From positions 62,001 to 126,000 of the forward strand of contig PBMB01000002.1 in the NCBI GenBank assembly GCA_002722455.1: a DNA stretch of 64,000 nucleotides. The letters are read 5' to 3'. The position numbers and the translations under genes are program-made. Below are positions 1-64,000 of this stretch, one piece after another. Origin of the DNA: Chloroflexota bacterium. Its GTDB lineage: Bacteria > Chloroflexota > Dehalococcoidia > Lucifugimonadales > GCA-2722455. The first letter of the stretch is position 1. Every line of letters starts with the position of its first letter. The notes under the pieces are model-generated. The model was given only the letters and a program-made list of their open reading frames with translations, searched no databases and was not told the DNA's origin.

Positions 1-2274
1 TTAGATACTTTAAGATTTATCGCAAACCCAATAGGTTTCTCAGCCTCGAAAGCATTGGGTTTTGGTGTAGAAAAATTTTTCAAAACAGACACAGGTAAAG
101 CGTTTGCTCAAAATGCAAAAGAAAAATTTGAGAAAGTTTTTCCAAATAAAGAGTTTAATGCAAAATTAGGTGCAACATTAGGTGCAGTAGCTGCAGTAGG
201 TGGTTTAGTAATGTTGGTTTCTGGTTTAGACGGAAATGAACTTTCAGACATAAAATCAGCAATAACAGGGGCGTTGGAAGGAGCTGTTGATAACTCTACT
301 GAAATAGCCAATTCATTAGTAGAAAGTGCAGATAATTTTGCTCAAGAAGCAGCAGAGTATACTGCTGGAATGGGAGAATCTTTTGATAATCTACAAGAAA
401 GTGTAGTAAACGCTGCAAAAGCGGGTAGTGAAACATTATCAGAAGCTTTTGATTCTGCAAGTGAAATGGCAGGTGAAGCAGCAGAGTATGCAAAAGAAGC
501 AGGTGAAGAATTCGGTCAAAGCTTTGACGAATATACAAATGGAATGGATGAATCTTTTGAAAACGCAAAAGCTAGTGTAAAAGACGTTTTTGGAGGTGAA
601 GAGACAGCTTTGGCAGGTGAAGAAATTCCAGAGGTTAGTGATTATAATCCAGAAACAGATCCAGAATATATGAATCCGAATAGTCCAAAAGGAAACATAG
701 AAACGCCAGAGGAAATGGCGAAATTGATGGCAGAAGATAATGTTTACGATCCAGAAACAGATCCAGAGTATATGAATCCAAATCAAAGAGCAGGATTTGA
801 GGATTTATCACCAGAAGAAAAAGCAGAGATTTTGGCGGAGACCTCTCCTGAAAAATCAGAAGTTGAAGGTGTAGTTGCAGGAGAAGAAGCACCTGAGCCG
901 ATAACAGAACCAGAATTAGATTATCCTTCAAGTGTAGAAATACAATCAGGAGATAGATTGGAGTCGATAGCAAAAGAAATCTTATCAAAAAATGATGCTA
1001 ATGTTACTTATGATGAAATTAGAGAATTTACATTACAAATAGCAGAACATAATGGTTTAGAAGATGCAGATCAAATAATGGTTGGTCAAACGTTTGATAT
1101 ACCAAGTCCTGCGGAATGTGCAAATATTGAACTGGAACCATTTAAGTTAGATACACTAGACGAATTAAAAGGTTTTGATAAAGTTCCTTATGGTTCTGAA
1201 ATAACGCCAGAAGAGCTTTCTGATCAAATAAAAGATACATTGACAAAGACATATCCAGATGAGCCAGAAAGAGTTCATGAAGCTATGGCTAATGTAAATG
1301 CAAGCCTTAAAAGTCTAGAATCTGGTAAAATGATAGAATCAGGAACAGATTTATCAAAAATCGGTGATATTCATGAAAATTATTTTGGTGCAAATAGGAT
1401 TCAAATATCAGACGAATTGGAATCGGCTTATGAAAATGTAGAAGTTGGAAATCATTTAAATGATGTTGATCCAAGAGATCTTCCAGAGTTTGTTCCACAA
1501 ACTTCTGACGAATTAGACTCAGCTTATCATGGAATAGAGGTAGAAAACCCAGATCCAGTAGTTCCAACAAATTCAAATGTTGAAGAAGTTATTGCAGGAG
1601 TCGAAACACCAGAAGTAGAAGCACCTGCTGCTTTTGAAGAAACACCGTCATTTGGAAATCCAGAGCCAGTAGTGGAGGAAGCAACTCCAATGTTTGCAGA
1701 ATCAGAACCAAAAATAGAAGAAGCTACAAAGTTCGCAGAATCAGAACCAAAATTAGAAGAAGCTCCAAAGTTCGCAGAATCAAAACCACCAGTGGAAGAA
1801 TCGACACCAACATTTGGAGATCCAGAACCGACAGTAGAAGAGGTCAAATTGGATAGTATGAAAACTGAACTTAGAATTCTAAATAACTATAGTGATTCAC
1901 CAACTGTTACAGGTACAGTAACATTAAATGGTCAAGAGATAGACGTTAAAAATCTAACTCCAGAAATGCAAGATAAATTGTTTGTAAGTGGAGCAGAAAA
2001 ATCACAATTATCTGGTGTAGGTTTTGAAAGAAAACTTGAAGAAATAGAGTTTGGTGCAAATGAAAGAGAAGAATTTAGAGAACTTTTAGGGAAAGATAAT
2101 AATTTAAATAGATTGCTTAATGGTGAAAACTTAAATGCTTCAACTGAACCTAATCTTGCTTTAAATTCACAAGAAAGTCAGCTTGAAGAAGAATTACGTA
2201 AAGAAATGTCTAACACAAATAGCGAAGGAACTAGAAATACGAATTCAAATCCAAACAGATTAAGAAACATTTAA
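1..2274 (+). CDS. Large acidic LysM-containing repeat protein, 5'-truncated by window edge
   Basis: Frame is open from base 1 (LDTLRFIANPIGFSASKALGFGVEKFF...); the listed start at 55 is a TTG inside the frame. TM-like LGATLGAVAAVGGLVMLVSG; LysM-like VEIQSGDRLESIAKEIL...VGQTFDIP; repeats NPETDPEYMNPN x2 and FAESEPK-type. Confidence 0.75.
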   Translation, partial: LDTLRFIANPIGFSASKALGFGVEKFFKTDTGKAFAQNAKEKFEKVFPNKEFNAKLGATLGAVAAVGGLVMLVSGLDGNELSDIKSAITGALEGAVDNSTEIANSLVESADNFAQEAAEYTAGMGESFDNLQESVVNAAKAGSETLSEAFDSASEMAGEAAEYAKEAGEEFGQSFDEYTNGMDESFENAKASVKDVFGGEETALAGEEIPEVSDYNPETDPEYMNPNSPKGNIETPEEMAKLMAEDNVYDPETDPEYMNPNQRAGFEDLSPEEKAEILAETSPEKSEVEGVVAGEEAPEPITEPELDYPSSVEIQSGDRLESIAKEILSKNDANVTYDEIREFTLQIAEHNGLEDADQIMVGQTFDIPSPAECANIELEPFKLDTLDELKGFDKVPYGSEITPEELSDQIKDTLTKTYPDEPERVHEAMANVNASLKSLESGKMIESGTDLSKIGDIHENYFGANRIQISDELESAYENVEVGNHLNDVDPRDLPEFVPQTSDELDSAYHGIEVENPDPVVPTNSNVEEVIAGVETPEVEAPAAFEETPSFGNPEPVVEEATPMFAESEPKIEEATKFAESEPKLEEAPKFAESKPPVEESTPTFGDPEPTVEEVKLDSMKTELRILNNYSDSPTVTGTVTLNGQEIDVKNLTPEMQDKLFVSGAEKSQLSGVGFERKLEEIEFGANEREEFRELLGKDNNLNRLLNGENLNASTEPNLALNSQESQLEEELRKEMSNTNSEGTRNTNSNPNRLRNI

Positions 2275-2304
2275 AAAAAAGACCTCGTGATGAGGTCTTT
2301 TTTA
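2275..2304. terminator. Bidirectional intrinsic terminator
   Basis: aaaaaagacctc-gtgat-gaggtctttttt between convergent genes. Confidence 0.85.
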
Positions 2305-3366
2305 TCAATTAAGCATTTCGACTAATTTAGGGTTGATTTTTAATTCAATGTAATTTTTTTCTTTTAAAAATTGAATAAAATTGTCATCAAATCTATTAAT
2401 AGCTTTTTTTGTCAAATATTTTAAAATTTTACTTTTTACATATCTTGTATTAGAGTTTTGATAAGTTTGATTTTTTTCAATAAAATAATAAAGAAAATCG
2501 TCATCAATTTTGCTTTTATCTTGAATGATATTTTCAGGGATATATCGAATGTTATTTTCATCTAGTAAAAGCATTTCTTTCCAAAAGAATTCGTCTTTTT
2601 CTTCTGTTAAATGTTTACACATCGTAGGGTTGTCATAAAAATCAATTAAGTAACTAAATAAATGTCTACTGTCTTTTGGTACTTTTTTGAAATAGTTTTT
2701 ATTAAAAATGAGGATATCTTTAGCAAATTTAACTTTATCTTTGTAATTCAAACAATTGTAATCAAATTGAAATGTTTTTTTATTATCCTCATTAGTAATA
2801 AGCTCTAATATCATTTTATCATTAAGCTTATTTTTTTCATATAAATCAAAAAACGTATGCATAAAGTGATAATTTAAGAAGTTATTATGGTTAGATTTTC
2901 TTGCATTAATTAAAAGTTCTATATCTTTTTCGGAAAAGAGATCAGAAATGTATCTAAAATAAAAAAAATTTTCTAAATATAATTCATTTTTAAAATAATA
3001 ATTTTTAATAACAGTTTTGACATTGTTAAATTGAAAAGCTTTTTTCAACCAATCGTCTTGAAAATTTCTTTTTTTTAATCTAGAAATAAAAGGAGAACAT
3101 TTTCTTTTAAGGCTCTCTTCTTTGGTATTTTTAATTATTAATGAAACAATCTCTTCTTCACTAAATAATTCGAACTTAAACAAAGAAGCAAATACAGGAA
3201 CTTCAAAAATAAAATCCTTAAAAAAATCCTCGTCAGAATATAATTTATTAAAATCTTCTGTTGCAACATGTGTTTTAATAAAAAGATTAAATTCTTCTAA
3301 ATCATTAACAAGAAATATTTTTTCTATAATTTCATTGTAAGATAATTTTTTTTCTTTATTTGTCAT
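2305..3366 (-). CDS. Hypothetical protein
   Basis: Long ORF; the track start at 3384 is TTG, ATG at 3366 follows GAAGAAG. Confidence 0.7.
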   Translation of the reverse strand: MTNKEKKLSYNEIIEKIFLVNDLEEFNLFIKTHVATEDFNKLYSDEDFFKDFIFEVPVFASLFKFELFSEEEIVSLIIKNTKEESLKRKCSPFISRLKKRNFQDDWLKKAFQFNNVKTVIKNYYFKNELYLENFFYFRYISDLFSEKDIELLINARKSNHNNFLNYHFMHTFFDLYEKNKLNDKMILELITNEDNKKTFQFDYNCLNYKDKVKFAKDILIFNKNYFKKVPKDSRHLFSYLIDFYDNPTMCKHLTEEKDEFFWKEMLLLDENNIRYIPENIIQDKSKIDDDFLYYFIEKNQTYQNSNTRYVKSKILKYLTKKAINRFDDNFIQFLKEKNYIELKINPKLVEMLN

Positions 3367-3415
3367 TTGATTCATCTTCTTCAAAAAATCGTTTTTTTAA
3401 AGTATCCATATCCAT
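3356..3415 (-). CDS. Possible 19-aa upstream/leader ORF MDMDTLKKRFFEEDESNDK
   Basis: SD-like aaaggtaat before ATG; stop overlaps the start region of the downstream gene by 11 nt. Confidence 0.35.
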   Translation of the reverse strand: MDMDTLKKRFFEEDESNDK

Positions 3416-3571
3416 AATATTACCTTTATAATTAATTTTTTCATAGTATTTATTGATTTTATCAAACTAAGAAGTGAGAATCAAGAATAATGACAACTAC
3501 TTTACTGAATAGCGAAATTTATCCTTTTTAAAACCAAAGTGTTTTTTATTTATTGGCAAAAATAAAAATAA

Positions 3572-3598
3572 TTATCGACAAATATTTAATAAACTTTA
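3572..3598 (-). promoter_or_regulatory. Putative sigma-28 (FliA) promoter
   Basis: Minus strand TAAAGTTT-N11-GTCGATAA versus consensus TAAAGTTT-N11-GCCGATAA. Confidence 0.6.
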
Positions 3599-3657
3599 GT
3601 CTTTTTTTTAAAAAAGAAAAACTACTTCAAAAAAGTTTATTTTTCGTTTAAAACCAT

Positions 3658-3687
3658 TTGCATTTTTACAATATTTAGCATAGAATT
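3658..3687 (+). promoter_or_regulatory. Putative sigma-70-like promoter of flagellin
   Basis: TTGCAT-N17-TAGAAT upstream of flagellin start. Confidence 0.4.
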
Positions 3688-3726
3688 GCTTTAAATAAAC
3701 AATAAAACTTAGGAGTTACAAATAAA

Positions 3727-4860
3727 ATGTCTATTAGTGTAAATACAAATACTTCAGCTTATTCAGCACAAAGAAGCCTTGCAAATGCAAATCAAAAAGT
3801 AGAAAAAAGCATGGAACGTTTGGCAACTGGCGATAGAATCAACAGTGCAAAAGATGATGCTGCTGGTCTACAAATCTCAAATCGATTAACAACACAAGAA
3901 AGAGGTCTTGACGTTGCAATGAGAAACGCAAATGACGGAATCTCTATTTCTCAAACAGCAGAAGGTGCAATGGAAGAAACAACAAATATTCTTCAACGTA
4001 TGAGAGATCTATCTCTTCAATCTTCAAATGGTTCTAACTCAAAAGCAGAACGTGTGGCAATTCAAGAAGAAGTAACAGCACTTCAAGACGAAATTAACCG
4101 TATTGCAGAAACAACTTCTTTTGGTGGTAAAAATCTACTAAATGGAACATTTGGTTCTTCAAACTTCCAAATTGGTGCAAATTCAGGTGAAACAGTTTCT
4201 GTTGAAATCGGTAATATGAGAGCAGACGCTTCTGGAATGAGCGCAATCACAGCAAAAGGTGAATCTGTAAGTCAAAGCTGGAAAGCTTCAAACAATGAAA
4301 ACTTTACTATTTCTTATGAAGATGACAATGGTGATACACAAACAGTAGATATTAAAGCAAATGAAGGTGATTCTATTCAAGAAGTGGCAACTTCAATTAA
4401 TGGTAGAACTGATTTCTTACAAGCTTCGGTCACAGAAGATAATGAGCTTCAAATTGTAGCAAATAAAGATATGGAAAATAGAAACCTAAGTTTTGGTGGT
4501 TCTATCGCTTCTGCGACAAAGATTGATTCAGCAGATCAAAAAATGGAAAGCATTGAAGATGTTGACGTAACTACAATTGGTGGAGCACAAAAAGCAGTAT
4601 CAATTATAGACCAAGGTTTGACTTATGTGGATTCAAATAGAGCGTCACTAGGTGCTGTTCAAAACAGAATCGACCACACTGTTAACAACCTTTCAAATAT
4701 TCAAGAAAATGTAGCTGCGTCAAATAGCCGTATTAAAGATACAGACTATGCAAAAGAAACAGTTGAATTAACTAAACAACAAATTCTTTCACAAGCAAGT
4801 GGTTCTATCTTGTCACAAGCAAAAATGTCTCCACAAATGGCACAAAGTTTATTAAACTAA
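3727..4860 (+). CDS. fliC: Flagellin
   Basis: N-terminal [21 protein letters not shown]...[24 protein letters not shown]-terminal [26 protein letters not shown]. Confidence 0.95.
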
Positions 4861-4872
4861 TTGGTAAAAAAT

Positions 4873-4906
4873 AAAAAAAGAACTCATCGTTGAGTTCTTT
4901 TTTTTA
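4873..4906. terminator. Intrinsic terminator
   Basis: aagaactca-tcgt-tgagttctttttttt. Confidence 0.85.
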
Positions 4907-5653
4907 TTATAAGTTTTCCAATATAGATTCTTTTTCTTTCCTTCTTTGGTTTTCTTTTTTGAAATATATAACTTCTTTAAAATTCTTTTTGAATAACTTT
5001 TCATAATACCTTGCTTCTTTTGGTGTAGATTCAGCTAATATATTTTGAATGTTTTCAGTGTGAATGATGTTTTTCACAATGTTATTTTTTTCAGTAGAGA
5101 TTCTTTTGATTCTTTTAATATCATTTGATCTCCTTGTAAAAATATTTTTAATATCAATAAATATGATTTTTCCCACCTCTATAAGTATAAAAGGTATTGA
5201 GAGAATAAATAAAAATCGAATGGTAATATTGTCAAAAAATCCGTAGAGTAATTCTTTTTCAAATAAAATAAAAACAGACAAGTAAATTATTGAAAAAACA
5301 ACAATAATTTTAAAACAATCATCTGCAAAGTCAATTTTTGTCATTTTATTAAGGATTTTATCAATGCTGTTCCTTAAATGAAATAAAGCTTTTATAGCGA
5401 TAAAAGAGCCAAAAACTAGCGCAGAGGCTGCGGGAACATTAATGTAAAAATAATCTTCTATTAAAAAAGAAAAGGTCTGTTCGAAAATTAAAAAACTAGC
5501 GATGATTGCAGCAAAAAGATAAATTAATATGTTAAAAATAATAAGTGATAAGTCACAAAAAACAATAACGACAAAGTTGGATTTATGGTAAGAAATGTTA
5601 GAATCTATTAATTTTAACTTATTGTATTTTTTTGGATTATATTTAATGGTCAT
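4907..5653 (-). CDS. Hypothetical multi-TM protein with charged C-terminal coil
   Basis: ORF; TM stretches plus C-terminal Lys/Glu-rich coil. Confidence 0.65.
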   Translation of the reverse strand: MTIKYNPKKYNKLKLIDSNISYHKSNFVVIVFCDLSLIIFNILIYLFAAIIASFLIFEQTFSFLIEDYFYINVPAASALVFGSFIAIKALFHLRNSIDKILNKMTKIDFADDCFKIIVVFSIIYLSVFILFEKELLYGFFDNITIRFLFILSIPFILIEVGKIIFIDIKNIFTRRSNDIKRIKRISTEKNNIVKNIIHTENIQNILAESTPKEARYYEKLFKKNFKEVIYFKKENQRRKEKESILENL

Positions 5654-5717
5654 TATTTTTCCTCTTTTCGGAAAAAGAAAAATATCAAAAATAATTTAAG
5701 AAGTAAAGAAAAAATAT

Positions 5718-5975
5718 TTAAAATGTAAAATTAGTAGTAAATAAAGTTTTCTTAAATATGTTCAAAAATAAAAGATATACTATTCCACAAAGAAATGAAA
5801 ATGGGATTTCTAATCCATGAGGTGGATTTGATTCTGGATGAAAGAAAAAAACAATTCCTAGAACAGAAAAAATGATAGTAATGATAAGAGAGTAATTATT
5901 GCATAACATAAACTTGTCAAATGAATCCATGCGGTTTCTTTTGTCTTGTTTGCTCATATACATAGTATTTGACAT
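5718..5975 (-). CDS. Hypothetical two-TM protein
   Basis: ORF with two hydrophobic helices. Confidence 0.5.
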   Translation of the reverse strand: MSNTMYMSKQDKRNRMDSFDKFMLCNNYSLIITIIFSVLGIVFFFHPESNPPHGLEIPFSFLCGIVYLLFLNIFKKTLFTTNFTF

Positions 5976-6095
5976 AACGTGATATTCCTTAGAAGTTTTT
6001 ACTTTTTTAAAAATATCACAAATGGAATAATAATCAACAAAATTTATTTAAAAAAAACACAAAAAACTATGCATTATATATTTTAATATTTAATT

Positions 6096-6779
6096 TTAAA
6101 TATTGGATTTTAAGTTTTTAACATAAATTTTTGAATAACGACGATTGACTTCTTCTTTAATGTCATTTGAAATTTTATTGGAAACTTGTGCTTCTGTTCT
6201 TAATTCTTCCTTAACAACAATTTGATCAATATAATAATTATATTCACCTTTTACTCTTCTTAATTTTAATGAATTTGTTTTAAAATATGTTTTTTTCATA
6301 GAGTCGTAGGTAAAAATAGAAAGATAAGCAATTAAAGAACTCCCTAAAACATAAGTGGAGAATAAAAACTTTATATCTTCTAAGTTATTATTTTGTGGTA
6401 AATTAAGAAGTAAACAACAAAAAACCCCTAAAAAAACAAGAATACCCAATCCTTGTAAAACAACAACATTGTCAGAATTGTCAGGCAAGTAATTTTTTGA
6501 AAATAAAAATGGAACAGAGATGAATAATGCATTAATTAAAGTAGAAAAAAAGATTACGCCAAGAAATAAATAAAAAAAATCAATTTCTGAAATTGAAAAT
6601 ATAAATCTAGATATAACAGAAAAAACTAAATTAAGACTAATAAAAAAAATTGCTAATCCGCTACTCTTCTTAGATTGGTTTTTTAAGTTCTTTTCTTGTT
6701 CAAGAGTATATCGATTAATTTGTTTGTTTAAATTTTGCACTTTATTTAATATCATTTTATTCCTTAATTTAATTTTCAT
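6096..6779 (-). CDS. Hypothetical coil-TM-coil membrane protein
   Basis: N-terminal coil, about four TMs, charged C-terminal tail. Confidence 0.65.
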   Translation of the reverse strand: MKIKLRNKMILNKVQNLNKQINRYTLEQEKNLKNQSKKSSGLAIFFISLNLVFSVISRFIFSISEIDFFYLFLGVIFFSTLINALFISVPFLFSKNYLPDNSDNVVVLQGLGILVFLGVFCCLLLNLPQNNNLEDIKFLFSTYVLGSSLIAYLSIFTYDSMKKTYFKTNSLKLRRVKGEYNYYIDQIVVKEELRTEAQVSNKISNDIKEEVNRRYSKIYVKNLKSNI

Positions 6780-6952
6780 TATATTACAAAAAAAATCTTT
6801 TGTTAATGTTTTTTTTTATTTTTTTAGATATATATCTATAAAAAAGCTTTCAAAATAAAAGTTAAGTGTTGTTTGATGATTTTTTTAGAAAAAAAATGAA
6901 ATTTTTATCTTTTTTTTCTTATCTTGATTTTATTATATAGATTATTTTTGAT

Positions 6953-6966
6953 TGAAATATATTTCA
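6953..6966. promoter_or_regulatory. Perfect 14-bp palindrome upstream of histidine kinase
   Basis: TGAAATATATTTCA. Confidence 0.3.
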
Positions 6967-6995
6967 AAAAGTGTTAAATTAAGGGAAATTACAAA

Positions 6996-9563
6996 ATGGG
7001 CAAGAGTATGTGGAATAATATATCAATAAAAAACAAGTTAATGCTAATAGTTTTCCTTCCATTGGTAGCATTGTGCTTTTTAGCTTTTCATGAAACAGAA
7101 CATTTAGAAGAAGAAGTTAAATCTACGGAAAAGGCAAAAAACGTTATTTTATTTTTTGAAGAAATTGCAGAATACCAAGTTCCCTCAGACGAAAAAGCGA
7201 AAAGAATTCGTGATTTGGTTTTGGATATATTCCCTGAAAATGAGGACGTGTTTACAATGTTATCAAAATACAAAGAAAATATTATAGCAACCAAAAATAG
7301 TACTTCTCAAAAAGAAAAAATAGAAATAAGAAAAGAGAGATTAGAGTTATATAAAAAAGTATTGATAATGTTAGAACAAATTCACTACAACCATTTGAAT
7401 AAAAATTTAGATAATTATTTACAATCTTTGTATCAAATGGAATGGATGAAAGTATGGCTTGTAGAGGAAGAGATAAATGTAGGGCTTTTAAAATATAATG
7501 TAAATACTGAATCAGTAGAGACTATTCTTAAAAATATAAACAAAATATCTTATAGAAGTGAATTGTTTTATAATAGATTTATAGAAATAAATAAAGAAGT
7601 TAATCAAGTAGAAATGTTTAAGTTGATTATGGATTCAGGTTCTTTTAAAGATTATTTAAAATTTAGAGAAGAATTGTTTGAAAATAAGTTTAGGATCTAT
7701 CACCAAGCAGATTTAAAAAATGGCTTAGAATTAATTCAAAAGAAAAGATCTGCAATCACTCATATAGAAAAAGATGTTTACACAAAAGCAAAATCAGAAG
7801 CATTAATAATACATTCAGAAATAAGTAAAAAGAAACAAGTTTTTTTATATTCTTTTGTTGTTTTTGCCGTAATATTATTTTTTATTGCATTTAGTGTTTC
7901 TAATAAAATAACTTTAAATTTGAAAGGTATTTTAAAATTTTTAGAAAATGGTGAGCATAAAGAAATCGAAAACATTAAAGGTAATGACGAAATATCTAAG
8001 TTTTCAAACAAAGTGAAAGAATTGACAACTGAAATAATTGAAGCTAAGGATTCAGCAATAAAAGCAAACGAAGCAAAAAGTGTTTTTTTAGCAAACATGT
8101 CTCATGAGATAAGAACACCTTTAAATGGAATAATAGGCATGATAGAAGTAATGTCAGATACTGAATTAAATGCTGTACAAAAAGAATACTTAAAAACAGT
8201 AGATACTTCTTCACAATTATTATTAACTCTAATAAATGATGTTTTAGATTTTTCAAAAATAGAGTCTGGTAATATAGACGTAACACCAACAACTACAAAT
8301 ATAAGAGAGACAATTTATGATATTGTTTCTGTTAATGTTCAAAAAGCAGTAGATAAAAACTTAACAATAAATGTTGATTTAGATGAAAATATACCTGCTG
8401 CTCTAAGTGTCGATGACCATAGATTAAGGCAAGTATTAATGAATTTAATGTCTAATGCTATTAAGTTTACAAATGCAGGTGTTGTTAATATATCTGCGAA
8501 TATAATAGATACTACAAATGAGGAAAAGGAAATTAGGTTCGAAGTGTCTGATACTGGCGTAGGTATTGAAAAATCAAGACAAAAAAATATTTTTAATTCT
8601 TTTATTCAAGAAGATAGCTCAACAACAAAGAAATATGGTGGAACGGGTCTTGGATTGGCAATAAGTTCTCAATTGATTGAACTTATGGGTTCTAAAATAG
8701 AATTGAAATCTGAAAAAAATATGGGTAGTAAATTTTTCTTTGATTTAAAATTAAAAGAAAAAAAGAATATGAAACATAAAGACTTAAGCTATATAAATGT
8801 TAGTTTAATATCAAAAGACAATCAAAAAGTAAAAACAATAATGAAAGAATTTTCAGTTTATAATATAATGAATGTAAATAGAAAACACTCATTAGAAGAA
8901 ATAAGTGAAACAGACAAGAATAACTTGGTGGTGATAGTTGAAGATAAAGTAGAATCTAATGATTTTTATCAAGAAATATCAAAACTGACAAAGTTAGGAT
9001 ACAATATATGTTTAATCAAAGATTTAAACAACAAACAAAAAACAAATGAAAAAGTTTCTGGTATTGTCTTATATCCTGTTTTGGGAGAACGAATGAGAAA
9101 ATCATTGAAATCTGCATTTAATAATATTAAAAATATTATAAATAAAGAAAAGAAAGCACCAAAAGCGACAGATAAGATTAGAGTTCTTTTGGTCGAAGAT
9201 AATAGAGTAAACCAACAAATAGCAATAATCCATTTAAAAAATGCAGGTATGGAATATACTCTTGCTGAAAATGGTTTAGAGGCAGTAAATAAATACAAAT
9301 CAAACGAAAAATTTGATATTGTATTAATGGATTGTATGATGCCTGTAAAAGATGGCTTTGAGGCGACAAAAGAAATTAGAGAACATGAAAATAAAAACGA
9401 CATGAAAAAAATTCCGATAATAGCTTTAACAGCAAGTGTAATAGATGATGACATTCAGCGTTGTTTTAGTGTTGGAATGAATAGTTATATACCAAAACCA
9501 GTAAAAAGAGAACGTTTGATTGATGAAATTAATAAACTTCATGAAGAAAACATTAAAAAATAA
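6996..9563 (+). CDS. Hybrid sensor histidine kinase/response regulator
   Basis: FLANMSHEIRTPLNGIIGM H-box; DHRLRQVLMNLMSNAIKFT N-box; GTGLGLAIS G-box; receiver VLLVEDNRVNQQIA...IVLMDCMMPVKDG. Confidence 0.95.
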   Translation: MGKSMWNNISIKNKLMLIVFLPLVALCFLAFHETEHLEEEVKSTEKAKNVILFFEEIAEYQVPSDEKAKRIRDLVLDIFPENEDVFTMLSKYKENIIATKNSTSQKEKIEIRKERLELYKKVLIMLEQIHYNHLNKNLDNYLQSLYQMEWMKVWLVEEEINVGLLKYNVNTESVETILKNINKISYRSELFYNRFIEINKEVNQVEMFKLIMDSGSFKDYLKFREELFENKFRIYHQADLKNGLELIQKKRSAITHIEKDVYTKAKSEALIIHSEISKKKQVFLYSFVVFAVILFFIAFSVSNKITLNLKGILKFLENGEHKEIENIKGNDEISKFSNKVKELTTEIIEAKDSAIKANEAKSVFLANMSHEIRTPLNGIIGMIEVMSDTELNAVQKEYLKTVDTSSQLLLTLINDVLDFSKIESGNIDVTPTTTNIRETIYDIVSVNVQKAVDKNLTINVDLDENIPAALSVDDHRLRQVLMNLMSNAIKFTNAGVVNISANIIDTTNEEKEIRFEVSDTGVGIEKSRQKNIFNSFIQEDSSTTKKYGGTGLGLAISSQLIELMGSKIELKSEKNMGSKFFFDLKLKEKKNMKHKDLSYINVSLISKDNQKVKTIMKEFSVYNIMNVNRKHSLEEISETDKNNLVVIVEDKVESNDFYQEISKLTKLGYNICLIKDLNNKQKTNEKVSGIVLYPVLGERMRKSLKSAFNNIKNIINKEKKAPKATDKIRVLLVEDNRVNQQIAIIHLKNAGMEYTLAENGLEAVNKYKSNEKFDIVLMDCMMPVKDGFEATKEIREHENKNDMKKIPIIALTASVIDDDIQRCFSVGMNSYIPKPVKRERLIDEINKLHEENIKK

Positions 9564-9567
9564 TATT

Positions 9568-9599
9568 GAAAAGACAATCACTTGATTGTCTTTTTTTTG
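9568..9599 (+). terminator. Intrinsic terminator
   Basis: aagacaatca-ct-tgattgtctttttttt. Confidence 0.85.
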
Positions 9600-9646
9600 T
9601 TTTGTATTATAATATAGTTATGAAACAAAAAAAGGAATTATAAGAA

Positions 9647-10135
9647 ATGAATATGTATCAAATAGCAAAAGTTCATGATTTGTCAGAAAGTCACCCAGAT
9701 TTCAAAATATTGGCAATGCATAATGAAGATGAAAGATCAGAAGTGGCAACACAAGTTGAAGACTTAACAAATAAAGAATTAAAATATGGAGATTTTGAAA
9801 TAGAGCATGGGTACCTTATTAATAAAGAAAATAAATTAATCATTGTAGACAGAGAAAGCCATTTAGAAAATCTGCACTTGTTTAAAGTCATAGAAAATGA
9901 GTTGGATTTTAATAGTGATAAGATTTCATTTATAAAGAAAAAATCAAAATCTGATATAAATTATTTATTAAGAGATAATCCAACAGGTGAAATAAAATTA
10001 AATGGAAAAGAATACGAAGTATTTGAACAAATGCCAGCAGCTTATGGAGACTGTGCTAATGTGTATATAATTCAAAAAGATTCACCTAAACAAGAAAAAA
10101 AACTTACAACAAGAACAAAAAGAAAAATAAAATAA
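9647..10135 (+). CDS. Hypothetical soluble protein
   Basis: ORF with SD (aaaggaattataagaaATG) and downstream terminator. Confidence 0.65.
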   Translation: MNMYQIAKVHDLSESHPDFKILAMHNEDERSEVATQVEDLTNKELKYGDFEIEHGYLINKENKLIIVDRESHLENLHLFKVIENELDFNSDKISFIKKKSKSDINYLLRDNPTGEIKLNGKEYEVFEQMPAAYGDCANVYIIQKDSPKQEKKLTTRTKRKIK

Positions 10136-10163
10136 AATATATTTTTATCATAAAAAAATATAA

Positions 10164-10191
10164 GGAACTCATAAAATGGGTTCTTTTTTTA
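10164..10191 (+). terminator. Intrinsic terminator
   Basis: gaactcat-aaa-atgggttcttttttt. Confidence 0.75.
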
Positions 10192-10277
10192 TTCATAAAA
10201 AAATAGTTCGTGACACTAGTCAAAAAACAACCAACCTTTTATTGTAATGATATTCTATATTTTATATTATTCAATTA

Positions 10278-10291
10278 TTGATTTAGATCAA
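10278..10291. promoter_or_regulatory. Putative FNR/ANR-type binding site
   Basis: Exact TTGAT-TTAG-ATCAA about 58 nt upstream of chemoreceptor ATG. Confidence 0.5.
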
Positions 10292-10349
10292 TATAACTAA
10301 TATAAATGACAACTGAAAAAAAAGAAACTATAAATAGAAGGTAAAAATT

Positions 10350-11978
10350 ATGAAAAACATATCAATTAGACTAAAGCTTTATATAATGGGAATTGTTACA
10401 GCAACTTTAATTTTAATAAGTTTTGTTTTGATAAGTAAAAACGCTTATGAAAATATGTACAATATAAAAGTAGAAGAAACTTCTGTCATGACTGAGAATG
10501 TCGAGAGTTTTATGTTGAAAAAATACGAAGAAGGCATAGAAAATGATTATACAATTGAATATACAAAAAATTATCTGTTAGATGCCGTTAGCAAAATGAG
10601 ATATGACGGTAATAATTACTTCTATATTTTAGACAGAAAAACAAAAAAATTAATAGAGCACCCAAGTAAGGCTTTAATGAAAAAACCGCCAATGTCAGTT
10701 GTGAATAAACAAGGTGTGAAAATTTTTGAAGAACTTTTTAATCTTATAGAAGAAAAAAATGAAGGTTATTATACTTATGAATGGGTAAAAAATGGAGGAA
10801 CAGAAGAAATAGAAAAAATTGTGTATTTTAGAGTTATTCCAGAGCTAGATTTTGTTGTTGTTACAGGTGTATATGCAGATTCAATAGATTTTATTCATAA
10901 TAAGGAAGTTAAATTTTTATCAATCTCATTTGCAGTATTAATTTTTTTGATTGGAATCTCTTTATTTTTTATAGGAAGAAGTATTACTAAACCTTTAAAT
11001 GAAACAATATCGGCTTTAAAAGAAATATCAGAGGGAGATGGAGACTTAACAAATCGTTTTGAAGTTAAGGGTGAAGATGAAATATCTAAACTAAAATTAT
11101 CTTTTAATAATTTTTCAGAAAACATGCTGAAAAAAATAAAAGTATTTACTCCAGTGATAGAACAATTATCAGAAACCAACGAAAAATTAAGTCAAAAATC
11201 AGAAGATATATTATCATCTTCAACAGAACAGAATCTAGAAGTAACAGCAGTTGCAACGGCAATGACAGAAATATTAGCAACAACTTCAGAGGTGTCTAAA
11301 AATGTTGCCGAAGTAGCGGATTCTGTTGTAGCAATAGAACAGGAATTAATAAATGCAAATACTCAAGCAGAACAATCTTACGAATCAACAGAAAAATTAG
11401 ATTTATCATTAACAACTTCTGTTGAGGAAGTAAAAGGTCTTGTTCAAAACACAGAAGATGTGACAGAAGTAATAAATGTAATTAATGGAATTGCGGAGCA
11501 AACAAATCTATTGGCTCTTAACGCAGCAATAGAAGCAGCTCGTGCAGGAGAGCAAGGGCGTGGTTTTGCTGTTGTTGCTGACGAAGTTAGAAAACTAGCT
11601 TCTCAAACACAAGATTCTGTAAAAAGTATTGAAACCGTAATAAATGGAATGAAAGACAAAGTAGAGCAAGTATCTCAGAATATAGAAGATACAAAGGAGT
11701 ATTCAAGAAGCTCAAAAGAATCAGTGGCAGAAACATTAAATGCTGTTAATGAAATCAAAAATAAAAATACGGTAGTGAATGATATGTGTCAGCAAATAGC
11801 AGTTGCAACTGAGCAACAAATAAGCACAACAGAAGAAATAAATATTAACATAGATAAGATTTCAAACTCAGCAAATGAAATCGAAGCAGAAACAAAAAGT
11901 ATCAGTGAAGATATAGAAAACCTGTCAAATGTAAATATAAAAGTAGAAAATTTCGCATCTTCTTTCAAAACAGAATAG
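10350..11978 (+). CDS. Methyl-accepting chemotaxis protein (sCache-like sensor, HAMP, MA domain)
   Basis: Signalling hairpin [52 protein letters not shown] Cache-like sensor. Confidence 0.95.
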
Positions 11979-11995
11979 CATTCGAAATAAAAGCA

Positions 11996-12030
11996 TAAAA
12001 AACCTTCGTCCTTGAAGGTTTTTTTTTATT
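11996..12030 (+). terminator. Intrinsic terminator
   Basis: aaaaccttc-gtcctt-gaaggttttttttt. Confidence 0.85.
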
Positions 12031-12095
12031 TTATATTATTGAAAAAACAATCATTAGATGTATATTGTTAGTTGAAAAACAAAAAAGGATATCTT

Positions 12096-13667
12096 ATGGA
12101 AGCATTAAAAGCAATTAACTCAAAAAGAGGCTTTGATATATTAGAAAAAATATTTTTAGTATCAATAATAACCTCTTTTGCAATATTTTTTTATAACAAA
12201 TCTTATAAATCACTTCTATTTTCAAGTGGAACTTCTTTTGTTCATAATGATAAAATATTTTTTAGGTCAACAGAAATATTTGATTTGGCGATAATAATGG
12301 TAATGATAGTATTACTATTTTTTACAGCAAATACTTTTATAAAAAGTGAATACAACAAAACAAAATTTGAAAAAACAATAGAATCAATTTTTAATAGTTG
12401 TAAATTATTCATAATTAATGAAAAGCTATATACATTATTTTGTGTTGTTTATTATTCGATAATAATGTTTGTAGCATATGATTTAATTGTTTTGTTATCT
12501 GCATCAAACTCAATGATATTAGAATCTAATTCTGTAACCTTTGAACCTTATGATAATTATGGCTATACAATGGATAGGTTGTTCTTTGATAAAATGTTAG
12601 TATTATTTTCTACTATTGCATTGTTTATATTTAAGCCAAGAAAAGAAGTGAATAAAGCTTTCTTGTTAGGCATGGTGTTGTTACCAATATTATTAAGTGT
12701 AGTTCCTTTTTATGATTATTTCTTTAATCAGTCTTCTTTGAATCTTAACTTAAAAATTAGTGATTATATAACAGATGATTTCAAAAGGGGATCAATAATA
12801 GGAATAATAGCATTTTCTTTATACATACTTATAAAAGAAAAAATGTTTGTAAATATTCAAGAAAGCCTTTATAACTTGGGCAGTCTTTTCTTAGGTTATA
12901 TTGTAAATGCTGTTGTTATAGGTGCTGTTCTTATAGGGGTAATAAATGGTTCTTCTCTTGATTATTTTAAAAACAACTATAATAAATTAGATATTAATCT
13001 GCCAAATGGTGAAGTTTATACAGTAGATCAAACATTATTAACAAATGATGATAAAGTATTAGAGTCTTCTGAATATCTGATAGAAGCATACGCTGGATTA
13101 ACAATGCATAATGCTTACTTAGTAACAAATAAATTTTACAATTCAAAAATAAGCACAGAAAGAACAGTGGCTTTAATATCAACAATAATGTTAAAAAATC
13201 TAGAAATAATTACAGAGAACAAAGAAGCTCTTTTAAATAGACTAAATTCTGAAAAAGGTATGGATTCTGCAAATATGGTTAATATTTGGATACAAAGAAT
13301 TATTTATGAAGCAACAGGTGAAGAAAGACAAATACCAGTTTATCAACTTTTAGTGGATAAAAAATACCAAGAAGCTTTTGATTATTATATAGAACATTTA
13401 GCAAATTCAACAGAAATAATCTATTCTACTTATAATAAAGAAAAATCTGAAGGTGCTTTTGTGTTAAATCCATATGGTATAGAAATGTTCGCAGCACTTC
13501 ATAGTGAAGACTTGATAGAAATTGATTTATCAAAAATAAAATCAGAAAAAATAAGAGGCATAATAGAAAGAGAAATAATGCCAAAAGTGAAAACGGATTA
13601 TATAATAAATGTCTCAGATGAAGAAGAGCAAGAGTTAGAGAAAATATTAGAAATGTTTAACATTTAA
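12096..13667 (+). CDS. Polytopic membrane protein with C-terminal soluble domain
   Basis: SD aaaaaggatatctt before ATG 12096 (track start 12072); several TMs; C-terminus paralogous to the 31051-31644 fragment. Confidence 0.7.
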   Translation: MEALKAINSKRGFDILEKIFLVSIITSFAIFFYNKSYKSLLFSSGTSFVHNDKIFFRSTEIFDLAIIMVMIVLLFFTANTFIKSEYNKTKFEKTIESIFNSCKLFIINEKLYTLFCVVYYSIIMFVAYDLIVLLSASNSMILESNSVTFEPYDNYGYTMDRLFFDKMLVLFSTIALFIFKPRKEVNKAFLLGMVLLPILLSVVPFYDYFFNQSSLNLNLKISDYITDDFKRGSIIGIIAFSLYILIKEKMFVNIQESLYNLGSLFLGYIVNAVVIGAVLIGVINGSSLDYFKNNYNKLDINLPNGEVYTVDQTLLTNDDKVLESSEYLIEAYAGLTMHNAYLVTNKFYNSKISTERTVALISTIMLKNLEIITENKEALLNRLNSEKGMDSANMVNIWIQRIIYEATGEERQIPVYQLLVDKKYQEAFDYYIEHLANSTEIIYSTYNKEKSEGAFVLNPYGIEMFAALHSEDLIEIDLSKIKSEKIRGIIEREIMPKVKTDYIINVSDEEEQELEKILEMFNI

Positions 13668-13694
13668 AAAAAAGAGCGATTTCGCTCTTTTTTC
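13667..13694 (+). terminator. Intrinsic terminator
   Basis: aaaagagcga-ttt-cgctctttttt. Confidence 0.8.
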
Positions 13695-13774
13695 CTTAAC
13701 TATAGAAATCAAATAAACAATAATGCAAAAAGATTGCAATGTGACAATCGCTGACCAAAAAAATGGAGTATTAA

Positions 13775-13858
13775 ATGAGTAAATTATTTTTATTAGATGA
13801 ACCTTGTTTGAAAAAGTATTTTAAAAAACAAAATAATATAGTCAAAAAAATAAATTAA
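13775..13858 (+). CDS. Possible 27-aa small protein MSKLFLLDEPCLKKYFKKQNNIVKKIN
   Basis: SD-like ggag upstream, ATG, stop directly followed by a terminator hairpin; below ORF-track size cutoff. Confidence 0.4.
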   Translation: MSKLFLLDEPCLKKYFKKQNNIVKKIN

Positions 13859-13889
13859 AAAAAAACCTCCCTTCTGGGAGGTTTTTTTA
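13858..13889. terminator. Bidirectional intrinsic terminator
   Basis: aaaaacctccc-ttct-gggaggttttttt. Confidence 0.85.
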
Positions 13890-14714
13890 ATATGTTTCTA
13901 TTTCTAATACCTTACAATTATCTTTTAAATATGAGATTTTGTACGTATCAAAATCAGGGTATCCATGTTTTCTGGCTAAAAATCTTTTGGTCTCTTCCAA
14001 ATACTCATTAAGGTTTTCATCGTTGCTTCTTTTAATTTCATGTGCATATATTTCATAACTTGGATAATCAATCAAATTTAATCGAATAAATAACCTAATT
14101 TCTTCTTCCAGTAAAATTAAACGTTCTTTGGTTTCTTTTTTGTCTTCTAAGTTTCTTTTTGTCAAAGATTTGTTTTCATTTTTTTCAACATTGTAAATCT
14201 GATGACAAAGATAAATAAGAGAACTGACAAAAGCAAGAGTGCAAATAACACTTAAAGAGTTAAGGAAAATAAAAGAATTCTCCGTGTAGGAGACGTCCAA
14301 GAATACATAAAAGAAAGTAGTAGGTAATGGAGCTAGAATAAGAGTTAAAATTCCACAAAACAGAAACAAATCTTGAATTTCATTTAAACAATCAGTTTTT
14401 TCATTAGGATCGAATTTTATATAGCTTTTAAAAACACAAAAAAAATTTAAAAGGCAAACAAATATAGCTAAGACAAAGTAAACAACAAAAAAAACTTCAT
14501 AATAGCCTCCACCTGATATTTGAGACTTAAGAAATTCATTAAGAAAAAAACAAATAGGAAGTAACACTGTAGCAATTAAAGAATATGAAGCGAGATACTT
14601 CTTAAGCAAATCAATTTTGTTCTTGTCTGTTTTTATTTTATAAATAAAATCTAAATGTTCTTTTTTATCTTTCTTTTCCTTCAATAATTCACTTAATCTA
14701 TTTTCATTATTCAT
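13887..14714 (-). CDS. Coil-TM-coil membrane protein, subfamily A
   Basis: N-terminal coil, about four TMs, C-terminal ...LARKHGYPDFDTYKISYLKD. Confidence 0.7.
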   Translation of the reverse strand: MNNENRLSELLKEKKDKKEHLDFIYKIKTDKNKIDLLKKYLASYSLIATVLLPICFFLNEFLKSQISGGGYYEVFFVVYFVLAIFVCLLNFFCVFKSYIKFDPNEKTDCLNEIQDLFLFCGILTLILAPLPTTFFYVFLDVSYTENSFIFLNSLSVICTLAFVSSLIYLCHQIYNVEKNENKSLTKRNLEDKKETKERLILLEEEIRLFIRLNLIDYPSYEIYAHEIKRSNDENLNEYLEETKRFLARKHGYPDFDTYKISYLKDNCKVLEIETY

Positions 14715-14881
14715 ATTATGCTTCTTTGTTGTTTAAGAAGAAATATTAATATAAAAAAACAATAAAATCAACTTGAAATAAAAATAAAAAAAGATTAAAA
14801 TAATCCTGTATCTGGTCGAATGCGAGTATGATAGTCAAAGACAAAACCGAATAGGTATCGACAAAAAATAAAAAACAAAAA

Positions 14882-14932
14882 TATCAATCGTTAACTCAAT
14901 CCGATTGATAAAGCTATCTTATCTTAATCGGA
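14882..14932 (+). promoter_or_regulatory. 5' leader with two mutually exclusive hairpins
   Basis: TATCAATCG(14882-14890)/CGATTGATA(14902-14910) competes with TCCGATT(14900-14906)/AATCGGA(14926-14932). Confidence 0.5.
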
Positions 14933-14953
14933 ACGAATTAAGGATTAAAAACA

Positions 14954-15871
14954 ATGAAAAATGTAAAAGTATCAGATCTAAAAAAATACGCAAAAAAAAG
15001 ACGTAAAAACAATTCAAAAATAAAAAATCAATCAGAGTCACTCGATTTGGTTGCAAATGAATACAATAAAAAAAATTGGAAATCACTAATTGATGATTGT
15101 GTTCTTCCATTAGAAGATATTCAATCCGAAAAAATAGAGTTTTCTTTTTCAAATGATATAATGTCAGAATTATTAATAGCCATATCAAGACAAATGTTAA
15201 ATTTGAGAAATATGACATTTTTAAATCAAGATAATGAAATTAATAAACTGAATCTATCTACAGCACATGATGTATCTGATATATTTCATAATATTGGATT
15301 ATTAGCTTATAAAAATAAAAACTTAGAAAAGTTAGAAGAATCTTTGAAAACTCAAAGAAAAAGAATAATAGAAATGGGTGATTTTTTAAATAAAAATAGA
15401 AATGATGTAGTCTGTATAAACATACATAATTGGAATATGGTTTTAACCGCTATGATTTGTGAAATTAAGAGATTCCAAAACAAATCAATTAAAGATAATG
15501 TATTAGAATTAGCTTTAAAAAATTACGGAAGTAACCCTTTAACAAATGAAGATTGGCTTTACGATGAAGAAGAAATAGGCGTATGTGTCAATACAGAAAG
15601 TTTTCAAATAGATATAGAAGATCATGTATTTACTGGTATGGAAATATTCATAAGAAAAGAATCAGACTCTGTAATGTTATATGTAGACGTAGGTGATTTG
15701 TCAGAAGTAGATCCAGAAATGGCTTTAATATATTCAATGGATTTTAACAAGGAAATTGTAGAACATTTAAGCATTACATTAGGTTTTAAGTTTACATTAG
15801 AAGATTTTGACTTCGAAAGAATGAATTGTAGCCATATAGAAGAAGGTGTTTTAGAAATAGAATTAAAATAA
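14954..15871 (+). CDS. Hypothetical soluble protein
   Basis: ORF with SD (taagga) and downstream terminator. Confidence 0.75.
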   Translation: MKNVKVSDLKKYAKKRRKNNSKIKNQSESLDLVANEYNKKNWKSLIDDCVLPLEDIQSEKIEFSFSNDIMSELLIAISRQMLNLRNMTFLNQDNEINKLNLSTAHDVSDIFHNIGLLAYKNKNLEKLEESLKTQRKRIIEMGDFLNKNRNDVVCINIHNWNMVLTAMICEIKRFQNKSIKDNVLELALKNYGSNPLTNEDWLYDEEEIGVCVNTESFQIDIEDHVFTGMEIFIRKESDSVMLYVDVGDLSEVDPEMALIYSMDFNKEIVEHLSITLGFKFTLEDFDFERMNCSHIEEGVLEIELK

Positions 15872-15874
15872 GAA

Positions 15875-15901
15875 AAAAGCTTCCAAGGGGAAGCTTTTTT
15901 T
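15875..15901. terminator. Intrinsic terminator
   Basis: aaaagcttcc-aagg-ggaagcttttttt. Confidence 0.8.
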
Positions 15902-15907
15902 GTATCT

Positions 15908-16252
15908 TTATAAAAGCAACAAAGCCAATTCATACATTGATATTACAAAAAATATTGTGCAAGCAAACATAAATGCAAAAACAAAAAGACAATCGACTTC
16001 TTCCTTGCACTGAAGAGTGTTTTGATTTTTAATAGGACTTCTGATTTTATGATGAATTTTCTTTCTATCAATATATTTAAGCACATTAATGTAAAGAATA
16101 TAAAAAAGAGTCAATGCTCCAAATGTAAATGCAAAACCTGAAAGAGAATAAACAGAAAAAAGAATGGCAGAAGGTATGAGAAAAATAATTGTTCCTGAAA
16201 TCACTTTTTGAAATACTTTATCTAAATCATAATTTTGTTTTAATATTTCCAT
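15908..16252 (-). CDS. Hypothetical small membrane protein
   Basis: ORF with three hydrophobic segments. Confidence 0.55.
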   Translation of the reverse strand: MEILKQNYDLDKVFQKVISGTIIFLIPSAILFSVYSLSGFAFTFGALTLFYILYINVLKYIDRKKIHHKIRSPIKNQNTLQCKEEVDCLFVFAFMFACTIFFVISMYELALLLL

Positions 16253-16493
16253 TTATTATTAACCTTTATTTGTTAATCGATAGTTGATTATAACAATAAT
16301 ATTCAATTTATACAATTATTTTAACTTAATAATTTTGTGATCTAATAAACATTTAAAAAAAAGAAAAATGAAGAATCTATTCCAGCTTCAATAACTCTAT
16401 AATCAGAAACAGGAGTGCTATTAGTAATTGAGTTACAAATGTGATTAAATTCACCAGTTTGATTATACCAAATATTATCAAATTTCCTTTATT

Positions 16494-17537
16494 TTATTTC
16501 ATCCAAATAGCACCAGAACCTTGTGTTTTCCAACCACCATTTGTAATAGGGTCTTCGGAATAAGGATTACCCCAGAAGCTATACCAAATATGATTAGAAT
16601 CAGAACCACCATTTCCTGAGATAAACGTTCCTCCCAAGGATAACCTATCTTCATATTGACCACTATATCCATTTTGCATATTATTTATAGTAAAAGAGAA
16701 TGGAGTGCTTTGCCAAGGTTGATCTCTATGAGAAGCATAAGTAACAGTGCCTATATTAGACCAAGAATTTATAGAATGGTCATAAAAACGTCCAGTTTGT
16801 CCATTATCATTATTATGATCACCAGGTGTCCAATTCCAAGAACTAGAACTTCTGCTAATAACAATTAAATCACCACCACCAAATGCAGAATTGGAACTTG
16901 TGTTTTCTAATAAGATGGCTTCTGGATTTGTAGCATTAAAGAATTTTATAGCCATAGAACCAGAGCTAGTTAACATATATCCAGTAGATAACCAATTATC
17001 ACTTTCTATAACTTTAGTCGTGCTTGGAACCCTTGCAACTTTTGTCCAACCACCACCATCTCTTGTCATATCACAAACTGCGGTGAATCCATGACCGTTT
17101 ATGGAAATAGGATAATTTCCGTCTTGATTGGTAAATGCAGGATTAAAATCAATAATACCTTTACAACTATCTTCAACATGAGTTCCATTAATAGTAGCAA
17201 CAGAATCAGGAAGTGAAATATTTTGTGTTTCAACCTCCGTAGATAGAATTATTTCTGTTCCACTGCTATAAACTTTCTTTGTCGTCGCAATTCTTTCTTG
17301 TTCTTGATTACAAGTTGTTGTTTGAGTTGCTGTTCTTCCAATATAAATATCTTCTGGTTCAATGTCTGTATTGCAAATTGGAGAATTTTTATCACTCCAT
17401 TCAGTATATTCTGTTACAACTGTGTGTGCTTCGTCTATGTCATAGGTATTATGTTCTTTTGAAATAATAATTTTATAATTATTAGCATAAGCACAAGTAG
17501 CAGAAATAATTACTATTGACAGAATACTTCTTTTCAT
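16494..17537 (-). CDS. Secreted protein with fibrinogen-like C-terminal domain
   Basis: Signal peptide MKRSILSIVIISATCAYA; CKGIIDFNPAFTNQDGNYPISINGHGFTAVCDMTRDGGGWTKV matches the DGxYxI...VxCDMxxDGGGWTxV fibrinogen-C pattern. Confidence 0.75.
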   Translation of the reverse strand: MKRSILSIVIISATCAYANNYKIIISKEHNTYDIDEAHTVVTEYTEWSDKNSPICNTDIEPEDIYIGRTATQTTTCNQEQERIATTKKVYSSGTEIILSTEVETQNISLPDSVATINGTHVEDSCKGIIDFNPAFTNQDGNYPISINGHGFTAVCDMTRDGGGWTKVARVPSTTKVIESDNWLSTGYMLTSSGSMAIKFFNATNPEAILLENTSSNSAFGGGDLIVISRSSSSWNWTPGDHNNDNGQTGRFYDHSINSWSNIGTVTYASHRDQPWQSTPFSFTINNMQNGYSGQYEDRLSLGGTFISGNGGSDSNHIWYSFWGNPYSEDPITNGGWKTQGSGAIWMK

Positions 17538-17625
17538 TTTAATTCCTTTTATTTATCTATATAACAATATTATCAATAAATAAAATTAAATCAAAAAAAA
17601 GAGAGTGTGAGGCTTTATTTTTATT

Positions 17626-18366
17626 TTAATTATTGATCATTTCCATATTTTTTATTTCTTCTCGATTTTTTTGATTTTCGTATTTACTAATTTCATAATC
17701 CATATATTTGTTAAAACCTTCTTGGTTTAACAAAATTGCTTTCATTCTGGATATTTCTTTTACAGTATGTTGATAATCTTTTTTAAGACAAATATTTTCT
17801 AGGTAATGAGCAGTATCAATGTCAGAAATTGTTTCTATTTCTTTTTTTATAATAGAAAGTTCCTTTTTAATTTTTTTATCTTTGTTGTTCTCTTTATGTT
17901 TTTCATTCTTAAGCTTCAAAAAAAAGCAAATGAAAAGATTGATAAGGAACATAATAGACAAGATAGAAAATAAATTAGAATACATATTTGAATAAATTTC
18001 TGGTGTTTTTAAATCAATCCCAAATAGAAAAAAAAGAGAAAGTCCAACAAACATTGAAAGAAACCAACAACCAAGGTAAAAAATAGCAATAGGTAATACG
18101 ACATCACTTTCTGCTATATCTTCTTTAAAAATTCTAGGTATTAAGAAATAATGTGTCGAAAAAACAAAATAACTTGCTGCAAAAATCACAGTAAAATCTG
18201 GTCTATTGTTAAAATTAACAAGGAATAAATAGATAACTGTAAAAACAAAAGAAATGGCGAGACTATAATTAATGTTTTTATTTTTTTGATCATAATTGGA
18301 TTTCTTTAAAATGCTTGTTAAATCGTTAAACTCAGATAATCTTTTCAGATTTTTTAATTCGGTCAT
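17626..18366 (-). CDS. Coil-TM-coil membrane protein, subfamily A
   Basis: Four TMs and C-terminal LLNQEGFNKYMDYEISKYEN; abuts the 18366-19154 gene. Confidence 0.7.
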   Translation of the reverse strand: MTELKNLKRLSEFNDLTSILKKSNYDQKNKNINYSLAISFVFTVIYLFLVNFNNRPDFTVIFAASYFVFSTHYFLIPRIFKEDIAESDVVLPIAIFYLGCWFLSMFVGLSLFFLFGIDLKTPEIYSNMYSNLFSILSIMFLINLFICFFLKLKNEKHKENNKDKKIKKELSIIKKEIETISDIDTAHYLENICLKKDYQHTVKEISRMKAILLNQEGFNKYMDYEISKYENQKNREEIKNMEMINN

Positions 18367-19154
18367 TAAGCATTCTCCATACTAATAAAAAGGGATTCTT
18401 GTGCTTTTTCAGCTTGCATACTCACAAAACTTTTGTAATTATTTTCTTTTGCAAATTTATCACATAGAGATTTAAGCTCTAAATATTCTAAATTTAATTC
18501 GGAATCTAAAATTGATAAATAATTATAATCTTGAAAAAAAACAGCAGAGTCTTTTATTTCTTTTAACAATAAATTCTTTTTTTCTAAATTAGCATTGATT
18601 TCATTTTTGATTTCATTTTTTGCTTTTTCTACATTAGAAATTTTGTAATTTGAAAATAAGTCTTTAGAAAAATCGATAAGCCAAGTAAAAAAAGCAGAAT
18701 AAGCAAAAATAACCAATGCTGTTGAGCCTGAACTGACTAAGTTGATATTAAAAAAATAAAGAAGAGAAACATCCATGAAAACTAAAACTAATCCATAAGC
18801 TAACCCAACGAGGAAAGAGAAACAACTCCCTAAAACAAAGTCGTCGAGATTATATGAAAATATTTTATTAACTTTAAAGTTGGCTTTTTGTAAAAAAAGT
18901 GCAGAACCAGAAAAAAACACAAACAAAAAAGCAGAAGCAGATTCTATTATAGATATACCATTTAAATCTAATACATACAAAAATAAAACAAATAAAGAAT
19001 AAGGAATCATTGAAGATAAATAAACAGAAATACCGTCAAAAAAAACTTTCTTTATTTCTTTAACGTTCTCTAATTCAGTTTTTTTATTAGCTATTTCTAT
19101 TTCAATGGAAGCAATTGCACTATTACTTTCTATTAATTTTTCTTTTGAAATCAT
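18366..19154 (-). CDS. Coil-TM-coil membrane protein, subfamily A
   Basis: Coil, four TMs, C-terminal FAKENNYKSFVSMQAEKAQ. Confidence 0.7.
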   Translation of the reverse strand: MISKEKLIESNSAIASIEIEIANKKTELENVKEIKKVFFDGISVYLSSMIPYSLFVLFLYVLDLNGISIIESASAFLFVFFSGSALFLQKANFKVNKIFSYNLDDFVLGSCFSFLVGLAYGLVLVFMDVSLLYFFNINLVSSGSTALVIFAYSAFFTWLIDFSKDLFSNYKISNVEKAKNEIKNEINANLEKKNLLLKEIKDSAVFFQDYNYLSILDSELNLEYLELKSLCDKFAKENNYKSFVSMQAEKAQESLFISMENA

Positions 19155-19259
19155 ACGTCACCTTAAAAATATGGCTTATTATATCAAAAACAAAGAAGAA
19201 GGTAAACAAAAACTTGTTTTTTTGCTTAAATTGTTATAGTTTATCGAAAGAGGTGTTTA

Positions 19260-19418
19260 ATGGATAAAAGAAAACAAATATCAATTGTTATAGAAAAAAT
19301 GTTTGACAAAGTTCAATGTGCTGAAAAGTTTACGGATTTAAATCTGCTTCTTGAATATAAATTAAGCAAAGAAATTGAAAGTTATCTAAATAAAACCCCC
19401 AACAAATCCAGAAAATAG
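19260..19418 (+). CDS. Possible 52-aa small protein MDKRKQISIVIEKMFDKVQCAEKFTDLNLLLEYKLSKEIESYLNKTPNKSRK
   Basis: SD-like agaggtg before ATG; below ORF-track cutoff. Confidence 0.5.
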   Translation: MDKRKQISIVIEKMFDKVQCAEKFTDLNLLLEYKLSKEIESYLNKTPNKSRK

Positions 19419-19477
19419 GAATAAAAAAATTGAGGTCTAAGTTTTTAATCTTTATTGTTTTTTTTAAAATCATAACC

Positions 19478-20314
19478 CTAAGAAGTCTCTATTATTTCCA
19501 TTGTAGCAATTTTTTCCAACTCATTTATTCGAAATGAAGCAAAATCATTAAAACCTAATTTTTTTGCATATTCCTCTCTTGACGTGATAAACAAAGAATA
19601 TAATAAGGGTGCTTTGTTTTTATTGATTTGTTCTTCTAATAACTCAAATCTTCCGAAGTTAGAACAAGACTGCAGAATGTTTTGTTTTGTTTTTTTAATA
19701 TATTTTTTTTCTTCTTCAATAATTAAAGATTTTTGTCTTTCAATATCTTTATATTTATCAGGATTAATATAGTTTACATTACCAATAATAAATAGGTTTT
19801 TAAATACAAAAGAAACAATGTGTAATAAAAAACAAACCGCAAATATAGAATAAATAACAATTGAAAACTGAGATGAAAATTGAGATATATCAACAACATA
19901 ATGGAAAGAATGTAATAAAAAAACAATAACAGAAAAGAAAGAAAAACCCAAAGAGATAATAACGAAAGGGTATTCAAATTTTATAGAATATGAATAATTG
20001 ATTTGTTTGTTTCTATGATTTAATATGAACAAATTTAAACAATTAGAAACAGAAAAAAATGAAATAAATGAAGTAATGAAAATTGCAATTCCAGAAAAAT
20101 GAAGACTGTTTGAGTAATTTTGTAATCCTAATAGTGAACTAGAAAAAAAAAGACCTATAAATAAAAGGAAAATATTAAAAACAAATTCAGATTCAGCTAA
20201 ATCTGATTTTTCTTTATTAGAATAATTTGCTTTTTCTTTTTGTAATTTGTTTTTTTCATTTTTAAAATGATTTAATTTTTTTTCTATTTCATTTAAATTT
20301 TTTAAAATTTCCAT
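19478..20314 (-). CDS. Coil-TM-coil membrane protein, subfamily A
   Basis: Start moved to ATG 20314 (MEILKNLNEIEKK) after ataggtgaaatc; C-terminal YAKKLGFNDFASFRINELEK. Confidence 0.7.
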   Translation of the reverse strand: MEILKNLNEIEKKLNHFKNEKNKLQKEKANYSNKEKSDLAESEFVFNIFLLFIGLFFSSSLLGLQNYSNSLHFSGIAIFITSFISFFSVSNCLNLFILNHRNKQINYSYSIKFEYPFVIISLGFSFFSVIVFLLHSFHYVVDISQFSSQFSIVIYSIFAVCFLLHIVSFVFKNLFIIGNVNYINPDKYKDIERQKSLIIEEEKKYIKKTKQNILQSCSNFGRFELLEEQINKNKAPLLYSLFITSREEYAKKLGFNDFASFRINELEKIATMEIIETS

Positions 20315-20542
20315 GATTTCACCTATAAATAAGAAAACAAATATATAAAAGAACCAGAAGTAAGTCAACAAAAAAATAAAAATAAAAATAAAGAAAAAAA
20401 TCTAATTTCAGGTTATTTTTTTTATCGGTTTTTAACAAGAACACCCTGTCCTTCAGATCAGGGATGAATTGTTTCTTTTTTATTTTTCTTTGTAATCAAT
20501 GATTTTGTTGACTTTTTTATTGTTTTCATTATAATTGTCAAC

Positions 20543-21799
20543 ATGAATTTAACTGAACGATTACTTGTTAAACCAAATAATGAAAACTATCAGCAAATAA
20601 AACAAGCTTGTCTTTTTTCAAAATCACTTTACAACGAAGCAACATATTTGTTTCGTAAAAGTTTTTTTGACGAAGAATTGTTGACATGGCGACAAGTTGA
20701 TAAGATTTTGAAATATCGTTCCAAAAATTACAACGCTTTACCTGCTGCTGCAGCACAAGCATTACTCCGTCAAATGGGTGATAATTGGAAATCTTTTTGG
20801 GAAGCCAATAAAGACTGGAAAATTAACCCACAAAAATACAAATCACGACCAAAAATCGCTTCTTATTCAAAAAATCTAAAAACATTTTTACACCCTTTCC
20901 AGTCTATGAAATGTAAAAACGGTGAGGTCATTTTTCCAAAAAAAATGAACATGAAAAATGTTAAAATTAGAAATGGTGAAAACCAAATTATTCAAGAAAA
21001 AGAAGCTCGATTAAAACAAATAAGGTTTGTCCCTCATGGGCATTGTTTTTGGATAGAAGTTATCTATGATAATGATATCAACATGAAACATGAACCCATT
21101 AAAAAGAAAGATATCAAACTTGATTCTGATAACGTGTTAGGTATTGACCTCGGCATTAATAACCTTTTAACTATGGTAACGAATATAGACGCATTACCTC
21201 CGCTTCTATATAAAGGAAAGGTTATTAAATCGATCAATCAACGCTTTAACAAGTCTAAGTCATATTACCAATCAAAAGGTAATGCGGCTATGATTGAAAG
21301 GTTATCAATTAAACGTTTTTGCCAAATAAATGACTATTTTCATAAAGCGTCAAGTTTTGTGATTAATTATTGTTTAGAAAATGATATTGGGCGTATTATT
21401 ATTGGCAAAAACAATGGTTGGAAACAAGATATCAATATTGGTAGAGTTAACAATCAAAAATTTGTATTCATTCCCTTTGAAAAACTGATTTCTCAAATTG
21501 AATACAAAGCAAAATTAGTTAACATTCAGGTTGATATCAATGAAGAGTCATACACTTCGAAATCTGATGCTTTAGCATTAGATATTTTGCCAGTGTATAG
21601 AAAAAACAGCACTGAAAAATATGAGTTTTTAGGGCGTAGAGTCAAACGTGGATTATACAAATCTTCAATTGACAAAATAATAAATGCTGATGTCAATGGG
21701 GCAATCAACATTTTAAGAAAAGTAATTGGTGATGATTTTGTGAAAAATCTAATTAATAAGGGGTTTGTCTTCAACCCCGAAACTATTTCTCCGAAATAG
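20543..21799 (+). CDS. tnpB: TnpB-family RNA-guided endonuclease/transposon protein
   Basis: VLGIDLGINNLLTMVTN (RuvC-I), IIIGKNNGWKQ, EESYTSKSDALALD, GRRVKRGLYKSSIDKIINADVNGAINILRKV (RuvC-III). Confidence 0.9.
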   Translation: MNLTERLLVKPNNENYQQIKQACLFSKSLYNEATYLFRKSFFDEELLTWRQVDKILKYRSKNYNALPAAAAQALLRQMGDNWKSFWEANKDWKINPQKYKSRPKIASYSKNLKTFLHPFQSMKCKNGEVIFPKKMNMKNVKIRNGENQIIQEKEARLKQIRFVPHGHCFWIEVIYDNDINMKHEPIKKKDIKLDSDNVLGIDLGINNLLTMVTNIDALPPLLYKGKVIKSINQRFNKSKSYYQSKGNAAMIERLSIKRFCQINDYFHKASSFVINYCLENDIGRIIIGKNNGWKQDINIGRVNNQKFVFIPFEKLISQIEYKAKLVNIQVDINEESYTSKSDALALDILPVYRKNSTEKYEFLGRRVKRGLYKSSIDKIINADVNGAINILRKVIGDDFVKNLINKGFVFNPETISPK

Positions 21800-21803
21800 T
21801 TTC
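21779..21803 (+). ncRNA. Perfect hairpin overlapping the tnpB stop; candidate omega-RNA scaffold element or terminator
   Basis: GAAACTATTTC-TCC-GAAATAGTTTC (11-bp perfect stem). Confidence 0.4.
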
Positions 21804-21973
21804 GAGATGAAAACAAGAGATTTAGTCTGTTTCTCTATTTTTCTTGTTTCAAGCACCTTCCTTCAGGTCGGTGCAGTTGACGTTGAGAATAAAAAACAAG
21901 ATTGTCCTTTTGTTTTTTTTGGTGTAAAATAAATGATACTATTTTTTTTATTATGAAGTTGAGAAAGGAAAAA

Positions 21974-22465
21974 ATGAGAAAAACAATCAATTCATTAGAC
22001 ATAGAAAGCTCTGGTTTCCAGGGATATCCTATACAAGTAGGAGTAATAAAAGAGTCTGGTGAGAAATATGAGGCATTGATTAAACCACATGAAGAATGGT
22101 TGACGGATTTAGAGTGGAACTATAATGCTCAACAAACTCATGGTTTAGAATTAGAACATGTAATCAAAGCTGGTGAAGAAATCTTAAAGGTTGCCAAAGA
22201 CCTTAATGAAATGTTAAGAAATGAAGACGTATTTGTAGATTCAGCTTATGATGTAATGTGGTTAGATTTATTATTCGAATTTGCAGAAATACAAAGAACG
22301 TTTCACATTTTTGTTTTAGAAAAGATTATGCCGAAAGATTTTATGGATCATTGGGATTTTATTTTTTATAGAGTGATGAAAGAAGGTAATTTTAAAAGGC
22401 ATAATGCGTTATGTGACGCAATAATGAACCAAAGGACATTCGAAAGAATAGCAGCCCATTTTTAA
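21974..22465 (+). CDS. DEDD-like 3'-5' exonuclease
   Basis: SLDIESSGF (D-E motif), D in VFVDSAYD, C-terminal HNALCDA; SD gagaaagg before ATG 21974. Confidence 0.7.
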   Translation: MRKTINSLDIESSGFQGYPIQVGVIKESGEKYEALIKPHEEWLTDLEWNYNAQQTHGLELEHVIKAGEEILKVAKDLNEMLRNEDVFVDSAYDVMWLDLLFEFAEIQRTFHIFVLEKIMPKDFMDHWDFIFYRVMKEGNFKRHNALCDAIMNQRTFERIAAHF

Positions 22466-22474
22466 GGAGATTAT

Positions 22475-22837
22475 ATGTTTAATATTAATTCAATTGTTTT
22501 GTATGTAGAAAACATTTCAAATACAAAAAAATATTACAAATCTGTTTTTGATAAAGAACTAAAAGATATGTCACCAACATATTCAATTTTAGAATTAGAG
22601 GGAACAAATATATCATTTAAAGAAACATCAGGATTAAAAGATTTAGGTTCTGAATCAGGAGTAACAGGTGGAGGAGCAGAAATATCTTTTTTTGTTTCAA
22701 AAGAAGTCTATGAAAAGTTACTAAAATCATTCAAAGAGAAAAAATTAAAAATAATAGGAGAATCAACAGCAATATGGGGTTCTACATTTATGATTATAGA
22801 TCCAGACGGTCATAGAATTAGATTTAATCATGCATAA
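22475..22837 (+). CDS. VOC (glyoxalase/bleomycin-resistance-like) family protein
   Basis: IVLYVENISNTKKYYKSVFDKEL...WGSTFMIIDPDGHRIRFNHA. Confidence 0.85.
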   Translation: MFNINSIVLYVENISNTKKYYKSVFDKELKDMSPTYSILELEGTNISFKETSGLKDLGSESGVTGGGAEISFFVSKEVYEKLLKSFKEKKLKIIGESTAIWGSTFMIIDPDGHRIRFNHA

Positions 22838-22867
22838 GAAAAGCAACCATTATGGTTGCTTTTTTGT
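22838..22867. terminator. Intrinsic terminator
   Basis: aaaagcaacca-tta-tggttgctttttt. Confidence 0.8.
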
Positions 22868-23632
22868 ATATAAAGGATAAGTGTCATAGTTAATAGGAAC
22901 TTTTAAATTAATCTTATTAATGTGATTTTCTGATTGATAGATCTTTTTATCTTTTTTTCTATAATAAAAGTCAAAATCAATACACACTTTACCGTTTAAA
23001 TTAGGTGTTTTTTGTATGTTGATATCAATATTACTGTCATAGGAAACGACAGAATAATTGAATTCATTGTAAAACTTATAAAGATCATTTTCTAATTTAA
23101 CGTTGGTGTAACAATTTTTGTTTTGTATTCTTTTGTAACCAAAATCTTCATATAATGAATAGGAAAATTGTTCTTTCTTGTTTTCTAGATTAGGTATTTT
23201 AACGTTCGGTGGTAAAGTAATATTAATTTTAATTTTTTCATGATTAACAATTCTATGGTTAAAAGCTTCAAACATAGTGATTGTTAATCTTGCTTCTTTT
23301 CCACGATTAAAATGAATATCTTTTATTTTTGTTAAATCCAATCCATAAATATGAGATTCTAAGCCATACTCGTCAATATACAAAAAATTTAAGGTATCTC
23401 TAAACCTATTAATTTTAACTATTTTTGCATTTTGAATATTTATTTTATTGTTTTTAAGAATATAACCAGAACCAAGGATTGAATCAAAAAGAATTAAAAG
23501 CATAAAAAAAATAATACCGATAGGTAATGAATAAAGAAATACATTAAAAATATTATCAAATTCTTCACTTAATGAAATCCAAAAATAAACAAATAAAACA
23601 CAGCCTAAAAGAACAAAATAATTAAGTTCCAT
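22850..23632 (-). CDS. Hypothetical membrane-anchored protein, tandem paralog of 23641-24408
   Basis: Two TMs; ITLPPNVKIPNLENKKEQF and two Cys (NCYTNV, KVCIDF). Confidence 0.7.
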   Translation of the reverse strand: MELNYFVLLGCVLFVYFWISLSEEFDNIFNVFLYSLPIGIIFFMLLILFDSILGSGYILKNNKINIQNAKIVKINRFRDTLNFLYIDEYGLESHIYGLDLTKIKDIHFNRGKEARLTITMFEAFNHRIVNHEKIKINITLPPNVKIPNLENKKEQFSYSLYEDFGYKRIQNKNCYTNVKLENDLYKFYNEFNYSVVSYDSNIDINIQKTPNLNGKVCIDFDFYYRKKDKKIYQSENHINKINLKVPINYDTYPLYTKKQP

Positions 23633-23640
23633 AAAATATA

Positions 23641-24408
23641 TTATCCTTCTTCTCTTATGTATAAATTAGAATCATCGAAATCTGCAGGTATTATTAATAT
23701 TTGTTCGTTGTTTAAATGATCTTTGTCATATATAAAACCTTTTTCATTCTGATAAATATTAATCTTCAAACAAACCTTATCTTTTGAATTAGAATCACGT
23801 TGAATATCAATACTTGGGTTTAATTTGTATTCAAATTTAACATTATTTGATTTATCTGAAAAAACATAAGTGCCATTATGAAGTTCTACATCACTATAGC
23901 AATTATAAGTATTTACATGTTTAAAATTAAAGTCATTATTCTTATCAAAGTTAAATTGTTCTTTTTTATTCTTCAGGTCAGGTATTTTAACATTTTTTGG
24001 TAAAGTAATGTGTATTTCACTGTCTTCAACATCTACGTAATCGATAGGACTTAAAAAATTATAAAGTTCAAATGAAACTTCTGCTTTATTTCCTTTTTTA
24101 ATTTCAAAATTATCATAATCATTAAAATTTATTAATGATATAGTGTTTTTTAATCCATATTCGTCAATATAATCGAAAATTATATTGTCTTTATGTCTTT
24201 TAATAGAAAGAAGCTCTGCGTTTTCTATTTTATTCAATTGTGGTTTGGTTATATAGCCTAAATGAAAATAAAAATCAATAAAAAAAACAAATATAGTTAA
24301 AATAATAGAAATTAAAAATTGATCGATGCTTATCCATTTGAAAACTTTACCAATAAAGTATAAAAATCCAAAAAAGATTATAAATAAAGTAAAATAACTA
24401 GTCTCCAT
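23641..24408 (-). CDS. Hypothetical membrane-anchored protein, tandem paralog of 22850-23632
   Basis: Two TMs; ITLPKNVKIPDLKNKKEQF and two Cys (NCYSDV, KVCLKI). Confidence 0.7.
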   Translation of the reverse strand: METSYFTLFIIFFGFLYFIGKVFKWISIDQFLISIILTIFVFFIDFYFHLGYITKPQLNKIENAELLSIKRHKDNIIFDYIDEYGLKNTISLINFNDYDNFEIKKGNKAEVSFELYNFLSPIDYVDVEDSEIHITLPKNVKIPDLKNKKEQFNFDKNNDFNFKHVNTYNCYSDVELHNGTYVFSDKSNNVKFEYKLNPSIDIQRDSNSKDKVCLKINIYQNEKGFIYDKDHLNNEQILIIPADFDDSNLYIREEG

Positions 24409-24527
24409 TCCTTCTCCTGATAAATTTTTATTAAGATAATAGAATGGGTAAAAAAAGTCAACATGTTTTTTAAAACCAAAAACAAACCTCCGAGTAGAGA
24501 TTGATTTTGATTAAAACAACGATATAA

Positions 24528-24557
24528 AAAAAAGATCTCAGAAGAGATCTTTTTAAT
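24528..24557 (-). terminator. Intrinsic terminator of asnB
   Basis: aaaaaagatctc-aga-agagatcttttta. Confidence 0.75.
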
Positions 24558-24571
24558 TTTTGTATTTATTT

Positions 24572-26239
24572 CTATTTTGCGTTGGTGTCGTTATGCACTT
24601 TTGCAGCACGACCAGACGGATCTGCATTATTTAAGAATGATTCGTCCCAAGCTAATGCTTCAACAGTAGAACATGCTACTGATTTGCCATGTGGGACACA
24701 TTTAATAGAAGCTTCAGAAGGAAAATGTTCTTCAAAAATCATACGATAAAAGTAAGCTTCTTTTGTGTCGGGAGTATTAACAGGGAATTTATACTTAGCT
24801 GCTGACATCATTTCGTCTGTAACCATTTCTTCAACATGTTCTTTTAAAGAATCAATCCAGTTATATCCAACACCGTCAGAGAATTGTTCTTTTTGTCGCC
24901 AAAGGATTTCTTCTGGTAAATACCCTTGAAATGCTTCACGTAAAATGTTTTTCTCTATGCGTCCTTCTTTACATTCTTTTGCTTCTGGATTTGTTCTCAT
25001 TGCAATATCAACGAATTCTTTATCTAAAAAAGGAACTCTTGCCTCAATTCCCCAAGCTGCCATAGATTTATTGGCACGTAAACAATCAAACATATGAAGT
25101 TTAGAAATCTTACGACATAATTCTTCGTGAAACTCTTTTGCATTAGGAGCTTTATGGAAATATAAATAACCACCGAATAATTCATCTGCACCTTCTCCAC
25201 TTAGAACCATTTTGATTCCCATAGCTTTAATTTTACGAGACATTAAATACATAGGAGTAGAAGCACGAACAGTAGTAACATCATAAGTTTCTAAATGATA
25301 AATAACCTCACGAATAGCGTCAATACCTTGTTGAACCGTAAAATGAATAGGGTGATGTATGGTTCCAATTTGATCAGCTACTTTTTGTGCTGCTTCTAAA
25401 TCTGGTGAGCCTTCTAGACCGACTGAAAATGAGTGAAGTTGCGGCCACCAAGCTTTATCAGTATCACCACTTTCAACTCGCTTAGAAGCAAATTTTTGTG
25501 TAATAGCAGAAATAATAGAAGAATCTAGACCACCAGATAGTAATACGCCATATGGAACGTCACACATTAATTGTCTATGAACAGCGTCTTCTAAACCTTT
25601 TTGTATAGACTCAGCCGAGGCTTCATTATTTTTAACACTTTCATAAGATTCCCAATCACGAGAATAATATTTAACAGGTTTTTTGTCATCACTCCACATA
25701 TAGTGACCTGCTGGGAATTCTTCAATGTGACTACAAACGTCAACTAGTGCTTTCATTTCAGAAGCAACATAGAAGTTACCGTCTTTATCATGCCCTGTAT
25801 AAAGTGGAATAATACCAATATGATCACGACCAATTAGATATGCGTCTTTTTCTTCGTCATATAGACAAAAAGCAAAAATACCATTTAAATCATCTAAAAA
25901 ATGAATACCTTTTTCTTTATATAGTGCAAGAATGATTTCACAATCTGAATCTGTTTGGAAAACAAAATCACTATTTAATTCTTCACGAAGTTCTTTATGG
26001 TTATAGATTTCTCCATTAACTGCTAAGACATGAGTTTTCTCTGGGTTGTATAACGGTTGAGCACCACTATCTACACCTACAATAGCTAAACGTTCGTGAA
26101 CAAGAATAGCTTTTTTAGAAGCATAAACCCCAGACCAATCAGGTCCTCTATGACGTAGTTTTTTAGACATTTCAATTGCCTGAGATCGAAGTTGTTGTGG
26201 ATTTGTTTTAATATCTAACACACCAAGAATTGAGCACAT
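24572..26239 (-). CDS. asnB: Asparagine synthetase B (glutamine-hydrolysing)
   Basis: MCSILGVLDIK...LRHRGPDWSGVY; VPYGVLLSGGLDSSIISAI; EGADELFGGYLYF; 555 aa. Confidence 0.97.
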   Translation of the reverse strand: MCSILGVLDIKTNPQQLRSQAIEMSKKLRHRGPDWSGVYASKKAILVHERLAIVGVDSGAQPLYNPEKTHVLAVNGEIYNHKELREELNSDFVFQTDSDCEIILALYKEKGIHFLDDLNGIFAFCLYDEEKDAYLIGRDHIGIIPLYTGHDKDGNFYVASEMKALVDVCSHIEEFPAGHYMWSDDKKPVKYYSRDWESYESVKNNEASAESIQKGLEDAVHRQLMCDVPYGVLLSGGLDSSIISAITQKFASKRVESGDTDKAWWPQLHSFSVGLEGSPDLEAAQKVADQIGTIHHPIHFTVQQGIDAIREVIYHLETYDVTTVRASTPMYLMSRKIKAMGIKMVLSGEGADELFGGYLYFHKAPNAKEFHEELCRKISKLHMFDCLRANKSMAAWGIEARVPFLDKEFVDIAMRTNPEAKECKEGRIEKNILREAFQGYLPEEILWRQKEQFSDGVGYNWIDSLKEHVEEMVTDEMMSAAKYKFPVNTPDTKEAYFYRMIFEEHFPSEASIKCVPHGKSVACSTVEALAWDESFLNNADPSGRAAKVHNDTNAK

Positions 26240-26751
26240 ATTGATTTTCCTTTTTGTTTTAATTATTTACCTTGATTTAAATATTATCAAAGAAAAATAC
26301 ACCATGCAATAGATTTTTATATAAAAACCAAAGAAAACCAACATAAGATGAATAACATTTAACAAAAAGCAAAAAATAATAAATAAAAAACATAAAAACA
26401 ACAAATAATGATATTTTTATTTAATATCATTTAACTGTATCATAATTTTTGAATGGTTTATTTTTATATATAACATGTAAATGCGCCTTACCTTCTCAGT
26501 TCGTTTCAAGCGAAACTTAAGTTCTGAATAAGAGATTTGGGTTTCTTGTGGACTATTCGCTAAAATAAAATAGATATCTGATTGTTTCTTTTAAATCAAT
26601 GATTTTTATGACTTTTGTTCTGAAAATTTATAAAAAAAGAACAAAAATGAAATGAATTTATATTTTATTAGCTCAATATATCTATGAATAAAAAATACAA
26701 AAAAATGAAATATTTTTTTAAGTATAAAAAAACATTTAGAGAGGTTTATAT

Positions 26752-28575
26752 ATGTGTGGAATTGTAGCAGGAATATCGGAAAAAAATATCACTCCAATAT
26801 TACTTGAAGGTTTGAAAAAACTAGAATACAGAGGTTATGACTCTTCTGGTATTTCTTTATTGTTTGATAATGAATTTTCTTTATTGAAAGAAACAGGGAA
26901 AGTAAAAAATCTAGAATTATCAATATCAAAAGAATGTTCTTTTTTTGGAAAGTTAGGGTTAGCTCATACTCGTTGGTCTACGCATGGAAAAGTATCTAAG
27001 GAAAATGCTCATCCTCATAATTCAAAAAATTTTTCAATTGTTCACAATGGAATAATTGAGAATTATTTAGGATTGAAAGGAGATTTAATAAAAAAAGGTT
27101 ATGATTTTAAATCAGAAACAGATTCAGAAGTCATTTTATATATACTAGAAGAAAGTTATAAAAGCTCAGGATCTGTATTTAAGGCAATTCAAGACGTTAT
27201 TCAAAAAACCAAAGGTTCTTATGCTTTGGGTATAATTCATAGAAAAAATGAAGAAGTCGTTTGGTCTGTAAAAAAGGACTCACCCTTAGTAATAGGTAAA
27301 ACAAAGGATATGTCTTTAATGGCTTCTGATAAAAATGCAATTGATTCCTGTACAGAAGAAATTTATTATCTAGGAGATAATGAGATTGCAAAATTGGAAA
27401 AAAAAGGAGTAACTTTTTTTACGTCTGACGGAAAGATTCTTTATAAGGAAGGAATAAAAATAGATAAAAACCAAGAAATAGTAGGAAAAGGTGGTTTTGA
27501 ATATTTTATGGAAAAAGAAATATACGAACAACCAGAAGTAATAAAGAACACATTAAAAAACAGAATTAAAAAAGAATCTATTTATTTGGACGAACTGAAT
27601 AGATATAAAAGAGAATTAAAAAAAATAGAAAATGTTGAAATAATATCTTGTGGAACGTCAAACCATGCCGCTTTAATATCGAAGTATTGGTTTGAAAATA
27701 TTTTGAATATTCCTTGTGAGGTGATTATTGCTTCTGAATATAGATATAAAACATTATTAACTAGAAAAAATACATTATTCATTACACTGTCTCAATCAGG
27801 AGAAACGGCAGATACACTGTCGGCACTAAAACTAATAAATGAAAAGAATAAACATTTACTTTCAATTAGCGTATGTAATGTTGAAGGTTCGAGTATACCA
27901 AGAGAGTCAGATTTAACATTATTAACAAATGCAGGTAAAGAAATAGGTGTAGCCTCGACAAAAGCTTTTACAAGTCAATTAGCTGTAATGCTGATGTTAA
28001 TTTATTCTATTGGCAGAGAAAAAAGAAGTTTAGATAAAGAAATGAATAGTTATATAATAAAATCTTTGAAAAAACTCCCTATAAAAATGGAAGAATTCCT
28101 AAATGCTTCAACTTCATTAGATAGTTTCATTAAAACTTTAGAAAACACAACAAGTGCTTTATATATAGGGAGAAGTGAGTATGGGGCATTGGCAATGGAG
28201 GGAGCTTTAAAGTTAAAAGAGATTTCTTATATACATTCAGAGTCTTTTTATGCAGGTGAATTAAAGCACGGCTCTTTGGCATTAATTGATGAAAATACCC
28301 CTGTAATAGCAATTGCACCATTTAACGAGCTATTTGATAAAATATATTCAAACATAGAAGAAATACTGGCAAGAAATGGTAAAGTGCTAATGTTATCAGA
28401 TAAACATATAATATCAGAAAATCTAATTTCAATAAAAATGCCAGAATGTCCTGAGATATTAAAGCCTATTTGTTATTCAATTCCGTTGCAATACTTAGCA
28501 TTTAAAACAGCAAAATTAAAAGGAACAGATATAGATAAGCCAAGAAATCTGGCAAAATCAGTAACAGTCGAATAA
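26752..28575 (+). CDS. glmS: Glutamine--fructose-6-phosphate aminotransferase (isomerizing)
   Basis: MCGIVAGISEKN...LEYRGYDSSGIS; SQSGETADTLSAL; ends KPRNLAKSVTVE; 607 aa. Confidence 0.95.
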   Translation: MCGIVAGISEKNITPILLEGLKKLEYRGYDSSGISLLFDNEFSLLKETGKVKNLELSISKECSFFGKLGLAHTRWSTHGKVSKENAHPHNSKNFSIVHNGIIENYLGLKGDLIKKGYDFKSETDSEVILYILEESYKSSGSVFKAIQDVIQKTKGSYALGIIHRKNEEVVWSVKKDSPLVIGKTKDMSLMASDKNAIDSCTEEIYYLGDNEIAKLEKKGVTFFTSDGKILYKEGIKIDKNQEIVGKGGFEYFMEKEIYEQPEVIKNTLKNRIKKESIYLDELNRYKRELKKIENVEIISCGTSNHAALISKYWFENILNIPCEVIIASEYRYKTLLTRKNTLFITLSQSGETADTLSALKLINEKNKHLLSISVCNVEGSSIPRESDLTLLTNAGKEIGVASTKAFTSQLAVMLMLIYSIGREKRSLDKEMNSYIIKSLKKLPIKMEEFLNASTSLDSFIKTLENTTSALYIGRSEYGALAMEGALKLKEISYIHSESFYAGELKHGSLALIDENTPVIAIAPFNELFDKIYSNIEEILARNGKVLMLSDKHIISENLISIKMPECPEILKPICYSIPLQYLAFKTAKLKGTDIDKPRNLAKSVTVE

Positions 28576-28641
28576 GAAAAAAAACGGCTAAGTGGAGTAT
28601 GTGGTGAAAAATTTATGTATTCCGATTAATTAAGTGAATTA

Positions 28642-28666
28642 AGCCCGTATGTAAGGGCTTTTTTAC
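28642..28666 (+). terminator. Intrinsic terminator
   Basis: aagccc-gtatgta-agggctttttt. Confidence 0.6.
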
Positions 28667-28857
28667 ATACATGCTTTTGAAAATGTATAAGTAATGTATT
28701 TATATTTAAAAAATCTTTGTATTTTGATGCGTATTTTAGCGAAAAAAGCACATGTTATAAACAAAAAACACTATATACATTCAAAGAAAAGACAATAAAA
28801 AAATCCCATTTTGGGACTTTTAAAATGAATATAAATATTAAAATATATTGTATATAA

Positions 28858-29115
28858 TCATTGATAGTTTTTTCTTTTTTCAACTTCCTTTTGATGTTTT
28901 ACATATTCTTCACTTAAATACTCTCTATAATTTTGAACACCAAAGTATCTCATTTTGCCTTTATTTTTATTCATTGCTTGAATACTTTTGGCAATAAGGA
29001 TTTCATTCTTATTATAAACACGAACAATTCTTTTATTTGTGTTTTTATCTTCATCATAAAAATGTTCGTCATTATCAAAAAGATCTTTAAATTCTGTTGG
29101 TAATATTAATTTCAA
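28858..29115 (-). CDS. Hypothetical protein
   Basis: 85-aa ORF with SD-like aaggagat before start. Confidence 0.6.
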   Translation of the reverse strand: MKLILPTEFKDLFDNDEHFYDEDKNTNKRIVRVYNKNEILIAKSIQAMNKNKGKMRYFGVQNYREYLSEEYVKHQKEVEKRKNYQ

Positions 29116-29260
29116 ATTATCTCCTTATATTTTTCTGAGCAATTAGAAAAATGTATTTGATATTACTGTACAATAAAAACATTTATTTTGCAATAAAAAA
29201 ACTTGAAGTATTTTTGCTTTTTAATTATAGTAATTGATATAAAAATTAGTGGAGAAAATA

Positions 29261-29926
29261 ATGATTGCAAATGAAGTTATATTAAGCGAGATAAATGCAA
29301 AATTTGGACAAATGAATAGAGAGGTTGTGCTAGAAGAAGTTTTTAATTTCAAAAATGTTGAAACCAATGGAGTTGTTTTAAACGGTAAAATTAATTTCAA
29401 AGTATTTAATAATAGTAGTCAAAGAATCTACTCTTATGATAACGGAACAGAAATTATTTTATTACTAGATTCATATAGCCCTGTTATTCCTTCTCATTTA
29501 TTTGACTCTCACTTATCCATTTATGATGAAGAAAACGGTGGGTTTGCAATAAGTTTCTTTTTGAAAGAAGGTGTAAATTTTCCCTCTGAAACAGGAATTA
29601 TCGAAGACAATTTAAGACAAGAAATGGTAGGCGGAATGGTGGCTTTATTTGAAAAACACGGAATGGAGCTATCAGAAGAAATGGAGTGTATGTCAGCAAT
29701 TTTCACAGAAGACAGAGAGTTTACTACTTATTTGGAATTTGAATCAGAAGTGAAGTCTATTATTAAAGAATTAGGAATGGGCTACTTAACAAGTTTTGAA
29801 AAAGAATCTTTTGAAGAACTAGAATATGAAACAAAAGAAAACTTCTTAGAAACTATAAATCAATATTCAGTTAAAGAATTAAATCTTTTTTTAAATTCTG
29901 AATTTTACGACGAAGAAGAAGAATAA
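29261..29926 (+). CDS. Hypothetical acidic protein
   Basis: SD ggagaaa before ATG 29261; terminator downstream. Confidence 0.7.
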   Translation: MIANEVILSEINAKFGQMNREVVLEEVFNFKNVETNGVVLNGKINFKVFNNSSQRIYSYDNGTEIILLLDSYSPVIPSHLFDSHLSIYDEENGGFAISFFLKEGVNFPSETGIIEDNLRQEMVGGMVALFEKHGMELSEEMECMSAIFTEDREFTTYLEFESEVKSIIKELGMGYLTSFEKESFEELEYETKENFLETINQYSVKELNLFLNSEFYDEEEE

Positions 29927-29949
29927 TATAGTTAAAAATGATTATTAAG

Positions 29950-29977
29950 AGCGAGGCTTGTAGCCTCGTTTTTTTAT
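29950..29977 (+). terminator. Intrinsic terminator
   Basis: gcgaggct-tgt-agcctcgttttttt. Confidence 0.8.
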
Positions 29978-30093
29978 GCTTGAAAATCTCATAATCAACA
30001 ATTATATAAATCAACTATAATCTAATAAAAAAAAACAATTGTTTTTATGCTTTGCTTTTGATATAATAACAAAATAATAATAGGAGTTTTAAA

Positions 30094-30612
30094 ATGATAA
30101 TAAAGTTGTCTTATGATAAATTAAAAGAAATTTTAAACAATGAAAGAGTAGATTTGTATTTAAAAGAAGATAGATGTAAATTATACGAAATATTTAAATT
30201 TAAAAATCTTTTTTGTAAAAAAGGAGCTGTTAGTGATAGAAAATATAGTAAAGTAAAGTTTGCTCCTGAATCAAAGAATACTGACAATGATTGGCGAGTA
30301 TTAAAAGATCCACAGAAAAAGAGTGATTCTCCCTATAATTCATTTTTCAAAAATGGTAGAGTTTTAAATATAGATTCAATTTATTTCTTTGAAAGAAACA
30401 AATCAAAATTAGCAGTTTTAAAAGATTATGACTTAACAGAATTTGGTATTGAGTGTGATATAGATTACCTAGAAGAAATTAAAAAAAATGAAACTGATTT
30501 TAAACGGTTTGACGAATATTTTAAAAAATATATAGGAGATATAAAAGAGTTAGATTTGGAAGAAGAAATTAAAAATGCAATAGAGTTAAAAGAACTCGAC
30601 GAAGGAATATAA
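30094..30612 (+). CDS. Hypothetical protein
   Basis: SD aataggag before ATG; terminator downstream. Confidence 0.65.
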   Translation: MIIKLSYDKLKEILNNERVDLYLKEDRCKLYEIFKFKNLFCKKGAVSDRKYSKVKFAPESKNTDNDWRVLKDPQKKSDSPYNSFFKNGRVLNIDSIYFFERNKSKLAVLKDYDLTEFGIECDIDYLEEIKKNETDFKRFDEYFKKYIGDIKELDLEEEIKNAIELKELDEGI

Positions 30613-30640
30613 AAAAAGCCACTATGTAATGGCTTTTTTG
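30611..30640. terminator. Intrinsic terminator
   Basis: aaaaaaagccacta-tg-taatggctttttt. Confidence 0.75.
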
Positions 30641-30664
30641 TTTTTTATTATTTATATGAAATAT

Positions 30665-31050
30665 TTAAATAAGCTCATATTCTGATACATTAATTGCTTT
30701 TGATCCAAACTCTTCATGATCATAATCTTCGTCTTCAAATAATCCATTAAAAATAAAGCAATGATTTCTATCTTCAAATTTGTCTTCATTATGAATAGGT
30801 TCGTCACTACCATCGCATAAGTAAACATAAGCAAAAACGCAATCTGTATTGACATCATCTTCAATCAATTCTTCAACGTCTTCATCTAATAATGAGGTGT
30901 CAAAAGCAAATTGTCTAATAACATCATTATGACGTTTTTCATTTGAATTAGTAGAGAAAAAATCTAACACGGATTCATTTGCTTTATCTAAATCTAATAC
31001 AAAAATACTATCAGGGTAAGATAGCACTGCACACTCGCCTAAAATACAAT
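30665..31050 (-). pseudogene. Acidic protein, probably 5'-truncated at a rearrangement junction
   Basis: NPDCILGECAVLSYPDSIFVLDLDKAN...; the first ~20 aa of the 30665-31120 ORF are antisense to the paralogous fragment on the other side. Confidence 0.5.
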
Positions 31051-31644
31051 CGGGGTTCTGAAACAGAATGGTTGATAGAATCTTATTTCGGTTTGAGTAT
31101 GCATAATGCGCAATACGCACTTCAATACCTATTTGGTGACGATTTCAAAGGTGACAAAGAAAGATCTTATTTGATGTTTGCAAAAATATATAAACAAAAT
31201 TCAATATTAATGGAAGCAAAAAAAGATAAGATGTTAAATGCAATGAATACAGGTGTTAACATGACAGACGCTGTTTCAACAATGATACCTTTAATTATTT
31301 ATAAATCTTCTCCTTATGAAAATATGAAACGTTCAATAGATAGCGTTATAAGTAAAGATTACCAAGAAGCCGTTGATTACTATATATCAGATCAACTAAA
31401 CAGTAAGACAAAAAGAAAGTCTTCTTTTGACGGTAGAGAGCTAGGACAATCAGTAGGTTATCCAGTATATGTAGCAATGTTGTCTTCAATGGTTCAGAAT
31501 GGTTATGCAACAATTGATTATTCTAAAATAGAAAATGAAGAATTAAGAGAAAGAATAAAAGAAGAATTTACAAGCCCAATTTTTAGTGGTGAAAACATAC
31601 CAATGGAAATAGTAGAAAAATGGTTTGATATGTTTGAGGTTTAA
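31051..31644 (+). pseudogene. 5'-truncated fragment paralogous to the C-terminal domain of the 12096-13667 protein
   Basis: TEWLIESYFGLSMHNAQYALQ / SEYLIEAYAGLTMHNAYLVTN; KDYQEAVDYYI / KKYQEAFDYYI; YSKIENEELRERI / LSKIKSEKIRGII. Confidence 0.7.
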
Positions 31645-31656
31645 GAATAGAAAAAT

Positions 31657-31687
31657 AAAAAAGAGCGCACCACGCTCTTTTTTTATT
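31657..31687. terminator. Intrinsic terminator
   Basis: aaaaaagagcg-cacca-cgctctttttttt. Confidence 0.8.
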
Positions 31688-31700
31688 TTTTAAACTATTG

Positions 31701-32378
31701 TTAAAGCCATAAATGGGAATTGGAATCAATTTTCAATTTATCTTTTCCAATAAAGTTTTCAATATCAACTTGAAAAATATACTTAGATTTAAAAAATCTT
31801 AAAATCAAAAATATAAAATTAATCGAAAAAGTAGAAAAAACAGAAATAAAAAAGAAAAAGGAATGATAAGAAAATGATGCAAGATTCCATTGAAAATCAG
31901 TTAACAAGTCATCATTTCTTGTTCCAAACCAATCAAAGCAAAGAGAATAAATATATTTATCAAATTTATCACCGTCAAATGAAATCATCATAAATAATAT
32001 AAAAATAATTAATGGTATCATAGAAATATGATTATCAGGTTCAGGAATAAAAAGTTCCAATATTTTCTTTTTAATAAAAGCTTTGTTTTTTCTATAGGTT
32101 TTAAAAGGGTTGAAGCTAAATCTTTTTTTTATATAAGAACTAGGGATTTTTTTGTTATGTATAAAAGTTTCTTTATTTTCATTTTGTGAAACTTTAATAG
32201 TGTCGCCTGATTTATTTTTTTCTATAATGACTTCTTCAAATGGTTCTATTTCTAATGAATTTTCATTACCAATAAAATATTCAACTGTATTTTCTTCTGT
32301 TAATATAGATACACGAATCTCATTAGGTTTAAAATAATTTGTTTTTATTTTTCTTACTTCAAATACAACGCCTCTCAT
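31701..32378 (-). CDS. Hypothetical two-TM membrane protein
   Basis: ORF; soluble N-terminus and two TM segments. Confidence 0.6.
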   Translation of the reverse strand: MRGVVFEVRKIKTNYFKPNEIRVSILTEENTVEYFIGNENSLEIEPFEEVIIEKNKSGDTIKVSQNENKETFIHNKKIPSSYIKKRFSFNPFKTYRKNKAFIKKKILELFIPEPDNHISMIPLIIFILFMMISFDGDKFDKYIYSLCFDWFGTRNDDLLTDFQWNLASFSYHSFFFFISVFSTFSINFIFLILRFFKSKYIFQVDIENFIGKDKLKIDSNSHLWL

Positions 32379-32514
32379 ATGTGCTCCTTTTTTCTTAATA
32401 TATAATAACTATTATACATATTTTTTTATAAAAACAAAAAAAGAAAAAGAATTGGTTTTCTTTTTCTTTGAATTTGTTAAATTAATAAAAATAAAGGAAG
32501 TTGTTAAATAGAAA

Positions 32515-33375
32515 CTAAATATTTTCTATCACATTTAAGTTTGCTCTATTCTTTATAATGGATTCTTCAAAAGTTCTGAAATCTTTAAATTCAGTGTTTT
32601 TTAAAAGATTTTTTTCAATTCTATAATAAAAATCTTTTATGTGTATGAATTCCATATTTTCACATGTAATTTTAAGGAAATTATAATCATCAATTGATTT
32701 TATACTGTTGATAAAATCTTCTTCTGAAAGAGTGCTATTCTTTGCTGAAACAATTTTTAATTCTTCTTTTTTCCTTTCCAAATCTAATATATATTTTTCT
32801 TGTTCTTTTTTGTTTTTAAAATAATTTTTAAACTGTTCTTTGGCATGTCGAAAAGCAAAAGGAACAGATAATAAAAAAAGAATAAGATTATGTTGAAAAG
32901 ATGGAACAAAATTAAAAAAAGAACTAAAAAAAACGTAAGAGAGCATAAAGAAAAATGCACAAACAAAACAAAAAAGAAAAGAAAAGATAGCAATACCAAA
33001 GATATCTTTGATAAGATTAATTATTTCTTTATGCCCTTTCTCTTTTTTTAAAGGAAATTTTTGGTATATAAATAAACAAAAACTAGCAGAAAAGGATGAA
33101 GCAAACGAAATGAAAAGAGCAGAAATATACTCCATACGACTATGGTTTTCTCCTATGCCATTGATTATATCATCATAATGAGAAAAAGCTCTTTCTTGAA
33201 AAAAACAAGAAAAGTAAAGAAAAAGAGCAGAAATAATAATACTTATGAAAACACTTTTCATATAATCTTTTCTAGTTCCAGAAAGGTTGATTAATTTTTC
33301 TTGTATTTCGTTATGTTCTTTATTGTACTGATTTATTTGATCATCAAATGCTTTTAATTTTTCTTCACACCACAT
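32515..33375 (-). CDS. Coil-TM-coil membrane protein, subfamily A
   Basis: N-terminal coil, four TMs, C-terminal LLKNTEFKDFRTFEESIIKN. Confidence 0.7.
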   Translation of the reverse strand: MWCEEKLKAFDDQINQYNKEHNEIQEKLINLSGTRKDYMKSVFISIIISALFLYFSCFFQERAFSHYDDIINGIGENHSRMEYISALFISFASSFSASFCLFIYQKFPLKKEKGHKEIINLIKDIFGIAIFSFLFCFVCAFFFMLSYVFFSSFFNFVPSFQHNLILFLLSVPFAFRHAKEQFKNYFKNKKEQEKYILDLERKKEELKIVSAKNSTLSEEDFINSIKSIDDYNFLKITCENMEFIHIKDFYYRIEKNLLKNTEFKDFRTFEESIIKNRANLNVIENI

Positions 33376-33524
33376 GTTTTAATCTCAAAATTAAATTAAT
33401 AAGGATTGATACTATCATAGTTAATTTATCGATTCAATATAAAACGAAAAAAATGTAGTAAGAGTTTAAATTGACAATACAGTTTTATTCTTGATATAAT
33501 CAAAAACAAAATTGAGGAATAGAA

Positions 33525-33824
33525 ATGTCAAAAAAAAGATTTAAACTTTACATTAATGGAAAACAACCTAGAAGTAACAGTAAAGAATTAAATGAATCTA
33601 AAATAATAAGATATTCGGAACAAATTATTGAAAATGTTTCCGTTGGAGAAACTTTTACATTTAGACCTTTAACTTATATTGAAAACAAAGATTCTTGTCC
33701 AAAAGAATATGTTAAATCATACCACAATAAGGAAATGATCTTTAAGAAAAAAGAAGTAGAGTTATTAGACGACATGAATAGCCGTGTAACAGCGATAATA
33801 AGTATTTACTTAGAGGAAGTGTAA
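33525..33824 (+). CDS. Hypothetical small protein, first gene of a pair
   Basis: TTGACA-N18-TATAAT promoter upstream, SD gagg, coupled to next gene. Confidence 0.65.
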   Translation: MSKKRFKLYINGKQPRSNSKELNESKIIRYSEQIIENVSVGETFTFRPLTYIENKDSCPKEYVKSYHNKEMIFKKKEVELLDDMNSRVTAIISIYLEEV

Positions 33825-34234
33825 TGAGGGAATCAGATTTAATAGAAGAGTATGTTGCTTATTGTGATAAATATTTACCAAATATCCCTTATCCTCATGA
33901 ACCATTGTTAATGACTGGTGAAAAACAAATACTAAGATTTACAGAAGAAGCAAAGTCAATTTCTTATCAGATATATAAAGAAAAGAAAAGAATTCATAAA
34001 ATACATGGAAGGAAATTACATTATGCAATAATAAAAGTTGATATAGATATGCATAAAGGTAAGATTCATTATGATATTGATAGTAAACCTATCTCTAATA
34101 TGACGAAGAAAGAATTGACTAGAAAATATGAAAAGATTAAAGCGTATAAAAACAATCATCCTGAAAAATGTTATTTACCTAAAATAAAGAAAGAATTGGA
34201 AAAAGAGAATTTTTTCAATTCGATATACATTTAA
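33824..34234 (+). CDS. Hypothetical protein, second gene of a pair
   Basis: 1-nt overlap (TAATG) with previous gene; terminator downstream. Confidence 0.65.
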   Translation: MRESDLIEEYVAYCDKYLPNIPYPHEPLLMTGEKQILRFTEEAKSISYQIYKEKKRIHKIHGRKLHYAIIKVDIDMHKGKIHYDIDSKPISNMTKKELTRKYEKIKAYKNNHPEKCYLPKIKKELEKENFFNSIYI

Positions 34235-34239
34235 AAACA

Positions 34240-34272
34240 AAAAAAGGTTTCCTTGCTCGGAAACCTTTTTAT
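34240..34272. terminator. Intrinsic terminator
   Basis: aaaaaggtttcc-ttgctc-ggaaacctttttat. Confidence 0.85.
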
Positions 34273-34287
34273 TTAAACGTTAACTAG

Positions 34288-35670
34288 TTATTCTACTTCA
34301 AATATAAAGTTCATCGTTTTGATATTTAAATTGCTACATTGATTTTGTTCATTGTTAACATAATCGTTATCAATTAAAAAATCTTTAATATAATCATAAA
34401 GAGCCATTTTCTCTCTATATGGTAAAGTATTATTTATCTTAATTTTTTCAATAAGAGCCTTGTCCCAATTTTTTTCACTATATGAGTTTAAAAGATCAGC
34501 AAGTTGTTTAAAGATATGCTCTTCAAATATTTTTTGATCTTCGGAAATTAAAGATATATTTTCAATATCCCAAAAACCTTTTTTTACGTTATATTTTGTT
34601 TTTAATGTTTTCAAAGATTTCATAGGTAAGCAATAAAGATCAAAAAAGTCGTTATTTTTTTCATTTGAATTCTTTAATAAAGCTTCAGCTAATTTATTAT
34701 TAAGTTCGGTCATTAATTCAGTAACATTATCGACTTTAATAATATCTTTTGAAATATTAGATTTTGCAATAATCTTATTATTTTGAACATTAATATCATA
34801 ATTAATGAAACCAAAAGAAGACATAAAGAAATTTTCTATGTTATTTGATAATTGAATAGAAAATGAATCATTGTGAATCTCATAAAATATTTTTCTTTTA
34901 GTAGAGCCATCTTTGCAGTAAAGATTTAAACTATTCCAATGTTTTATTTTATCATTGTTGTTGTCCCACTCAAAATCTAAGATACCTTTTAAAACAGAAT
35001 TGCAAGAGAGTTTATTTTGATTTTCTTCATATAGCTCTTTTGTATATGCATTAAATCTTTTAGCAATAGAATTACGAATTTCTTCAATCTTTTCGTCTGT
35101 CAATTCAAACCCATCTTTTTTAGAATCATAAACAACTTCATAATCAAAATCTCTACTTGCAAAATTCATTGAAAGACGTTCTTCTTGCCAATGTTTAAAG
35201 ATCTTATTTTCTGGATTTTCTTTAATTGCTTCTTCAAAATCATAATGTAGATCGTTGTCAGAAGTTGTATCGATACTGGAATCTTGGTTTAGTCGCCAAG
35301 GAACGTATGTTTTCCTAGAAACAGAAAGGTTTATTCGAAAGCTAATACCTTGACTTTCTTTAAGGTTGTATTCTTTTTTAAAATTTTCAATATATTTTTT
35401 AGCTTGGTACAAAGTATTAAAAGAATAACAAGTATCAAGGTCTTTGTAGTCATGAAGTTCAGCAACAGTTTTCAATAATTTATCATTTAGAAAAGCATAA
35501 ACAAATGCTTTTGAATCAAATCTTTCAAAAGAATGCTTTCGAATACATTTCATTTTTCCATCGACGACAACTCCGAAAGGATGGCTGTTTTTAATATTAA
35601 AAACAGAACCTTTTCTATTCATCGAGTTTTTATGTATTTCATACCATTCTTTATCAGTAACATTATTCAT
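34288..35670 (-). CDS. Hypothetical 460-aa soluble protein
   Basis: Long ORF. Confidence 0.75.
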   Translation of the reverse strand: MNNVTDKEWYEIHKNSMNRKGSVFNIKNSHPFGVVVDGKMKCIRKHSFERFDSKAFVYAFLNDKLLKTVAELHDYKDLDTCYSFNTLYQAKKYIENFKKEYNLKESQGISFRINLSVSRKTYVPWRLNQDSSIDTTSDNDLHYDFEEAIKENPENKIFKHWQEERLSMNFASRDFDYEVVYDSKKDGFELTDEKIEEIRNSIAKRFNAYTKELYEENQNKLSCNSVLKGILDFEWDNNNDKIKHWNSLNLYCKDGSTKRKIFYEIHNDSFSIQLSNNIENFFMSSFGFINYDINVQNNKIIAKSNISKDIIKVDNVTELMTELNNKLAEALLKNSNEKNNDFFDLYCLPMKSLKTLKTKYNVKKGFWDIENISLISEDQKIFEEHIFKQLADLLNSYSEKNWDKALIEKIKINNTLPYREKMALYDYIKDFLIDNDYVNNEQNQCSNLNIKTMNFIFEVE

Positions 35671-35782
35671 TAAAACACCTTTTATTTAATTTTGACTTAT
35701 TATACAAAAAAATAAATGAAATTTCAAGGAGAGAAGTTATTTTACTTACACTCATATTTTTCCTATTATCTCTCTGTTGTGT

Positions 35783-36087
35783 TTAGTAATTGTAAATCAT
35801 TTCTTCTTGATTAGATAATTCTTCTCTTTTTAATTCTTTATAATTTTCAAATCCTTGATTATTTGCATAATGTGTTATTGCAATGGATATTTCAGTTTTT
35901 AGATTCTTTAACTGATTATCTTCTTTCATAAACAAAAGGTAATCTGCGTCTTTTGTGTTAATAAGATTTTGTTTTAGATAAAGAGCTATCTCAGATTTTG
36001 TTTTTTGTTTTTTGTTATTTGGTCTCTTTTTAAATATGCTTTTTTGATCTCGTTGTCTTTTTCAATCAAATATTTCGGCTCAAACAT
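35783..36087 (-). pseudogene. Frameshifted remnant of subfamily A C-terminal region
   Basis: MFEPKYLIEKDNEIKKAYLKRDQITKN[fs]KTKSEIALYLKQNLINTKDADYLLFMKEDNQLKNLKTEISIAITHYANNQGFENYKELKREELSNQEEMIYNY*. Confidence 0.55.
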
Positions 36088-36118
36088 TGTTTTACCTCGT
36101 TTCCCTGATATTCAATAA

Positions 36119-36436
36119 TTAAGTATCGCAAGAATATTTGAATTCGATAGGAATAGATTTATTAAAAATTGAAAAATAAAGATTGATTTCTTCTATAATA
36201 GGTTCTTCATCAACATAATCAGAAATATTTTGTTCATCAAAATATTCTTCTGATTCTTGGTTTATAAGCCAGCTTGAAGAAATATTTGATAATCTATCTT
36301 GTATTTGGTTTTTGATGTTACTTTCAAATTGTGCATTTGTGTAGTCAAATACTTTTCCGTTGGCATAAACAAGATCGATTTGCCAACCATTAATAAGATA
36401 TTCAAAAGTTACAATAATTTTCACAATAGGATTCAT
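36119..36436 (-). CDS. Hypothetical acidic protein
   Basis: SD ctggagaaaaact before ATG 36436. Confidence 0.6.
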   Translation of the reverse strand: MNPIVKIIVTFEYLINGWQIDLVYANGKVFDYTNAQFESNIKNQIQDRLSNISSSWLINQESEEYFDEQNISDYVDEEPIIEEINLYFSIFNKSIPIEFKYSCDT

Positions 36437-36834
36437 AGTTTTTCTCCAGTTCATAATATAAAGTAAAATCAATCATATCAAAAAACGCCTAACGATTCAA
36501 CTATAAAAATCATTTTTTATTATTTTAAATTTTTTATTTTAGGTCATTAAAATTAACTATTTTAAAAGAATTAATATTCTTATTTTTATTTATATTTTTT
36601 ATAAAAAAATAACTGGTTTCAATTCCGCATACGTCCCGCAACGTTTTTAAACACATTTATTTTTTCTTTATTTTGTTATCTTTGTAAATTTAAGATTACA
36701 ATATTACTAATATTATTGTTTTTATTCTTTTTTTTACTTGCTTTAAAGTGATTTTTAAACAATTCGTTTTTTTTCAATTTTATTGTGATTTATTATAAAA
36801 ATGAATAAAAGCCATAAGGTTTTAATCTGAAAAA

Positions 36835-37299
36835 TTACTCTCCATAAGTAAGTCCTTTTCCTGAATGATTTTGTTTTAGTCCCTCCGCCAGTTCAGGAGG
36901 AATATAATTTTCATCATGTTTTGCCAACACCTCTGTTGCTCTTATAACTTCTTTGTCTATTAATGTTCCTTGCGCAACAATACCTTGACCTTCTTTAAAA
37001 AGATCAGGGAGTATTCCTTCATAATTAATCGTAATTATTTCATTGTTGTCATGTAAATCAAACTCAATATATAAATTTTTAGGGTCTCTCTTTAATGAGC
37101 CTTCGACAACCATGCCACCTACTCTTAATCGTTGTCCAATTTCAGGTTTTTTGCCGTCAATACCATGAACAATATCAGTTGGCATATAAAACAGATTTAC
37201 ATTTTGTCCAAGTGCATAAATGATTAAACCTGTTGCAATGCTGCACCCGGCTATAACTAATGATATTGCACCAAATCTTTTCATTCTTCTTTTATTCAT
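36835..37299 (-). CDS. ccmE: Cytochrome c maturation protein / heme chaperone CcmE
   Basis: [66 protein letters not shown] with heme-ligating HxxxY. Confidence 0.95.
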
Positions 37300-37341
37300 A
37301 AATTATTAAACCAAATCTTTTCATTCTTTTTTTATTTATAA
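37271..37341. repeat. Imperfect ~31-bp tandem duplication at the ccmE 5' end
   Basis: ccaaatcttttcattcttcttttattcataa (37271-37301) and ccaaatcttttcattctttttttatttataa (37311-37341). Confidence 0.75.
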
Positions 37342-37720
37342 GTTTATCCCACTTAAACTTATAGAAAAAAGAAAGATGAAAATCAATTATACTTTCAAAA
37401 ACAAATATTGAAATAAGTGATTGTTTTTATAAAAATAGAAAATTGAAAAAACAAAGAAAATAAGAAAACGTGAAAATAAATGTAATAAGTAAAAGATAAA
37501 GGTAATGTATATTAGATTTAAAATCACGTTGTTCGATATTTAAGCACAAAACAAATCCATAAATATTAAGAAAAAGAACTCCTTGTATTTTTGTTTTTAT
37601 CCTATTCTTTATGAAAAGAAAAGTCAATAAAAATAACATTTCCAAAATAAAAAGATTGTAAAGCTGAATATTTTTTGATATTGTCTTTTTTTTAATATTT
37701 AGAAAAAGGTTTTGTAAGAG

Positions 37721-38284
37721 ATGTCAAGAATATCAGACTTAAAAGCTGCTTATAGCAGAATAGAAAAAAGAGAAAATAAAATAAAAGAAATAAAAGATAT
37801 TGTTCAGAAAAAAGGTGATGTTTTAAGTTTTTCTTTTTCTGGTTGGATTATAGTGGCTGTTTTATTGCTGTTTATTGATTTTTTTGTTTTATTATTAAAC
37901 AGTTTTAATTTTAAAATTGAAGATCCAACAAAAATAATATTTATAATTATTGCTTCATTATTTATATTTCCGACTTTAGCTGTTTTAAATTATGGGTTTG
38001 GAATTTTAAAAGCAGAGCTAAAAATAAAAAAAATAAATGAAGAAGATCAATTAAGAAAATCTGATTTGTCTATATCTAATGAGAACGTAGATCTGTTATT
38101 AAAGGAATTAGAAGATATGACAGACGAAGAAGTAGATGATATACCAAGTTTTATAGTAGAAGATATTATAGAAAAGAAAAAAATTAAAGAAGAAAAAATA
38201 GTAAACTCTAATTCAAATAAACTAAAAAAAGCGTCAATGAGAGAAAAAACAGAAAAATTAAATCTTGAAATAGAAAATATTTAA
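37721..38284 (+). CDS. Coil-TM-TM-coil protein, tandem paralog
   Basis: ENVDLLLKELEDMTDEE...FIVEDIIEKKKIKEEKI, similar to the next gene. Confidence 0.7.
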   Translation: MSRISDLKAAYSRIEKRENKIKEIKDIVQKKGDVLSFSFSGWIIVAVLLLFIDFFVLLLNSFNFKIEDPTKIIFIIIASLFIFPTLAVLNYGFGILKAELKIKKINEEDQLRKSDLSISNENVDLLLKELEDMTDEEVDDIPSFIVEDIIEKKKIKEEKIVNSNSNKLKKASMREKTEKLNLEIENI

Positions 38285-38302
38285 TTAAAGAGAGAATGCG
38301 AA

Positions 38303-38884
38303 ATGGAAATAAAAAAAGCAGAAAAATTATTTAAAGAACTAGAAAAAAAATCAAGAAAAATATCAAAAAGAATGGATAAAAACTCTTGTTTCAAAGAAAT
38401 AGAAAAATTTCTATTGGAAGCTTCATTTTTTTCATTTTTTATATTCTTCATTTTATTTATGGAATCAGGTACTTATTTTGAGCTTTTACCTGAATCAATG
38501 ATTTTTCTTAAATTCTTTATTTGTCTTTTTTTGACTTGTTTATTAGATTATTTGATTTTCATAAGAAGATTGTTAAAGGTAATTAAAAAGAGACAAAATT
38601 GGTGGAATAAAACAGACAAAATAAAAGAAAAAAGAGATCTAATAAAAAAAGAACTAGACGACATTATTCTTGAAAATATAGATATCTATTTTAAAGAAAT
38701 AGAAAACTTAGAAAAAGAAGATAAATTAAATTCGTTACATAATGTTCTTGTAGATGAAGTAATAAAAACAAAAAAAGAAAAACTAAGAAAATTGTCAAAA
38801 AGACAGTCGGAAATACAAGAAATATCAAATCTAGAAAAAGAAATAAATGCAATAAATAATCATTCGGTATTGGTAAATGATTAA
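38303..38884 (+). CDS. Coil-TM-TM-coil protein, tandem paralog
   Basis: ENIDIYFKEIENLEKED...VLVDEVIKTKKEKLRKL. Confidence 0.7.
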   Translation: MEIKKAEKLFKELEKKSRKISKRMDKNSCFKEIEKFLLEASFFSFFIFFILFMESGTYFELLPESMIFLKFFICLFLTCLLDYLIFIRRLLKVIKKRQNWWNKTDKIKEKRDLIKKELDDIILENIDIYFKEIENLEKEDKLNSLHNVLVDEVIKTKKEKLRKLSKRQSEIQEISNLEKEINAINNHSVLVND

Positions 38885-38888
38885 AATG

Positions 38889-38916
38889 AAAAAAGACAGT
38901 ATCAACTGTCTTTTAT
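38889..38916. terminator. Intrinsic terminator
   Basis: aaaagacagt-atca-actgtctttta. Confidence 0.7.
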
Positions 38917-39621
38917 TATTTCAAATCTTTCAATTTTCAAATTAGCATAACCTTTACGTCTTTTAAAGTTAGGCGACTTAGGGTTGGTATACATTTTAAC
39001 AAAATCTTGTGAACGTTCTTTTACAATATCGATTATACTTTCTGTAATACCACCTCTGACAAAAACAATAGCTATTGAATTATAAGCGGTGTGTTCAGTT
39101 AAGTCTTTAGTTGTCATTTTGTCGCTTTCTTCAATCTTTTCTTCATGTGATTTGATTTGATCCATAAGCTTTTGAATATTCCAACCTACTCTTGAATAAT
39201 TTTTATACAACTCAGAGTCTTCACCTTCTTCTTGATATGATTGAATAACCTTTTTATAGTTATTGATGTGTTGATTAGCATTTTTCTTTATAAAGTCTTT
39301 ATGGTGTTGGCAAGCTTTTTCTTTTCCATATTTGTCATCTACATGATAATGGTAGCCTAAACCATTATTTACATAATTATGGTTTGAGCATAAGATAAAA
39401 GGTGTTAAAATGTTTTCACTTTCGTCAATGATATGTTTAATGCTGTCTTTAAACATTGAGTAATCATATTCATAAACCTCATGTTCTGCTTTAAATCCAG
39501 ATTCAGACTCATCGGTGTGACTAGTAATGAAAGAGACCATTTCTCTTGAAAAGTGACCAGCATAAGAGTTCGTATGGATAACAATTAACTCATAATCTTT
39601 TGTTTCTCTATGATGAAGCAT
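38902..39621 (-). CDS. Hypothetical soluble protein
   Basis: ATG 39621 preceded by aggagg; track start 39693 is less likely. Confidence 0.65.
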   Translation of the reverse strand: MLHHRETKDYELIVIHTNSYAGHFSREMVSFITSHTDESESGFKAEHEVYEYDYSMFKDSIKHIIDESENILTPFILCSNHNYVNNGLGYHYHVDDKYGKEKACQHHKDFIKKNANQHINNYKKVIQSYQEEGEDSELYKNYSRVGWNIQKLMDQIKSHEEKIEESDKMTTKDLTEHTAYNSIAIVFVRGGITESIIDIVKERSQDFVKMYTNPKSPNFKRRKGYANLKIERFEIIKDS

Positions 39622-39689
39622 ATACTTTAATGTTCCTCCTGTTCGTTTCAGTATTATATATAAAAAATCATAAAAATTCAAGTTTTTTA

Positions 39690-40214
39690 TCATACGTCAA
39701 TGGCGATATCAAATACCTTGTTAATATAAAATGGACAATTATCTTTTTTATTATAAATAACTTTTGCATAGTGTGCTCTTAGTCTTTCAATATAATGATT
39801 GCCACAAGAATTGCCAATAATAACATCAGGAGAGCCGAAAGAAACTTTTGTTTCGTGTGTAATAAGATTATTAACTAGATGAGATTCAACAATTTCTCCT
39901 TTATCATTTATATAATTAAAAACTAAAAGGTTAATACAACGTTCAGTATTGAGATCTTCTTTTACATTTTTATAAATTTGAGATTGAGAATGATTATCTG
40001 AATATTCTTTAATATATATTACTTTAAGACAATCTTCACCATTAATAATTGTTGAAACCATTTGTTCAGAAGTGATTTCATTTTTTTTGATTTCACTTTT
40101 AATATATCGATCAACAATCCAACCTTCTATATTAAATAAAAAATAATGCAGTGACAAAAGTGATAAGATCAACACTCCTAAAATAATGAATATGGTTTTT
40201 AAAAATTTAATCAT
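39690..40214 (-). CDS. Membrane-anchored two-Cys module protein, putative immunity
   Basis: N-terminal TM; NGEDCLKVIYI...NTERCINLLVFNY. Confidence 0.65.
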   Translation of the reverse strand: MIKFLKTIFIILGVLILSLLSLHYFLFNIEGWIVDRYIKSEIKKNEITSEQMVSTIINGEDCLKVIYIKEYSDNHSQSQIYKNVKEDLNTERCINLLVFNYINDKGEIVESHLVNNLITHETKVSFGSPDVIIGNSCGNHYIERLRAHYAKVIYNKKDNCPFYINKVFDIAIDV

Positions 40215-40217
40215 AGT

Positions 40218-40532
40218 TTATCTTTGTTTTTTTAAATAACAAATCTTCTCATTATAAGATTCGTCTAGGTAAAAATAAAAGAAATAATCCTCTGCAATAA
40301 TAATATTAGTCATATCATTTTTTATAGGAATATCACAATGTCCTATATTAATATTTAAATTTTTTTCAATTTCTCTTTTGTTCTCAATAAAGACTTCTTC
40401 TTTTTTATCTTCATATTCTATTTTTATTTTTGGGTAAATAAAATTATTCAAATACAAAATCCCTAAAATAAATAATACGAAAAAAGTAAGAATAGAAGTC
40501 AATAGGATTATCGATATATTAATTTTATTCAT
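40218..40532 (-). CDS. Membrane-anchored two-Cys small protein, putative immunity
   Basis: N-terminal TM; GHCDIP...NEKICYLKKQR; overlaps upstream gene by 8 nt. Confidence 0.65.
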   Translation of the reverse strand: MNKINISIILLTSILTFFVLFILGILYLNNFIYPKIKIEYEDKKEEVFIENKREIEKNLNINIGHCDIPIKNDMTNIIIAEDYFFYFYLDESYNEKICYLKKQR

Positions 40533-40800
40533 TAATTTGCCTCCTGCAAATAATAATTTTTTTATTTATTTTGTCTTTTTCCATATAATAATTTTTTATA
40601 ACATTCTTGTTTTTTTTTGTTTTACAATTTAAAATTCCATAATAAAGACCTTCATACTTTTGTGATATTTCAATATTTAAAATATCTTTAAAACCTTGTG
40701 GGTAAGGATTTATATTAGTAAGAAATGAAAGATAAAAAACAATGTATAAAACAAAACCAATAACTACGCCAAAAAAAACATTTTTCATATATTTACTCAC
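40525..40800 (-). CDS. Membrane-anchored two-Cys small protein, best candidate cognate immunity
   Basis: N-terminal TM; LNCKTKKN...IIICRRQ; start overlaps 3' end of the rhs ORF by 8 nt. Confidence 0.65.
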   Translation of the reverse strand: MSKYMKNVFFGVVIGFVLYIVFYLSFLTNINPYPQGFKDILNIEISQKYEGLYYGILNCKTKKNKNVIKNYYMEKDKINKKIIICRRQINE

Positions 40801-43800
40801 AACTACAATTTATATATTTATAATATTTTGGTTTTTCAGAACCAACAACAGTACTTTCATACGCTTTATGATCACTAAATCGAACTCCCATAGTAGATGC
40901 AGAAATAGTTTTTTCTTGGTCTACAACTAAACCAATATGACCAGATGAATATTCATCCCCCGATTTGACAATCAAATCTCCAGCACTAGATTCAGATTTT
41001 TTTATTTCTTTAAAATATTTGGAAATATTACTATTGCTTTTATAAAAAGCATTAGCTCCAAAAACTTTATAAGAGTCACGTGACGGCATTTCAAATCCAT
41101 TCTGTCGATATAAATAATCAACAAAGATATTGCATTTATTAATACCAGAAAAATGATGATCAGTGCTGTCATATATATAAGGTCTTATAGTATTTAAAAT
41201 CCCACCATACCTAAAAAAATCCATTCCTTTAAAACCGATTTTATCATACTTTCCCCATCTCCAACTTTCATTTATATTATTTTTCTTTTCTTTAATATAA
41301 TGTTCTTTATAAGCAGATTTTAAAACCTTTTGACCTACATTTTTGCAAGAGCATAATCCTTTGGTATCTATATAGTTTATATGGTTGTTATTTACATAAA
41401 TATATGGATTAGAGCCATCATATAACTTTAATGGATCAATTTGAAGATACCTTTTTAATTTATGAGAATAATCTCTATTATAATTATAATACAACCCTGT
41501 CACCTCGTCTTTATATTGACCTAAATACATAACAAAACTATTGTTTGTGTTGTTTTCAAAGCCATAATCAAAATATTCAATATTTCCATTCATATCCGTA
41601 GTAGCTTTAATTGTGTTTTCTGACGAATAATGATTAAAATATAACTGTCCTTTATAATTATAACCTATAATTTGCCAATTTAAATAGATAAATGATTTAA
41701 ATTCACCATTTATTTCTTCTTCAATCATTTTTCCTTCATTGTCATAGTAAAAATATTTCACAATATCATGAAGTGGATAAACAGCTTTTGCTCTTTCACC
41801 TTTAAGATTGTAACTATATTTAGCAATCAATTGATTGTCTTTGTTAAATACTTCTAATATTTCATTCCTATCTCCATAAACAATAGTCATGTCATCAATT
41901 AAAATCATATTTCCTGATATATCATAATCAGCTAATTCTGAATCTATTTGATTGCTATTCTTCTTATATTTATACTTATCACCAAAGAAAGAAGTTTTTA
42001 TATTGCCATTCTCATCGAATTTTCTTTTATATTCAATTTTGGTTTTTTCTTTTTTATCTTCGATTAACTTTTCTTCTATTTTATTTATTTTTTCTAATTG
42101 ATTCTTTTTGTCATACATAAATCTATAATCAAAAACATTATCTTCATTTGAGTATTTTATGTTTTTGATTCGACCTTTTTCAATAAGAACTTTTTCTTCA
42201 AATAAGCCGTTGTGTTCATTAGTTAAAAGATTTAAATGGTCAAAAGATTTAGAAACTTTAATACCATTACCATATTCAAATGAATGATAGTCATTACCAC
42301 CATTAAAAACAAGATCTTTAATAACAATAGAATCATTAAATGAAATATCGGTAAGAACGTTATTTTCATCAAATATATATTGCACTGTATTGCCAGAAGG
42401 ATAGGTTAATTTATCTTTCTCAGCTTTAAATGTAGATTCTTTTCCATCAAATTTGTTTATTTGCTCATAATAAAGTTTATTATTGTTGATAGTTAATGAG
42501 TCATTGTTTTTTGAAATTTTAAGTTTATTCTTATCAGGATAAGAATAAATAGTGTCAGGTTGTCCTTCTTTTTCTATGCGAATAATCTTCTCACCGTCAT
42601 AATATCTTTTTTCTTTAATTCCATTTCGGTTAATCGTAACAACTGAATCTGTTTTAAGATATTCTTCTTCTCCATATTCTTTTGATTCAAAATAAATACG
42701 ATTTTCTGTTTTTGATTCTTTGTACTTAACTTTATTTGTGGTTGTAATAGTTGTAAGATCTTTGTCGTATTCATATGTAAATATTTTTTTATTTCCGACT
42801 TTTATATAATCAGGTTTATTGTCAGAATTAATAAAGACCTCAGAAGCAACATGATTCATTTTGTATTTATGTAAAATACCATTTTTTTTGTTTTTTTGTG
42901 AATGAAAGTAATCAGCTTCATTTTTAGACTTAACACTTGATACATTGCCATCTTCATATGAAAAAGTCTTATCTTCAATAATTTGGTCTTTATAATATAC
43001 TTTAATCTGTTCAATATTATTATCAGGTTGATAAAAATATTCTTCTTTATAATCGTTATGTAATTTTGTCTTTAAATGATTCCAAGCATCAAAGTTCTGT
43101 GTTATGATCTGAGTTTCTTTTGTTGCTTTGTCATATTCTTTTATTTCTAATTGATTACCTTCAGCATCAAGAGTAAACTCTACTTTAACATTATCGTTTT
43201 CAATAAGTGTATTATATCCTAATGAGTTGAAGTCATAAAAAGTGACATCTTCATTAAAACTAACTTTTTTAGGTTGATTGAATTCATTGTAATTTTCATA
43301 TATAGTTTTTTCTACGAGAGAATCGTCTTCAAATTTTTTATATTCTTTTAAATTGCCGTCTTGATGATATGCATACTCTTCAATCAAACTGTCATTTATA
43401 AATAATTTTTTAATTTGATTCTGTTTATTGAATTCATTTAGAATAGTGCCACTTAGTTCTTCTCCTTTAAATACCTCTATTTTATAAAGAATTAAACCAT
43501 CATAATGATAAACCATTTTATTGTCATTTATAGAGATCGACTTTTCAAGATAATAACCATATTGATTGTTATTTGTATATTCAATAGTAGTAAGCTCTTT
43601 TGTTTTTTTATTTAGAATACTTGTAGGTAAATTGCTTCCATAGCCTTCTTCTTTCAAATATTCATATTTAAAAGAAGTTGTCTCTTTTTTAGACTTTATT
43701 TCATTATCATTCTTTTTATAAAAAACACCATCTTTTATTTCATATTTATTTGTATGATAAGGAGTTTTTACTGTTCTCAATTCTTTGTTGCCTTTTATTT

Positions 43801-45121
43801 GATAATGTATCTTAGTAATATCAAAATCACCATGTCTAGATTCTGTCACTTGTGCAAGATCATTATACTCCCAAGAAGCAAAAGGCTGTCCATTTTTATT
43901 AGTCCTTCCTGACAATAAAAGATCTGTGTACTCATAACTTGTATTATTGCCGTTAATGTCAGAAAAACCATTTAGAAGATATGAATCGAACTCATATTCT
44001 CCACTTTTTACATTATAATCTTCAAAGTGGTAAGTTATTTCTTTTTTATCAGGAGTAGTGATTTTGGTGATTTTATTGTTTTCTCTGTGAATAGTATAAA
44101 ATCCATTTTTTAAGTTTATTTTGGAAACAACGTTATTGGTGTATAAAAAATTAGCTTTTTCTTCATAAAAATCTGAAATAGACTTTAATAAACCATTTTT
44201 ATTAAACTTATAAATCATGTCTTTTAAAATAACGATATATTCACTATCTTTATTGATAAATAAAGATCTTGGAAATGATTTTATTTGTTGATTTTCAATT
44301 TTATAAGTTTCGCCACCTTGAATTAAAGAAAATACGTTATTTTTGTCTTTTTCAATTTTTGTTTCAAAATTAAATGCCCAACCAGCTCCGATACCAGTAT
44401 TAACATACCTTAGTTTAGACTGATAAACACGAACAATTGGAAAGTCAGGATGTGGATAATCAACACTTGTTTCTATTTTATTACCAGTAATGACATCGCA
44501 AGGGTTTCCTTCACAAGTAAGAAAATCTTCGGGGAAAACTTTTGAAAGAGAAGCGTCTATTTTTCTATTTCGCTCAATTTTAACAACATAATCCTTGATT
44601 ATCGGTTTTATTGCCATTTTCTTTATTTTAATACGGTTTGGTTTTCCATTTTTATTTTTTTTACATTTCTGAATTGAAAAATATGCAAATTTTTCATCAA
44701 AAGAATCAACTTTAATAGAAGAAGATTCCTCACCTCTACATTCTTTTTCATTTGCATAAACGAGTTCTCTTTGAGAAAGACCTTCTTTTTTAATTAAATT
44801 TTCTCCAGAAACGATACTTCGAGAGACACAAGTTCTTATACCACCGCCTAATGCAGCAGCACACAAATGAAAGCTATTTGAACTAGAATATTTGTAATAT
44901 TTTCCACTTTTTGACCATTCACCTTTCATTTCATTTTTTTTATCGGTAGGACGATACTTGGATAGTATTTCTTCATTAGTCATATCTGAGTAAACAGGTA
45001 TAACAATTTTACTTTCTTTATTTCCTTGTTCGAAGGTGGTGACAGTAGCAACTAACTCTTTGGCGGTTATGTTTTGCGAAATTAGTATCATCAATGTAAA
45101 AAAAACAGTTCTAAAAAACAT
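40793..45121 (-). CDS. Sec-signal Rhs/YD-repeat protein with C-terminal NlpC/P60-like peptidase domain
   Basis: Signal peptide MFFRTVFFTLMILISQNITAKE; DUF6531-like NPCDVITGNKIETSVDYPHPDFPIVRVYQS; Rhs core VTGLYYNYNRDYSHKLKRYLQIDPLKLYDGSNPYIYVNNNHINYIDTKGL; C-terminal NKCNIFVDYLYR...AGDLIVKSG...SGHIGLVVD. Confidence 0.85.
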   Translation of the reverse strand: MFFRTVFFTLMILISQNITAKELVATVTTFEQGNKESKIVIPVYSDMTNEEILSKYRPTDKKNEMKGEWSKSGKYYKYSSSNSFHLCAAALGGGIRTCVSRSIVSGENLIKKEGLSQRELVYANEKECRGEESSSIKVDSFDEKFAYFSIQKCKKNKNGKPNRIKIKKMAIKPIIKDYVVKIERNRKIDASLSKVFPEDFLTCEGNPCDVITGNKIETSVDYPHPDFPIVRVYQSKLRYVNTGIGAGWAFNFETKIEKDKNNVFSLIQGGETYKIENQQIKSFPRSLFINKDSEYIVILKDMIYKFNKNGLLKSISDFYEEKANFLYTNNVVSKINLKNGFYTIHRENNKITKITTPDKKEITYHFEDYNVKSGEYEFDSYLLNGFSDINGNNTSYEYTDLLLSGRTNKNGQPFASWEYNDLAQVTESRHGDFDITKIHYQIKGNKELRTVKTPYHTNKYEIKDGVFYKKNDNEIKSKKETTSFKYEYLKEEGYGSNLPTSILNKKTKELTTIEYTNNNQYGYYLEKSISINDNKMVYHYDGLILYKIEVFKGEELSGTILNEFNKQNQIKKLFINDSLIEEYAYHQDGNLKEYKKFEDDSLVEKTIYENYNEFNQPKKVSFNEDVTFYDFNSLGYNTLIENDNVKVEFTLDAEGNQLEIKEYDKATKETQIITQNFDAWNHLKTKLHNDYKEEYFYQPDNNIEQIKVYYKDQIIEDKTFSYEDGNVSSVKSKNEADYFHSQKNKKNGILHKYKMNHVASEVFINSDNKPDYIKVGNKKIFTYEYDKDLTTITTTNKVKYKESKTENRIYFESKEYGEEEYLKTDSVVTINRNGIKEKRYYDGEKIIRIEKEGQPDTIYSYPDKNKLKISKNNDSLTINNNKLYYEQINKFDGKESTFKAEKDKLTYPSGNTVQYIFDENNVLTDISFNDSIVIKDLVFNGGNDYHSFEYGNGIKVSKSFDHLNLLTNEHNGLFEEKVLIEKGRIKNIKYSNEDNVFDYRFMYDKKNQLEKINKIEEKLIEDKKEKTKIEYKRKFDENGNIKTSFFGDKYKYKKNSNQIDSELADYDISGNMILIDDMTIVYGDRNEILEVFNKDNQLIAKYSYNLKGERAKAVYPLHDIVKYFYYDNEGKMIEEEINGEFKSFIYLNWQIIGYNYKGQLYFNHYSSENTIKATTDMNGNIEYFDYGFENNTNNSFVMYLGQYKDEVTGLYYNYNRDYSHKLKRYLQIDPLKLYDGSNPYIYVNNNHINYIDTKGLCSCKNVGQKVLKSAYKEHYIKEKKNNINESWRWGKYDKIGFKGMDFFRYGGILNTIRPYIYDSTDHHFSGINKCNIFVDYLYRQNGFEMPSRDSYKVFGANAFYKSNSNISKYFKEIKKSESSAGDLIVKSGDEYSSGHIGLVVDQEKTISASTMGVRFSDHKAYESTVVGSEKPKYYKYINCSCE

Positions 45122-45216
45122 ATTATCCCTCTATATCCAAATATCGGGAGAAAGTAACATATACAAAATAATAAATCAATTGTTTTATGTGTTTTTCATA
45201 TAATTACATTAATTTT

Positions 45217-45642
45217 CTAATCAATAAATTCTTGTGCATAAAAAAACCCGTCTCCTGAGAAATAAACAGGGAGTCCTCTTAAATGATCATACTTTTTATT
45301 TTTAAATTGTCCTTTGTAGTATATAAAATCTTCATTGTTGTAATAATCTAAAACATAAATAAAAACACATTTTTCTTCAAATATATTTTCATTAAAAAGG
45401 TGAAATCTAGTGTCAGGGAAGAATAAAACTTTTTCACAATTACTATCACCATATGTTTTAAAATCATACAATATTTCTTTCTGAGTGAATTTTTTATATT
45501 TCTTATATAAAATATTACTTTCAAGGTAGAGGTCTTGGAGATAATAATAATTTTTGAGACCACTATCCAAATGTGGATTGTTAATTTTTAACAAAGAAAT
45601 AAAAAATATAACAATCAAAATGTTTCTTATATTTAATCCCAT
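45217..45642 (-). CDS. Membrane-anchored two-Cys module protein, putative immunity
   Basis: N-terminal hydrophobic anchor; GDSNCEKVLFF...FEEKCVFIYVLDYY. Confidence 0.65.
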   Translation of the reverse strand: MGLNIRNILIVIFFISLLKINNPHLDSGLKNYYYLQDLYLESNILYKKYKKFTQKEILYDFKTYGDSNCEKVLFFPDTRFHLFNENIFEEKCVFIYVLDYYNNEDFIYYKGQFKNKKYDHLRGLPVYFSGDGFFYAQEFID

Positions 45643-46337
45643 TCTTCCTCCTCATAAGATTTTTTTTCATTATAAAAAACATAATAGTTTTTAGTTTTTG
45701 ATAAAGAATTTATGTTTATATAACGATATCTAGTCAAATCAAATATGAATTGATTGGCAAATGCTTTGTTATCATTAAAATAAACAATATTAAAACCTTT
45801 ATTATCAAAAAAATCCATATCTAAGAATATTTTTTCAAAATATAACTCTTTTACAAGATTATCTTTATCTTTTTTATTTATTACAATAACATTGATGTTA
45901 ATACACTTTTCGTTTTTATATAAATCATTTAAGTTGTCATAAATATTGTCTATATTTGAGATAAAGACTAAAAAATTTTCACAATCAATATCTTTTTTAT
46001 TTTGCAAAGAATAATAATCTAAGCTTTCATCAAGTGGTAATGTTTTATCAGATAAGTTTTTATCATTAAAATTGAATATTTGAATAACTTCATCGTTTTT
46101 TGTTAAAAACCTTGATCTTGGAGTAGAAACACTATCAACGAGGTCAATTAATACAAAACAGAAACAGGCAAAAATAAGTAAGTAATGTGATTTCTTTTTG
46201 TTCTCAGTTGATAAGTCAATTTTTGAATAAAGAATAAATGGACTAAAAACAAGAAACAAAAAAGGCTCTTGTAAATATAAAGACAACCATAATAGTAACA
46301 TAAAATAAGTAGCTTTTAATTTTTCAATTGTATTCAT
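45633..46337 (-). CDS. Membrane-anchored two-Cys module protein, putative immunity
   Basis: TM segments; KDIDCENFLVFI...KNEKCININVIVIN; overlaps next gene by 10 nt. Confidence 0.65.
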   Translation of the reverse strand: MNTIEKLKATYFMLLLWLSLYLQEPFLFLVFSPFILYSKIDLSTENKKKSHYLLIFACFCFVLIDLVDSVSTPRSRFLTKNDEVIQIFNFNDKNLSDKTLPLDESLDYYSLQNKKDIDCENFLVFISNIDNIYDNLNDLYKNEKCININVIVINKKDKDNLVKELYFEKIFLDMDFFDNKGFNIVYFNDNKAFANQFIFDLTRYRYININSLSKTKNYYVFYNEKKSYEEEEWD

Positions 46338-46351
46338 TTAAACTTTCCTTG

Positions 46352-46567
46352 TTATTTTTCACTTATATGTTCGTTCTTTTTAATCGTATATAGGACTTCA
46401 TGTTTTGTTAAATCAATTTCTTCACTTGCAATTTTTTTAATTACCATTTCCTCTAATACAGAACCACCAAACAAAGTAATGAAAGCAAGAGGAATACAAG
46501 CCAAACACTTTAAATAAAAAAATCCTACCTGATGTTCTTTATATATCGCTGTTATCTTTTTGAACAT
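46352..46567 (-). CDS. Hypothetical small membrane protein
   Basis: 71-aa ORF overlapping 46552-46827. Confidence 0.5.
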   Translation of the reverse strand: MFKKITAIYKEHQVGFFYLKCLACIPLAFITLFGGSVLEEMVIKKIASEEIDLTKHEVLYTIKKNEHISEK

Positions 46568-46827
46568 GTAAATACCTCCTTGTTTTTTAAATATGAATAA
46601 TATTCAATAGTTTCTGTCTTATAGAAAAGATTAAGTTCCTCTTTTATATTATTACAATAATGGTTTTCAATTTCTTTTGGTTGATTAATTACAGATAAAA
46701 TATAAGAGTGTTCTTCGTTCTCAAATAGTCGAGAAAGATTATTTCCAAATTTAAAATTGCTAAGTGGATCAAAATAGAAAAAACCAAAAGAAAAAAGTAT
46801 AAAAAGTGAGAAGTTTTTTTTGCTCAT
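46552..46827 (-). CDS. Membrane-anchored two-Cys small protein
   Basis: N-terminal TM; NHYCNNIK...EVFTCSKR. Confidence 0.6.
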   Translation of the reverse strand: MSKKNFSLFILFSFGFFYFDPLSNFKFGNNLSRLFENEEHSYILSVINQPKEIENHYCNNIKEELNLFYKTETIEYYSYLKNKEVFTCSKR

Positions 46828-47090
46828 AAAACGTCTCCTTTACATAAGATGACTTTATTATTGTATTCACCTAAAAAGAACCCCTCTTTAAATTCCTTTC
46901 TGTATTTAGTTTGCTTACAATGTCTTATATCTTTTTCAACATAATAAGTTCTATGTACTTGAAGTTCTTTTGAAGCTTTTTCGACAAGGTATTCTGTATT
47001 CGTGTTTTTATAGAGAAGAAATAGAGCTGAAAAAACAGAATAAAAGAAAGCTGCATTTATAAAACATTTAATCACATCGTTTTTATTCAA
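46824..47090 (-). CDS. Membrane-anchored two-Cys small protein
   Basis: N-terminal TM; RHCKQT...VILCKGD; 4-nt overlap with downstream gene. Confidence 0.6.
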   Translation of the reverse strand: MNKNDVIKCFINAAFFYSVFSALFLLYKNTNTEYLVEKASKELQVHRTYYVEKDIRHCKQTKYRKEFKEGFFLGEYNNKVILCKGDVL

Positions 47091-47145
47091 AATAAACTCC
47101 TAAGAAACAAAGTAAAAAGAAGTTTTTCTGAATAATTATTTTAGT

Positions 47146-47313
47146 TTATTTTTTATCGCCAAAGCCCTTTATACTTTTTTTAATATATTTAAATATAAAC
47201 ATAACACATAAAACTGCCAAAACAATAGCAATAGCATAAAGCCAATGTTCTGCTTTTGAATTTAAAAGACTATCTATCATAATCTCTGTATCTCTGTTTT
47301 TAAGATGATCCAT
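47146..47313 (-). CDS. Possible 55-aa tail-anchored protein
   Basis: MDHLKNRDTEIMIDSLLNSKAEHWLYAIAIVLAVLCVMFIFKYIKKSIKGFGDKK; below ORF-track cutoff. Confidence 0.5.
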   Translation of the reverse strand: MDHLKNRDTEIMIDSLLNSKAEHWLYAIAIVLAVLCVMFIFKYIKKSIKGFGDKK

Positions 47314-47324
47314 TTTATTACCTT

Positions 47325-47618
47325 TTATTTTTGATTATAAAATATTTTAATATAACCGTCTTGATTTTCTTCTTTGTTCTTGTCTAGATAACAACCAATA
47401 GTAGATTTGATTTCATTAAAAGGAATGTAGGCTAATGATTTATTATCATTAAAATATTCTTTATTCGTTTTTTCTTGAATATTGTAGCAAAGAACTGAAT
47501 AATGAGAAACAAATGACTTTGCTTTTTCTAAAATATAAACTTCATTACCTTCAATAGTTCCTTTTGAAAATAAAGCTTTCTCAGTTCTAAATAAGCTATC
47601 AGTGTCTTTCTTGGGCAA
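47325..47618 (-). CDS. Hypothetical small two-Cys protein (non-ATG start)
   Basis: SVLCYNIQ...IGCYLDKN; likely coupled to upstream gene. Confidence 0.5.
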   Translation of the reverse strand: MPKKDTDSLFRTEKALFSKGTIEGNEVYILEKAKSFVSHYSVLCYNIQEKTNKEYFNDNKSLAYIPFNEIKSTIGCYLDKNKEENQDGYIKIFYNQK

Positions 47619-47632
47619 AGCAACTAATTCTT

Positions 47633-47869
47633 CTATATTTTTTCCAATAATAAGTATTTTTGTTCATTAGAATCTTTGATCATTGACATAAGAGAGCCAA
47701 TCATTAATACGGGAATACCGATAATAGCAGCAAAAGTAATTAGTGTATCCATAAACCCACGAGCGGAAGGGGTATTTTTTGGATCGGCTTTTATGTTTGT
47801 CTTCGTATTGAAATTTGATAACGCTTCTTTATTTTCTTGAATAGACTCTTTTAAATTCTTATCTGACAT
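47633..47869 (-). CDS. Small tail-anchored protein
   Basis: MSDKNLKESIQENKEALSNFNTKTN resembles N-terminus of the 52301-52501 protein; C-terminal TM. Confidence 0.6.
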   Translation of the reverse strand: MSDKNLKESIQENKEALSNFNTKTNIKADPKNTPSARGFMDTLITFAAIIGIPVLMIGSLMSMIKDSNEQKYLLLEKI

Positions 47870-48034
47870 ATTTATTCCTTTTTTTATTAAAGAAAGAAAT
47901 TATCATCGGGTTATTTAAAAGTAAAGAAATAAATAAAATATAAACAAATTATTAATATTTTTTTAGAAAAATTTTGTTGTTGTTGAAGTTGTTTTTAAGT
48001 ATAATAATCTTTTATATTTAAAGGTATTTAAGAG

Positions 48035-48427
48035 ATGAAAAAATATTACAGACTGATCGAAAGTGATTCAAACAATGAAGGTAGACAATTTCATATGTTT
48101 ATTGAAATGCCAGAAACAAAAGAAGAAATCAAGTTGTTTGACTCATTTAAAGGATTGGTAGATAAGTTATCTTACTTAAACTATGAAGAAGAATATGGAG
48201 AGGAAGAAATTGATAAAAGTAGATTTAATTTCGCCTTAAATCCAGAAACAGATCAGTTAATGATATTTGAAAGCTATATCGCAGATATATTAATAGAAGA
48301 TCAAGAGTATTCAAATAATGTGCATTCAAAAAACAAAATAGATAATCTGATTCTTAATTTCAAAGAAACAAACATTCAAGAGATTCAATCAGCTATGGAA
48401 TGTGGAATTTTTTTAGATCATGCTTAA
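48035..48427 (+). CDS. Hypothetical acidic protein
   Basis: ORF overlapping rhombosortase-like gene by 8 nt. Confidence 0.65.
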   Translation: MKKYYRLIESDSNNEGRQFHMFIEMPETKEEIKLFDSFKGLVDKLSYLNYEEEYGEEEIDKSRFNFALNPETDQLMIFESYIADILIEDQEYSNNVHSKNKIDNLILNFKETNIQEIQSAMECGIFLDHA

Positions 48428-48971
48428 AAAAAACAAAACATTAATATTTATAATATTGCTATCAATTTTAGGACAAATACCTGTCGTAAAAGAATGGTTT
48501 ATTTGGGATTTGAATCTAATCAAATCAGGAGAAGTGTGGAGAATTGTAACTTCAACATTCACACATACAAATCTAAATCATTTAGTAATGAACCTAACTG
48601 CAGTTGTTTTATGTTTCGCTGCATTTGGTAAAGAGAAGGCAAATATAGGATTTGTATTATACAGTTCTTTTTTAGTAGGCATAGTATTGTGCTTTCTTCC
48701 AGAATATAAAGATATGACCTATGCAGGTTTATCTGGAATGATACATGGGCTTGTTGTTGTTATGGCTTCAAATTTAAAGAAGCCGTGGTTTATTTTAACA
48801 ACATTCTTGATTGTTCTAAAAGTCATCTTTGATACAATTTATGGCTCCCCAACGTCTTCGGAATTGATTAATGCAAAGGTAGCTTATGAAAGTCATATAA
48901 TAGGTCTAATATCAGGTCTTTCTTATTTATTAGTGTTTAATACAAAAGAGAAGAAAATGTCTTTAAAATAA
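48420..48971 (+). CDS. Rhomboid-family intramembrane protease, rhombosortase-like
   Basis: GEVWRIVTSTFTHTNLNHLVMNL; YAGLSGMIHGL; ESHIIGLISGL. Confidence 0.8.
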   Translation: MLKKNKTLIFIILLSILGQIPVVKEWFIWDLNLIKSGEVWRIVTSTFTHTNLNHLVMNLTAVVLCFAAFGKEKANIGFVLYSSFLVGIVLCFLPEYKDMTYAGLSGMIHGLVVVMASNLKKPWFILTTFLIVLKVIFDTIYGSPTSSELINAKVAYESHIIGLISGLSYLLVFNTKEKKMSLK

Positions 48972-49046
48972 TAAGTAAAGCTATTTTAAATTGACATATT
49001 AAAGAAAAAACTTTAATATCAATTTTTATTTATTGAGGAAAAATAA

Positions 49047-50024
49047 TTGGAAAATCTAAAAGAAGAAAAAGAAAACATCCTTTATGTTTTTAATAAAATA
49101 TGTAGTCTAAAAAAAATAGAGCCACACAATCCAGCAGAATCAGAGATTGAAAATGTTATGAATCTTAAAATAGATACATATCTGGAAGAAGAAAAGAACC
49201 ACGATGAAAAAGTAGATTTCATTTCAAGATTACTGAATATAAAAATAAAATCGAAAAATTCAAGTGACACAAAATTATTAAAATCAAAATCACAACCTAG
49301 TAAAAACTTCTTTTACAATGATGCTTCTGATATGATCGTTACTCACCTTTTAAAAAATAAAAAATTATTAGTTCCTTTTTTTGAAGATAACTTGGATTTG
49401 TTTTATGAATTAGTAATGACTTCAACAATGAATATATTTAATTATCGTCCGAAAATAGGAAACATTAAAAACAAAGAAAAATTAATGCAAAAAAGTTATG
49501 AAAAAGTATTTGAAAAAGCACTAAATAAAAAGAAAGAGATAGATATAAACGAAGAAAAAGTAATAGGTTCTTTTTTCATACTAAATGTAAAAAAGCATAA
49601 AATATATGAAACTTTCTTAAATAAGACAAAAAACAAAGAAGAAACAAGAAAACAAATAAAAGAACTATTCTTTACAGCGACAGACAATGAGTATAATTGG
49701 CTGAGAGAAGAAAAAGAAAATGATATGGATGTAAAAGAAAAGTTGTTTTACTATCTTTTTGCAATACCATTTTCCATAATAGTGCTTCCTATGTTATTAC
49801 TTTATACAATAAAATATTTAGTAGATTCAGAACTGGCTAAAAGAGAGTCAGAGAGAGTGACAGAGACAGAAATAGACTATTACAATTACTTATTAAAAGT
49901 AGACGGTTCTGATATATCCTTGCTTCCTTCCCTATTAGAGCACAGAATAAAAAACCCTTCTGCTTTTTGTGAAGAAGGGTGTTTGTTGGAACCAGATTTG
50001 TTTGAATTAGTTTACAAAATTTAA
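49047..50024 (+). CDS. Hypothetical protein, family M1 (copy 1 of duplicated module)
   Basis: TTG start with SD gagg; C-terminal IDYYNYLLKVDGSD...LLEHRIKNPSAFCEEGCLLEPDLFELVYKI. Confidence 0.7.
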   Translation: MENLKEEKENILYVFNKICSLKKIEPHNPAESEIENVMNLKIDTYLEEEKNHDEKVDFISRLLNIKIKSKNSSDTKLLKSKSQPSKNFFYNDASDMIVTHLLKNKKLLVPFFEDNLDLFYELVMTSTMNIFNYRPKIGNIKNKEKLMQKSYEKVFEKALNKKKEIDINEEKVIGSFFILNVKKHKIYETFLNKTKNKEETRKQIKELFFTATDNEYNWLREEKENDMDVKEKLFYYLFAIPFSIIVLPMLLLYTIKYLVDSELAKRESERVTETEIDYYNYLLKVDGSDISLLPSLLEHRIKNPSAFCEEGCLLEPDLFELVYKI

Positions 50025-50614
50025 TGTAGACTCTTGAGAGACAAATCAAAAAGGAAGTCTTCTGATATGTCTTCCTTTTTATTTAATACAATTTTTCTAA
50101 TTTTATATTTATCAAAGAAAGAGATATTCTCAATTAAAATATCATCGCTATCTGATAATAGAATATCATATTTTATAGAATTATTATTTTTATCTAAAAC
50201 ATCAATATTAACGAATTCCAATGAAAAATCTTTCTGGATAAACTTGGAACCTAATAAGACATTTTTATTTTTTATGTTAATTTCAATTCTAAATTTTGAA
50301 TTAGAATAAAACAACTTTGGCACTAAATATTCTTTTTTATCTTTTGTTATGAAACCATGTTTTTTCAAAAACAAGGTCTTATTCATAAAACCACTTGAAA
50401 ATAAAAAACAAGAGAAGAAAAAAGTACCATACAAGAAAATAGATATACAAATAAAGGCTGGTAAAAGGATTGAATCACCAGAAACATTAAGTTCTTTAAT
50501 TTTTATAATATTTAAGTAAAACGGATATATTAAAGATATGTTTAATATAAAAGAAGCTGGTAAGGAAAATTGAGATATTGAAAATAAAGTCTCATTAATA
50601 GTGTTTTTACTCAT
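50021..50614 (-). CDS. Hypothetical four-TM protein, family M2 (copy 1)
   Basis: NIDVLDKNNNSIKYDI...FFDKYKIRKIVLNK; convergent with M1. Confidence 0.65.
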   Translation of the reverse strand: MSKNTINETLFSISQFSLPASFILNISLIYPFYLNIIKIKELNVSGDSILLPAFICISIFLYGTFFFSCFLFSSGFMNKTLFLKKHGFITKDKKEYLVPKLFYSNSKFRIEINIKNKNVLLGSKFIQKDFSLEFVNIDVLDKNNNSIKYDILLSDSDDILIENISFFDKYKIRKIVLNKKEDISEDFLFDLSLKSLH

Positions 50615-50736
50615 TGATTACTCCACATTTTAAGGTGATTATATCATTTATTTAAAAGAAAAACAAAGCCTATATTTAAATTGACAAAAAAGATAAATGA
50701 ATTATTCTATAAAATAGTTTATTTTAAGGATTTAAA

Positions 50737-51660
50737 ATGAGTAATTTACAAAAAGAAAAAGAAGATTTGCTTTTTGTTTTTAAAAAAGTATGTGAGACAA
50801 CAAAAAAATTAAATTGTCGTGAAGAAAGAGCTTTTGATTGGGAGTTGTCTAATAGAATAGTTTTATATTTAAAAAAAGAAACAAATGAAGTTGAGAGAAA
50901 TTATTTTTTGAGAAAATTGTTTGAATTGGAATTATCAGCATATGAATATAGAATAAACAAAAAAATCCAAGAAGGCACTTTGGATTATCACCACAATGAT
51001 AAACCACTATCACACAATATAATAATAAATAAAATATTTAAAAAAAGCAAAAAAGAATTAAAAGTATTTTTTAAATCGGATAGAGATTTCTTTTTAAATT
51101 TAATGTTTTCAATATCTAGGAATTCAATAGAAAGAACAGAATCAAATTTCTGCGTTAAAATGTTTAACAAAGAAATGAAAAAAGAAAAGGTAATAAATAT
51201 AAAAGAAAGAGTTTTGGGAACATTTTTTATATCTGAAATATTAAATAATGAATCGAATGGTCGAAAATATTATTTAAAATTAACGGAAGAAACAAAAACT
51301 ATATTAAACAAAAGTATACAATATCTATCAAAAGATCCATTCTTTAAAAGACTTGTCAGGGAAAAAATGAAATTCACTGATTGGTATTTATATCCGTTAG
51401 GCTTTATCATGATGATCTTTGTTTTACCTTTTATAATACCAATAGGTGTAGTAATTGAGATATTAAATAGAGGAGACGAAAGAGAAAAAGATAAAGGTTA
51501 TAATAAGATTGTTGATTATTATGATTATTTATTAAAAGAAGGTTCTGAGCATAAATTGATAGAATTTCTTTTAGATTATAGATTAAAAAATCCCGAATCT
51601 TTTTCGAATGAAGGAAAATTATTAGACTCAGAATTGTTTGAGTTAATGTATAAAAAATAA
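50737..51660 (+). CDS. Hypothetical protein, family M1 (copy 2)
   Basis: MSNLQKEKEDLLFVFKKVC...VDYYDYLLKEGSEHKLIEFLLDYRLKNPESFSNEGKLLDSELFELMYKK. Confidence 0.7.
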   Translation: MSNLQKEKEDLLFVFKKVCETTKKLNCREERAFDWELSNRIVLYLKKETNEVERNYFLRKLFELELSAYEYRINKKIQEGTLDYHHNDKPLSHNIIINKIFKKSKKELKVFFKSDRDFFLNLMFSISRNSIERTESNFCVKMFNKEMKKEKVINIKERVLGTFFISEILNNESNGRKYYLKLTEETKTILNKSIQYLSKDPFFKRLVREKMKFTDWYLYPLGFIMMIFVLPFIIPIGVVIEILNRGDEREKDKGYNKIVDYYDYLLKEGSEHKLIEFLLDYRLKNPESFSNEGKLLDSELFELMYKK

Positions 51661-51683
51661 AGCCATTTGGCTTTATTTTTTTA
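51655..51683. terminator. Intrinsic terminator
   Basis: aaataaagcca-ttt-ggctttatttttt. Confidence 0.65.
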
Positions 51684-52233
51684 ATAATTGTAATAATTAG
51701 AAGTAACTATTTGGCAATCAAATAAGTATTCTTTTTCTGTCTTAGAAGTGATTGCTATTTTTTTAATTCTGAATCTATCTGTAAAAGATTTTGGTTTTAA
51801 AAATAATTGAGTGCTTTTAATGGTTATATTAGAAGGTATTTCTTTATTATTTTTGTCTAATATTTTAAAATCAATATCCCCACGATTAATATATCTTGTG
51901 TATTTATCTGTTATTACATTTAATTTAATATAATAATAAAATTGTAAAAAAGAAGGTGTTTTATAATCGACTTCTTTTTTTTCAATAATTCCATATTTCC
52001 CTATAATAACATTATTGACACTGAAAAAACTGATTCCTGCGCCAAGCAAAGAAAGCATAAAAAATGTAAAATAAATAAAGACAAGTATGGTGTGATAGAA
52101 CTCAACTAAATTTTGTTTGCTAAAAAAAAAGATAAACAGTGTCTTTTAATAATACTCCGAATACAAAAGTTAATATAGCAGAGAAGATAAAGAAACTTTC
52201 TTTTATCGCTGAATATATATTATTATTTTCCAT
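51681..52233 (-). pseudogene. Family M2 (copy 2), frameshifted at a T9/A9 tract
   Basis: MENNNIYSAIKESFFIFSAILTFVFGVLLKDTVYLFF* then, in the next frame, SKQNLVEFYHTILVFIYFTFFMLSLLGAGISFFS...GDIDFKILDKNNKEIPSNI...FTDRFRIKKIAIT. Confidence 0.65.
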
Positions 52234-52300
52234 TTAATAACATCCTTAATAGTAAAATCCAAATTAAAATATCATTAAAAAGGCTTATTGTAAATGATAT

Positions 52301-52501
52301 TTATCTGAAAAAATACCAAGCTGCAAAAAGCAAGCCCCCAACAACACACATAACAGGTGTTGTAATTGCATTCCAAGAATTTATAGTATTAATAATTTCT
52401 TTATTCATTTTTGATTCTTGATTTGATTTTACATGTGATTGTAAAACTGCTTTGTTTTCATTTACTTTTTTCAAAAAATCTTCTTTATTAAAATCTGACA
52501 T
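52301..52501 (-). CDS. Small tail-anchored protein
   Basis: MSDFNKEDFLKKVNENKAVLQSHVKSN plus C-terminal TM. Confidence 0.6.
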   Translation of the reverse strand: MSDFNKEDFLKKVNENKAVLQSHVKSNQESKMNKEIINTINSWNAITTPVMCVVGGLLFAAWYFFR

Positions 52502-52698
52502 GTTAGCCTCGTATGTTTAAGTATTTTTATTATAGCAAATAAAGAAAGAAAAGAAAACAATTGATGAAGCTTAATCATTTAAAAAATCATGAACCAAATT
52601 TTTTCTTTTTTATTAAGAACAAAAAAATTAAGTATTTATTTTTTTGAAAGAAAAAGCAATAAAATGTTAACTTATTTATATTGAGATAAGGAGGCGTA

Positions 52699-53283
52699 AT
52701 GTCAAATATATTAATAATCAATGCACATCATTATTATGTTTTTTCAAAAGGTAAATTAAATAAATCTTTAGCAGAGAAAGCCCAATCGTTTTTTGAAAAA
52801 AAAGGTGATATCGTTAAGACAACAACTATGAAAGAAGATTGGAATGTTTCGGAAGAGATAGAAAAGTTTCATTGGGCAGATAAAATTGTTCTTCAATCAC
52901 CAGTTAATTGGATGGGCGTTCCTTGGATTTTTAAAAAATATATGGATGAAGTATTTTCAGCAGGTATGTTTGGAGATCTATGTAATAATGATGGTAGATC
53001 AACTTCATCACCCAAAAAAGGATACGGAACAGGAGGAACGCAAAATGGTAAAGAATATATGTTATCTTTAACTTTAAACGCACCAAAAGAAGCATTCAAT
53101 AATGAATCAGAATATTTATTTGAAGGTAAAAGTATTGATGATTTAATGCTTCCTATGCATGCTAATTTTAAGTTTTTTGGAATGAAAGGTTTACCAACAT
53201 TTTCTTGCTATGACGTTTTGAAAAATCCTGATATTGAAAATGATTTTCAAAGATTTGAATACCATTTAAAAACATACTTTTAA
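52699..53283 (+). CDS. NAD(P)H-dependent oxidoreductase, flavodoxin fold (MdaB-like)
   Basis: NILIINAHHYYVFSKGKLNKSLA; FHWADKIVLQSPVNWMGVPWIFKKYMDEVFSAGMFG. Confidence 0.9.
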   Translation: MSNILIINAHHYYVFSKGKLNKSLAEKAQSFFEKKGDIVKTTTMKEDWNVSEEIEKFHWADKIVLQSPVNWMGVPWIFKKYMDEVFSAGMFGDLCNNDGRSTSSPKKGYGTGGTQNGKEYMLSLTLNAPKEAFNNESEYLFEGKSIDDLMLPMHANFKFFGMKGLPTFSCYDVLKNPDIENDFQRFEYHLKTYF

Positions 53284-53311
53284 TAAAAAAGCCTGATTCC
53301 GTCAGGCTTTA
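53284..53311. terminator. Intrinsic terminator
   Basis: aaaaagcctga-ttccg-tcaggcttt. Confidence 0.65.
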
Positions 53312-54219
53312 AGAATGTCATAAATATCTAAAATATCAATTTTAAATAAAAGAGCAGGTGAGTTGTATCCAAAATGTTCATATTGATAAATAAAAGTCTT
53401 TTTTGTTCCATCAAAGACTAAGTTTTCAGAAAGTCGCTTTAAGTCAAAATCAGAGAAATCTAATTTTTCTTTAAGTTTTGCTTTACGAAGTTCTAAGTCT
53501 GAAATATTATCAGAGAATAAAGTGTATCTAAATACAGATTCTTCTAAAAATCTCTTTTTAAATTGTTCTGCCCTATATAATACATCTTTGAAAATCTTAT
53601 CAACTTCATTGCTATTAAAATCAAAATAAGAAGGTTGTTTTTCACAAAACTCTTTTAGTTCTTTTTTATCAATTTCAATAGACTCCTTATCCATTGAATT
53701 GATGTGTATTTTAACAGGTAAATAGCCATAAAAAAACGTATCTTTTTCTTTATCACCAATTGACAAATATTGAAGTAAATGTTCAGAAGCGACATATTCA
53801 GCTTTTAAAAGAGAAAAAAATCGCATTGTATAATATCTATCTTCATCATTTTTTATATAGTTATCAAAAAAATCTATAAGCAATTCTTTTATTTTTGAAT
53901 CAGCTTGACGATATGATTTTAATACCGCAATTTCGACTTCATATTTATTATATACATCGTTTTCTTGATAACGAAAAACATCAGTAAAATGACCTAAAAA
54001 ACTTAAATACTCAAAATCTTCTTTTTTTGTAGGAACATAAGTATCAAAATAGGGAAAATCAGGGATTGTGTTTTTTTCTTCTGGTGAAACAGAAAAGCTA
54101 TAATTTTCAACCAAATCTCTGAACTCTTTATACTTGTTTTCTTTTTTATACTTATCAACACATAATGAGTAATGATAAGCAAATAATAAATCTCTAATTA
54201 GAAGGTTTTTAAATTTCAT
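53302..54219 (-). CDS. Hypothetical soluble protein
   Basis: ATG 54219 after aatggagaaaat; track start 54267 is less likely. Confidence 0.7.
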   Translation of the reverse strand: MKFKNLLIRDLLFAYHYSLCVDKYKKENKYKEFRDLVENYSFSVSPEEKNTIPDFPYFDTYVPTKKEDFEYLSFLGHFTDVFRYQENDVYNKYEVEIAVLKSYRQADSKIKELLIDFFDNYIKNDEDRYYTMRFFSLLKAEYVASEHLLQYLSIGDKEKDTFFYGYLPVKIHINSMDKESIEIDKKELKEFCEKQPSYFDFNSNEVDKIFKDVLYRAEQFKKRFLEESVFRYTLFSDNISDLELRKAKLKEKLDFSDFDLKRLSENLVFDGTKKTFIYQYEHFGYNSPALLFKIDILDIYDILKA

Positions 54220-54232
54220 ATTTTCTCCATTG

Positions 54233-55219
54233 TTATGAATTACGTATCTCAATTTCAGGGATAACATGGTGTTTTTTTAATATATTTTCCATTTCATCAA
54301 TTGCATTTTCCTTTCTTGCTTCTTCACGTTTTTTTCTATCATAATCATAAAATATAGATTCTAATAGTATAAATTCTTTTTCCGTTGTTTCTTCTTTTTT
54401 AGCATACTCATAGAGTTTTTGCATCTTTTTTTCATCTGATATTATCTTTTTTATATCTGACTCTGATTCTTTATTTAATAATTCACGTTTTTCTTTCATG
54501 TGCTCAAAATCTTCTTTTTTAAAACTAAGATTTGAAAACTCTTTGTTTTTTTCATAAAAAGTTTGTTTTTTATTATGTATAACAAGAGAATTAACAGCTA
54601 TTACAAAAAGAGACGCAATAGAATAAACTTTGGAGTCAATAATCAAATTCGATATCAATAAAGAATCTGAAAACATAATAATCAAAGTTGTAATAAAAAA
54701 TATCCCACCAAAAATATAAAAGAAAGAAGCAATTAAAATATCCAAAATAACTTCATAAGATTGACAAAAATATTTATACCCTCTTATAAAAAAATTAAAC
54801 CCTAATACAATGCAACTAATAGCATATAAAAAGAATCCAATATTTATTTGATAAGTGTATAACCCAAGCTCTTTGATTTTTCCATAAATATCAGAAACGC
54901 TACTAGTATCGGTTAATGCTATGGAACTGGCATAGTTAATAGATTCAGAAAAGCTCAATGAATGAGTAGCAAAGGTAGAATCCCAACGAGCATTATTAGC
55001 AGCTTCATATTCTGCTGCAATGCTATTTATATTATCGATTAAAAAATAAGGAATAATATTAAAAATAACTAAAAAAGACAAAAACACACAAAATGTAATC
55101 ATTAAAAGCTTATTGTTTTTATGGTAAGGTTGTATCCTATTATAAGTTTTTTCACTAGCAAAAATCATATATCTCAGTTCTTCTTCTATCTTTATCTTTT
55201 CTAATAGATTTTTAATCAT
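54233..55219 (-). CDS. Coil-TM-coil membrane protein, subfamily B
   Basis: Four TMs; KKMQKLYEYAKKEETTEKEFILLESIFYDYDRKKREEARKE. Confidence 0.7.
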   Translation of the reverse strand: MIKNLLEKIKIEEELRYMIFASEKTYNRIQPYHKNNKLLMITFCVFLSFLVIFNIIPYFLIDNINSIAAEYEAANNARWDSTFATHSLSFSESINYASSIALTDTSSVSDIYGKIKELGLYTYQINIGFFLYAISCIVLGFNFFIRGYKYFCQSYEVILDILIASFFYIFGGIFFITTLIIMFSDSLLISNLIIDSKVYSIASLFVIAVNSLVIHNKKQTFYEKNKEFSNLSFKKEDFEHMKEKRELLNKESESDIKKIISDEKKMQKLYEYAKKEETTEKEFILLESIFYDYDRKKREEARKENAIDEMENILKKHHVIPEIEIRNS

Positions 55220-55230
55220 TTTGACACCTT

Positions 55231-55365
55231 TTAAAATTTATATTGTTCTGAATTACAGGATTGCTTCCAAGTCTCTGCTTTAACAAAATTAAAGGTCTCT
55301 GCAAAAAGCATTGAGTTATGGGGTTTTCTCTTTTTTCTAATTTCCAATTTCGTCACCAAAATCAT
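55231..55365 (-). CDS. Possible 44-aa small protein MILVTKLEIRKKRKPHNSMLFAETFNFVKAETWKQSCNSEQYKF
   Basis: ATGA overlap with upstream 31-aa ORF; below ORF-track cutoff. Confidence 0.4.
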   Translation of the reverse strand: MILVTKLEIRKKRKPHNSMLFAETFNFVKAETWKQSCNSEQYKF

Positions 55366-55457
55366 ATAAAACCATAGTTTAAAAAACTAATAGTTGCTTT
55401 ATCGTATTGTTTTTTTATTTCGATATTATGATTTTTTAATTTTTGATAAAGTTCCAT
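55362..55457 (-). CDS. Possible 31-aa small protein MELYQKLKNHNIEIKKQYDKATISFLNYGFI
   Basis: TAATG overlap with upstream 144-aa ORF. Confidence 0.4.
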   Translation of the reverse strand: MELYQKLKNHNIEIKKQYDKATISFLNYGFI

Positions 55458-55891
55458 TAAAAAACCTTTTTATTGGCACGATTGTAAAATTTTCGGGCTT
55501 CTTTAAGTACCAGTAATAATATTTTTGAAGCTTCATATTGTATGCTTTCAATATTGTAATCTTGGTGTTGTTCTTCCAAACCTTCAAATTTAGTGGTAAC
55601 TTTAGCTTTAAACTTTATATTTGGGTCACGACTTTCTATCATGAAGTGCGGCTGTTCATCAGTTTCCAGATATGTAGTTAAGTGTAAGTTTAAAAATTTT
55701 TCTAAAGAAATATAGTAAACATTTCCAAACTGATGCCCTTTAATAGTCACACCTTCTTCTTGAACAGAAACATAGCTGTTAAAAAGGTATGCGAAAGATT
55801 TTTCAAAATTATAACTTTTAATAATAAATTCATCTTTTGTTCTCTCTATGCTTATTCCGAAAAGGTCATTGAGTTTTTTCTCGTTAATCAT
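55457..55891 (-). CDS. Hypothetical protein
   Basis: 144-aa ORF. Confidence 0.65.
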   Translation of the reverse strand: MINEKKLNDLFGISIERTKDEFIIKSYNFEKSFAYLFNSYVSVQEEGVTIKGHQFGNVYYISLEKFLNLHLTTYLETDEQPHFMIESRDPNIKFKAKVTTKFEGLEEQHQDYNIESIQYEASKILLLVLKEARKFYNRANKKVF

Positions 55892-56037
55892 AAAGCCCTC
55901 TTTAAAAATTAGTAGCCTATTATACCATTTACAATATCTATTTTCAATTCATTTCGTATTAAAATATTTAAAGTTTGACAATAAAAAAATGTAAGGTATT
56001 TTTTAATAGACTTTAATAAAAAATTAAGGATAAATAA

Positions 56038-56622
56038 ATGAAAAAAACACTATTATTATTAACAATGTTGAGTGCAAGCACTGTCTTTGCTGGTCAAACT
56101 TTAACTCCCGTAGAAAAAAAGGTTAATGAGGCGATAAATGAAATCCCTTTTTCATATGATGTAGAAAAAACTCATCCTATGAAGGCGAAGGGATTAGAAT
56201 TTGAAGCAAGAAAACCAGTGTATTACAAAAGACAAGAAGTGACTCTTGAATACAATCCTGAAAAAACAAGATTTGAAGAAGTTAGTATGTACTATATTTT
56301 AAAAGCAGAAGATTTAAAATATTTTTGTAAAGATATGTCAAAAGAAGTCAATTTAAAAGAAGAAAATGCTTTAAATGCTGTTTGTTTGTCAAATATATTA
56401 TTACAAAATAAGTTTAAAAAGATAAAAGGAAGTGAAATTGAAAATGTAATAGGTATTCAATCTTATAAAGTAAGAGAAATCTGTCAGGATATATTAAAAA
56501 ACACGCTAAGAAGTCAAGTGTTTTTAATAAAAGGAGATAGAGAAAATACAAATGTAGATTCAAGTCTTTTTTCAGAATGTGTAGAATCAATTACAGAGTT
56601 AGATACATTTTTTAAACAATAA
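56038..56622 (+). CDS. Secreted/periplasmic hypothetical protein
   Basis: Signal peptide MKKTLLLLTMLSASTVFAGQ; terminator downstream. Confidence 0.75.
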   Translation: MKKTLLLLTMLSASTVFAGQTLTPVEKKVNEAINEIPFSYDVEKTHPMKAKGLEFEARKPVYYKRQEVTLEYNPEKTRFEEVSMYYILKAEDLKYFCKDMSKEVNLKEENALNAVCLSNILLQNKFKKIKGSEIENVIGIQSYKVREICQDILKNTLRSQVFLIKGDRENTNVDSSLFSECVESITELDTFFKQ

Positions 56623-56650
56623 AAAAGAGCCATTCAAGGCTCTTTTTTTA
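56621..56650 (+). terminator. Intrinsic terminator
   Basis: aaaaaagagcc-attcaa-ggctctttttt. Confidence 0.8.
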
Positions 56651-56700
56651 TCTGTATCTATTTTTGAATTATATATATAAAAACAAAATTAATAGAAAAA

Positions 56701-57654
56701 TTACATATTAATCAATTCATTTTCATTTTTAAAAGTTTTTGACAAAAAGTTTTCAACTCTTTCTTTCTCTGTTTCATTGTCTATCTGATTCTTTTTAAAT
56801 AGATTTAAAACATCTTCGACAGCTTTGTTTTCTGAATAATTTAATGTATTCAATTTTTCATAATTATTATATTTCAAATCAAACAGAGCTTCCATAGTGT
56901 TTTTATCGCTAACAAGCTCTTTTTCAATAAAGTCTCTTTCATTTTTTAAGATTTCAATTTTTTTAATATATTTAGCAGCAAGACCTTTAGTTTTATCTTC
57001 TTTATAAAAAATGGTTTTGAATGAAAAAATTTGTTTTCTAGTTACATTATCAAATCTAGTACAAAGTTTAAATAAGAGATAAAGACCAGAAAGAACAAAA
57101 ATAGTTGCTGAAATAACTAAACTACCTATAAAGTTATTAAAACTTCCACTAATATAATTTATAACAATGCTTGTTATAAAAGCACCTAAGAAAATAGGTA
57201 AAAAAGAAGTCATAAAAGTTCTATTTTCTTTTTTGTTTTCAAAAACTTTTTGTTTTAAATAAGTATTAATATTGATAGCCATTAATATATGAATTGGAAC
57301 ACTTAACAGTAATATATAATAAGTATATTCTGGCAAAAATGTTAAATCTAATGAAGCGTGTATCCTAGATAAATTTAATAATTGAAAAATGTTAAAACTA
57401 GGATCAATTCCCAAAGAAGGTATTAAATTCTTAGATTGTTCTATAATAAATGGTGCTGATATATACTTATACATAGTGGATAAGAATAGAAAGGCAATAG
57501 CGTTTATGAACAAAACGGTTTTTGCTTTGTAGATTCCAATATAATGCTGTGGATTTGGATTTTTAGAATTATTACTTTCTTTTGCCCTTTCCATTTTTTT
57601 TATAATTCTTCTAATTTTCAAATATTTATCAAATTTTTCATTAATCATTTTCAA
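56701..57654 (-). CDS. Coil-TM-coil membrane protein, subfamily B
   Basis: Four TMs; LVSDKNTMEALFDLKYNNYEKLN...; 14-nt overlap with upstream paralog. Confidence 0.7.
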   Translation of the reverse strand: MKMINEKFDKYLKIRRIIKKMERAKESNNSKNPNPQHYIGIYKAKTVLFINAIAFLFLSTMYKYISAPFIIEQSKNLIPSLGIDPSFNIFQLLNLSRIHASLDLTFLPEYTYYILLLSVPIHILMAININTYLKQKVFENKKENRTFMTSFLPIFLGAFITSIVINYISGSFNNFIGSLVISATIFVLSGLYLLFKLCTRFDNVTRKQIFSFKTIFYKEDKTKGLAAKYIKKIEILKNERDFIEKELVSDKNTMEALFDLKYNNYEKLNTLNYSENKAVEDVLNLFKKNQIDNETEKERVENFLSKTFKNENELINM

Positions 57655-58543
57655 TCACCACACTTTTAAAATTTACGTCAATTAGTTCTTTATAATATTC
57701 TTTTTTATATTCTTTTTTAAATTTATTTTCAAAATCCTTAATTAAATTATCAAGATGTTTTTTTGATTCTTCATCTTCCATACCATACCTTAATTCAACA
57801 GCTTTTGTTAGTTCTTTTTGATCGAGAAATATTTTACTTTTAATGTTTTCAATTTTTTCTTTATTTGTATTGTTTTCTTCTTGCAAAGCATTCAAGTTAT
57901 TATTTAAATCCTTAGAGTTTTTTTTGTAAGAAAATATATTACCTTTAAAAAAATCAATGATAAAAGACATAGGTTTTAAATCATTATATTTTAAATGCCT
58001 ATGCGTATAATAAAGAAGCAGGATTCCTCCGAAAAAAGCAAAGACACCAAGTATAAAAAAAGCAGCCATAGAAAAAATAAAAAAGACAAGTGTAAAAATA
58101 TTTATAATAAGAGAATTGGCAAGAAAAAGAATTAAAACAGTTAATATAAAAAAGAATAAAGTTGTTTTCTTTTTTAGATTGACAATGCTTAAAAACATAG
58201 ACAAATAAAAAGAAATAACAAATATAAGAAAATAACTTTTATAGATAATGGCAGAAGTCGAAAATAGCCCTTGAGATAATTGTTGTTCTGTAAATTCGAA
58301 TTTAGGGAAGACTTCAAAATCTATTGTAACAATTGAGCTTTGAAGAGAACTTAAAAAGACCTCATTTAAAACAGGACTTAATAAATAAACAGCAGAGTAT
58401 GCAAATGCAAAAACAATAGAGACGATGAAAGTATTAAAAATCTCATGATTTTCTTTTAAACAATGTTGTTCGTAGCGGTTTTCAGAAATTAATTCTTCAC
58501 ATTCTTTATTTTTTTTGCATTCTTTTAAATATTCTTCAATCAA
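57641..58543 (-). CDS. Coil-TM-coil membrane protein, subfamily B
   Basis: Four TMs; IFLDQKELTKAVELRYGMEDEES... Confidence 0.7.
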   Translation of the reverse strand: MIEEYLKECKKNKECEELISENRYEQHCLKENHEIFNTFIVSIVFAFAYSAVYLLSPVLNEVFLSSLQSSIVTIDFEVFPKFEFTEQQLSQGLFSTSAIIYKSYFLIFVISFYLSMFLSIVNLKKKTTLFFFILTVLILFLANSLIINIFTLVFFIFSMAAFFILGVFAFFGGILLLYYTHRHLKYNDLKPMSFIIDFFKGNIFSYKKNSKDLNNNLNALQEENNTNKEKIENIKSKIFLDQKELTKAVELRYGMEDEESKKHLDNLIKDFENKFKKEYKKEYYKELIDVNFKSVVIEND

Positions 58544-58608
58544 AATAAAATCCTTAATATTAGCTCAATATGTGATTATACTAAAATGAGGATCTTAAAT
58601 CAACAAAA

Positions 58609-58635
58609 AAAAGACTCTTTAAGAGTCTTTTTTTG
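58609..58635 (-). terminator. Intrinsic terminator
   Basis: aaaaagactctt-taagagtctttttt. Confidence 0.75.
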
Positions 58636-58984
58636 TTTTAAAGCTTCGGGCTTTATCAACTGCCATATCACGTGCTTGCTCAACAGCGAATTTTGTAGTT
58701 CCTTTACCAAAACTAACTGCTTCAACTTTTGAAATAACCATAAATTCTATATAAGTTATAACAGCAGCAACTGCAGTAGTATAGATAAAGTAAATAACTG
58801 TAAAAAATTGGATAATGTACATTAACCAATCAACTATATCAAAACCATGAACATAATAACACAGTCCAAATACACCAGCACTGATTAAAGATTTAAGAGC
58901 CATTTTGTTTCTTAACTCTTGTGCTTTATCAATGTTGTCATTGATCTTCTTTACGTATTTTTGAAATGTTGCTTTATTTAGCAT
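58619..58984 (-). CDS. Small two-TM protein with basic tail
   Basis: SD aaggagcacca before ATG 58984. Confidence 0.65.
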   Translation of the reverse strand: MLNKATFQKYVKKINDNIDKAQELRNKMALKSLISAGVFGLCYYVHGFDIVDWLMYIIQFFTVIYFIYTTAVAAVITYIEFMVISKVEAVSFGKGTTKFAVEQARDMAVDKARSFKTKKDS

Positions 58985-59148
58985 TGGTGCTCCTTTTTGA
59001 TTGATAAAATTTATAATAAGTAAAAGAAAAACAATCAATAAGTTTACCTTGATTTCATTCTAGAATATTCTGATCTCTTGTCAAGGAATAATTTCTTGCT
59101 TTAGTGTTTTCATTGTTATATATTTGCGAAAAAGTAAAAAGAGAAGAT

Positions 59149-60063
59149 ATGAGAAGAGAACAACCCATAGATATAGAGAAAGAATTAAATCGTGCAAATA
59201 AAGAATTAGAATGGAGAAATGAAAAATTAAAAGGTGAATTTAGAGAAGCTAACGTTTTTTCTGTTGCGTTTTCAAGATCAACAGGACTTATTCCATTTAT
59301 GATTTTGACCTTTGTAATGATATTTCATTTTTATATAGAAAATATGTTGACTGCGGATATTATAAAGCAGTCGAAAGAGCTTGGAGATATGTATTTCATT
59401 GATAGACTCGAAGAGATTCACTCGCTCTCTTTATATGTAGTTTTTCCAGTGGCTTACCTTTTGTTGTTTTACACATATTTTGAAGAATCAATTGTAATAA
59501 ATAGAAATCATAGATATTACAAAGACACAAAAGAAAAATCAGAGAAATATAAAAGAGAATTAGAAAAGTATAAAAAAGATTTTGAAGCATATAATAAGAA
59601 TCCAAAATTTGGAAGAAAACCACTAGAACCAATATTTTCATTAGATTCATATGAAAGAGCTTCTGAATATCACAATGTAGAATATGTAATGAAAAGATCA
59701 GTTATAGCGGTGTTTTCCATGTTCTTATTGTTTTTACCTTTTTTGAGTAACAACACTATTGAACTTAAAGAGTATAAAGGCTCTTTTGAAATAGAATCTG
59801 TTCATTATGCAGAAGGTTCTTATGTTGTATTTTATGAAGAAAATAATTTTATTAAAAAACTAATCATACCTGATTTTGTTAATGTAAATATAAGAACTAC
59901 TAAAAATAAAGATGAAAAAGAAACCATTGATTATTTATGGAGAACACATTTTGAAGGAGATAAAGGTTTACTAAAAGAGAAGCATTCAAAATACTTAAAT
60001 AATTACTATGCAGAAATAACATTAAAAGAAGACACAGGAATAAAAGGTTCTTTATTGAATTAA
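59149..60063 (+). CDS. Coil-TM-TM-coil membrane protein with third TM and soluble C-terminus
   Basis: ATG 59149 after gagaagat; EKELNRANKELEWRNEKLKGEF N-terminal coil. Confidence 0.7.
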   Translation: MRREQPIDIEKELNRANKELEWRNEKLKGEFREANVFSVAFSRSTGLIPFMILTFVMIFHFYIENMLTADIIKQSKELGDMYFIDRLEEIHSLSLYVVFPVAYLLLFYTYFEESIVINRNHRYYKDTKEKSEKYKRELEKYKKDFEAYNKNPKFGRKPLEPIFSLDSYERASEYHNVEYVMKRSVIAVFSMFLLFLPFLSNNTIELKEYKGSFEIESVHYAEGSYVVFYEENNFIKKLIIPDFVNVNIRTTKNKDEKETIDYLWRTHFEGDKGLLKEKHSKYLNNYYAEITLKEDTGIKGSLLN

Positions 60064-60072
60064 GGTGATATT

Positions 60073-60657
60073 ATGGGATATAGAGAAAGGCTTTCAAAGC
60101 TACCAAAAGAAATAAGTGAAAGATTTAGAGATATAGAATCTTATGAAGAACTTAATAAAGTGTTAGGTTTCGATAAAGAAAAAGATGAATACTTTCATTC
60201 TTTCAAAGAAGAAAAAGAATTACTTTATTTAATGACTTCTATAAATGAAGATGACAAAGAAGTAGAAGATTTTTTTAATAAATTTTCTTATAATGAATAT
60301 TCAGGAAATAGATATCAAGTATTGAGTAAAGAAGGTTTAAAAAAAATAATAGAAAAATATGACGATGAAATAGTCGCATATATGGACGAATGCTTGGAAA
60401 ATGAAAAAAAAGCACCAGGTCTAATACAAAGTTTTGCTGAAAGGAAAAGAGATTACTGGAGAATGGATAGGTCTGGTAATTCAGATTTCGCAGCAAAAAT
60501 GAAACCTTATATATTAAAGACAGAAGACAAGGATTTAGAAGATAATGACGGTCAAATAGTGTCTCTTCCCTATATGGAATATCAAATATTTAATGTAGTT
60601 TTTATCTATAACACGTTTGATTGGGATAAATATGATTTAATACTGACAGGTTGGTAA
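60073..60657 (+). CDS. Hypothetical soluble protein
   Basis: SD aaggtgat; terminator downstream. Confidence 0.7.
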   Translation: MGYRERLSKLPKEISERFRDIESYEELNKVLGFDKEKDEYFHSFKEEKELLYLMTSINEDDKEVEDFFNKFSYNEYSGNRYQVLSKEGLKKIIEKYDDEIVAYMDECLENEKKAPGLIQSFAERKRDYWRMDRSGNSDFAAKMKPYILKTEDKDLEDNDGQIVSLPYMEYQIFNVVFIYNTFDWDKYDLILTGW

Positions 60658-60658
60658 C

Positions 60659-60688
60659 AAAAAAGCTCCTTTAAGGAGCTTTTTTATT
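60659..60688. terminator. Intrinsic terminator
   Basis: aaaaagctcctt-taaggagctttttta. Confidence 0.8.
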
Positions 60689-60689
60689 T

Positions 60690-61553
60690 TTAATCATTTT
60701 TGATTGTGCAAACGTCTTCCATTTCAATATTACAATATTGAGATACATTTTTTTCAAACATTTTAATTCTATTTCTTCTTACTTTAGCCTTTTCTTCTTC
60801 TTCAATAAGCCTGTTCTTTGATTCTTGAAAAATAGATTCTGCTAAAATGATTTCTTTTTTATCATTAAAATGGTCTGTTTTATATGCATTGAATAATTCA
60901 GAAATCAACTTTTTGTTACTCATTATTTTTTCAATATTTGCGTTTAATTCATTATCTAAATTGTCTTTATCATTTCTTGCTTTTTCTAATTTATATTTAG
61001 AAAACAAAATCTTTCTTTCTTTTTTAAAGTAAATCTTAAATAAAGATAAAACAAGTCTTGTTGTTAAAATAATAGAATAAGCCACAACAAAGAAAGAAAT
61101 ATTTAGATAACTAGTATTGTTCGGACTTGAGAAAAAGAGGGAAGCCGTGCTAAGAAAACCTATAAATCCGAATACAATAGTAAAAAAAGTGTCTTCATAT
61201 TCACTAATGATAGATTGATTGTGTTTATAATTAAATCCTGTTAAAGCAAGTGAAGTAATGATGTTTAAGCTAATTACAATGAAAGTTAACAAAACAATAA
61301 AATTTTGCTCTTGATTAAAAATATAGATATAAAGTGCATCTGAGTCATTTCCAGCGAAGATAGAAATGTAATTAGAATATAAATAGTAAAAACCACCTAT
61401 TATGGCAGATATTAAGGAAATACCAAGGCAGACTAAAATATTAGCTTCCTTGATTTGTTTTTTGCTTTTTTCTGCGCCTTCTAAATCTAAAACTTTTTTT
61501 TCTATATCTTCTTTTTCTTTTAATAAATCAAGCTGTTTATAGAAATCTCTCAT
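60690..61553 (-). CDS. Coil-TM-coil membrane protein, subfamily B
   Basis: Four TMs; NKKLISELFNAYKTDHFNDKKEIILAESIFQESKNRLIEEEE. Confidence 0.7.
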   Translation of the reverse strand: MRDFYKQLDLLKEKEDIEKKVLDLEGAEKSKKQIKEANILVCLGISLISAIIGGFYYLYSNYISIFAGNDSDALYIYIFNQEQNFIVLLTFIVISLNIITSLALTGFNYKHNQSIISEYEDTFFTIVFGFIGFLSTASLFFSSPNNTSYLNISFFVVAYSIILTTRLVLSLFKIYFKKERKILFSKYKLEKARNDKDNLDNELNANIEKIMSNKKLISELFNAYKTDHFNDKKEIILAESIFQESKNRLIEEEEKAKVRRNRIKMFEKNVSQYCNIEMEDVCTIKND

Positions 61554-61659
61554 GACTTTCCTCCGATAGAACTCTTATTATATATCAAAAAGAAAATACA
61601 AACAATAAAAACCTTGTGGTTTAGTTTTTTTTTTGATATTTTTAGCTTCAGGAGGATTT

Positions 61660-62229
61660 ATGGATTTATATGAAAAATTTATAACAATTAACAAAAAGAA
61701 AAAAAATTTAGAATCAAAAATAGAAGAGTCATTGGAAAAGAAATATAAATCAAAACATCCATTTCTTTATTATATAAACAAATTGTTTAATATTGAAAGG
61801 ATTAGCGGCTTATTTAATATGTTAGTCTTATCTATAATGTCATTTATTTTTATGCTAGAAAAGGTAAGCCTCAATTCAGAAATAAAAATAATACCTATGA
61901 TGTTTGGTGCTGCCATTTTCATAGGCTTCACCTTTATTCTTTATGTTGCGATTTCTCTGACATTAAGCAACGCTTGCAATAATAAAAAATCGAGACTAAG
62001 AAAAAAAGAAAGGACAATGTTTAAATTAGATTTAAATAAGATAAATAAAGAGTTGTCAGATTTAACAGAAACAGAAGAAAATAAATATGAAATTGCAAAA
62101 AAAATTTATATAAAAGAGAGCGAAAAATCAGAATTAACAAAAGAAGAAAAAACATTTTTAAAATCTTATAGATTAAAGGTGTATGATGATTATTTAAAAG
62201 ACGAATCAGTTGAGATTATCAATGAATAA
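61660..62229 (+). CDS. Coil-TM-TM-coil membrane protein
   Basis: SD caggagg before ATG 61660. Confidence 0.7.
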   Translation: MDLYEKFITINKKKKNLESKIEESLEKKYKSKHPFLYYINKLFNIERISGLFNMLVLSIMSFIFMLEKVSLNSEIKIIPMMFGAAIFIGFTFILYVAISLTLSNACNNKKSRLRKKERTMFKLDLNKINKELSDLTETEENKYEIAKKIYIKESEKSELTKEEKTFLKSYRLKVYDDYLKDESVEIINE

Positions 62230-62285
62230 ACGATTGAATCAATCTCTTATATGTGATATAATTAGAAAAATTTTGGGAGAAAAAG

Positions 62286-62702
62286 ATGATCAAGTTAAAT
62301 ACAGGTTTTTTACGAATAGAATCGACATTCAATCAAGAAGAATTAAATTTTGCTATTAAAAATTATGTATCAAGAGTTCATGAAGTTGAGTTGAGTAAGA
62401 CAAGTATTATATGGGATAAAAGCAAAGAGTCTGAGTTAGAAATATCAGAAGATATGGATTATGGCTGTAAAATCAATTTAATCTCAGAAAAAAAATCAGA
62501 AACACACCAATTCCCTTATAAAGAAATGATGGTTCTTCAAGAATCTTCTGATGATATGAAAATAAACTTAGTATATATGGTTATAGATTTTCTAGATTTG
62601 GAAGATCATGAATATGCAAGAGATTTAAAAAGTCATGAAATAAAAATCAATCCTGAAAACAAATCTTTGACGTTTGTTTTGAATTTTAATTTTAATGAAT
62701 AA
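62286..62702 (+). CDS. Hypothetical soluble protein
   Basis: SD gggaga; 138-aa ORF. Confidence 0.65.
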   Translation: MIKLNTGFLRIESTFNQEELNFAIKNYVSRVHEVELSKTSIIWDKSKESELEISEDMDYGCKINLISEKKSETHQFPYKEMMVLQESSDDMKINLVYMVIDFLDLEDHEYARDLKSHEIKINPENKSLTFVLNFNFNE

Positions 62703-62712
62703 AGGTTGTTAA

Positions 62713-63426
62713 ATGTCTTCATTAGTATCAGAATACCAAAAGAATAAATATAAAATAAATAAACTAAAAGAAAGGTTGAACAACTGTGAAAAAGAATTGT
62801 TTTGGTCTAAAGAATCTTTTGAATTGAAAGAGTCAATTTTAGCTTTTGTTATAGGAAGCCTTTCTTTTTTTGTTTTACTTTCAATGTTTGTTAATGATTT
62901 CAATCTAGAAAGTTACATGAAAGAAGTGCCTATAACTTTGATGTTAGGTGCAATGGTGTTTCTTTTTTTAGTATTCATTTACAGTTTAATAACCCCTGAC
63001 TCAGAAGCAGAGATTAACAAGTATAAAATAGGAGAAAAAGAATCTAACGAAAAAGTATTTGAAAAGAATTTCAAAAAAATGCTTTTTATGTTTGCTATTA
63101 TGAATTGGGTTGGTGTAGCTTTTTCTTTCTTTTTTATTTTATCAATATTAAAAAAATCTTTTAAAGTGAGTAATGATAAAGAATTAACAAGCTCAAAAAA
63201 AACAGAAATAAAAAGAGAAATTAACAAATTAGAATCAAAATTGAAAAAGATAATATCGGAAATATCAGAATCAAGAGAATCTATTTCTTTTTTAATTGAA
63301 AACAAAACTAAAGAAAACGAAGAATTAATAAAAGATGTTGAATCGGAAATAATGAAAAATATAGATGAATCAATATTAAGAATAAAATATGAAGAACTTT
63401 CAACTAGAGAGTTGTTAAATTATTAA
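62713..63426 (+). CDS. Coil-TM-TM-coil membrane protein
   Basis: N-terminal coil SEYQKNKYKINKLKERLNNCEKELF, three TM stretches, long C-terminal coil. Confidence 0.7.
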   Translation: MSSLVSEYQKNKYKINKLKERLNNCEKELFWSKESFELKESILAFVIGSLSFFVLLSMFVNDFNLESYMKEVPITLMLGAMVFLFLVFIYSLITPDSEAEINKYKIGEKESNEKVFEKNFKKMLFMFAIMNWVGVAFSFFFILSILKKSFKVSNDKELTSSKKTEIKREINKLESKLKKIISEISESRESISFLIENKTKENEELIKDVESEIMKNIDESILRIKYEELSTRELLNY

Positions 63427-63445
63427 AGGTTAAAGAATAATAATA

Positions 63446-63475
63446 AGGAAAAACAGCATTTGCTGTTTTTTTTTG
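63446..63475 (+). terminator. Intrinsic terminator
   Basis: aaaaacagca-ttt-gctgtttttttt. Confidence 0.75.
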
Positions 63476-63510
63476 TAATGATAAAATATAAGTATAAAAA
63501 GGAGATTTCA

Positions 63511-64000
63511 ATGCTAGATAAAATCATAGAAGATTTAGAAAAAGATAGTCAACAATTCAGAGTGGCGCATAATATAAATTCTGAAGCCCTATTAAAATAT
63601 ATAAAAAAATACAAAAAAATTGTAGCACCATCACTTGCTATTTTAAAAGAAGACGAAATTCTTTCTCAATATGGAGATATAACCCTTGTTTTTGATCCAA
63701 AAATTATTTTTGGTGGAAAAATTAAAAGCTTAATGTCTGATAGAGAGAATTATGTATATTCAGGAGATATGCATAGTCCAAGGTTTCCAGAGATATCTTA
63801 TGATTTCGTGAATAAAGAATTAGAGTACTATAAAATGATTCAAGAATACGGAGAGGAATACAAAGTAAGCATAATTGACGTAGCTCAAAGCAAACCTTCT
63901 TATGACAAAAAAGATATGATATATTTTTATTCTAACAATGACGCAATGAAAATGTATTTTATAAATCAACACGAAGAATTTTCTTTTAAGGTAAAAGAAG
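63511..64000 (+). CDS. Polyvalent-protein/MuF-C-like domain protein, truncated at window edge
   Basis: SD aaggag; frame open to end: RVAHNINSEALLKYIKKYKKIVAPSLAILKEDEILSQYGDITLVFDPKIIF...VYSGDMHSPRFPEISYDF; absent from ORF track because no stop is in the window. Confidence 0.6.
   Translation, partial: MLDKIIEDLEKDSQQFRVAHNINSEALLKYIKKYKKIVAPSLAILKEDEILSQYGDITLVFDPKIIFGGKIKSLMSDRENYVYSGDMHSPRFPEISYDFVNKELEYYKMIQEYGEEYKVSIIDVAQSKPSYDKKDMIYFYSNNDAMKMYFINQHEEFSFKVKE

Follow-up and report, generated by a model that had tools for sequence, protein, structure and literature searches.

A predicted Sec-exported Rhs protein with an NlpC/P60-type tip, encoded in a run of small genes, several for membrane proteins

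Introduction

Rhs toxins with an NlpC/P60 domain at the C-terminus (Tox-NLPC/P60) were included in the polymorphic toxin catalogue of 2012 (PMC3482391). They are built of Rhs repeats, the core and a C-terminal peptidase predicted to degrade cell walls, and were assigned to T6SS, PVC or TcdB/TcaC export. The catalogue names no immunity partner or immunity family for NlpC/P60 tips. The same work described polyimmunity loci, in which several small co-directional genes follow each other with short gaps near a toxin system; these loci hold recognised immunity families and are never interrupted by toxin genes (PMC3482391). The Rhs autoprotease has an aspartyl dyad and a PxxxxDPxGL consensus at the cleavage site (PMC8765631).

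Here we describe an Rhs locus in a window of 64,000 nucleotides, by which the whole stretch of DNA analysed is meant. The locus has the Rhs repeats, core and predicted peptidase of the Tox-NLPC/P60 toxins and differs from them by a Sec signal peptide and by the small membrane proteins encoded alongside.

Results

Origin of the window

The bin containing the window (G000, 30 contigs) proved to be chimeric. Tetranucleotide clustering of stretches from all contigs separated two composition groups: a low-GC group of approximately 1.23 Mb (25-32% GC) consisting of C1, C2 (the contig of the window), C11, C12, C15, C19, C21, C22 and C25, and a second group of approximately 1.25 Mb, mostly with 33-38% GC. 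The sole 16S match of the bin was on C7, which belongs to the second group and not to that of the window. The window-encoded AsnB is 72.7% identical to AsnB of Aeromonas caviae, and the window-encoded CcmE, AsnB and rhombosortase matched their NCBIfam models over the cut-offs. DsbB, MutS and type IV pilus genes are also present in the composition group of the window; the best PDB matches of this MutS were to what we take to be the E. coli protein. Judged from these sequences, the window contig is gammaproteobacterial with low GC, whereas the bin itself is placed in another lineage.

The assigned order is mostly devoid of NlpC/P60 and of penicillin-binding transpeptidases, and its Rhs loci sit on DNA of 53-67% GC with flanks of the other lineage. 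Because the bin is chimeric, genomes of the assigned order and class represent the wrong clade for the window. For the same reason the absence of transpeptidases is not assignable to the window's host, of which perhaps only a part is present; the idea of a host lacking peptidoglycan, and hence needing no immunity, was dropped once the bin proved chimeric. The taxonomy of the assembly misleads any comparison of the Rhs locus with the listed relatives and should not be used for the window.

Some other features of the surroundings were recorded. The rhombosortase gene (48420-48971, TIGR03902, over cut-off) implies GlyGly-CTERM protein sorting in the window's organism. At 49047-50614 and 50737-52058, next to the small genes described below, a convergent gene pair occurs twice side by side, the duplication being evident from the similarity of 49047 to 50737 (E about 1e-25) and of 50021 to 51681 (E about 1e-8). 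Many orphan proteins of approximately 140-330 aa with two to four transmembrane (TM) segments, several of them with charged, coiled-coil-like ends, are encoded at 54233-63426, 37721-38884 and L018 10561-11373. Some of these adjoin the two Rhs loci of the composition group, and for most of them neither a family nor a paralog match was obtained at the threshold used.

The Rhs protein and its C-terminal tip

The open reading frames had been located in an earlier note on this DNA, and all coordinates given there were confirmed. The Rhs gene and its tip-coding part are:

40793..45121, minus strand: Rhs protein, 1442 aa, with signal peptide, N-terminal Cys-containing region, DUF6531, YD-repeat region and Rhs-associated core
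40796..41350, minus strand: Rhs tip, residues 1258-1442, NlpC/P60-type Cys/His hydrolase predicted by profile and alignment

The N-terminus (MFFRTVFFTLMILISQNITA/KE) was judged by eye to be a Sec-type signal peptide. Six Cys are found within the first 210 residues. Profile searches placed DUF6531 at residues 205-263 and the Rhs-associated core (TIGR03696) at residues 1183-1256 with E 1e-15. As in Rhs polymorphic toxins, the core is followed by a variable C-terminal toxin domain, which here starts at residue 1258. Both Asp of the autoprotease are kept (D1229 and D1252), and the cleavage signature reads HxxxxDTKGL, in contrast to the consensus cited above.

A search of genome contigs with the full Rhs protein gave no homologue. 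A second Rhs gene of the same composition group (L018 11870-16591) encodes a protein with a signal peptide and a different tip. In a high-GC genome (G039:C1:722000-790000, L021-L024), a long Rhs-like ORF precedes a series of tandem ORFs of approximately 470-520 aa with more than 20 matches to the Rhs core, and those that were read each encode an N-terminal hydrophobic segment, the end of an Rhs core and a variable tip. Mini-Rhs genes are here arrayed as tandem cassettes.

In the whole protein, NlpC/P60 matched residues 1328-1419 with E 2.1e-6 and 28.1 bits, the Pfam cut-off being 23. When searched alone, the tip gave E 6.1e-8 and 33 bits against the same cut-off, and NlpC/P60 was its only family match. 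In peptidases of this family the catalytic Cys and His are joined by a third polar residue, which is His, Asn or Gln. In an alignment with E. coli MepS, NlpC, MepH and YafL (15-25% identity), Cys1330 and His1395 correspond to the catalytic Cys and His, and the tip retains the GDL motif of the E. coli enzymes. The tip differs from them by its fusion to Rhs, by having KCNIF for DCSGF, and in the third catalytic position, where Ser1407 stands in place of the His of MepS and NlpC, the Gln of MepH and the Glu of YafL. A Sec-exported Rhs protein with an NlpC/P60 tip, as proposed in the earlier note, is thus supported by the profile searches and the catalytic-residue alignment, although with an unusual third residue.

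A papain-fold tip whose target is not peptidoglycan (protease, deamidase or transglutaminase-like), with the small proteins of the locus serving assembly or export of Rhs, would also suit Ser1407 and the atypical KCNIF context. Toxin systems of this sort commonly include papain-like tips directed at other targets (PMC3482391). This explanation appears quite improbable to us, as the sole family match, over cut-off, was to NlpC/P60 and neither the Cys-His dyad nor the GDL motif has been lost.

The AlphaFold2 model of the tip, run without relatives, had a pLDDT of 29 and was too poor for a fold search. Homologues of the tip were not detected in plasmids, viral contigs or 250 genomes of the assigned order, and a tip joined with several small proteins was not detected in 393 genomes of the class, a search whose query was lossy on its own genome. 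The lack of relatives in the order and the class says little, since the bin is chimeric and these genomes are of the wrong clade. A scan of viral contigs for the NKCNxFV codon pattern gave one candidate with similar Cys/His context (L197) and nothing closer.

The gene run around the Rhs gene

The Rhs gene is part of a co-directional run, all on the minus strand, extending from 47869 down to 38902 and containing about a dozen small genes. Single numbers in the text denote genes by their first coordinate.

47633..47869, minus strand: first gene of the run, encoding 78 aa with one TM segment near the C-terminus and no Cys
47325..47618, minus strand: 97-aa protein, two Cys 32 apart, no TM segment as called
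47146..47313, minus strand: 55-aa TM ORF, missed in the earlier note
46824..47090, minus strand: 88-aa TM protein with an exported Cys pair 25 apart
46552..46827, minus strand: 91-aa protein with a weakly hydrophobic N-terminal segment and two Cys 30 apart
46352..46567, minus strand: short, perhaps truncated TM protein of 71 aa, lacking an exported Cys pair
45633..46337, minus strand: two-TM protein, 234 aa, exported Cys pair 26 apart
45217..45642, minus strand: 141-aa TM protein with two Cys 23 apart
40525..40800, minus strand: candidate cognate immunity protein, 91 aa, N-terminal TM segment, two Cys 26 apart
40218..40532, minus strand: small TM protein of 104 aa with two Cys 32 apart, a candidate for an immunity or accessory role
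39690..40214, minus strand: TM protein, 174 aa, four Cys, aligned Cys pair in common with 45217 and 45633
38902..39693, minus strand: last gene of the run, for a 263-aa protein without TM segment that is a remote relative of Bacillus phage G gp332
38891..38914, no strand: terminator-like palindrome closing the run, where it meets the convergent gene 38303

Most intergenic gaps in the run are between -16 and +14 nt. Larger ones are found before the Rhs gene (95 nt) and between 47325 and 46824 (234 nt, holding the 55-aa ORF). Every small ORF shows G enrichment at codon position 1, an argument for these ORFs being coding. The 8-nt overlap between Rhs and 40525-40800, reported previously, depends on a GTG start of the latter; if translation starts at the ATG four codons in (40788), the product has 87 aa and is separated from Rhs by a 4-nt gap. 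The product of 38902-39693 matched phrog_23621 (E 1e-12) and Bacillus phage G gp332 (25% identity, E 1e-8). The genes 47633 (TM segment, no Cys) and 47325 (two Cys, no TM segment), which lie in different frames with 14 nt between them, may represent a single gene divided by a frameshift.

Two-cysteine pattern and relatedness of the small proteins

A TM segment combined with exactly two Cys, 20-35 residues apart and located after the last TM segment, was found in 5 of the 11 array genes (40218, 40525, 45217, 45633 and 46824) and in 0 of the 35 other small ORFs of the window. The Fisher p value of 3e-4 is a guide only, because it was calculated once the pattern was already known and the TM segments were called by a simple hydropathy scan. 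The earlier description of two-Cys membrane proteins on both sides of the toxin gene therefore holds for these five genes but not for 39690 (four Cys), 46352 (no exported Cys pair), 47633 (no Cys), or 46552 and 47325 (no TM segment at the threshold used).

A module common to 39690, 45217 and 45633 had also been proposed. Alignment of the three proteins does bring a Cys pair into register, but for the better pairs about 2% of shuffles attain the same score. Pairwise similarity among the small proteins was in general near chance, the scores of the best pairs being reached in 1-2% of shuffles with 45 pairs compared. The shared module and the kinship of the better pairs are, at the level of sequence, only suggestive. 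Searches of the small membrane proteins against Pfam, NCBIfam and PHROGs gave no match above cut-off and no immunity family; sub-threshold profile matches (ComGE, SA1362, STEEP1, GMIP-like FCH) were discarded. The bin contains no second copy of any of them. The AlphaFold2 model of 45217, run with two neighbours, reached a pLDDT of 44 and was too poor for a fold search.

In its small co-directional genes, short gaps and proximity to a toxin, the run resembles polyimmunity loci. It was not classed as one, because the toxin gene lies inside the run and interrupts it (rule of PMC3482391); moreover, the members match no known family and their kinship is near chance.

It is a reasonable, though tentative, alternative that only 40525-40800, perhaps with 40218-40532, encodes immunity and that the rest are unrelated orphan membrane proteins sharing a variable island, the two-Cys pattern being common among small periplasm-facing proteins. 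The adjacent 48-64 kb encode many other orphan membrane proteins and no Rhs, which, like the near-chance kinship, favours this alternative. So does the second Rhs gene, which is followed by a single 69-aa membrane protein; this fits one toxin with one partner, and an array is not needed. The enrichment of paired Cys within the run and its absence elsewhere in the window, together with the very tight gene packing on both sides of the toxin gene, point the other way. Accumulation of orphan membrane genes at this place is the simpler view than an orphan-immunity array.

The earlier proposal that the two-sided array consists of immunity and orphan-immunity paralogs could not be established: there was no family match, kinship was near chance and no displaced toxin tips were present. 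It is further weakened by the rule for polyimmunity loci (PMC3482391) and by the Rhs-free neighbouring orphan membrane proteins. It seems unlikely to us that the two-sided array around the one Rhs gene consists of a single family of homologous periplasmic immunity proteins, membrane-anchored and disulfide-stapled, that covers many wall-directed Rhs tips.

Discussion

The best reading of the sequence is that the Rhs protein is a predicted Sec-exported polymorphic toxin of a known kind; the array reading is unproven. With moderate confidence we interpret the locus as a polymorphic-toxin operon of a gammaproteobacterium, comprising an Rhs protein exported by Sec, a wall-cutting tip, 40525-40800 as immunity gene and other genes that are partly orphan immunity genes. 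The Rhs protein would be exported via the Sec pathway and its YD repeats would form a cocoon, from which the tip would be released through self-cleavage by the aspartyl autoprotease of the core. Having arrived in the periplasm of a neighbouring cell, the predicted papain-fold tip would cut the peptidoglycan of that cell. Protection from wall-cutting toxins has to take place outside the inner membrane. The product of 40525-40800 may be such an antidote, small and anchored in the inner membrane, whose periplasmic and probably disulfide-stapled domain would protect the producer and its kin. Its position, its coupling to the toxin gene and its topology make it a plausible, indeed the likely, cognate immunity protein. 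The remaining small genes are possible orphan immunity genes, at least in part, or unrelated orphan membrane genes.

The toxin-operon interpretation is supported by the core and NlpC/P60 matches above cut-offs, the aligned Cys, His and GDL and the two kept Asp residues. The direct coupling of 40525 to the toxin gene in a one-directional, short-gap run with a terminator-like end, the enrichment of TM segments with paired Cys, and DsbB in the same composition group argue in the same direction, and NlpC/P60 toxin tips are already described (PMC3482391). Against it stand Ser as third catalytic residue, the deviating cleavage signature, the lack of an immunity-family match and of convincing kinship among the small proteins, and the uninformative AlphaFold models. 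That no delivery route beyond Sec was identified also counts against it; the bin yielded no T6SS sheath gene, although this carries little weight, as the window's organism is incompletely represented there. If 40525-40800 and its neighbours provide immunity to wall-cutting toxins, they would constitute a new, easily tested immunity family.
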